Part shown: piece after piece, positions 1 to 23,497 of the stretch
Numbering within the stretch: position 1 is the first letter of the stretch
How the letters are laid out: each line of letters begins with the position of its first letter
Source: a virus
IMG/VR virus record: IMGVR_UViG_3300044611_002022
Coordinates: 1 to 23,497 of that record
Strand: one strand, 5' to 3'
Length of the DNA: 23,497 bases
Program-made: the position numbers and the translations under genes
Notes under the pieces: model-generated
What the model was told of the DNA's origin: nothing
Database searches by the model: none
The model's input: the letters and a program-made list of their open reading frames with translations, nothing else

Positions 1-2
1 TA

Positions 3-140
3 ATAGCTATTTTATTTGATTATTGGGATTTAGCACTTGATAAAGATTCTATTTTTTATTTACAAGAATATCAAAGTTATGAAGATGCATTTGCAGTAGC
101 TTTGTCAATGAAAGAAAATAATCCTAAATGTTATAATTAA
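3..140 (+). CDS. 3' end of an unknown gene (start lies before the window)
   Basis: An open frame runs from the window edge to TAA at 138-140 and encodes the last 45 residues of a protein I do not recognise. The segment is acidic and aromatic-rich, including the pieces LFDYWDLALD and YQSYEDAFAVA, and ends in NNPKCYN. The stop is 2 nt before the lipase ATG at 143, the tight spacing seen throughout this strand, so it is probably the upstream member of the same transcription unit. No function can be assigned from this fragment. Confidence 0.6.
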   Translation: MAILFDYWDLALDKDSIFYLQEYQSYEDAFAVALSMKENNPKCYN

Positions 141-142
141 TT

Positions 143-835
143 ATGAAAGCAACAGAAATACTCCGATTATTAAAATTTTCTTATTTGTGTGGATTATCTT
201 ATTCAGGCAAAGGTTGGGAAAATTTTGGTTATAAATTGAAATTAGAATATAACAAAGATTCTATTCAATATTACATAATTGAAAATGAAGAAGAATGTAT
301 TATTGTTTTTCGTGGAACGGATGAATTAAAAGATGTTTTTACAGATATTAATGTTAATTTTTATTCATCAATTTATGGTCGAATACATTATGGATTTTTT
401 AAAGCTTGGGAAAATATTAATTTTTATTTAAGGAATAATTTGCCAATTGGTAAAAAAATATACATTACAGGTCATTCATTAGGTGGTGCATTAGCACAAA
501 TTGCAGGATTATTTATTTATAATGAAGCAATAATAACTTTTGGTTCTCCTATGATTCATCATTTTAAAGATATGCATTTAATAAATACAAATCATATAAG
601 AGTAAGAAATTGTAATGATGTAATTACTAAATTACCATATTTAAATTATGAACATACAGGAAAATTAGTTTATCTTGATTATAATGGAAAAATAAAAGAT
701 AAAGTTTCATTATTTGATAATTTAAAAGGCCATTTAAAAGCTTGGAGTAAAAAACAATGGTTCGATGGTGTATATGACCATAAACTTACAGAATATCAAG
801 ACAAATTAGCTAATTTAGAAAATTATGAGCATTAA
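143..835 (+). CDS. Class 3 lipase-like alpha/beta hydrolase
   Basis: This 230-residue protein looks like a complete triacylglycerol lipase/phospholipase of the class 3 (fungal-lipase-like) family, which hydrolyses acyl esters. The nucleophile elbow GHSLGG is at 110-115 (Ser112). The oxyanion strand is VFRGTD at 55-60, the family motif HYGFFKAW is at 82-89 and FGSP at 133-136. Asp159 (in NCNDV) and His213 (in YDHKLTEY) sit where the other two triad residues are expected, so it should be active. There is no signal peptide or membrane segment, implying a cytoplasmic enzyme unless phage lysis exposes it. It overlaps the next gene by 11 bp. Lipases are not standard phage genes; a lysis, membrane or host-takeover role is inference. 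Family assignment is firm, substrate unknown. Confidence 0.85.
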   Translation: MKATEILRLLKFSYLCGLSYSGKGWENFGYKLKLEYNKDSIQYYIIENEEECIIVFRGTDELKDVFTDINVNFYSSIYGRIHYGFFKAWENINFYLRNNLPIGKKIYITGHSLGGALAQIAGLFIYNEAIITFGSPMIHHFKDMHLINTNHIRVRNCNDVITKLPYLNYEHTGKLVYLDYNGKIKDKVSLFDNLKGHLKAWSKKQWFDGVYDHKLTEYQDKLANLENYEH

Positions 836-1007
836 ATTATATGAATTGACTTGCGATTTAAAAGGTGGTGTTCGTAAAATTAAAATTATCAGCAAAAATG
901 AAGATTTTAATGAACATAGAATAAATCGTGAATTGTTTGGCAAAGGAAAAATAGAAAATTATAAAATATTAAATAATAAAATTTTAATTGATAATTTAGG
1001 ATTATGA
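825..1007 (+). CDS. Small unknown basic protein (60 aa)
   Basis: A 60-residue protein with many Lys, Ile and Asn residues (for example GGVRKIKIISK), no membrane segment and no motif I recognise. It starts inside the end of the lipase gene (11-bp overlap) and its TGA overlaps the ATG of the MazG-like gene at 1004, so it is almost certainly co-translated with both. Its position in a tight overlapping chain is the main argument that it is real. Function unknown. Confidence 0.6.
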   Translation: MSIKLYELTCDLKGGVRKIKIISKNEDFNEHRINRELFGKGKIENYKILNNKILIDNLGL

Positions 1008-1285
1008 TTGAATATAAAGATGTTTTGATACAAGCGTTGGAAAAATATGGTAATGATAAACAAATTTTCCAATTACAAGAAGAAATGGCAGAACTTACAA
1101 TCGCGATAAATCATCTTAAACGTGGCCGGGTTGATAAAAAAGCCATATTAACCGAAATTGTTGATGTTCAAATAATGCTTGACCAAATTATTTTGATGTT
1201 TAATTTGGATGAAAATGCATTAAGATTAGAAAAATCAATTAAAATATGTAAATTAATATCTAAATTGGATGAAAAAACACACTAA
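1004..1285 (+). CDS. MazG-like nucleotide pyrophosphohydrolase
   Basis: A 93-residue all-alpha protein with the signature of the MazG/dUTPase-like NTP pyrophosphohydrolases: QEEMAEL at 25-31 (Glu26, Glu27, Glu30) on one helix and EIVDVQIMLD at 51-60 (Glu51, Asp54) on the next. In the family these acidic residues bind Mg2+ and the enzyme converts an NTP or dNTP to the monophosphate plus pyrophosphate. Phage versions are thought to clean nucleotide pools or to lower host (p)ppGpp signalling; which applies here cannot be told. The length matches single-domain phage MazG proteins. It overlaps the upstream gene by 4 bp and the HNH gene by 17 bp. Confidence 0.8.
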   Translation: MIEYKDVLIQALEKYGNDKQIFQLQEEMAELTIAINHLKRGRVDKKAILTEIVDVQIMLDQIILMFNLDENALRLEKSIKICKLISKLDEKTH

Positions 1286-1520
1286 AATATATTTTGAATA
1301 TTTTGGTTATGATGTTTCCGATTTTATACCTTGTGAAGTATGTGGGGCCAAAGCAATTGATATTAATCATATTGATGCAAGAGGTATGGGTGGTTCAAAA
1401 GAAAAAGATTCAATTGATAATCTTATGGCTATGTGCAGAAAATGCCACATTGAATATGGCGATATAAAAGAAAAAAAACAATGGTTAAAGGATTTGCACA
1501 AATTAAACCTCTTTCGGTAA
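1269..1520 (+). CDS. HNH endonuclease-like zinc-finger protein
   Basis: An 83-residue protein with a full HNH arrangement: CEVC at 22-25, NHID at 33-36, GMGGS at 39-43, an Asn at 51 and CRKCH at 56-60. The two CxxC pairs form the structural zinc knuckle, while His34, Asn51 and His60 are the likely HNH residues. HNH nucleases cut DNA with one metal ion; in phages they often help terminase or act as free-standing homing nucleases. The location four genes before the terminase genes and directly before a RusA-like resolvase suggests replication, recombination or packaging rather than homing, but this is inference. Its first 17 bp overlap the MazG-like gene, and the end overlaps the next gene by 40 bp. 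Confidence 0.8.
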   Translation: MKKHTKIYFEYFGYDVSDFIPCEVCGAKAIDINHIDARGMGGSKEKDSIDNLMAMCRKCHIEYGDIKEKKQWLKDLHKLNLFR

Positions 1521-1816
1521 ACGAAGCTTGGAAAGGAAGAAGATTTAAATCAGACAAATATAAAAACTATGAAAAATCGGTTTTATATTTTTTGCCACGT
1601 TTAGATATTCCTGACGGAAAATTATCAATTGAATTAAATATTGGTTTTAGTAATTCAAAATCAGATATAGATAATCCTGTTAAATTATTTTTGGATATTT
1701 TACAAAAAAAGTATAAATTTGATGATGCAAGAATATACCAATTGCTTGTAATTAAGGAAATTGTGAAAAAAGGAAGTGAATTTATAAAATTTCAAATAAC
1801 AGAATATATTCAATAA
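1481..1816 (+). CDS. rusA: RusA-like Holliday junction resolvase
   Basis: A 111-residue protein that fits the RusA family, homodimeric nucleases which cut four-way DNA junctions. It has the N-terminal PLSVNEAW at 10-17 and the acidic active-site run SDIDNPVKLFLD at 61-72 (Asp62, Asp64, Lys68, Asp72), followed by KFDDARIYQL at 79-88 (Asp81, Asp82). The usual length is about 120 residues. The ATG at 1481 lies 40 bp inside the HNH gene; it is kept because the RusA fold starts almost immediately after it. In phages RusA resolves recombination or replication intermediates before packaging, in line with the terminase genes shortly downstream. It ends 11 nt before the ParB-like gene. Confidence 0.82.
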   Translation: MVKGFAQIKPLSVNEAWKGRRFKSDKYKNYEKSVLYFLPRLDIPDGKLSIELNIGFSNSKSDIDNPVKLFLDILQKKYKFDDARIYQLLVIKEIVKKGSEFIKFQITEYIQ

Positions 1817-1827
1817 AATTAAATTAA

Positions 1828-2364
1828 ATGGAAATTGTAAAAATAAAAACTTCAAAAATTGTTTTGAATGATGAAAATCCAAGAACAATAAAAGAATCTA
1901 ATTTTCAAAAATTAATAAATTCAGTTAAAGATTTTCCTGAAATGCTTGAAATTAGGCCAATTGTTGTTGATGAAAATATGGTTGTTTTAGGTGGTAATAT
2001 GAGATTTCGTGCTTGTTTAGAAGCAGGAATGAAAGAAGTATCTGTAATTATTGCCAAAAATTTAACCGAAGAACAAAAAAAAGAATTTATTATTAAAGAC
2101 AATGTTTCAGGTGGAGATTGGGATTGGGATATTTTAGTTAATTCGTGGAATACCGAACAATTAGAAGAATGGGGATTAGAAGTTCCAATTAATTTAACTG
2201 CAGAAGATGCGTTCGACATTGAAGGTAAAGATAAATTTAGCGAAAATGTAAATTTTACTATCAGATGTGATTCGATGGAACAACTTCAAGAACTTCAAAC
2301 AAAGTTAAGCGTTGATGGTCAAAAATTGAATTATCAAGAATTTATTATTAAAGTTGGATTATGA
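1828..2364 (+). CDS. ParB/sulfiredoxin-domain protein
   Basis: A 178-residue protein whose first 100 residues match the ParB N-terminal/sulfiredoxin-like fold: ENPR at 16-19, PIVVDE at 44-49, LGGNMRFRA at 54-62 and AGMKEVSVII at 66-75. The G-G-N-M-R loop corresponds to the conserved nucleotide-binding or catalytic GxxR box. There is no ParB helix-turn-helix, so this is not a partition protein. Phage proteins of this type often sit next to DNA methylases or small terminase genes. The C-terminal half, with WDWD at 98-101 and a later helical part, is of unknown role. Its stop overlaps the next start (ATGA), coupling it to the glycosyltransferase-like gene. Domain firm, function uncertain. Confidence 0.75.
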   Translation: MEIVKIKTSKIVLNDENPRTIKESNFQKLINSVKDFPEMLEIRPIVVDENMVVLGGNMRFRACLEAGMKEVSVIIAKNLTEEQKKEFIIKDNVSGGDWDWDILVNSWNTEQLEEWGLEVPINLTAEDAFDIEGKDKFSENVNFTIRCDSMEQLQELQTKLSVDGQKLNYQEFIIKVGL

Positions 2365-3299
2365 GAGTAGCTATATTAGAGATTTATCCTAATAAAGTGT
2401 TTGATGCAAGTAAAGGTATTGATGCACATTTAAGAAATTCGATAATCATTGGCGATTATTTAGGTGCCGATGTTCTAATTACAGAATCCGATTACCTAAA
2501 GGCATTAAAAAGGAAATATGATGTTCTTATATTGTCTTATGCTTCATTTTACGCCCCATTTCAGCTAATAAACAGATTGGTTGAAAATAACCCTGATGCT
2601 CATCGTGTATTAATATCAAATGAATATGCTCAAAATGGGTTTATTTCAACATTTCCACCCCCTTTCATTTATATAACAAATTTTGAAGGTATAGTTATTG
2701 GTAAAAAGCACGTTAAAGAACACCACGTTTTAAATTTGAATTTATTATTTGCGAGAAAACCTAATAAATTGGCCGATAAGAAGTATGATTGCATTTATTA
2801 TGGAACATTTCGCAAAGACCGAGAAAAATATTTCAAAAAATACCTTCAAAAAGGAATCTATTTATCTACATCAGACAAAAATTTTAAAAAATACAAACAT
2901 ATTGGTTGCAATCCTTTATGGATTAAGAAGTTATCTTGGGCCGATAAAAGAGAAACATTGAACAATTTTAGATTTTCGCTTTATATTGAAGATGAATTTA
3001 CTCATACTTGTTTCAATAATCTCGGTAATAGATGGTATGAAGCAGGATTTTCAAACGTAGTAATGTTTTTTGATAAAAATTGCTACAATACATTAATAAA
3101 ATCAGAAATTGGTATTCATATTGATGAAATTAAACAATTCATAGTAGAAGATTACCAATCATTAAAAGATAAAATTGAACAAATGAAACCCGATTTTGAA
3201 AAATATCTTAAAATTCAGCAAAATTGGAGAACAAATGAACCTCAATTAAGAGAAAAACTATTGAATGATTTAAAAGAAGTCATTTATAAAAAACGCTAA
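2361..3299 (+). CDS. GT-B glycosyltransferase resembling T4 beta-glucosyltransferase
   Basis: A 312-residue protein with a two-domain GT-B look: an N-terminal Rossmann start (MRVAILEIYPN), a central CIYYGTFRKDRE at 144-155 opening the second domain, and NRWYEAGFSNVVMFFD at 223-238. Compared with remembered T4 beta-glucosyltransferase, YGTFR..R aligns with YGGSFR..R (the UDP-phosphate arginines; here Arg151 and Arg154), RWYE with RVWE (ribose-binding Glu; here Glu227), and SNEYAQ at 86-91 with the catalytic-Asp segment (here Asn87/Glu88). The C-terminal helices also align. This suggests a sugar transferred from a nucleotide-sugar donor, perhaps to DNA. A protein or surface-glycan acceptor is equally possible, as a glycosyltransferase cassette lies downstream. 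Coupled by ATGA to the ParB-like gene. Confidence 0.6.
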   Translation: MRVAILEIYPNKVFDASKGIDAHLRNSIIIGDYLGADVLITESDYLKALKRKYDVLILSYASFYAPFQLINRLVENNPDAHRVLISNEYAQNGFISTFPPPFIYITNFEGIVIGKKHVKEHHVLNLNLLFARKPNKLADKKYDCIYYGTFRKDREKYFKKYLQKGIYLSTSDKNFKKYKHIGCNPLWIKKLSWADKRETLNNFRFSLYIEDEFTHTCFNNLGNRWYEAGFSNVVMFFDKNCYNTLIKSEIGIHIDEIKQFIVEDYQSLKDKIEQMKPDFEKYLKIQQNWRTNEPQLREKLLNDLKEVIYKKR

Positions 3300-3301
3300 T
3301 T

Positions 3302-3712
3302 ATGGCATACGATAAAGTAAAAATATACGAACAAGCTAAAGAATTAGTCATTGAAAAAAAGCTTTTTTTTGTCGAAGATGTAATTGCCTTATTACCAATA
3401 AGTAAACAAACATACTACGATTTTTTTAAAGTAAATTCTTACGAATATGACACTATAAAAGATTTGCTTGATAAAAATAAAGTTGAAGTTAAAACTTCTA
3501 TGCGTTCAAAATGGTATAAATCAGAAAATGCTACATTACAATTGGCATTAATGAAATTAATAGGTACCGAAGAAGAAGCACATCGTTTAAATGGAAGTAA
3601 CCATAAAATATCAGGGGACCGAGATAATCCTTTGCAAAATCAAATGACCATAAATGTTGTAAGTACCGGTGTTGCAGTAAAAACCAAAGAATCTGATATT
3701 GATTTAGATTAA
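3302..3712 (+). CDS. Terminase small subunit (TerS-like)
   Basis: A 136-residue protein directly before the large terminase gene (TAATG overlap at 3710-3714). The N-terminal half is helical and DNA-binding-like: VEDVIALLPISKQTYYDFF at 24-42 resembles the HTH of Bacteroidota TerS proteins, followed by a basic region (VKTSMRSKWYKSE) and the helix LQLALMKLIGTEEEAHRLN at 79-97. In the family, TerS forms a ring that recognises viral DNA and stimulates TerL. The C-terminal tail is polar and probably disordered. The assignment rests on position plus pattern; the protein class is divergent. Confidence 0.75.
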   Translation: MAYDKVKIYEQAKELVIEKKLFFVEDVIALLPISKQTYYDFFKVNSYEYDTIKDLLDKNKVEVKTSMRSKWYKSENATLQLALMKLIGTEEEAHRLNGSNHKISGDRDNPLQNQMTINVVSTGVAVKTKESDIDLD

Positions 3713-4842
3713 TGTTCGAAGTAAGCGAATTATTTGAGAAAAATTTTAATTGTCCTACAAAAATTGCCATCAATCAAGGTGGAACGTGGTCGGGAAAAAC
3801 TTATACTATACTTCAGGTCCTAATTACTTATGCTTTATCTGAAACGTGCATAATAACTATAGTCGGCCAAGATATTCCAAATTTAAAATCAGGAGCATTA
3901 AGAGATTTTCAAGATATTATATTCAAAAATCCTTTATTGGATAATAAAATCCTTGAATACAACAAGTCAGATAGGATTTATACGCTTGTAAATGGTTCTA
4001 TAATTGAGTTTAAATCATACGATGATTGGCAAGATGCCAAATCAGGTAAAAGGGATTATTTGTTTTTAAACGAGGCCAATGGTATTAATTATGAAATCGC
4101 TAAACAATTAATTTTAAGAACAGACAAAAAGGTTTTTATTGATTATAACCCCGATTCAGAATTTTGGGTACATTCAACATATCTTAATAGCAAAAAAGCT
4201 TCTTTTTTTTATTCAGACCATCGAATGAATCCTTTTGTTTCAAAAGAAACTCGTGAAGATATAGAAAATTTACGCAATATAGACCTTGAATTATGGAAAA
4301 TTTATGCTCGTGGAATCACAGGTCGAATTGAAGGCTTAATTTATCGCCATTGGAAAATTATTGATGAATTTCCTGAAATTGATTATGTTTATGGACTTGA
4401 TTTTGGTTATAATCATCCAACTGCTTTGATAAAATGTGGATGGGATGATGATAATTACTTTATTAAAGAAGAAATTTATGAATCAGGATTAACCACGCCA
4501 CAATTAATAGACAAAATGAAACAATTAGATATAGGTCAAACAGAAATTTTCGCTGATTCGGCTCGACCCGATACGATAGAAGAACTATATCAAGCAGGTT
4601 TTAACGTAAAATCATCTGACAAATCAGTAAAAGATGGAATAAATTGCGTAAAATCTAAACCATTAAATGTTTTCAATTCGCCAAACATTGTAAAAGAACT
4701 AAAAATGTACAAATGGAAAACCGATAAAAATAATAAACCTGTGGATGAACCTGTAAAATTCAATGATGATGGAATGGATGCGATGCGATATGGATTATAT
4801 AATGGAACTAAATTATTAGGAAGGAAGGCATCGTGGTTTTAA
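3712..4842 (+). CDS. Terminase large subunit (TerL)
   Basis: A 376-residue DNA-packaging motor, ATPase plus nuclease. The Walker A motif is GGTWSGKT at 23-30. The Walker B strand is YLFLNE at 116-121, with Asn120 in place of the usual Asp before the catalytic Glu121, a variation I recall as common in Bacteroidota phages. DYNP at 144-147 fits the coupling segment. The RNase H-like nuclease domain starts at about 225 with GLDFGYNHP (Asp230) and continues with IFADSARPD (Asp282) and DDGMDAMRYG (Asp356), the expected three acidic ligands. It is somewhat shorter than many TerL proteins but no motif is missing. It docks on the portal, whose gene in this window lies about 18 kb downstream. Confidence 0.93.
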   Translation: MFEVSELFEKNFNCPTKIAINQGGTWSGKTYTILQVLITYALSETCIITIVGQDIPNLKSGALRDFQDIIFKNPLLDNKILEYNKSDRIYTLVNGSIIEFKSYDDWQDAKSGKRDYLFLNEANGINYEIAKQLILRTDKKVFIDYNPDSEFWVHSTYLNSKKASFFYSDHRMNPFVSKETREDIENLRNIDLELWKIYARGITGRIEGLIYRHWKIIDEFPEIDYVYGLDFGYNHPTALIKCGWDDDNYFIKEEIYESGLTTPQLIDKMKQLDIGQTEIFADSARPDTIEELYQAGFNVKSSDKSVKDGINCVKSKPLNVFNSPNIVKELKMYKWKTDKNNKPVDEPVKFNDDGMDAMRYGLYNGTKLLGRKASWF

Positions 4843-5564
4843 TTAACGTGGATAAACAATATGAGATGCCAACTCAATTGAATGAAATTTCCTTAAAATT
4901 ATTTATCAAACTTCAAGATTTGCTATCAGAAGAAAATTATGATGAAGCAATTATGCTCGTTTCGGGTATTTCAAGCGATATTTATGAATATATTTCAAAT
5001 GAAGGTAAATTAAAATTGGCAGAATTAGTTAAATTGTTATTAAATGGCGAACCTGTTTTTGGCGATGAATTGCAACTTTATGAATTATTGGAATGTCCAA
5101 TTGGTCAATTTGAAGATTGGAAAGCTACTATTTCTGAATTTAAAGAAAAAACGTGGCACGCTTTACCTTGTTTGACTTTGCTTGAAAAATGTGATTACAA
5201 TTATAACACTCAAATAAATAAACGATATTTAGAATATTTAGAAATGCCATCATCAATTGCACTTTTCCACCAAAAAAAGGTTAATGAGCAATTTGAAGAT
5301 TTGAAGAATAAATTTTTACCTTTGTTTGAAGATGAACTTGAAGATATACAATTAGAAGCAGGTGTTATGTCATTAAATCAATTTGGTGGATATGGCACAT
5401 TGGTTCAATTAGCTAATAACATTTATAAAGATATTGATGTTGTTAGTAAAACAAGTGTAGCAGAAGCTTATACGTTTTTAACTTATAAAAAAATTGAACG
5501 GACATATTTGCATAATTTAGAAAAATTGAAACGTGAAGAAATTAATAGAAATATTCAAAGCTAA
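4833..5564 (+). CDS. Putative tail assembly chaperone-like protein
   Basis: A 243-residue acidic, mainly helical protein of no certain family. The N-terminal part (EMPTQLNEISLKLFIKL) and the C-terminal pattern (GTLVQLANNIYKDIDVV, then AYTFLTYKKIERTYLHNLEKL) resemble helical tail-assembly chaperones of Bacteroidota siphophages. The first start in frame is GTG at 4833, overlapping the TerL stop by 10 bp; a GTG at 4848 or the ATG at 4866 are alternatives, the latter leaving a 23-nt gap. It overlaps the next gene by 32 bp. Tail chaperones usually sit just before the tape measure gene, which here lies 8 kb away, so the position is atypical. The role is uncertain. Confidence 0.45.
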   Translation: MVLINVDKQYEMPTQLNEISLKLFIKLQDLLSEENYDEAIMLVSGISSDIYEYISNEGKLKLAELVKLLLNGEPVFGDELQLYELLECPIGQFEDWKATISEFKEKTWHALPCLTLLEKCDYNYNTQINKRYLEYLEMPSSIALFHQKKVNEQFEDLKNKFLPLFEDELEDIQLEAGVMSLNQFGGYGTLVQLANNIYKDIDVVSKTSVAEAYTFLTYKKIERTYLHNLEKLKREEINRNIQS

Positions 5565-5976
5565 AGCTGAAAAGACTTATTTTTTTGGTACCGGCACGAA
5601 CATTGAACTAAATTCTCAATCCAATATTAAATATCCTTTAATTTGGATGCTTTTTCCTGTTACAATAAACAACAATTCAACTAATGGAATTATTGTATCA
5701 CAAACTTTTAATTTTTCACTTCAATTTTTAACATCAGGAAAAATAACAGATACTCAATTACAAGTAAATGAGCATTTTAATTTGTTAAATGATATAATGG
5801 TTGGATTTATTCAATCAATGCAGATAGAAAATGAAAATTTAGAACGTGATTCAATGGTCTTTGGTCAAGCATCAATGATTAATAAAAAAATGGACAATAT
5901 CCATTTCGGTTGGCAAGTTAGTGTTCAAGTTACTTTACCAATTGACTCTAATTTATGTTGTAATTTATTTGAGTAA
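5533..5976 (+). CDS. Putative tail terminator / head-tail connector protein
   Basis: A 147-residue protein. GTG at 5533 is the only sensible start: an in-frame TGA lies just upstream at 5527-5529 and the next Met is residue 39. The middle (ITDTQLQVNEHFNLLNDIM, then FIQSMQ) and the end (NKKMDNIHFGWQVSVQVTLP) fit the alpha-beta pattern of small neck or tail-terminator proteins, in which a helix of about 25 residues is followed by paired strands. Location after terminase and before an HK97 gp10-like protein supports this. In the family such proteins cap the tail tube and join it to the head. Moderate confidence only. Confidence 0.45.
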   Translation: MKKLIEIFKAKAEKTYFFGTGTNIELNSQSNIKYPLIWMLFPVTINNNSTNGIIVSQTFNFSLQFLTSGKITDTQLQVNEHFNLLNDIMVGFIQSMQIENENLERDSMVFGQASMINKKMDNIHFGWQVSVQVTLPIDSNLCCNLFE

Positions 5977-6440
5977 TGGAATTAACTAAAACTTTAGAAG
6001 AATTTAATAAATTAAATCAAGCACTTATTGAAGCGTTGGATAAAAAAAATTCTTCTTTGGCAGATTCACACGAAATATCTTATTTTACAGGTTCTACAAA
6101 AACAACTATATCTATTTTAGCGAATGAATATTGGTATTGGATAAATAATGGTCGTGGCCCCTCGCAAAAAGGAAATAAACCACCTGTAGTAAGGCCATCA
6201 ATTAAAGAATGGCTTGAACAAAAAAATATTCCTGAATGGTATGCAAAAAAGAAAGATGGTTCACAAGGAAAAAAATTAACTCGTGATGAACAAGCATTTT
6301 TAATAGCAAGAAAAATTCATCGTGAAGGTTTTAAGGGTAATTTTTATGTAGATGATACTTTACCTAATTTTGAAAAAAAAATAGAAGAATCAATTAACGA
6401 AGATTTAAATAATTATTTTAATAATGAGTTTAACAATTGA
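5976..6440 (+). CDS. HK97 gp10-like tail completion / connector protein
   Basis: A 154-residue protein starting with a TAATG overlap. The core EYWYWINNGRGPSQKG at 51-66 followed by RPSIKEWL at 73-80 and a basic FLIARKIHREGFKGNFY stretch matches the HK97 gp10-like or virion-morphogenesis type proteins of Bacteroidota phages: a tyrosine-rich strand, an NGRGP turn and an R/K-rich end of a helix. These join head and tail or stabilise the neck. The last 25 residues are acidic and Asn-rich, probably flexible. It overlaps the next gene by 17 bp. Confidence 0.6.
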   Translation: MELTKTLEEFNKLNQALIEALDKKNSSLADSHEISYFTGSTKTTISILANEYWYWINNGRGPSQKGNKPPVVRPSIKEWLEQKNIPEWYAKKKDGSQGKKLTRDEQAFLIARKIHREGFKGNFYVDDTLPNFEKKIEESINEDLNNYFNNEFNN

Positions 6441-7092
6441 AATAGAACCCGATGAAATTTCTGCAGTATATAATCCTGTTAAATTTCAATTTGCTTCAGA
6501 TGTGCGAAGTAATTATACTATTGGCGATGTTCATACAATTGTGCCAAATGTTATTGTAAATAATAATGGTTACGTTGAAATTAGTTATGATGTTGACCAT
6601 TTATTATTAGCAGGAGATTTTATTAAAATAACTGATAATGGTGGAATTACAGGATTAGATGGAGTTTGGTTAATTAGAGAAATAATTAATGCAGATAGTT
6701 ATGTCATAAATTGTCCATATACTGAAACAAATGCAGAAAATGTTTTATTATATAAATTTTTGAGAAATTATAATTGCGTAATTAGAATTTTTGCTTATAA
6801 TTTATGCGATGCAAATTATCAATTAATAGCTAAATTGCTTTTTAAACCATTATTTAGTGAAGGATATTGTTATTTTAGAACAGATATATCAGATATTCTA
6901 AAAAATTATAATAATGAATGTAATACAGAAATAGATAATATTTCATCTGATTTAATGCCATTAATTGATATTCCTGATTCACAAATTAATAATAAATCAT
7001 TTTTATCTTATTATATCAGTTACGCTGAAGGATTTGATAATCCTGTAGTTGGAACTCCTGAATATGTAGAAACAATACCTGAAGAAAATTAA
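6424..7092 (+). CDS. Putative minor tail protein, unknown subclass
   Basis: A 222-residue, beta-strand-rich protein with no enzyme motif. The opening EPDEISAVYNPVKFQFASD at 8-26 resembles the start of tail or baseplate proteins in Bacteroidota phages. A central stretch (GDFIKITDNGGITGLDGVWLI) looks like a beta-barrel, and the end is a proline- and glutamate-rich tail. It is followed 2 nt later by another large tail protein, and the three genes 6424-11026 probably build one complex such as the distal tail or baseplate. The exact role cannot be told. Confidence 0.5.
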   Translation: MSLTIEIEPDEISAVYNPVKFQFASDVRSNYTIGDVHTIVPNVIVNNNGYVEISYDVDHLLLAGDFIKITDNGGITGLDGVWLIREIINADSYVINCPYTETNAENVLLYKFLRNYNCVIRIFAYNLCDANYQLIAKLLFKPLFSEGYCYFRTDISDILKNYNNECNTEIDNISSDLMPLIDIPDSQINNKSFLSYYISYAEGFDNPVVGTPEYVETIPEEN

Positions 7093-7094
7093 TT

Positions 7095-8888
7095 ATGCCA
7101 ACATATAGAAAAGTAGTTAATTCAGCATTACAATATAATCAAGCAAATTTATCTGATTATATAATTTCTTCTTCAACAACAGGAAAGAAATTTTTGACTG
7201 AATGTCCATTAAATAGAAATATTAGATTAACTGAATTATCGGCATTATATTTTTTGATTGATAATGCAGAATCTTTTATTGGTTGTTCTGTTTTAAAATA
7301 CAAAGATGAAAATGGAAATTTATTATACGAAAATTATATAAATTTTAATTTAACCGCAAATGTACATAATGCAATACCAATTAATTTTGCCGATGGAAAT
7401 CCATTTTATGTATCATCAAACGCAAAAAGTATAAGTGTTTTAATATCATCTAATTATAATTTATTTTATAATGGAAATTTTGAACTTGGAACAGGTAATT
7501 TGTTTACATCGTGGACTTTAACGCAAACAAGCAGAACGAACTTATTACAACGCTCACAAGAGTTTGATAATGCGTATTGGACTAAAGGGAGTAGCACAAT
7601 AGTAGCTAATTCAATAATAGCACCCGATGGAACAACAACGGCTGATACTTGGGTAGAAGCTAATGGAGTTGGCATAACACCTGAAATAGTTAAAGCTATA
7701 TCATTAAGTAATTCAACACAATACACTTGGAGTATTTACGCAAAGCCAAATGGTAGAGATTGGATAGTAATCAACGCAAATGATGGGACTGCATCTTATC
7801 GTACTTGGTTTAATGTTACGACGGGAGTAGTAGGAACTAATCCATCAGGTTCAACTGCAAGAATATTTTTAGATGAGAACGGATTTTATCGTTGTATAGT
7901 TACACGCACAACGGCAAGTTCGGCGATTGGTTCTTTGTTTGATTTACAGATAGCAAATGCAGATGGGGTAAACACATACACGGGCAACGGAACAAACGGA
8001 GTTTATATTTGGGGTGCTCAATTAGAGCAATCATCACAAGTTACACCTTATATTCCAACAACTACATCTGCAACAACTACTTCTGTTGGAGCATTTTTAC
8101 AATCAATATTAGGTGGCGTAAATGGAAAAAGATGTTTAATGATGTGGAATAATATTTCATCAATCTATTTAAGACAAGCTTTATATTTAATATCAGGAAC
8201 TAATTATATACTTAAATTTTGGGCCAAAACTGATATAACTTATAATAATGCAAGAATGAATCTTGTAGTGGGAGGTACTGATATTGGAGATACTGAAGGT
8301 GCTATAATAAATGAATGGCAAGAATTTTCAATTGCTTTTTCAGGACCAAGTACCGGTTCTCAAAATTTTGATTTAAATTTTTTAAATGATGATAATTATG
8401 GTTTTGTCTATTTAGATAATGTTTCATTAAGATTGGCAAATGAATCAATTGCATTGAGTGAAGAAATTACATTTGTTTTAGATGAAGAATGTGCAGTTGA
8501 AGAAAAACAGGTTGTTTGGTTAAATAAATTAGGTGGATATGATTCGTGGACTTTTTTAGCAGGTCAAGAAACTCAAATTAATGTTAAACGAGAAAATGAT
8601 ATTGAATATTCTAAAGAAACTAATTTTGTTTCTCCTAATCGCATTTACGCTAACAGGAACAACACATCTATAAAGAGTAAAGGATTAGCTACCAAAACGA
8701 ATAAAAGTACTGCAGAATGGCTTAAATCGGAATTAATTAATTCAATTGATGTTTATTTTGTCGAAAATGATAAATACATTCCTGTAAATGTTAAAGATGG
8801 TTCAATTGCTTATAATACTTGGACTAAAAATTACATAGTTAAAATGAATTTTGAATATGCTTATCCTATCAATATACAAACACGATAA
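7095..8888 (+). CDS. Tail protein with nested carbohydrate-binding-like domains
   Basis: A 597-residue structural protein. Residues 1-120 and 460-597 look like the common Bacteroidota tail scaffold: the C-terminal half contains VVWLNKLGGYDSWTFLAG at 473-490. A galactose-binding-like (CBM_4_9-type) domain begins at NGNFELG at 126 and ends with VYLDNVSL at 438-445, but is interrupted by a second complete module at about 146-330. That module has SQEFDNAYWTKG at 154-165, APDGTTTADTW at 176-186, YTWSIYAKP, YIWGAQLEQ at 304-312 and TPYIPT at 317-322, the pattern of glycan-binding lectin-like domains on phage tails. This protein is therefore a good candidate for host-surface binding. It overlaps the next gene (TAATG). 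Confidence 0.65.
   Translation: MPTYRKVVNSALQYNQANLSDYIISSSTTGKKFLTECPLNRNIRLTELSALYFLIDNAESFIGCSVLKYKDENGNLLYENYINFNLTANVHNAIPINFADGNPFYVSSNAKSISVLISSNYNLFYNGNFELGTGNLFTSWTLTQTSRTNLLQRSQEFDNAYWTKGSSTIVANSIIAPDGTTTADTWVEANGVGITPEIVKAISLSNSTQYTWSIYAKPNGRDWIVINANDGTASYRTWFNVTTGVVGTNPSGSTARIFLDENGFYRCIVTRTTASSAIGSLFDLQIANADGVNTYTGNGTNGVYIWGAQLEQSSQVTPYIPTTTSATTTSVGAFLQSILGGVNGKRCLMMWNNISSIYLRQALYLISGTNYILKFWAKTDITYNNARMNLVVGGTDIGDTEGAIINEWQEFSIAFSGPSTGSQNFDLNFLNDDNYGFVYLDNVSLRLANESIALSEEITFVLDEECAVEEKQVVWLNKLGGYDSWTFLAGQETQINVKRENDIEYSKETNFVSPNRIYANRNNTSIKSKGLATKTNKSTAEWLKSELINSIDVYFVENDKYIPVNVKDGSIAYNTWTKNYIVKMNFEYAYPINIQTR
7530..8084 (+). other. Foreign-looking domain insert inside a tail gene
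   Basis: This stretch encodes residues about 146-330 of the 7095-8888 protein. It is visibly richer in G and C than its flanks (about 40% in a part counted, against under 30% nearby), uses different codons (more ACG, AAC, GCG) and codes for a self-contained lectin-like domain. It splits a CBM_4_9-like domain whose first strand lies before and whose remainder lies after. Limits are estimated from protein pattern and composition. A transfer event into an existing domain is the simplest reading. Confidence 0.6.
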
Positions 8889-11026
8889 TGGAATATACTA
8901 AAGTAATTATTGATGACCTTTATTCTATAGATTTATCAGGAAAAGATATTATAATTCCTATTAGTTATGAAGTTATTGATATTAAAAATTTAAATCGTAG
9001 GTCAGGAAGTAAAACTAAAACTATTACAATACCTCGTACTTTAAAAAACGATAAAATATTTGGATTGGCTTTTTCAATTAATGGTAAAAATCAATTTGAT
9101 AAATATTTATCTCGAAAAATCAGAATTGAAAAAAATACTCAAATATTATTTAATGGTTTATGCCGATTAACTGATGTTACAATAGATACTATATCATTTT
9201 ATGCATTTGCTGAATTATCAAAATTAAAAGATTTATTTGGACAACTTACATTAAACGATTTAAATTTAGATGATTTAGACCATATTTACGATAAAACAAT
9301 TTTTGATACTTGGGATGGAATTTACCCAATATATGTTCAACCTGATTATTTTTATCCTGTAATTGATTATGGACAATTTCAAAATACTAATCCTTTAGCA
9401 AGTAGTGAAACTCCTTCTATAAATATAGTTGATATGTATCCTGCTTTATATTTAAAAAGAGCAATTGAGCAAATTTGTTTGGATAATGGGTACACTTTAA
9501 AAACTAATTTTTTTGATGATTCACAAACTGCAAAAATTTTAATTCCTTTTGTTAATGAACAATTTATTCATAGTGATGATTATTTAACTCGTGAATTTGG
9601 ATTGGATTCAAGAAATATTGGAACATATACATTACCCGATTCAGCAGGAATTTATATTATACCAACTGATAACGTTCTTTATGATAATTTATCTCAATTT
9701 TCAGGTGGAGAATATACTGCACAAGGAAACCAACGTATTAATATCTTTGCAAATTGCAGAATAGAAACACTTGGAACATATCCTGCAGGTTTTTATTTTC
9801 TTGTAAGCGTTTTAAAATATGATAATGTTTTAATGGATTGGATTTCATTAGGAGATAAAGTTGTTACAAATTCACTAAATCCTGCTGAATATATAAGTGT
9901 CGGTTTTAGAATTTCAGCAAATTTAAATAATGGAGAAAAAATAAAATTTATAGTAAGAAAATTTAATACTTCAGCACCAATAGAAATTAATATTATAAAT
10001 TCATTATTTGTAGTTTTACCTAATTATGTAGATATTAATATACGAAATATTTTTCCAAATGAATTTGTACAAATAGCACCTAATTTACCACCAATATCAC
10101 AAATTGATTTATTTAAGTGGTGTTATCAAATGTTTAATTGGGTAATATTTGTAGATGATGATAAAGGACAAATTGAAATTTCTACTTATGATTTATTTTA
10201 TCAAAATAATAGTCAAAAAGATTTCAGTCAAAAATTATCTTTAAATCCTAATCCTGTAATAAATTATCAACCAACTGATTTCAGTAGAAAATATGATTTT
10301 AAATACAAACACGATTCAGGAGATTTTTATTTATCACGTTATGATTTGCAACAAACTATAAATCAACCATTTCTATTTGGAGATGGAAGATATTATTTAA
10401 CTAAACAAGGAGATGCTACATTAATTGGCGAAGTTGGTTTTTCTCCTACAATTATTGAAAAATCTTTTAAAGGACATCCAAGTGATTTCATAAAAATTAC
10501 TACAATGTTAAATAATTCTGCACCAACAATTAAAAACACTCAACACGAACCAAGAATATTAATTAATGGAGGATTAGTTACAATAGATACTTTATCTGAA
10601 GGAACTATAGACCATATTTATATTGAGGAAGTTGGTGCAGTTACAAATTTACCATTATGTTATTTTCATAAACAAACATTCAATGAGGCTAATATAGATG
10701 CTTTTGATTTGAATTTATCTTTTTCAAGGCCTGATATAATTTTATATACAAATGGCAATTTAATAGATAAATATTATAAAAGTGCTATTAATTCATTATC
10801 GGTTTCTGCTCAATTGATTGCTTATTTTATGCTTGATAGTCAAGATATTACAGAATTAGATTTTTCACAAAATTGGTATATTTCTTATTTTAACGCTATC
10901 TTTAGATTAAATAAGATAGTTGATTATAATGCTAATTCATTAGGATTAACCAAAGTAGAACTAATAAATGTTGGTGTAATTGATACAATTGAAGATAATT
11001 ATCAAATAATAGAATCAAATAATTAA
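8888..11026 (+). CDS. Large tail / baseplate protein
   Basis: A 712-residue protein with no enzyme motif. The N-terminal region has GSKTKTITIPRTLKNDKIFG at 40-59, then a repeated strand pattern ending in SKLKDLFGQLTLNDLNL, an arrangement I associate with conserved baseplate-hub or distal-tail proteins of Bacteroidota siphophages. The middle (residues about 180-400) is beta-rich, and the segment ISQIDLFKWCYQMFNWVIFVDDDKG looks like the hub fold that contacts the tail tip. It is the largest gene of the three-gene group after the neck genes. Cell-wall cutting cannot be excluded but no lytic motif is seen. Confidence 0.55.
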   Translation: MEYTKVIIDDLYSIDLSGKDIIIPISYEVIDIKNLNRRSGSKTKTITIPRTLKNDKIFGLAFSINGKNQFDKYLSRKIRIEKNTQILFNGLCRLTDVTIDTISFYAFAELSKLKDLFGQLTLNDLNLDDLDHIYDKTIFDTWDGIYPIYVQPDYFYPVIDYGQFQNTNPLASSETPSINIVDMYPALYLKRAIEQICLDNGYTLKTNFFDDSQTAKILIPFVNEQFIHSDDYLTREFGLDSRNIGTYTLPDSAGIYIIPTDNVLYDNLSQFSGGEYTAQGNQRINIFANCRIETLGTYPAGFYFLVSVLKYDNVLMDWISLGDKVVTNSLNPAEYISVGFRISANLNNGEKIKFIVRKFNTSAPIEINIINSLFVVLPNYVDINIRNIFPNEFVQIAPNLPPISQIDLFKWCYQMFNWVIFVDDDKGQIEISTYDLFYQNNSQKDFSQKLSLNPNPVINYQPTDFSRKYDFKYKHDSGDFYLSRYDLQQTINQPFLFGDGRYYLTKQGDATLIGEVGFSPTIIEKSFKGHPSDFIKITTMLNNSAPTIKNTQHEPRILINGGLVTIDTLSEGTIDHIYIEEVGAVTNLPLCYFHKQTFNEANIDAFDLNLSFSRPDIILYTNGNLIDKYYKSAINSLSVSAQLIAYFMLDSQDITELDFSQNWYISYFNAIFRLNKIVDYNANSLGLTKVELINVGVIDTIEDNYQIIESNN

Positions 11027-11034
11027 AAAATAAA

Positions 11035-12441
11035 ATGGCAAAGAAAAAAATAAGTGCATTACCTATAGCAGGAAGTCTATTGGGTGCAGAAATAGTTCCA
11101 ATTGTACAAACAGGAACAACAAAACAAACAACGATTCAAGATATCGTTAATTTGGTAGAAACAGAAGGTGGAATTAATGGAAGTGGAACTGCGAATCGAA
11201 TTTCTAAATTTATAGATGCAAATACTATTGGAGATAGTTCTATTTCCGATGATTTAACTATTCTTCAAACGTATTCGCAAGAATCGGGAGGTAATGAAGG
11301 ATTAAAACTTGATTACGCAAACAGGTCCTATAAATTAGGAGAATTTGATTACAATGTAAATGGAACTATTTTTGAAGTCAATGATGATTTAAAATTTATT
11401 TTGACAAAATATTCAGGAAATAATGTTGGATTATATTTTGATTTTCTTAATAATGTTTATTCATTAGGAGATTTTGATTATATTTCTATAGGAACTGCAT
11501 ACGTTGTTGATTCATATAAGGCTTATACAAAATCAGAAGGTGGAATAAAAGGTTTAGGAATTGATTTTAACGAAAATGCTTATACTTTGGGTGTTCCCGA
11601 AGGAAACGATTATGTTTCGGGAGTTGTAGGTTTTTCAATGATTAATGAAATTATTACAATCGGCGATGGTTGGGCGAGTTCAACTGCTTTAAAATTTGTT
11701 GTCGATATTCCTTTAAATTTAATCAAAACTCAAACATCAGGATATGATTGTGGTTTAAAAGTTGATTTTGATGAAAATATTTATGCTATTGGAGATTATG
11801 CAAATGAAAGGAATACAGGAACATCGTTAATTATAGATGATTTGGTTGGAAAAATAAAAACACGATACAATAATACAGATTCGGGATTTTTTATTGACTA
11901 TGGAGATTATTCTACATCGTTTCAATTAGATTATAATCCAATTAATACAGGAAATTATATTCAATTGCCGAGAATAAATCAAGCAATTGGAAATTTAGCA
12001 GGAAATCAATCTTATTTTAATCACAATTTGTTTGCTTACAATCCGAAATATTATTTGCAATTTGGTCAATATTTACCATCAGAAGGAGATGGTGGAGCAT
12101 CATTACAAATTGTAATGACCGAATCGGGAGATTGGGGACAAACTGCAATTTCCTTATTAGGTTGGAATCCCGAAGAAGGATTTTTATTACAAAATGCAAA
12201 TATAATTAATTTGAACTCGCTTTCTCCCGATGGTGCAAAACAATGTCATATTTCATTAAACGGAACAGATGAAAGAATTAGTTTTAATACAAAGGCAGTA
12301 AATTTCGGACCATTAACAACAACTGAAATAAACAATATATTAAATCCTATAGATGGTGATGTTGCATACAATACAACATTGAACACTATTTGTTTCTATG
12401 ATGGAAGTTCTTGGAAAAAAGTAACTCATTCAGCGATGTAA
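11035..12441 (+). CDS. Tail fibre-like protein with internal repeats
   Basis: A 468-residue protein. The N-terminus KKKISALPIAGSLLGAEIVP at 3-22 followed by IVQTGTTKQTTIQDI matches the attachment end of many phage tail fibres. Residues about 83-300 carry degenerate repeats (see separate entry), and the C-terminus has the fibre/spike motif DGDVAYNTTLNTICFYDG near 440-457 then SSWKKV. It likely forms a trimeric shaft ending in a receptor-binding tip. It starts 8 nt after the preceding stop, behind an A-rich leader. The neighbouring 54-codon gene has its own promoter, so transcription of the tail block may end or weaken near here, although I see no terminator hairpin directly after it. Confidence 0.65.
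   Translation: MAKKKISALPIAGSLLGAEIVPIVQTGTTKQTTIQDIVNLVETEGGINGSGTANRISKFIDANTIGDSSISDDLTILQTYSQESGGNEGLKLDYANRSYKLGEFDYNVNGTIFEVNDDLKFILTKYSGNNVGLYFDFLNNVYSLGDFDYISIGTAYVVDSYKAYTKSEGGIKGLGIDFNENAYTLGVPEGNDYVSGVVGFSMINEIITIGDGWASSTALKFVVDIPLNLIKTQTSGYDCGLKVDFDENIYAIGDYANERNTGTSLIIDDLVGKIKTRYNNTDSGFFIDYGDYSTSFQLDYNPINTGNYIQLPRINQAIGNLAGNQSYFNHNLFAYNPKYYLQFGQYLPSEGDGGASLQIVMTESGDWGQTAISLLGWNPEEGFLLQNANIINLNSLSPDGAKQCHISLNGTDERISFNTKAVNFGPLTTTEINNILNPIDGDVAYNTTLNTICFYDGSSWKKVTHSAM
11281..11934 (+). repeat. Degenerate protein repeats in the fibre gene
   Basis: Residues about 83-300 contain four to five divergent units of roughly 40-65 residues. Each has a core of a Gly, a strand ending in D-F/Y, an N-x-Y pair and L/I-G: GLKLDYANRSYKLGEFDY, then GLYFDFLNNVYSLGDFDY, GLGIDFNENAYTLG, GLKVDFDENIYAIGDY and a last decayed GFFIDYGDY unit. 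DNA identity between units is low, so the repeats are old. The pattern fits a beta-helical or stacked-strand shaft. Confidence 0.6.
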
Positions 12442-12472
12442 TTTGTAAATAATTAAAAATAAAGTATCTTTG
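12442..12472 (+). promoter_or_regulatory. Bacteroidota-type promoter for the 54-codon gene
   Basis: TTTG at 12442-12445 and TATCTTTG at 12465-12472 match the Bacteroidota consensus TTTG-(about 19)-TAnnTTTG with a spacer of exactly 19 nt. The ATG of the small gene begins 3 nt after the box, so transcription would start at or next to the start codon. Confidence 0.75.
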
Positions 12473-12475
12473 ATT

Positions 12476-12640
12476 ATGACCAACGAACAAATATTTGCTA
12501 TTATTAGTCAAGGATTAAATAAAGCAAACAAATCAGGAGTTTTTGATTTAAAAGAATCGGCATCAGTTGTTTCAGCATTATCTGAACTTCAAAAAGTTTT
12601 AGATTCTTTATCTCCTAAAGAGGAAATGAAAAAAGTATAA
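12476..12640 (+). CDS. Small conserved-looking protein (54 aa) upstream of the tape measure gene
   Basis: A 54-codon gene. The protein is helical: NEQIFAIISQGLNKANKSG at 3-21, then VFDLKESASVVSALSELQKVL, resembling a short protein I recall from Flavobacterium-type phages. No membrane segment or catalytic motif is seen. It has its own promoter immediately upstream (no untranslated leader expected) and a strong terminator starting 4 nt after its stop, so it forms a single-gene transcript. Role unknown; a small tail-assembly or regulatory factor is a guess based on the neighbouring tape measure gene. Confidence 0.7.
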   Translation: MTNEQIFAIISQGLNKANKSGVFDLKESASVVSALSELQKVLDSLSPKEEMKKV

Positions 12641-12643
12641 TTG

Positions 12644-12673
12644 AATAAGGCCTGTAAAATGGCCTTATTTTTT
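12644..12673 (+). terminator. Rho-independent terminator before the tape measure gene
   Basis: AATAAGGCC at 12644-12652 pairs perfectly with GGCCTTATT at 12661-12669 around an 8-nt loop, and is followed by a T run to 12673. The 9-bp stem contains GGCC. It ends the 54-codon transcript 13 nt before the tape measure ATG at 12686, and no promoter fits in between, so tape measure expression probably relies on read-through. Confidence 0.8.
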
Positions 12674-12685
12674 AAATTTAAAACG

Positions 12686-15085
12686 ATGGCAGATAGCAAA
12701 ACGATTATTTATAGTGTTGATATTGAATATGGGAATCTTGTAAAGAACTCCGAGGATATTAAAACAAAAATAAAGGATTTAACAATTGCTCAAACAAATT
12801 TAGATACAAGCAGTAAAGAAAATCAGAAAACTTATCGTGAAAATACTACTCAATTAAAAATGCTTCAAAGTCAATTGAAGTTAAATGAAACAGAAGTAAA
12901 TAAATTCACAGAATCAGAAAAAGCAAATACAGATGCTACAAATTTCAACAATAATTCAATAAAACAAAACAGAGAATTATTAAAAGGATTAACTGCAGAA
13001 TATATTAAACTTCAAAATCCCACTGAAGAACAAACCAAAAAAATAAAAGCGTTAAGTGATACTTTAAAAGCACAAGAAGGTGCCATTGGCGATACTCGTA
13101 GAAGTGTAGGTAATTATAAAGAATCTTTTCAATCAGCTATTGGACAATTTCCTGCATTTCAAAAAGGAATTGAAGGAGTTTCTAATGGTTTCAAAGCATT
13201 ATCTGCAGGAAATCCATTTACGCTTATATTGATGGCATTAACACCATTGATACAATCATTTTTAAAATTAGAACCTGTAACAAATGCAATAAATGGAGTT
13301 TTTGAAGGATTAACTTCAGCAATTACCACTATTGTTTCATCAATAAAAAACTTTTTTGATTTAATGTCATCAGGTGCAGGATTTTTTGATTCAATTTCTC
13401 AAGCATTTGGTGGATTGGGTGGAAAAATGAAATCGGCAGCGATTGAAGGATATAATTTAGTTCAAGCATTAGATGATTTAGAAGATGCTGAAAGGTCAAA
13501 TCAAGCTTCTATGGCTAAAACTAATAGAGATGTGGCAATTCTCATTGCTCAATCTAAAGATAGGACTAAAACAGAACGAGAACGTATTGATTTATTAAAG
13601 GAAGCGAACCGATTAGAAGAAGAACAACTTAAAAAAGATTTAAATATAGCAAATACAAGAGTGGCCGTTACTGCTCACGCTTTAGCAGTTGCAATTCGTA
13701 CAGGAAAAGACCGAGATACTGCAGAGCAAAATTTAGCAGATGCTCAACAAAAACGATTTGAAGCAGAACAGGCTTCAGGAGTTCAAACAGAAAAAAATCA
13801 AGGCAGAATTAATGGTTTAATTCAATCAGAAGATGATTTGCGACAAAAAGGACTTGATAAACAAAAGAAAAGAATTGAAGAAAATAAGAAAATTTTAGAT
13901 GATTTTGTTAAAAAAGTTACTGAATCATTAAATGAAGAACAAAAAATAAGAGTAGAACAATTTGCAAATGATAAATTACTTACTCAAATGGCCAATGATG
14001 AAAAATTATTGTCTTTAAAAGAATCATTTGCAAATGGAACACTTACAGAAAAACAATACCAAGACCAAATTAAAGAACAACAATTAGCATTTTATGATGC
14101 ACAAATAGCCGACCTTGAAGAATATAATGGTATTACAGGTGCATACGATGATGAAATCACTAAATTAAAAATTGATAAACAAAATGCAGTTACTGATAAT
14201 AAAATAGTAAATATTGAAAAACAGAAAGAATTAGATGCTCAAAAATTTGAATTAGATTTAGAATATGCTACAATAACTGCACAAACAGACCAAGAAAAAA
14301 GGGACCAAGAAATTTTAAATATAGAAGCTCAAAATGCTCAAATATTAAAAAACACTAAATTAACTGAAGAACAAAAGCGAAATGAGATAGCAAAAAATGC
14401 TAAAGCAATTGAAGAAATTGAAAAGGCATCTACTAAAGCAAGAATTGCTAATATTATGCAATTAGCAAATGTAATGGGCCAAATATCAGAATTATTAGGA
14501 AAAAATACTGAAGAAGGAAAAGCTTTTGCAGTTGCTCAAACTATTATTAGCACATACGCTTCTGCACAACAAGCCTATGCATCTCAAATAATTCCCGGCG
14601 ACCCAACTTCTCCTGTTCGTGGTGCTATTTTAGCAGGATTAGCTATTATTCAAGGATTAAAAAGAGTGAGAGAAATAACTGCAATTGAAGTTCCAAAACC
14701 AACACCTCCACCTCCACAAAAAACTGAAGGATTTGCCGAAGGTGGATTAGTAGGATTTGCAAGTGGTGGATTATCAGGAACTAAAATTACTTCAGGAATG
14801 GGAATACCAATAAGAAGGAGAAATGGAGATAATTTATTAGCAACCGTAAAAACAGGAGAAGTTATTTTAAATCAAAAACAACAAGCGATGCTTGGTGGTT
14901 CAAGTACTTTTTCTCGAATTGGTGTTCCGGGATTCGCTAATGGTGGAATGATTCTTCCTGATATAACAAGTCCTAATTTTGATTTAATGGAATCATTTAG
15001 AAATATGCAATTAGTAGTGAGTGCAGTTGAAATCACAAATGTACAGAACAGATTAAAGGTAATGGAAGATACTACATCATTATGA
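12686..15085 (+). CDS. Tail tape measure protein
   Basis: A 799-residue protein that sets tail length. From the N-terminus: a coiled-coil region (about 20-135), the motif RRSVGNYKESF at 138-148 typical of Bacteroidota tape measures, hydrophobic segments at about 176-245 (NPFTLILMALTPLI, then SAITTIVSSI), a long charged coiled coil (about 260-600) and a Gly-rich C-terminal part with FAEGGLVGFASGG at 683-695 and LATVKTGEVILN. The start is ATG 12686: an in-frame TTG at 12641 and ATG at 12659 lie within the terminator hairpin and add unlikely residues. It overlaps the next gene by 4 bp (ATGA). The protein has no visible lytic domain. Its low copy number per virion fits limited read-through. Confidence 0.9.
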   Translation: MADSKTIIYSVDIEYGNLVKNSEDIKTKIKDLTIAQTNLDTSSKENQKTYRENTTQLKMLQSQLKLNETEVNKFTESEKANTDATNFNNNSIKQNRELLKGLTAEYIKLQNPTEEQTKKIKALSDTLKAQEGAIGDTRRSVGNYKESFQSAIGQFPAFQKGIEGVSNGFKALSAGNPFTLILMALTPLIQSFLKLEPVTNAINGVFEGLTSAITTIVSSIKNFFDLMSSGAGFFDSISQAFGGLGGKMKSAAIEGYNLVQALDDLEDAERSNQASMAKTNRDVAILIAQSKDRTKTERERIDLLKEANRLEEEQLKKDLNIANTRVAVTAHALAVAIRTGKDRDTAEQNLADAQQKRFEAEQASGVQTEKNQGRINGLIQSEDDLRQKGLDKQKKRIEENKKILDDFVKKVTESLNEEQKIRVEQFANDKLLTQMANDEKLLSLKESFANGTLTEKQYQDQIKEQQLAFYDAQIADLEEYNGITGAYDDEITKLKIDKQNAVTDNKIVNIEKQKELDAQKFELDLEYATITAQTDQEKRDQEILNIEAQNAQILKNTKLTEEQKRNEIAKNAKAIEEIEKASTKARIANIMQLANVMGQISELLGKNTEEGKAFAVAQTIISTYASAQQAYASQIIPGDPTSPVRGAILAGLAIIQGLKRVREITAIEVPKPTPPPPQKTEGFAEGGLVGFASGGLSGTKITSGMGIPIRRRNGDNLLATVKTGEVILNQKQQAMLGGSSTFSRIGVPGFANGGMILPDITSPNFDLMESFRNMQLVVSAVEITNVQNRLKVMEDTTSL

Positions 15086-15327
15086 ACATAGAAAAAGAAT
15101 TTTACGAACGCATTAATAATAAATTTGGCGAATGTTCCAAATTGGCTTATTATTTAGCAGAAAAATGTGCATTGACTACATCTGATTTAGAAAGATTCTT
15201 AATAAGAAGTGAAGTTGAAGAACAAATTGAAAAAGGAAAAAAATCAAAAATGATGATTTATGCAGATATTGCTGAAAAATATTGTAAATCAATACATTCG
15301 GTAATATATATTGTAAAAAAAATCTAA
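15082..15327 (+). CDS. Small HTH-like protein, possible regulator
   Basis: An 81-residue basic protein translationally coupled to the tape measure gene (ATGA). It is helical; the last part, YADIAEKYCKSIHSVIYIVKK at 60-80, has the spacing of a helix-turn-helix of the type in small terminase or sigma-like proteins (I-A..Y..S...V..I). The stop is directly followed by the inverted repeat and promoter at 15328-15373. A DNA-binding regulator of that site is therefore plausible but is inference; a minor tail role is the alternative. Confidence 0.5.
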   Translation: MNIEKEFYERINNKFGECSKLAYYLAEKCALTTSDLERFLIRSEVEEQIEKGKKSKMMIYADIAEKYCKSIHSVIYIVKKI

Positions 15328-15373
15328 TTGTAAAATGATTACAAAAATTAAATTTTAATTATAATTAAATTTG
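15328..15373 (+). promoter_or_regulatory. Inverted-repeat promoter of the protease-capsid operon
   Basis: A 17-bp inverted repeat TTGTAA-AATGA-TTACAA at 15328-15344 is followed after exactly 21 nt by TAAATTTG at 15366-15373, a -7 box of the Bacteroidota type. There is no TTTG at the usual -33 place. The ATG of the protease gene begins 4 nt after the box. The same arrangement, with identical spacing, precedes the portal gene, which suggests that a protein binding the repeat replaces the -33 contact. Confidence 0.7.
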
Positions 15374-15377
15374 TTAT

Positions 15378-16463
15378 ATGGAAATCTATAATTTATTAAT
15401 AAATAAAGACATTGGTATAGATAAAGGAGATTTATCTTCTGAATATGTGCGTAATGAAATCCTAAAAGCACAAAATCAAGGTGCCAAAGAAATTCGTTTA
15501 ATTATCAATTCAAAAGGAGGAGATGTTTACGAAGGTTTTTCTATTTACAATGATTTAAAAGATTGTGGCTTAAAAATTACTGCTTACATTCACGGATTTT
15601 GTGGTTCAATTTCAACATTAATAGCATCAAGTGCTGAATATGTAGAAATGAGTGAAACTGCTCAATATATGATACACAATTCTTCAGGTGGTGCATCAGG
15701 AAATGCTAAAGACCTTGAAGCAACTGCAGTAGCTTTAAGACAAATTGATGAAATTTTAGCAACAAATTATTCTAAAAAAACAGGAAAAACTATTGATGAA
15801 TTAAAAGCATTAATGGAAACAACTACATATATGAGTCCAAATGATGCAAAAAATTTAGGATTTATTGATGCAGTAAGATTACCAATATCAGCTTTCGGAA
15901 AATTTAATATAAAAACAAAAATGGACAATAATTTTAAAAACAAAATCGCTTCTGCTTTCAAGGCAATTGAAGAAGCATTAACAGGAAAAAATGAAAATCC
16001 TGTAAATTTTACTGAACCATTGGCCGATGGAAAAACTATCATATATGGCGATGGAGATTTAATGGTTGGTTCTGCAGTTTATACTGATGAATCAATGACT
16101 ACACCTGCACCTGAAGGGGAACACGCTTTATTAAGTGGTGTTTTTATCATTGTTGATGAAGCAGGAATTGTTCTTGAAATTCGTGAAATCGAAGATAAAG
16201 GAGAAGATGTAGTTGCAAAAGAAAATGCTGATTTAAAAGCAAAAGTTGCTGATTTAGAAGCAAAATTAGTTGCTGAAACAACTGAAAAAGAAGTATCTGC
16301 AAAAAATTTAGTAGAATTTAAAGCAAAAATGGATTCTGATTTTAAAAATTTGAAATCATTAATAACTTCTGCTGATGTAAAACAAAAAGATGACCAACGT
16401 AAAAATGTTGCTCCAAATCCTTTTGATGTAGTAGCTGAAAAAATGAAAAAACAATATTTGTAA
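15378..16463 (+). CDS. ClpP-like head maturation protease fused to scaffold
   Basis: A 361-residue fusion. Residues 1-180 form a ClpP-type serine peptidase: INSKGGDVYEG at 43-53, GFCGSIS at 73-79 (nucleophile Ser77) and YMIHN at 97-101 (His100). The third triad member is expected before YMSPNDA at 151-157 but Thr149 stands where Asp is usual, so it may use another residue. Residues about 210-265 form a small beta domain (GKTIIYGDGDLMVG), and about 275-335 a charged coiled coil, the likely scaffolding part. In the family this enzyme cleaves scaffold and capsid during head assembly. It starts an operon with MCP 21 nt downstream. It is leaderless if the promoter call is right. Confidence 0.85.
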   Translation: MEIYNLLINKDIGIDKGDLSSEYVRNEILKAQNQGAKEIRLIINSKGGDVYEGFSIYNDLKDCGLKITAYIHGFCGSISTLIASSAEYVEMSETAQYMIHNSSGGASGNAKDLEATAVALRQIDEILATNYSKKTGKTIDELKALMETTTYMSPNDAKNLGFIDAVRLPISAFGKFNIKTKMDNNFKNKIASAFKAIEEALTGKNENPVNFTEPLADGKTIIYGDGDLMVGSAVYTDESMTTPAPEGEHALLSGVFIIVDEAGIVLEIREIEDKGEDVVAKENADLKAKVADLEAKLVAETTEKEVSAKNLVEFKAKMDSDFKNLKSLITSADVKQKDDQRKNVAPNPFDVVAEKMKKQYL

Positions 16464-16484
16464 ACAATTAAAAAATAAAAAAAA

Positions 16485-17459
16485 ATGGATATTTTAGATA
16501 TAAACTTTGAATGGCCGGGGCAATTAGCCAATGAGGTATTTATTAAACCTACATTTTTAACTCCTGAAATGACTTCAGAATTTAGAGTTATAGTAGATAT
16601 TAAATCAAGAAGACAATTAGCATTAGACAATATTCTTTCAGGTGTGGTTCGCCCATCAGTTGGTTGTGGTCGTGATAATGCAGGAAATGTTATTGATATT
16701 TCAGACAAATGGATTGATGTTTGCGATTTAAAAATAAATTTAAATCAATGTGCTAAAAATTTACGTGCTACATTTATGGAGCAGTATTTGAGAACAGGTA
16801 ATGAAATTACTGATTTAGTGGGTACAAATGTTCAATCTTACATTTTAGAAAAAGTTACAAATGCAGTTCGTTTAGATGTTTATGATATCGCTTGGTTTGG
16901 AGATGAAAATTCTGCAAATGATACATTAGCATCTTGTACAGGAATGTGGGCGAGATTAATTCAAGGAGCAAATGCTTACGAAATTGAAAAAGTAACTATT
17001 CCTTCTACTTTAGGAGATTGTACTGCACTTAATGTTTTAAGAGATATGTACACTACTGCATCGCCATTATTGGACCAAATGCCTGAAGGAGATAAATATT
17101 TTGCTTTAACTCGTGAATTATACGACAATTATTTAACTTGTAGAGAAGAAGCTTGTGGTGGAGATAAAGCTTGGGATATGGTTGAAGCAGGTGCAAGAGT
17201 TTTAACTTTCAGAGGTATTCCTGTTTATAAAAAATCAAGATGGACTCAAATCATTTCAGCAAATGAATTGGGAAATACTCATCGTGCAGTTTATACATAC
17301 AAAGAAAATCTTGCAGTTGGTACAGATGCAGTATCTGATATGAATTCACTTGATTTTTACTATGTAAAACAAGACAAGATGAATTACATTGATGCAGAAT
17401 TTAAAATGGGTACTCAATATATCTATGGCGAATTGACTGTAATTGGTTTATCTTACTAA
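16485..17459 (+). CDS. Major capsid protein (HK97 fold)
   Basis: A 324-residue protein directly after the protease-scaffold gene, the standard place for the major head protein. It opens with FEWPGQLANEVFIKP at 8-22 and has the P-domain pattern of Bacteroidota capsid proteins, ending in AEFKMGTQYIYGELTVIGLSY. It is rich in Cys (VGCG, DVCD, NQCA, SCTG, DCTA, CREEAC), more than most HK97-fold proteins and perhaps used for metal or disulfide stabilisation. The leader 16464-16484 is nearly all A, which is known to favour initiation in Bacteroidota where Shine-Dalgarno sites are not used. It is followed, 20 nt later, by the tail protein gene with a strong SD site. Confidence 0.88.
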   Translation: MDILDINFEWPGQLANEVFIKPTFLTPEMTSEFRVIVDIKSRRQLALDNILSGVVRPSVGCGRDNAGNVIDISDKWIDVCDLKINLNQCAKNLRATFMEQYLRTGNEITDLVGTNVQSYILEKVTNAVRLDVYDIAWFGDENSANDTLASCTGMWARLIQGANAYEIEKVTIPSTLGDCTALNVLRDMYTTASPLLDQMPEGDKYFALTRELYDNYLTCREEACGGDKAWDMVEAGARVLTFRGIPVYKKSRWTQIISANELGNTHRAVYTYKENLAVGTDAVSDMNSLDFYYVKQDKMNYIDAEFKMGTQYIYGELTVIGLSY

Positions 17460-17462
17460 TTT

Positions 17463-17470
17463 AAAGGAGG
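17463..17470 (+). promoter_or_regulatory. Perfect Shine-Dalgarno site of the major tail protein gene
   Basis: AAAGGAGG lies 9 nt before the ATG at 17480 in a purine-only leader. No other gene in the window has such a site. In Bacteroidota ribosomes the anti-SD is normally sequestered (bS21, bS18, bS6), so an SD this strong is unusual and may be a control element. Confidence 0.8.
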
Positions 17471-17479
17471 AAAAAAAAT

Positions 17480-18046
17480 ATGCCTTGTGGAATTATAAGT
17501 GGATTAGCTTGTGCAACTTGTGAAGATTTACAGGTTGTCGGTGGAATTAAAGCGAAAAATATCTATGTAGGTTCATTATCAGATTTAACTGATAGTGGAT
17601 TTACTGCAGATTCTGAAGGTGTTGTTACTGCTATTGGATTGCAACCTTATAACTATCTTTTCAAATTTTGTGCTAAAACAAAAAGTGCAGGAGCAGGACA
17701 AGAAATGGTTATTGGAGAAAACAATATCAAATCTTTTAATCAAACGATTACAGGAAAATTTCAGCAACAAACACAAGACGCTAAAAACGTTTGGGATAAT
17801 TTGAAGTTATTAGATGATTTATTTGTCATCATTGAAAAAACTGATGGTACATTTGAACTTTATGGTAAAGTGGCAGGATTACAAATTACTGCTTTAACTA
17901 AAGCTACAGGAGTATTAATCGGAGATGATAATGCTTTCAACGTAACATTAGGACAACCAAATGGTGGAGAAACATCATTGGCTCCTGATTTCTTAAAAAC
18001 AGATTACCAAACTACTAAAAATTATCTTGAAGGATTAATTTCATAG
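17480..18046 (+). CDS. Major tail protein (tail tube subunit)
   Basis: A 188-residue protein with the N-terminus MPCGIISGLACATCEDL followed by GGIKAKNIYVGSLSDL, the pattern of the Bacteroidota siphophage tail-tube protein (Cys-rich start, then GGIK and a strand). The C-terminal half, DGTFELYGKVAGLQI near 122-136 and FNVTLGQPNGGET near 153-165, fits the tube beta-sandwich. It is third in the head operon, 20 nt after the capsid gene, and has the only strong Shine-Dalgarno site of the window. It ends in TAG, the only TAG stop seen here, 19 nt before a strong terminator. The tail-tube subunit must be made in large amounts, which fits the SD. Confidence 0.78.
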   Translation: MPCGIISGLACATCEDLQVVGGIKAKNIYVGSLSDLTDSGFTADSEGVVTAIGLQPYNYLFKFCAKTKSAGAGQEMVIGENNIKSFNQTITGKFQQQTQDAKNVWDNLKLLDDLFVIIEKTDGTFELYGKVAGLQITALTKATGVLIGDDNAFNVTLGQPNGGETSLAPDFLKTDYQTTKNYLEGLIS

Positions 18047-18065
18047 TTCAAGTTGGGTTAATAGG

Positions 18066-18100
18066 AATGGTGTCGGGGTAACTTGACACCATTTTTTTTT
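18066..18100 (+). terminator. Strong Rho-independent terminator after the head operon
   Basis: AATGGTGTC at 18066-18074 pairs perfectly with GACACCATT at 18085-18093 around a 10-nt loop, followed by a run of T to 18100. Seven nucleotides of the loop and 3' arm (AACTTGA, 18080-18086) are also complementary to TCAAGTT at 18048-18054, so an alternative, antiterminator-like fold is possible. Confidence 0.88.
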
Positions 18101-18126
18101 GTATTTGTAATTTTTTACTATATTTG
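18098..18126 (+). promoter_or_regulatory. Bacteroidota-type promoter of the glycosyltransferase cassette
   Basis: TTTG at 18098-18101 and TATATTTG at 18119-18126 are separated by 17 nt, within the range described for Flavobacterium promoters. The upstream box uses the last T residues of the preceding terminator, and the ATG at 18130 begins 3 nt after the -7 box. Confidence 0.7.
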
Positions 18127-18129
18127 AAT

Positions 18130-18306
18130 ATGTCAATCGAAGAAATAAAACAATATTTTGACCAAAATGGTGGTAAAAGTTTACCTCATAATGATAAACA
18201 TTGGAATATTTTGTTTGATATGTATTTTAAAGCAACTAAAAACAAACTTTCTATAGGTTGTGGAGGTTGTTATCAAGTTGGATATAAATGGCTACAAAAA
18301 CAATAA
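18130..18306 (+). CDS. Small CxxC protein (58 aa) at the head of the cassette
   Basis: A 58-residue protein starting with MSIEEIKQYFDQNGGKSLP and ending with IGCGGCYQVGYKWLQKQ; the CGGC pair could bind a metal or form a disulfide. Start: an in-frame TTG at 18124 is part of the promoter box, so ATG 18130 is chosen. It overlaps the following gene by 19 bp. Function unknown. As first gene behind the promoter it would be made in the largest amounts in the cassette. Confidence 0.6.
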   Translation: MSIEEIKQYFDQNGGKSLPHNDKHWNILFDMYFKATKNKLSIGCGGCYQVGYKWLQKQ

Positions 18307-18977
18307 TTCATCAAATTTATTTTAACGAACAAACAAAGGGATTTATTAATCCTATTTGTATTCCTTATGATAATATTTGGTTTGAAGGTAAAAAAACTCA
18401 ACCTTGTTTTGAAAATCATATAATTTCAGAACTTATTGATAAACAGGCACATAAAGAATCTGATTATTTTGGTGTTTTTTCTTGGCAATTTGAATCTAAA
18501 AATCCATATCGTTTAGAAAATTTTAATGATGATATGAAAAGATTTCCAAAATACGATTGTTATACTTTTTATAAATTACACACTCAACCTAATGTTTGGC
18601 GAGTTGCTGAAAATTGGCATAAAGGTATAATTGAAACTGCTCAACACATTTTTAATCGTTTTAAACCATCAATAAATATTAGTCGAATAAATACACCAAC
18701 AATATACCAAAATGCTCATATAACGAAGATAAACATCTATGAGGATTATGTAAATACTTGGTTAAATCCATTAATTGAAATAATGGAAGATAAAAATGAT
18801 ATTTGGTTACAAAATAGATTATATCAAGATACAAAATATAAATCAGGCCGTTTTTCGCCTGAAATATTAGAAAAATTAACAGGAGTTCCATATTATCCAA
18901 TGCACACTTTTATTTGTGAAAGGTTTTTTTCTACTTATATGGCAATTAATAGACATTCAATCAAACATTTATGCTAA
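18288..18977 (+). CDS. Putative glycosyltransferase-related protein
   Basis: A 229-residue protein of no certain family. The N-terminal IIHQIYFNEQTKGFI, then ENHIISELI and DYFGVFSWQFESK at 59-71, and the C-terminal PYYPMHTFICERFFSTYM are arranged like some GT-A-type sugar-transfer proteins in glycan clusters, in which a ...H-x-F-x-x-E-R-F... segment closes the domain. No clear DxD motif is visible. Support comes mainly from its place among glycosyltransferase genes. It overlaps the next gene by 7 bp. An accessory or acceptor-recognition role is also possible. Confidence 0.45.
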   Translation: MATKTIIHQIYFNEQTKGFINPICIPYDNIWFEGKKTQPCFENHIISELIDKQAHKESDYFGVFSWQFESKNPYRLENFNDDMKRFPKYDCYTFYKLHTQPNVWRVAENWHKGIIETAQHIFNRFKPSINISRINTPTIYQNAHITKINIYEDYVNTWLNPLIEIMEDKNDIWLQNRLYQDTKYKSGRFSPEILEKLTGVPYYPMHTFICERFFSTYMAINRHSIKHLC

Positions 18978-19756
18978 AAATAAGAGTAGTAAGCAATTAT
19001 GCTGAAAGTTGGAGATTACATTCTGAAATATTAAGACAATTTGCACCTGCAAACATTGTTTTAAATTTTGGATTTGTTGAAGATAATTCTTATAATATTT
19101 TATTTATTTTAAATAATTGGGATGGCGAAATAAAAGTAAAACCTGAATATGTTTTTGTTTTAGCACAAGAACCTTCTTGGTCTTTAAATTTTAAAGATTG
19201 GAATGATAAATGTGCTGAATTTATTTCTCCTACTAATAACCAATTGCCATTAATGTTTAATTGGACCGGCCTTGATTTTGAAGAAGCAATTAATTTAAAA
19301 ATTGAAAAAACCAAAAAATGTAGTTTTATTGTTGCAAAACACAAACCATTAGAAGGAACTTTATACGATTTTAGAAATAAATTAGTTGATTTAATAATTG
19401 CAAGTGATTTAGACATAGATATTTATGGTAAAGGATGGAATATTTCTGATTCAAGATATAAAGGAGAAATTGAACATAAAAAAGATGGTTTAATAGATTA
19501 TCATTCATCAATTTGTATAGAAAATTGTGAGCAAGAATTTTATGTAACTGAAAAATTTTGGGATGCTATTATATGTGATACATTTCCAATACCATATCAA
19601 GCGATTAAAAATGAACCAATAAAAGCAATTAAAGCAATTATGGAATCTGTAGCGATTGGCGATGGTTATGCTTATACAATGCCTCATAAACAATACTATT
19701 TCCACGAATTAAACATATTTAGATATATTCAATCAAAAGTTAATCTATTTATCTGA
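18971..19756 (+). CDS. GT10 fucosyltransferase-like protein
   Basis: A 261-residue protein whose C-terminal half has the GT10 (alpha-1,3/1,4-fucosyltransferase) signature: SICIENC at 180-186, YVTEKFWDAI at 191-200 and TFPIPYQA at 204-211, corresponding to the family FENS...YVTEK...vPvy segment that holds GDP-fucose. VLAQEPSW at 63-70 fits the N-terminal domain. The enzyme would add fucose, or a related sugar from a GDP donor, to a glycan in the cytoplasm. It overlaps its neighbours on both sides (7 bp and TGATG), so it is within the cassette operon. The C-terminal end is short compared with typical members. Donor and acceptor are unknown. Confidence 0.65.
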   Translation: MLKIRVVSNYAESWRLHSEILRQFAPANIVLNFGFVEDNSYNILFILNNWDGEIKVKPEYVFVLAQEPSWSLNFKDWNDKCAEFISPTNNQLPLMFNWTGLDFEEAINLKIEKTKKCSFIVAKHKPLEGTLYDFRNKLVDLIIASDLDIDIYGKGWNISDSRYKGEIEHKKDGLIDYHSSICIENCEQEFYVTEKFWDAIICDTFPIPYQAIKNEPIKAIKAIMESVAIGDGYAYTMPHKQYYFHELNIFRYIQSKVNLFI

Positions 19757-20412
19757 TGCCAATTTGTATAACATTCGGAACAAAGCAATACCAAAATGCA
19801 CTTGATAGGTTGTTTAAATCTGCCAATAAGTATATGTACACTTTGACTTTTAATGTTTCATCAATTACAGAATTAATAAAAGCATATCCGAAGCATTTTC
19901 AATCTGATAGGGGATTTGGTTGGTGGTTATGGAAACCATATTTAATTAATTCGGTTTTAAATTCAATGCAAGAAGGAGATTATTTGATTTATTTAGATTC
20001 AACAATTGAAATTTTAAAAAATCCTGAAATATTATTAGAAGATTATAAATCAGATATAATTTTGTTTAATAATGGTCAAATACACCAAGAATATTGTAAA
20101 ACAGAATGTTATTATGAAATGGGTTATAATTCGCCATTAAATCAATTACAAGCAAATGGTGCTATTCAAATTTATAGGAAATCTGATTTTTCATTAATGT
20201 TTACTGAAGAATATTTCCTTTGGTGTACAAAATTAGATTTAATTAATGATGAACACGATAAAACAATTCAGAATAATAAATTTAAAACACATAGGCACGA
20301 CCAATCAATTTTAACTAATTTGGCAGTTGGTTATGAAATACCTTTATTTACATCTCCTTGCCAATGGGGTATGAAAGAAAATGCTTATTTTAACCATCAC
20401 AGACAACTATGA
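19756..20412 (+). CDS. GT-A-type glycosyltransferase-like protein
   Basis: A 218-residue protein beginning MPICITFGTKQYQNAL. The segment GFGWWLWKP at 53-61 followed by GDYLIYLDS at 74-82 is the pattern of a GT-A-like family seen in polysaccharide gene clusters, where the LDS/LDT acidic residue is the metal ligand. Later parts (QANGAIQIYRKSDFS, HRHDQSILTNL) also fit the acceptor side, ending in HRQL. It is coupled to both neighbours by TGATG/ATGA overlaps. Substrate unknown. Confidence 0.6.
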   Translation: MPICITFGTKQYQNALDRLFKSANKYMYTLTFNVSSITELIKAYPKHFQSDRGFGWWLWKPYLINSVLNSMQEGDYLIYLDSTIEILKNPEILLEDYKSDIILFNNGQIHQEYCKTECYYEMGYNSPLNQLQANGAIQIYRKSDFSLMFTEEYFLWCTKLDLINDEHDKTIQNNKFKTHRHDQSILTNLAVGYEIPLFTSPCQWGMKENAYFNHHRQL

Positions 20413-20585
20413 TAATTAAAGGGATATTAAAAAAAGATAAAAATGGATTTTATTTAGAAACTAAATATAAATTCAATGGTAAAATGGGATTAAATGATGA
20501 ACAAATAGAAATACTTGATACATTAGTAAATAAAAAAATAAAAATTGAATATGAAACAATTAACAGAATTGGCAATCGCAAATAA
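20409..20585 (+). CDS. Small unknown protein (58 aa) in the cassette
   Basis: A 58-residue lysine-rich protein starting with an ATGA overlap and ending 35 nt into the next gene (ATG 20551). It has no motif I recognise (MIIKGILKKDKNGFYLETKY at the start). It is listed because the overlap type and codon use match the other genes. It could be a translation-coupling leader for the methyltransferase or a small partner protein. Confidence 0.5.
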   Translation: MIIKGILKKDKNGFYLETKYKFNGKMGLNDEQIEILDTLVNKKIKIEYETINRIGNRK

Positions 20586-21090
20586 GGCTCAACAGAAACC
20601 TTATGAATTTCAAAAATTGCTTGAAATGTTAGATGTAATGACATCTAAAAAAATTGCAGTCGAAATAGGAAGTTATGATGGTGGATGCTTATATGCATAT
20701 CGTGAAATGTTCGGCAAAACGATTTCTATTGACCTAAATCAACGTTCAAACATTGAAGGTATAGATTATATCATTGGAGATAGTAAAACGTTGTATAACG
20801 ATTTAAAATCGAAATTAGGAGGTAAAAATACCAAAATAGATTTTTTAATGATTGACGGAGACCATTCTTTTGAAGGCGTAAAGTCTGATTTTGAAATTTA
20901 CCATAAATTGGTTAAAAAAGGTGGTATTATAGCTTTTCACGATGTTAAAGAAACTCAAATGCATACCGAACTTAATTGTTTTGTATCTGATTTTTGGAAT
21001 AAAATTAGATTGGATGAAAGATTTGAAGCAATTGAATTTTTAGATTCAGTAAATGATTGGGGTGGAATTGGTGTTTTAATCATAAAATAA
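20551..21090 (+). CDS. Class I SAM-dependent methyltransferase
   Basis: A 179-residue protein with the class I fold: VEIGSYDGG at 37-45 (SAM glycine loop), SIDL at 59-62 (Asp61 for the ribose), IDGDHSFEGV at 101-110 and GGIIAFHD at 124-131. The IDGDHS...GG-x-I-x-x-H-D pattern is that of the Methyltransf_24 / cephalosporin-hydroxylase-like group, common in sugar and glycan clusters, where it O-methylates a sugar. DNA methylation is not suggested: there is no DPPY or NPPY motif. The start is ATG 20551, since a TTG six nt upstream is not needed. Overlaps with neighbours place it in the operon. Confidence 0.72.
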   Translation: MKQLTELAIANKAQQKPYEFQKLLEMLDVMTSKKIAVEIGSYDGGCLYAYREMFGKTISIDLNQRSNIEGIDYIIGDSKTLYNDLKSKLGGKNTKIDFLMIDGDHSFEGVKSDFEIYHKLVKKGGIIAFHDVKETQMHTELNCFVSDFWNKIRLDERFEAIEFLDSVNDWGGIGVLIIK

Positions 21091-21707
21091 TGGATATTAT
21101 CATCACTTGTAAAAATAGACTTCAGCATTTAAAAAAATGTATTTCATCAATTCCTAAAGAAAATTTAATTGATGTTTTTGTTGTTTGCTATGGAGATGAA
21201 ATGGCATTTAGATGGTGTAAACAAGAAAAATTGAAGTGTATTTTATATCCGGCCCGAGATTTTCATTTATCAAAAGCGAGAAATATTGGTGTTACTAATA
21301 CTTTTGATGAATGGTTATTTTTTGCTGATGCTGATACAATATTTGATGCTAATTTTTTCAAATCATTAAAATTAGAAACAAATAATTATTATACAGGAGA
21401 ACCACAATGTTCAGGTAATTGTATTGTTGAAAGAAAACATTTTAAAGGTTATGATGAAGCGATAAAAGGATATGGTGGCGAAGATACAGACCTTTATATT
21501 ACATTGACTATACAAGGTTTAAAGAAATGCCACATTGAATTAATGAGATATTTACCTCATTCTGATTTTGATAGGACAAGAAACTACGGAAATTCGAAGA
21601 AATGGCATCAACAATTGCATAATATTAAGTATTTGATGCAAAAACATCCTCACGAGTTCATTTTTCCTGAATATATTTCACCCGATTTAAAACATTTTTT
21701 TTTATGA
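21090..21707 (+). CDS. GT2/GT27-like glycosyltransferase
   Basis: A 205-residue GT-A enzyme. MDIIITCKNRLQHL at 1-14 starts the Rossmann core, KARNIG at 62-67 binds the donor, FADAD at 78-82 is the metal-binding DxD (Asp80, Asp82) and GYGGEDTDL at 127-135 is the C-terminal motif typical of GalNAc/galactosyl-transferase-like proteins. The start is ATG 21090 (TAATG overlap with the methyltransferase stop), not the in-frame TTG at 21057. It would transfer a sugar to a glycan or protein acceptor. It overlaps the membrane protein gene by 4 bp. Confidence 0.78.
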   Translation: MDIIITCKNRLQHLKKCISSIPKENLIDVFVVCYGDEMAFRWCKQEKLKCILYPARDFHLSKARNIGVTNTFDEWLFFADADTIFDANFFKSLKLETNNYYTGEPQCSGNCIVERKHFKGYDEAIKGYGGEDTDLYITLTIQGLKKCHIELMRYLPHSDFDRTRNYGNSKKWHQQLHNIKYLMQKHPHEFIFPEYISPDLKHFFL

Positions 21708-21982
21708 TGATTCAAGAATCTTTTCTCATATCGTTATTGTGTTATGGTTTTTTTCAAGCAACACGATTCGGAAATATTTTGTATTTCATTCAACGATTTT
21801 CGCTTACATTACCCGAATTTTTCGGTAAACCAATATGCCTTTGTTTAACTTGTATGTCATCAATTCACACTATTTTTTGGCATTATTGTTTTTGGGGATT
21901 TGAATGGACAATAATACCTCAAATTTTAATTGTAGCATCAATAAATCATATAATAGGATTAATTTCAGCACAATATGAATAA
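21704..21982 (+). CDS. Small membrane protein with CxxC motif
   Basis: A 92-residue hydrophobic protein with two or three likely membrane helices: FLISLLCYGFF near 7-17, HTIFWHYCFWGF near 55-66 and IIPQILIVASINHIIGLI near 70-87. CLTC lies at 46-50 in the loop between the helices. It is the only clear membrane protein of the cassette and could anchor or localise the glycosyltransferases, or help export a glycan intermediate. It overlaps both neighbours (ATGA before, 8 bp after). No family recognised. Confidence 0.6.
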   Translation: MMIQESFLISLLCYGFFQATRFGNILYFIQRFSLTLPEFFGKPICLCLTCMSSIHTIFWHYCFWGFEWTIIPQILIVASINHIIGLISAQYE

Positions 21983-22700
21983 ATTAGCAGGAATTTGGAA
22001 CGTTTGGGATGGCGATGAACATTTAAGAAAGTCAATTGAACAAATTAAAGAACATTTAGACTTTGTAATTGTTGTTTATCAGAACATTTCAAATACAGGA
22101 GAAAAATATTTTCCTGAATTACCACACGATTTAATAGATATGTCGTTTCATTATCAACCAAATTTATTGGATTCTGCTCAAAATAATGAAGAAAACAAAC
22201 GTAATATAGGCCTATCATTAGCAAAACAAATTAAATGCACTCATTTTATTCATCTTGATTGCGATGAAATGTATTTTAATGAAGATTTTAAACGTGCTAA
22301 AGAAGAATGTTATAAAAACAATTTGGATGCTTCATTTTGCTCATTAAAAACCTATTATAAATATCCTACAAAGCAATTATTTCCTGAAGAACCTTATTTT
22401 GTGCCATTTATTCATAAAATATATCCACAGACTAAAATGTGCTTTGATAAAAAATATCCTGCATTTGTGGACCCAACACGAAGAACAAATACTTATATCA
22501 ATCATAAATACATAGATTGGTTAAAAATGCACCATTATTCTTTTGTAAGAAAAGATATTGAAAGGAAAATGAGAAATTCTTCAAGTTCATCAGCATTTTC
22601 TAATAATAGTGTAACTTGGGAAGAATTTGATAAAACAGGTAAGATGATACATTTTAAGGATTTTATTACCATTGATGTTGAAAATTACTTCAATTTGTAA
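21975..22700 (+). CDS. Glycosyltransferase, GT2-like
   Basis: A 241-residue GT-A protein. LAGIWNVWDGDEHLRKSI at 4-21 and FVIVVYQNIS at 30-39 form the first strands, KRNIGLSLAK at 75-84 is a donor-binding helix and HLDCDEMY at 93-100 is the metal-binding DxD-type motif (Asp95, Asp97). The rest (HHYSFVRKDIERKM) resembles acceptor-site helices of sugar transferases that act on long glycans. It is the last cassette gene; its Leu-TAA end forms the left arm of the inverted repeat before the portal gene. Sugar and acceptor unknown. Confidence 0.7.
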   Translation: MNKLAGIWNVWDGDEHLRKSIEQIKEHLDFVIVVYQNISNTGEKYFPELPHDLIDMSFHYQPNLLDSAQNNEENKRNIGLSLAKQIKCTHFIHLDCDEMYFNEDFKRAKEECYKNNLDASFCSLKTYYKYPTKQLFPEEPYFVPFIHKIYPQTKMCFDKKYPAFVDPTRRTNTYINHKYIDWLKMHHYSFVRKDIERKMRNSSSSSAFSNNSVTWEEFDKTGKMIHFKDFITIDVENYFNL

Positions 22701-22740
22701 ATAAATTACAAGTTAAAAGTCTTATAATAAAGTAAATTTG
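22695..22740 (+). promoter_or_regulatory. Inverted-repeat promoter of the portal gene
   Basis: TTGTAA-ATAAA-TTACAA at 22695-22711, then 21 nt, then TAAATTTG at 22733-22740 and ATG at 22746. Repeat arms, 5-nt loop, 21-nt spacing and -7 box are identical to the protease promoter at 15328-15373; only spacer bases differ. The left arm overlaps the stop codon of the upstream gene. Confidence 0.7.
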
Positions 22741-22745
22741 TATAT

Positions 22746-23497
22746 ATGGAAATGACTCAATTATCCGATAATTTTTTCTTTTTTCAGGCAAAAGCACCTG
22801 CTGATTTAACTATTTTTAATCAAATAGATGATTTTCAAAGAAAAATTATTAGTTATGGTAAATTCAATAATTATCCACAAGAGATAATAAAGGCCATACA
22901 ATCATCGCCAATCGCTAATTCTTGCGTTGAAACCCACGCTAAATTCCTTTATGGAGATGGATTATATTTTGATACTCCTGAAGGACAAACTGAAGAATTT
23001 ACAAATAAATTAAAACAAATATTTAATGAGTCATTTTATCAGACTATATGTTATGATATGGCATATTTTGAAGCACTTGGTTTAATTCAAAAATGGGATT
23101 TAAATGGTTATTTAACAAGTGTTAAGCAACAAGATTTTTCTACAATTCGTTTAGGTATTCCAAATCTTGATGATTTTGAAATTACTTATGCTATGATTTC
23201 AAGCAATTGGCAAGAAGAACAAAAATTAAAACGTTATAGAGCAATAAAAATAGATTTATACAACGATATTGATACTAAAGTTAAAATTGGTTCATATAAT
23301 GAAGGAAATAAAGTAGATGAATTTCAAAAATGGTCGGGAACATTAGAATATATTAGAAGATATAAACCGGGCCAAGTATATTATTCTCAACCAAAATTTG
23401 CTTCAGCCTTAAAATGGATTTATGCCGATGGACAAATTCAAAATTTTCACGCAAATAATGTAGATAATTCTTTTGCTCCTGCATTTATAGTAAAAGT
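22746..23497 (+). CDS. Portal protein, N-terminal part (cut by the window end)
   Basis: At least 250 residues from ATG 22746, open at the window edge. KIISYGKFNNYPQEII and SSPIANSCVETHAKFLYGDGLYFD near 55-78 are the pattern of Bacteroidota phage portals (YG...N.YP..., then a nearly invariant S-P-x-x-x-x-C/S). It continues with a wing-like domain and, at the edge, ALKWIYADGQIQNFHANNV. In the virion a 12-mer of this protein forms the DNA entry pore that docks terminase and, later, the neck. It has its own promoter, so it is not made with the capsid operon as usual. Confidence 0.82.
   Translation, partial: MEMTQLSDNFFFFQAKAPADLTIFNQIDDFQRKIISYGKFNNYPQEIIKAIQSSPIANSCVETHAKFLYGDGLYFDTPEGQTEEFTNKLKQIFNESFYQTICYDMAYFEALGLIQKWDLNGYLTSVKQQDFSTIRLGIPNLDDFEITYAMISSNWQEEQKLKRYRAIKIDLYNDIDTKVKIGSYNEGNKVDEFQKWSGTLEYIRRYKPGQVYYSQPKFASALKWIYADGQIQNFHANNVDNSFAPAFIVK

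Follow-up and report, generated by a model that had tools for sequence, protein, structure and literature searches.

The window analysed here, 23,497 nucleotides of viral DNA (positions 1 to 23,497 of the IMG/VR record IMGVR_UViG_3300044611_002022), encodes on its plus strand a 312-aa GT-B glycosyltransferase (GT; positions 2361-3299) that resembles the beta-glucosyltransferase (BGT) of phage T4, directly behind a gene for a 178-aa ParB-like protein (1828-2364). The two genes form a conserved and portable pair that stands ahead of several terminase families. Our preferred reading, to which we assign a probability of roughly one half, is that the GT docks on the ParB-like protein and glycosylates DNA, its presumed substrate, in a limited or site-directed way. 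An earlier note on this DNA had named the ParB gene; that it forms a conserved, portable pair with the GT gene is added here.

The reading frame 2361-3299 begins with ATG and ends with TAA. Pairwise dN/dS among the relatives of the GT is 0.06-0.15 in seven of nine pairs, the other two being saturated at synonymous sites, and thus the family is under purifying selection. The frame is confirmed as a genuine gene, conserved at the protein level. A scan of viral contigs with divergent GT members yielded 127 relatives, 80 of which were kept; 78 loci were used, since in two the GT begins at a contig end, and these hold 65 distinct GT sequences. As with T4 BGT, the family was found in viral records only, in searches of viral, bacterial, archaeal and plasmid sequences: no relatives of the window GT were found in bacterial or archaeal genomes, nor in plasmids. 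A megablast search of positions 1-20000 of the window against phages gave no match.

An AlphaFold2 model of the window GT, built from 20 sequences, has a pLDDT of 88.3 and a pTM of 0.85. In a Foldseek search of the PDB with this model the first three ranks are T4 BGT entries (E 9.2e-11 to 7.6e-9), and the next family follows at E 2.8e-5. A second structure aligner again placed T4 BGT first (Z 24.0, 292 residues aligned at rmsd 2.7, approximately 18-19% identity), ahead of the T4 alpha-glucosyltransferase (AGT; a-gt, CAZy GT63; Z 18.8) and SenB (Z 17.5) as the second and third families. A better match to another GT-B family, which the earlier note had named as a refutation, was thus not seen. 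Rank 3 in a library of viral structures, above CgeB-like viral GTs, was held by the 351-aa entry UPI000035883D, which, judged by its length, is probably T4 BGT itself.

Sequence comparison points the same way. In hhalign, where E-values are those of a single comparison, the family alignment A1 matched a six-member BGT family with E 3.8e-10 and a probability of 96.7 (E 2.3e-7 and 93.5 with another alignment), the match being confined to the C-terminal half. The comparison with T4 BGT alone was weak (E 0.018, probability 2.5), and the controls, T4 AGT and the GT10-like protein of the window, gave E 0.29 and 0.23, respectively; thus AGT shares the GT-B fold with the window GT but no sequence signal. 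A second link is a bridge of two BLAST steps. The window GT matches S13_057 of Cronobacter phage S13 (E 8e-27, 35% identity), and S13_057 in turn matches eight records outside its own five-record group (E 6e-3 to 6e-2), six of them annotated as beta-glucosyl- or glycosyltransferases and two unannotated; of the latter, one also matches T4 BGT. A search of the PDB with the A1 profile returned chance-level matches only, so that it is the BGT-family profile and the S13 bridge that carry the sequence link to BGT.

The window GT falls outside Pfam's model of BGT (b-gt; CAZy GT72): PF09198, the T4 BGT N-terminal domain, matched neither this protein nor records G000 and G008, while the positive controls, T4 and vipetofem, gave matches. 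Pfam and PHROGs held no credible match for the window GT itself, and for its relatives PHROGs gave scattered weak matches only. PF13524 (Glyco_trans_1_2, CgeB) is matched by nine of the 12 A1 members (best E 4.2e-5) but not by the window GT; T4 BGT also matches it (E 2.8e-4). Two other candidates were rejected: Exo70_C (E 8.3e-5, under its cut-off and limited to the C-terminal helix) as spurious, and DNase I, for which phmmer against the PDB gave near-chance matches.

The residues expected to hold the sugar donor are those of BGT. The earlier note had picked out an order of key segments parallel to that of BGT, and the segments lie where it put them (NEY at 87-89, YGTFRKDRE at 147-155, RWYE at 224-227 and FFD at 236-238). 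When the 65 distinct family sequences from the 78 loci were aligned with six BGTs, T4 R191 and R195 fell in the columns of window R151 and R154 (codons at 2811-2822, plus strand), and T4 R269 and E272 in those of R224 and E227 of the RWYE motif (3030-3041, plus strand). All four are invariant in the 65 relatives, in keeping with the UDP-phosphate arginines and ribose glutamate that the note had named. In T4 BGT we take R191, R195 and R269 to be contacts of the UDP diphosphate, E272 a contact of the ribose and D100 the catalytic base; a D100A mutant of BGT is named in the title of a PDB entry. The column of D100, aligned by sequence and not by superposed coordinates, holds E88 in the window (codon 2622-2624, plus strand) and is always acidic, with glutamate in 50 and aspartate in 15 of the 65. 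The differences lie elsewhere. T4 E22, invariant among the six BGTs, is replaced by asparagine in all 64 relatives with a residue there (the other has a gap); the window GT is 39 residues shorter than T4 BGT; and the BGT segments at about 67-75 and 102-120 are without counterpart in it. This pattern suggests that the donor chemistry is as in BGT and that the acceptor or DNA-contact side is altered; since the UDP-binding residues are kept, the donor would be a UDP-sugar. Structure, profile, the S13 bridge and residue identity together leave little doubt of homology to T4 BGT, the kinship proposed by the earlier note. A shared BGT-like fold alone is no proof of substrate.

The partner protein matches PF02195 (E 4.9e-7, above the cut-off), and the stop codon of its gene and the start codon of the GT gene overlap by 4 bp. 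Its AlphaFold2 model (pLDDT 81, falling below 50 at residues 125-139) is closest, among PDB chains, to a ParB with bound CTP (Z 14.6, 92 residues aligned). Most of its PDB matches, which include CTP- or CDP-bound ParB and ATP-bound sulfiredoxin, are limited to residues 1-119. An N-terminal nucleotide-binding ParB domain is therefore present, on the Pfam and structure matches combined; no helix-turn-helix family of Pfam matched the protein. Its ParB half also matches PHROG 498 (E 1.8e-24), labelled 'DNA modification methylase', and methyltransferases are among the annotated features under its matches in 257 phage records. These phage ParB-DNA methyltransferase proteins likewise link a ParB-like domain to an enzyme. 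In the window, in contrast, the enzyme is a glycosyltransferase, it is encoded by a separate, overlapping gene, and its ParB-like partner ends in a conserved tail.

A ParB-like and/or tail profile matched directly upstream of the GT in 70 of 78 loci, which corresponds to 58 of the 65 distinct GT sequences. The two genes overlap at 69 of the 70 junctions, 41 times by exactly 4 bp; this count favours small distances, since the GT was assigned the start codon closest to the stop of the ParB-like gene. PF02195 itself was detected in nine of 11 nearer and four of 11 more distant records. Downstream in the window come a probable small terminase subunit (3302-3712, plus strand), so assigned by position and without a Pfam or PHROG match, and a large terminase subunit (3712-4842, plus strand; Terminase_3, PF04466, E 1.2e-11), so that the GT lies between a ParB-like gene and terminase genes, as first described. 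Among ten large terminases scanned with Pfam, one of them downstream of a decayed copy of the pair and two without a match, the types following the pair were Terminase_3, T7/Terminase_6C, GpA and Terminase_6N/6C; T4-type terminases also occur. Of 75 loci that extend far enough downstream, 60 have a terminase match within 2.5 kb and 15 have none, although these misses may include other terminase families, since the same loci were the source of the 14 query terminases.

The last 45 residues of the ParB-like protein (2227-2361, plus strand) are a candidate docking element for the GT, on the evidence of conservation, swaps and a tail-only search. Across 17 loci the mean column identity of this tail is 70%. 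In loci L015, L023 and L024 the ParB half is of another lineage, only 21-23% identical to that of the window, whereas the tail (51-56% identical) and the GT are kept. Among all 153 pairs, only 94 show greater similarity in the tail than in the ParB half, and thus the effect is concentrated in these three swaps. When the tail by itself served as query, 36 loci were recovered, some cut at contig ends. In 34 of them a GT adjoins, a proportion favoured by the seeding of the search from tails of GT loci; the other two are L081 and L092, described below. That the tail stays conserved across swapped ParB lineages suggests recruitment of the enzyme to DNA.

The ParB partner is not universal. Seven GT loci have no ParB or tail match and carry a deaminase-like gene upstream instead; the one scanned of these (L162:3288-3662) is cytidine/dCMP-deaminase-like (PF00383, E 1.2e-6). 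Locus L144 has two ParB-like genes (recognized by eye, with no Pfam match), then a radical SAM gene (2743-3984; PF04055, E 4.2e-6, under its cut-off), then the GT and the terminase; the radical SAM gene might prepare a base for glycosylation. At the ParB position of L151 (3107-3841) is a cysteine-rich protein with no Pfam match and with a tail-profile match nearby. Locus L081 (3404-3934) has the ParB-like gene and tail without a GT ahead of the terminase. In L092 (5572-6312) a decayed copy survives, with a broken ParB frame and with the tail joined to the final stretch of the GT; the module can thus be lost.

Cronobacter phage S13 (Straboviridae) differs from the window genome in having a large, T4-type genome with no terminase adjoining S13_057; there, S13_057 and the upstream S13_056 are annotated as hypothetical only. 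Cronobacter phage LPCS28 and Citrobacter phage Ci1 are further named phages that carry a GT of this family. Pfam did not recognize a ParB half in S13_056. Its tail-like match (E 0.95, rank 2 among 723 ORFs; BLASTP 0.053; hhalign probability 25) is suggestive only of a tail of the window type.

We did not find the pair described in the available portions of the literature that links ParB in phages to glycosyltransferases, beta-glucosyltransferase among them, or to the glycosylation of DNA; Pyle et al. 2024 (doi 10.1016/j.celrep.2024.114631) may cover related enzymes. Nor was it found in the accessible parts of PMC7468147, PMC11780129, PMC5512222, PMC7824862, PMC12838424, PMC13390438, PMC13216743 and PMC12619734.

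We propose that the GT is a UDP-sugar-dependent GT-B enzyme of one descent with T4 BGT and that, to judge from the overlap and its conservation, it would be made with the ParB-like protein as a translationally coupled pair. The 45-aa tail would dock the GT, and the ParB domain would carry it to phage DNA, as in the ParB-DNA methyltransferase fusions of other phages. There the pair may add sugar sparingly, perhaps at directed sites or regions and not at every cytosine; limited addition is proposed because no hydroxymethylase was recognized and because restriction still exerts pressure on the genome. As acceptor, either a canonical base might serve or one that is first hydroxylated, be it by the host or by an enzyme that escaped recognition here. 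That the window GT acts on DNA, by whatever route, seems to us more likely than not, and somewhat likelier than this full mechanism.

The alternative that survives best, though we consider it unlikely, is that the GT glycosylates a protein, such as capsid, terminase or a defence protein of the host, or else a glycan on the host surface, its BGT-like fold reflecting ancestry without DNA activity. The window does hold other GT genes (18971-19756 and 21057-21707) that probably act on surfaces; they lie in a cassette of GT10-like, GT2-like and methyltransferase-like genes (18288-22700) that is probably for virion or host-surface sugars. Such a role would also fit the lack of a DNA acceptor source in the PF00303 searches and of general protection of the window DNA, both described below. 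However, both of the families that match best by structure consist of DNA glucosyltransferases, the GT gene is coupled to that of a ParB-like protein and not to the sugar cassette, and the tail kept across swapped ParB lineages speaks, as noted, for DNA.

The ends of the window (1-5347 and 20721-23497) overlap both ends of record G008 (locus L050) at 99.96% identity, and thus the two records together close into a circular genome of 34,119 bp. Searched in six frames with PF00303 (thymidylate synthase/dCMP hydroxymethylase), both gave nothing, while the positive controls T4 and vipetofem were matched; the earlier remark that no hydroxymethylation genes are visible therefore holds genome-wide by this search. 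Outside the structural genes of mid-window, 24 of the 28 G008 ORFs of at least 90 aa were also scanned with Pfam, again without a gene of the thymidylate-synthase family. PF00303 was absent from all 33 distinct virus records searched (11, G000, 10 and 11), a set in which one has no GT, one has a GT remnant, most are fragments and the window genome alone is known whole. Phage S13 has a single PF00303 match, beside dihydrofolate reductase and annotated as thymidylate synthase, so that it too seems to be without a hydroxymethylase. A search for Tet/JBP found none in 15 records but shows little, as its controls were silent; Pfam scans of the 24 G008 ORFs, and of 36 ORFs lying upstream in six other records, gave no Tet_JBP either. 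C5-methylases were found in none of 15 records, with controls matched in ten of 14.

In the 34.1-kb genome, compared with expectations from trinucleotides, CATG occurs 0 times (93 expected), GATC once (99), CTAG 0 times (38) and GCGC 0 times (12). Such a loss of 4-bp palindromes points to strong pressure from restriction. Depletion of one or more of GATC, CATG and CTAG (to no more than 0.15 of expectation, with at least 30 sites expected) is seen in five of 12 GT-bearing sets, namely those of the window, G003, G006, G007 and G009, and in none of the other seven. Thus, the DNA of several such phages is probably not generally protected, which argues against blanket glucosylation of the T4 style; the loss of sites is compatible with limited or site-directed modification, or with recent gain of the module.

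It is accordingly highly improbable that the window GT glucosylates hydroxymethylcytosine throughout the genome in the ordinary T4 manner, on a hydroxymethyl base supplied by the host or by an enzyme that was not recognized. The BGT-like fold and the UDP-binding residues would suit that role, and a MazG-like nucleoside triphosphate pyrophosphohydrolase (window 1004-1285; PHROG 2245, E 1.3e-18) could in principle remove unmodified nucleotides. Against these stand the missing PF00303 matches and the near-absence of CATG, GATC and CTAG just described, and also the setting of true BGT genes, which in T4 and vipetofem adjoin or neighbour thymidylate-synthase-family genes, whereas the window GT is paired with a ParB-like gene and not with a dCMP hydroxymethylase. 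Of the original reading as a DNA or glycan glucosyltransferase, then, the kinship with BGT stands, while uniform, T4-style glycosylation is unlikely because a hydroxymethylase is missing and the restriction sites are nearly lost. No better are the chances that a nucleotide or another small molecule, such as a defence signal, is both the target of the GT and the ligand of the ParB-like domain: ParB and sulfiredoxin folds bind nucleotides and SenB, the third structural family, is a small-molecule GT, yet SenB scores 6.5 Z units below BGT and the gene lies among packaging genes with no special link to signalling.

For T4 DNA glucosylation, the hydroxymethylated base must be made before replication. 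The window genome, a small phage genome that has a BGT relative and a ParB-like partner and is without the DNA-preparing genes of T4, suggests another way of sugaring DNA. We put forward, more tentatively than the docked enzyme itself, a widespread two-gene module in which a ParB-type protein would, by its conserved tail, guide a BGT-like GT to chosen sites of phage DNA, acting on a base not prepared by dCMP hydroxymethylase and tied in many lineages to packaging. The occurrence of BGT-like GTs in at least 65 distinct sequences, tied to ParB and without a recognized base source, would mean an unknown DNA acceptor or a new route of modification. If so, defence systems would meet a wider set of DNA modifications, and the pair could yield a tool for guided DNA glycosylation.

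Follow-up and report, generated by a model that had tools for sequence, protein, structure and literature searches.

Candidate late promoters placed for transcription at or near the AUG in a family of Bacteroidota phages

In a family of phages predicted to infect Bacteroidota, candidate promoter boxes stand only a few nucleotides before the start codons of genes that appear to be late; dozens of related viruses share this arrangement, which is rare in other Bacteroidota viruses. The phage from which the analysis started is represented by the window, that is, the whole stretch of 23,497 nucleotides that was analysed (positions 1 to 23,497 of IMG/VR record IMGVR_UViG_3300044611_002022). The explanation that accounts best for the data, and which we regard as likely though by no means certain, is that boxes of the host sigma-A type are placed so that transcription would start at the AUG, that four late units would thereby be leaderless, and that a regulator bound to a shared palindrome would act on two of them. 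What the sequences display directly are the positions of the boxes and their departure from randomness, the conserved distances from box to ATG and from palindrome to box, and the contrast with other Bacteroidota phages.

Four promoter boxes next to start codons

The window and an overlapping contig, L067 (18,746 nt, with 99.96% identity to both window ends), join into a closed circle of 34,119 nt (about 34.1 kb). The phage is predicted to infect Bacteroidota, as genes related to its own are found in genomes and phages of that phylum: all 80 cellular terminase relatives among the matches listed are from Bacteroidota, and the closest named cultured phages by terminase have Flavobacterium hosts. 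An alignment scan of cellular genomes with the capsid protein (MCP) gave no relatives.

Four copies of TAnnTTTG on the plus strand immediately precede start codons: promoter 1, TATCTTTG at 12465..12472 (TATCTTTG-ATT-ATG, 3 nt before the ATG at 12476); promoter 2, TAAATTTG at 15366..15373 (TAAATTTG-TTAT-ATG, 4 nt before the ATG at 15378); promoter 3, TATATTTG at 18119..18126 (TATATTTG-AAT-ATG, 3 nt before the ATG at 18130); and promoter 4, again TAAATTTG, at 22733..22740 (TAAATTTG-TATAT-ATG, 5 nt before the ATG at 22746). A preliminary description of this DNA had named these boxes and their spacers of 3, 4, 3 and 5 nt, made up of A and T only, and for the window phage its coordinates and spacers are exact. 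The variable dinucleotide is TC, AA, TA and AA at the four sites and includes no G, so that every box also reads TAHHTTTG, the form taken by Bacteroidota sigma-A promoters, and the four would be the -7 elements of promoters used by host sigma-A (sigma-ABfr). A TTTG that fits the -33 element lies 19 nt upstream of the box at promoter 1 (12442-12445), and another lies 17 nt upstream of the box at promoter 3 (18098-18101); none is present 17–23 nt upstream of the boxes of promoters 2 and 4. The -33 element is weak in F. johnsoniae as well (PMC6847099). A degenerate box, TAAATTTA, before gene 12686 was dropped from consideration; most relatives are without it.

The box of F. johnsoniae promoters extends from -12 to -5, and a distance of 4 or 5 nt from box to start is deemed probable (PMC6847099). 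With the 4-nt spacing, the predicted +1 is displaced from the A of the ATG by +1, 0, +1 and -1 nt at promoters 1 to 4. Since a box-to-start distance of 4–5 nt puts +1 no more than about 2 nt from the AUG, the best reading is that the mRNAs of the four late units would be leaderless or nearly so.

The first predicted leaderless gene of each unit, and the genes behind it, all lie on the plus strand. Promoter 1 precedes a small late gene of 54 aa (12476..12640), which has no Pfam or PHROG matches and is probably a transcription unit of its own; it is followed, just before the tape-measure-like gene, by a terminator-like hairpin, GAATAAGGCC-TGTAAAAT-GGCCTTATTT and a T run (12643..12673), and a GC-rich hairpin occupies the equivalent place in relatives. 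Promoter 2 would drive the head protease-capsid operon, composed of a ClpP-type head maturation protease (15378..16463; PF00574, E=3.6e-29; PHROG head maturation protease), a putative major capsid protein (16485..17459), whose sole cultured-phage match is in a gene annotated as XkdG/major capsid-like, and a third, 188-aa late gene (17480..18046). A further terminator-like hairpin with a T run (18063..18100) is located directly upstream of promoter 3, behind which a small gene of 58 aa (18130..18306) opens the block 18130-22700. Terminator-like sites number 5 against 4.2 in shuffles, and the hairpins are thus to be read as consensus matches only. Promoter 4 precedes the portal gene, the head of the portal operon, of which the window holds the 5' part (22746..23497; PF04860, E=2e-10; PHROG portal, 6.8e-33); the complete gene, in L067, encodes 471 aa.

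TAnnTTTG is not enriched per se, with 46 copies on both strands of the window against 47.9 +/- 6.9 in shuffles, and the significance of the four boxes therefore rests on their position. Five of the gaps between genes in the window measure at least 30 nt: four end in a box at 3–5 nt, and the fifth (12641-12686) is the hairpin; on the plus strand of the closed circle, the same four sites are the only copies of the motif in gaps of at least 25 nt. When the 11 gaps of the closed circle were resampled, each with its own dinucleotide make-up, boxes at 3–5 nt arose with a mean of 0.034 and a maximum of 2 in 20,000 trials, against four observed. The proposal that a genome of 72% A+T would be expected to give boxes near ATGs by chance, which the shuffle-like total count would permit, is ruled out by this resampling and is opposed also by the conservation of the boxes at orthologues, so that we regard it as next to impossible. 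A search for promoters of the sigma-70 type was uninformative (90 found, 90 expected).

Conservation of the box-to-ATG distance in relatives

A scan with the capsid gene yielded 40 related loci. Across 65 related records (980 kb), TAnnTTTG is found 8, 46 and 40 times at distances of 3, 4 and 5 nt before ORF starts, compared with about 1–2 times per position for 29 permuted motifs; these 94 near-ATG boxes represent about five orthologous loci sampled repeatedly, and not independent promoters. Counting the box-to-ATG distance in related phages against random expectation was the check put forward in the preliminary description, and in these records, at about five loci, it yields the enrichment at 3–5 nt that had been predicted.

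At the individual loci, the protease orthologues have the box at 4 nt in eight and at 5 nt in five of 13 distinct upstream sequences, and the portal orthologues at 5 nt in six and at 7 nt in four of 10. For gene 12476 the distance is 4 nt in six of eight distinct upstreams and 3 nt in one, the box being lost in the remaining one; for gene 18130 it is 4 nt in 10 of 18 and 3 nt in one, and the box is absent from seven, all of one subclade. The distance is thus retained at orthologous starts although the spacer sequence and the flanks vary, and the spacer length slightly, and it is kept between orthologues whose protein identity is as low as about 60% (about 59% for the protease). Spacers of A and T only are not a feature of the family, for relatives have TTAAC, CCTT, GACAC and GGC in this place. 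Judging from these alignments, the exact spacing is not essential, as box 3 is missing from one subclade, in which the portal box stands 7 nt from its ATG. Sequence conservation among the orthologous proteins begins right at the residue encoded by these ATGs, which indicates that the start codons are correct. Three of the relatives inspected have a fifth box at leaderless distance, 3 nt before a 48-aa gene that is without a clear counterpart in the window phage.

The two sites with 3 nt, promoters 1 and 3, require separate treatment, as the canonical 4-nt spacing would place +1 at the U of the AUG; only if transcription began at 3 nt from the box would the leaderless mRNA be functional. At both loci the orthologues in relatives carry 4 nt (6/8 and 10/18 distinct upstreams). 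A recurrent 3-nt spacing at Mucilaginibacter loci, before an HTH-domain gene that is antitoxin-like by appearance, suggests that such a spacing may be usable. It could still be argued that the promoters are real and that their mRNAs have short leaders or begin elsewhere, at a start point outside the canonical spacing or from a promoter further upstream that escaped recognition, given that at two sites a canonical start would leave the AUG without its A and that promoters 2 and 4 have no -33 element. We consider this improbable: a leader would not fit into the conserved distance between box and ATG, a second conserved box was not found upstream, and the N-termini are conserved from the present ATG. 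Initiation at or next to the AUG is hence the reading that we retain for the promoters themselves, and read-through leadered mRNA could also serve the three of the four units that have no terminator just upstream.

A palindrome shared by the protease and portal promoters

Promoters 2 and 4 have in common the palindrome TTGTAA-N5-TTACAA, present as TTGTAA-AATGA-TTACAA at 15328..15344 before the protease gene and as TTGTAA-ATAAA-TTACAA at 22695..22711 before the portal gene; in both cases the box starts exactly 30 bp downstream of the palindrome centre, and in relatives the centre is 29–30 bp before the box. These two copies, against 0.04 expected, are the only ones in the 34 kb genome, and 1.82 Mb of other Bacteroidota DNA contains none. 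In the subclade with 7-nt spacing at the portal gene, the palindrome is in register with the box and not with the ATG. Scanning viral contigs for the palindrome and box followed by an ATG at 2–8 nt retrieved 38 stretches, nearly all from the same family; a distant phage with 42% GC (G024) has the palindrome 28 bp before a box that is 4 nt from the ATG, and G025 provides a weaker match. With the ATG at 9–38 nt, the same scan gave five stretches, and a convincing gene start in none of them.

Sites of class II activators are centred near -41.5. The palindrome, whose centre lies at about -41.5 from the predicted start at two promoters that are otherwise without a -33 TTTG, is by its position a candidate site of this class. 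A regulator that binds it would switch on the protease and portal promoters together, and two of the four promoters are probably regulator-dependent. Activator-dependent promoters of class II are alike in having a palindrome at the equivalent position and a poor -33 element; they differ in the polymerase, which here is that of Bacteroidota. Repressors, too, often bind to symmetric sites such as this one, and neither an HTH regulator nor another candidate binding protein was identified among the proteins scanned; the palindrome might thus be a repressor operator or the site of a host regulator instead of a late activator site. That alternative has an appreciable chance of being correct, if one clearly below even, and activation is the better fit to two properties of both promoters, the fixed distance of 29–30 bp from palindrome centre to box (about -41.5) and the missing -33 TTTG.

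Extent of the near-ATG placement

The leaderless rule of the preliminary description is supported for the four late promoters, with a spacing that is conserved in the family, and extends neither to Bacteroidota phages generally nor to every promoter of the family. Seven cultured Bacteroidota phages (FCL-2, 11b, phi10:1, B124-14, FpV9, BV283P3 and BS-TP3 (first 50 kb only)) together have 46 boxes no farther than 60 nt from a start, only three of them at 3–7 nt, and one of these (11b, 4918) sits inside an annotated gene. The difference between 3/46 and the 4/4 of the window phage (Fisher p = 1.5e-4) leads us to reject a phylum-wide phage rule, against which the outgroup phages (47% terminase identity) also speak, being mostly leadered, with 14–43 nt. 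Prophage and host DNA of Bacteroidota, 1.5 Mb in total, has 22 boxes at 3–5 nt where 1.9 are expected; they make up 13% of the boxes that lie no more than 60 nt from a start, in agreement with measurements in hosts, where leaderless mRNAs are a minor class. Leadered and near-ATG boxes form separate classes in other phages and prophages of Bacteroidota.

Leadered promoters occur within the family, too: in relatives, a 405-aa gene is preceded at 20–30 nt by a TAATTTGC promoter, and early-type genes are preceded at 38–39 nt by TATATTTG promoters. In the window phage, the early block contains no TAnnTTTG and has A-rich leaders behind hairpins; a box search of the early gaps returned one-mismatch candidates only, the best being CATATTTG, 41 nt before the ATG.

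The most probable of the alternatives is that genome compaction has squeezed promoters into the shortest possible gaps, leaderless starts being a by-product without regulatory meaning and read-through leadered transcripts being translated too. Three of the four gaps measure 34–50 nt, about the length of a promoter, and most other genes overlap or abut, which gives this view a substantial chance of being right, a little short of even. It accounts less readily for gap 3, which is 83 nt long and still has its box at 3 nt, for early gaps of 45–271 nt without any box, and for other compact Bacteroidota phages that retain leaders of 14–40 nt.

Translation and related systems

That ribosomes ignore Shine-Dalgarno sites, as the preliminary description had stated, agrees with the rule that has been published for the class (PMC9976891), and is qualified by what the family keeps before gene 17480. 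Here a Shine-Dalgarno-like GGAGG (17466..17470, plus strand) lies 9 nt before the ATG, and GGAG at a spacing of 8–10 is present in 12 of 12 distinct upstreams from 38 loci; among the called genes, only 3 of 56 have such a site. Leaderless mRNAs make up only 4–13% of the total in Bacteroidota hosts, depending on the definition (PMC7366714, PMC9723704, PMC6847099), so that indifference to Shine-Dalgarno sites does not by itself imply leaderless starts.

For the leaderless late units proposed here, host ribosomes would recognise the 5' AUG of the mRNA; we infer this mode of translation, the start points, the late timing and the activator from sequence. Phage repressor mRNAs such as that of lambda cI are leaderless, with a phage promoter placing the mRNA start at the AUG as is predicted here; the lambda cI type concerns one regulatory gene, whereas the window phage would use it for late head and portal genes. 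The nearest precedent is the Thermus phage phiYS40, whose middle and late transcripts are leaderless (review PMC3594737) and which is reported to alter host IF2/IF3 (PMC3594737). Structural-stage genes are leaderless there and only predicted to be so here, and the two phages are unrelated in themselves, in host and in promoter type.

Leaderless promoters of host sigma-A in F. johnsoniae (PMC6847099), F. psychrophilum (PMC9723704) and B. thetaiotaomicron (PMC7366714) have the same -7 box and the same implied start spacing as those described here. They are a minor class in these hosts (5.5% of the mRNAs mapped; 3.7% where leaders <10 nt are counted; 13% where the limit is <=10 nt), whereas in the window phage all four TAnnTTTG promoters of the genome are at leaderless distance and belong to late structural units. 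A 2011 survey found almost no leaderless genes in Bacteroidetes; as it states, only Pribnow-type boxes were sought (PMC3160421), and it could thus have missed a TAnnTTTG leaderless class. The literature searched contained no account of leaderless promoters from phages of Bacteroidota.

A more far-reaching interpretation, which we offer tentatively and hold to be rather unlikely, is that the family has a leaderless late programme, in which a phage or host regulator at the -41.5 palindrome would activate the operons for head and portal, with mRNAs that start at the AUG, and late translation would bypass leader-dependent initiation while earlier genes are leadered. Independently of that programme, a phage family in which all clear late promoters are predicted to be leaderless would be a natural test of leaderless initiation on Bacteroidota ribosomes and would provide Bacteroidota genetics with very short promoter modules, each a box and 4 nt, and its common palindrome points to a candidate regulator of the phage head and portal genes.

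The window and the 18,746-nt contig that carries the early block (L067) overlap at both ends with 99.96% identity (window 1-5347 and 20721-23497) and together close into a circle of about 34.1 kb; the record therefore covers only part of a genome that is circular or circularly permuted. Within the early block, AACGCT or AACGTT immediately precedes the ATG at six sites (L067 6489, 6702, 6971, 8394, 9834 and 11817), and 11 of the 27 copies in the genome lie no more than 12 nt from an ATG. These hexamers possibly represent a start-context element. A hairpin, GGGGATTGAAAAATCCCC, is repeated between small early genes (L067 6450-6470 and 6668-6690).

Terminator-like hairpins whose T run enters or just precedes a TAnnTTTG box, the -7 element, occur in phage 11b (L142, 12618 and 21103) and in the window (18063-18126), and a putative terminator is thereby joined to the next promoter at each of these sites. 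Just 5' of the tape-measure-like gene, the relatives carry a GC-rich hairpin (GGCGGTC...GGCCGCC), conserved in position as the counterpart of the hairpin at window 12643-12673, from which it differs in sequence. Although the phylum is said not to use Shine-Dalgarno sites, the late gene 17480 is preceded, 8-10 nt upstream, by a Shine-Dalgarno-like GGAG (window 17466-17470) that is conserved in its orthologues (L004-L041).

In Mucilaginibacter, a TACATTTG-type box stands 3 nt before the ATG of an HTH-domain, antitoxin-like gene (L160, L163, L193 and other loci). This arrangement, which an inverted repeat adjoins, recurs close to a terminase-like gene at about a dozen loci and looks like that of an autoregulated leaderless gene.

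Follow-up and report, generated by a model that had tools for sequence, protein, structure and literature searches.

At CRP-type promoters, the class II and class I positions of the regulator are close to centres near -42 and near -63, respectively. In phage Mu, Mor binds as a dimer to an element of 16 bp that is centred at -43.5 and contains two inverted repeats of 5 bp, and replaces the -35 contact (PMC4390567). For Bacteroidota, the TAnnTTTG box of Flavobacterium psychrophilum promoters has been placed at -12 to -5, and only 5.5% of the mRNAs of that species are leaderless (PMC9723704); in B. thetaiotaomicron, 5' UTRs of less than 10 nt make up only about 3.7% of the total, and attempts to identify a -33 motif in Flavobacterium johnsoniae were unsuccessful (both PMC7366714). 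Gene timing in Bacteroidota phages is poorly known, their hosts use an unusual primary sigma factor, and our literature searches found no paper on late promoters of these phages. We analysed a 23,497-nt stretch of viral DNA, hereafter referred to as the window, in which a palindrome at about -42 precedes a Bacteroidota-type -7 box at two sets of head genes.

A two-copy promoter element before the head operons

Two copies of an element of the form TTGTAA-N5-TTACAA-N21-TAAATTTG lie in the window, one before the protease/capsid operon and one before the portal gene. In each, the palindrome is followed after 21 nt by the -7 box and then, 4 nt (copy 1) or 5 nt (copy 2) further on, by an ATG, at 15378 and 22746, respectively. 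The features referred to below are as follows:

12465-12472, + strand: contrast -7 box TATCTTTG, no dyad; TTTG 19 nt upstream, ATG 3 nt downstream
15082-15327, + strand: gene for an 81-aa protein with a C-terminal helix-turn-helix (HTH), candidate activator; stop codon abuts dyad 1
15328-15344, + strand: dyad 1, TTGTAAAATGATTACAA (TTGTAA-AATGA-TTACAA), predicted dimer-binding site centred at -42; no variation in any of its 12 arm columns across 38 protease loci
15345-15365, + strand: spacer 1, 21 nt, length fixed and sequence diverged; 5 of 21 columns invariant versus 12 of 12 in the arms
15366-15373, + strand: TAAATTTG, Bacteroidota sigma-A -7 box (consensus TAnnTTTG); all six specified positions invariant
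15378-16463, + strand: head maturation (ClpP-like) protease; PF00574, 3.6e-29; phrog_94 head maturation protease, 5e-47
16485-17459, + strand: second gene of the element-1 unit, for a probable major capsid protein; 25.8% identity to a BS-TP3 gene annotated XkdG/major capsid
17480-18046, + strand: third gene of the element-1 unit, for a 188-aa protein with strong conservation (about 85%) among relatives
18063-18096, + strand: terminator-like hairpin at the end of the element-1 unit, stem of 15 bp with a T run; relatives have a similar hairpin in this position
18119-18126, + strand: contrast -7 box TATATTTG, no dyad; TTTG upstream, ATG 3 nt downstream
22695-22711, + strand: dyad 2, TTGTAAATAAATTACAA (TTGTAA-ATAAA-TTACAA), centred at -42; 9 of 12 arm columns invariant in 33 close portal loci
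22712-22732, + strand: spacer 2, 21 nt; 0 of 21 columns invariant in the close portal loci
22733-22740, + strand: TAAATTTG, -7 box of copy 2, with invariant box positions
22746-23495, + strand: portal protein, running off the window; phrog_11226 portal, 1.6e-22

The first-pass annotation had described these two copies as sharing palindrome, loop, 21-nt spacing, -7 box and a nearby ATG, and we found all of this at the positions listed; the left arm of copy 2 overlaps the Leu and stop codons of the gene before it. Both the analytic expectation for the whole element (2.3e-5 copies, against the two present) and dinucleotide shuffles of the window, all of which lacked it, put the element far above chance. 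The exact palindrome is expected 0.013 times per window from such shuffles, and 0 of 300 shuffles had two. The further claim that nothing similar occurs elsewhere in the window agrees with a weight-matrix scan, in which both sites scored 19-20 bits and the runner-up 10.5. At the level of sequence, these data and the comparisons below show that the promoter element is real, that it has two copies of fixed geometry, and that within this phage family it is specific to the head operons.

Concerning the Bacteroidota sigma-A features, the element copies have the TAnnTTTG -7 box and lack TTTG near -33. As had been noted, neither copy has a TTTG -33: none lies 17-23 nt upstream of either -7 box, and three near-complete relatives likewise lacked TTTG near -33 at both of their copies. 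By comparison, a TTTG -33 is present at both of the remaining intergenic -7 boxes that stand just before window genes (12465 and 18119). The missing TTTG nevertheless carries little weight on its own, because Flavobacterium johnsoniae yielded no -33 motif either. On the + strand from 5000 to 23497, the only terminator-like hairpins are those at 12643-12670 and 18063-18096, which together with the -7 boxes at 12465 and 18119 delimit transcription units; a search of Rfam gave no match in the window. Several conserved genes at 18288-22700, some of which look by eye like glycosyltransferases, come between head genes that are usually adjacent, with the capsid genes on one side and the portal gene on the other, and relatives show synteny over this block.

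By the -12 to -5 rule, +1 would coincide with the first base of the protease start codon and lie one nucleotide ahead of the portal start codon, and the dyad centre would lie at -42 in both window copies. The protease and portal mRNAs are probably leaderless, starting at or within 1-3 nt of the ATG. The four -7 boxes found just before genes in the window (12465-12476, 15366-15378, 18119-18130 and 22733-22746, each range including the distance to the start codon) all stand 3-5 nt before an ATG, or 3-7 nt in relatives, and in four genomes a reversed control motif was so placed at 0, 0, 0 and 2 genes. The mRNAs of this phage family may generally be leaderless.

Conservation in related phages and a coupled change in a sister clade

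A motif scan of IMG/VR returned 59 contigs, most of which had the element 4-5 nt before the same protease gene. Relatives were then fetched by protein and not by motif to avoid circularity, which provided an unbiased control. Among protease loci retrieved in this way, down to about 59% identity, the element was present in 38/38, and across their 16 distinct sequences 12/12 arm, 6/6 box and 5/21 spacer columns were invariant (Fisher, 2e-5). The 33 close portal loci (21 distinct sequences) had 9/12 invariant arm, 6/6 box and 0/21 spacer columns (Fisher, 6e-6); all 33 kept N21 and the -7 box, the right arm was mostly TTGCAA, and the left arm was degenerate (TTGGAA or TTATAA) in three loci. Throughout the main clade, TAnnTTTG was invariant in every distinct copy and the N21 spacing was constant. 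Near-complete, circularly permuted relatives (~33-35 kb) contained exactly two strong sites (19-21 bits), the next scoring at most 15. The argument from conserved geometry despite differing spacer bases, originally made from two copies, thus extends to the family, throughout which the same two late-type operons are preceded by an element whose spacing does not vary and whose arms and box are conserved, although the spacer bases have diverged. The reading withstood the refuting condition that the annotation had named, a lack of further copies before late genes in related genomes.

These comparisons bear on whether two AT-rich intergenic regions are simply alike by chance or by recent shared ancestry. 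The 28% G+C content of the window is in keeping with that explanation, but the very small number of copies expected, the conservation of arms and box against a diverged spacer at both operons, and proteases that are only about 60% identical refute it, and we give it practically no weight. Other exact-pattern matches in IMG/VR (L001 type, L013 type and single contigs) had no related gene after them or lay inside open frames, and were set aside as chance or unrelated occurrences. One relative, G008, and no other, has a third, weaker dyad-like site, TTGTAAAAATTTTGCAT, 15 nt before TACATTTG (L062:14369-14385, - strand; oriented position 20983 in G008).

Retrieval by portal protein also reached a sister clade, with a portal ~40% identical, whose portal site reads (G/T)TGTACA-N5-TGTACAA followed, after 20 nt (21 in one contig), by TAAATTTG. 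On the sole contig spanning both genes, the protease site is TTGTACGATATCTGTACAA-N20-GAAATTTG, the latter being its -7 box. The sister palindrome, TTGTAC-N7-GTACAA with mostly N20, is therefore found at both sites, and its centre stays near -42, a 19-bp dyad with N20 corresponding to the 17-bp dyad with N21 of the main clade. That both copies changed half-site together is what a trans-acting dimeric factor would lead one to expect, and the coupled change as read from these sequences implies one. The first-pass proposal of a promoter class recognised by a dimeric protein thereby gains support from two sides, the family-wide recurrence and this sister pair with its co-changed palindrome. Other contigs with the sister-type pattern carried it mostly inside coding frames. 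In the sister contigs L177-L182, a structured portal leader of 61 nt separates TAAATTTG from the ATG; it contains an 11-bp hairpin with three compensatory pair changes (three distinct sequences), enclosed in a 5-bp outer stem that does not vary.

In some sister contigs, additional DNA separates the upstream gene from the dyad, but the distance from dyad to box is unchanged, which ties the dyad to the promoter. This is hard to reconcile with the inverted repeat acting as RNA, for example as a 3' hairpin of the upstream transcript that serves as a terminator, stabiliser or processing site. In favour of such a role, the repeat starts at or beside the stop codon of the preceding gene, the single strands do pair, weakly (-2.3 to -5.2 kcal/mol), and the TTGTAA/TTGCAA combination keeps a G-U pair. 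However, the stem is A/T-rich with no T run after it and was not reported by the terminator scan, and N21 to the -7 box is exact in every main-clade copy. In the main-clade contigs L163 and L165, moreover, the upstream gene runs on across the left arm without loss of the right arm or of N21. We regard a function in RNA as very improbable, and the fixed spacing argues for a dyad that works as part of the promoter.

The candidate regulator and a possible counterpart in phage BS-TP3

The first-pass annotation missed the candidate regulator encoded next door to element 1, as well as the probable leaderless mRNAs and the parallel architecture of phage BS-TP3. The 81-aa gene was found in this phage family only and abuts the element throughout the main clade; its alignment found 40 loci, and element 1 follows in 39/39 of those that extend far enough. 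Identity of the protein is 67-77% among main-clade relatives, and that of the protease between the same groups is about 60-67%. In the sister clade, the same slot holds a homologue with 37% identity (L191:2609-2860), in which the second HTH (recognition) helix is changed. The AF2 model of this homologue (pLDDT 90) has five helices and a C-terminal HTH (helices 58-68 and 73-81), its structural matches are mostly DNA-binding HTH chains, all with modest Z, and the model suggests the Mor/C-type layout, in which a helical N-terminal part precedes the HTH.

The AF2 model of the window protein itself is moderate (pLDDT 74), and a fold search with it gave no convincing match. No significant Pfam, PHROG or PDB match was obtained for the 81-aa protein; Pfam, including the Mor model PF08765, returned no family at E values of up to 10 when searched with the window protein and with one of its main-clade relatives, and the Mor match was absent for the sister homologue too. 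When compared with Mu Mor/C by hhalign, residues 61-80 aligned with the Mu HTH at a probability of 2%, which is not significant. A phmmer match to designed PPR repeats was rejected as an artefact of repetition. By sequence, the protein is not a recognised member of the Mor/C family and we do not claim membership for it; among candidates for the regulator of the element, it is the most likely.

The isolated, distantly related Bacteroides phage BS-TP3 has a homologous protease-capsid-portal block. Right after the gene in the tape-measure position it encodes gp61, an HTH protein of 78 aa that carries a Mor-domain annotation (HTH_11, 9e-5; Mor, 0.002, which does not reach the curated cut-off), to which the 81-aa profile gave a weak match (hhalign, 16%, E 0.0016, 50 columns). 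Upstream of the BS-TP3 protease lies a palindrome, TACTGACA-N5-TGTCAGTA, and a genome search allowing up to 3 mismatches found one further copy only, before the ParB/terminase operon. Both palindromes (TAYTGACA-N5-TGTCAGTA; L272:1406-1474 and L299:1939-2007) are exactly 40 nt before TACCTTYG (TACCTTTG or TACCTTCG), and the terminase copy extends to about 14-bp arms. Their centre at -63 is 21 bp, or two helical turns, upstream of -42. We take BS-TP3 as parallel support from an isolated phage, consisting of a single genome. A gp61 homologue (36%; L300:40709-40951) occurs near a diversity-generating retroelement in Mu-like p00-type Bacteroides phages and is annotated as Mor-domain in related Bacteroides phages; two regions of Hankyphage p00 were checked and contained no clear palindrome of this kind.

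The same promoter class and geometry could also be served by a different dimeric factor, such as an HTH protein of the early region or a host regulator. Small HTH proteins are encoded in the early region of relatives, including a 62-aa XRE-type protein, the dyad has a geometry that is common among bacterial operators, and the sister clade could have another host, with another regulator. In the assembled part of G008, however, which carries both elements, no XRE gene was noticed, and the position of the 81-aa gene beside element 1 wherever readable, the changed recognition helix of its sister homologue and the HTH/Mor-like gene in the same slot of BS-TP3 all point to the 81-aa protein instead. 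We therefore consider another factor unlikely.

In principle, a palindrome placed at -42 could serve as the operator of a repressor that silences the head genes until replication, for instance, or during lysogeny; palindromes near promoters often are such operators, and this position would also permit blocking. Here, though, the dyad is upstream of the core promoter, where the -33 contact is missing, and is held at a rigid distance from the -7 box, as polymerase contact would need. Furthermore, no integrase-type gene was noticed among the predicted proteins of relatives, and a protease-alignment scan of 84,980 genomes detected no prophage of the family, only unrelated Lachnospiraceae proteases, so that repression appears quite improbable and an activating role is preferred. 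With neither a prophage nor a host genome found, we only infer the host, and the family would comprise uncultured phages of Bacteroidota-type bacteria. Among named relatives, Flavobacterium phages are the nearest for terminase (38.7%), and Bacteroides phage BS-TP3 is the nearest for capsid and protease.

A proposed promoter class and its comparison with known systems

Taken together, we think it likely that the element represents an activator-dependent phage promoter class for head genes, with the 81-aa HTH protein as its most likely regulator. The core would be a promoter of the host primary Bacteroidota sigma-A type reduced to the -7 box (TAnnTTTG); a dimeric phage protein would bind the palindrome at about -42, where the -33 contact would otherwise be, and the bound dimer would recruit RNA polymerase in a class-II-like geometry. 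The class would drive both the protease-capsid unit and the portal unit. The 81-aa protein is encoded at the end of the tail-gene block, upstream of element 1, and finishing the upstream operon would thereby switch on head synthesis. Binding, the positive sign of the regulation, the takeover of the -33 contact and the late timing are what we infer from the arrangement and conservation of these sequences.

A broader version, towards which we lean only slightly, is that Bacteroidota tailed phages share an undescribed late switch, made of a tiny HTH activator encoded after the tape-measure gene, palindromes at -42 or -63, and sigma-A promoters with a -7 box only; in the present family, the head mRNAs would be leaderless, and activator and site would have changed together between the clades. 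The analysis yields a defined cis-element that can be tested, a candidate for its regulator, and half-sites of two natural specificities (TTGTAA and TTGTAC), and the isolated BS-TP3 is a phage in which the parallel system can be tested directly. Such a class would supply compact activator-promoter pairs for gene control in Bacteroidota.

Compared with Bacteroidota sigma-ABfr (sigma-A) promoters, the element shares the TAnnTTTG -7 box but has no TTTG -33, carries a phage-specific dyad, and has its start codon 0-3 nt from the predicted start. BS-TP3 likewise has a syntenic small HTH protein after the tape-measure gene and a palindrome present twice at a constant distance from the box, one copy being before the homologous protease/capsid operon; it differs in the palindrome itself, in N40 rather than N21 and a centre at -63 rather than -42, in the 18-25 nt between box and ATG, and in a second copy that precedes ParB/terminase and not the portal gene. 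With respect to CRP-type promoters, the element centre near -42 resembles class II and that of BS-TP3 near -63 resembles class I, whereas no CRP-like protein is involved here and the candidate is an unrelated small HTH protein. The closest functional analogue is Mu Mor/C. Unlike in Mu, the core here is of the Bacteroidota sigma-A and not the sigma-70 type, the mRNA is probably leaderless, and the 81-aa protein has no Pfam Mor match and aligns weakly over the HTH only. What the systems share, by analogy, is the promoter layout, here a repeat centred at -42 with N21 fixed and no TTTG -33, and the combination of a small HTH protein with an inverted repeat near -42/-43.5, as for Mor at Pm and C at the late promoters.
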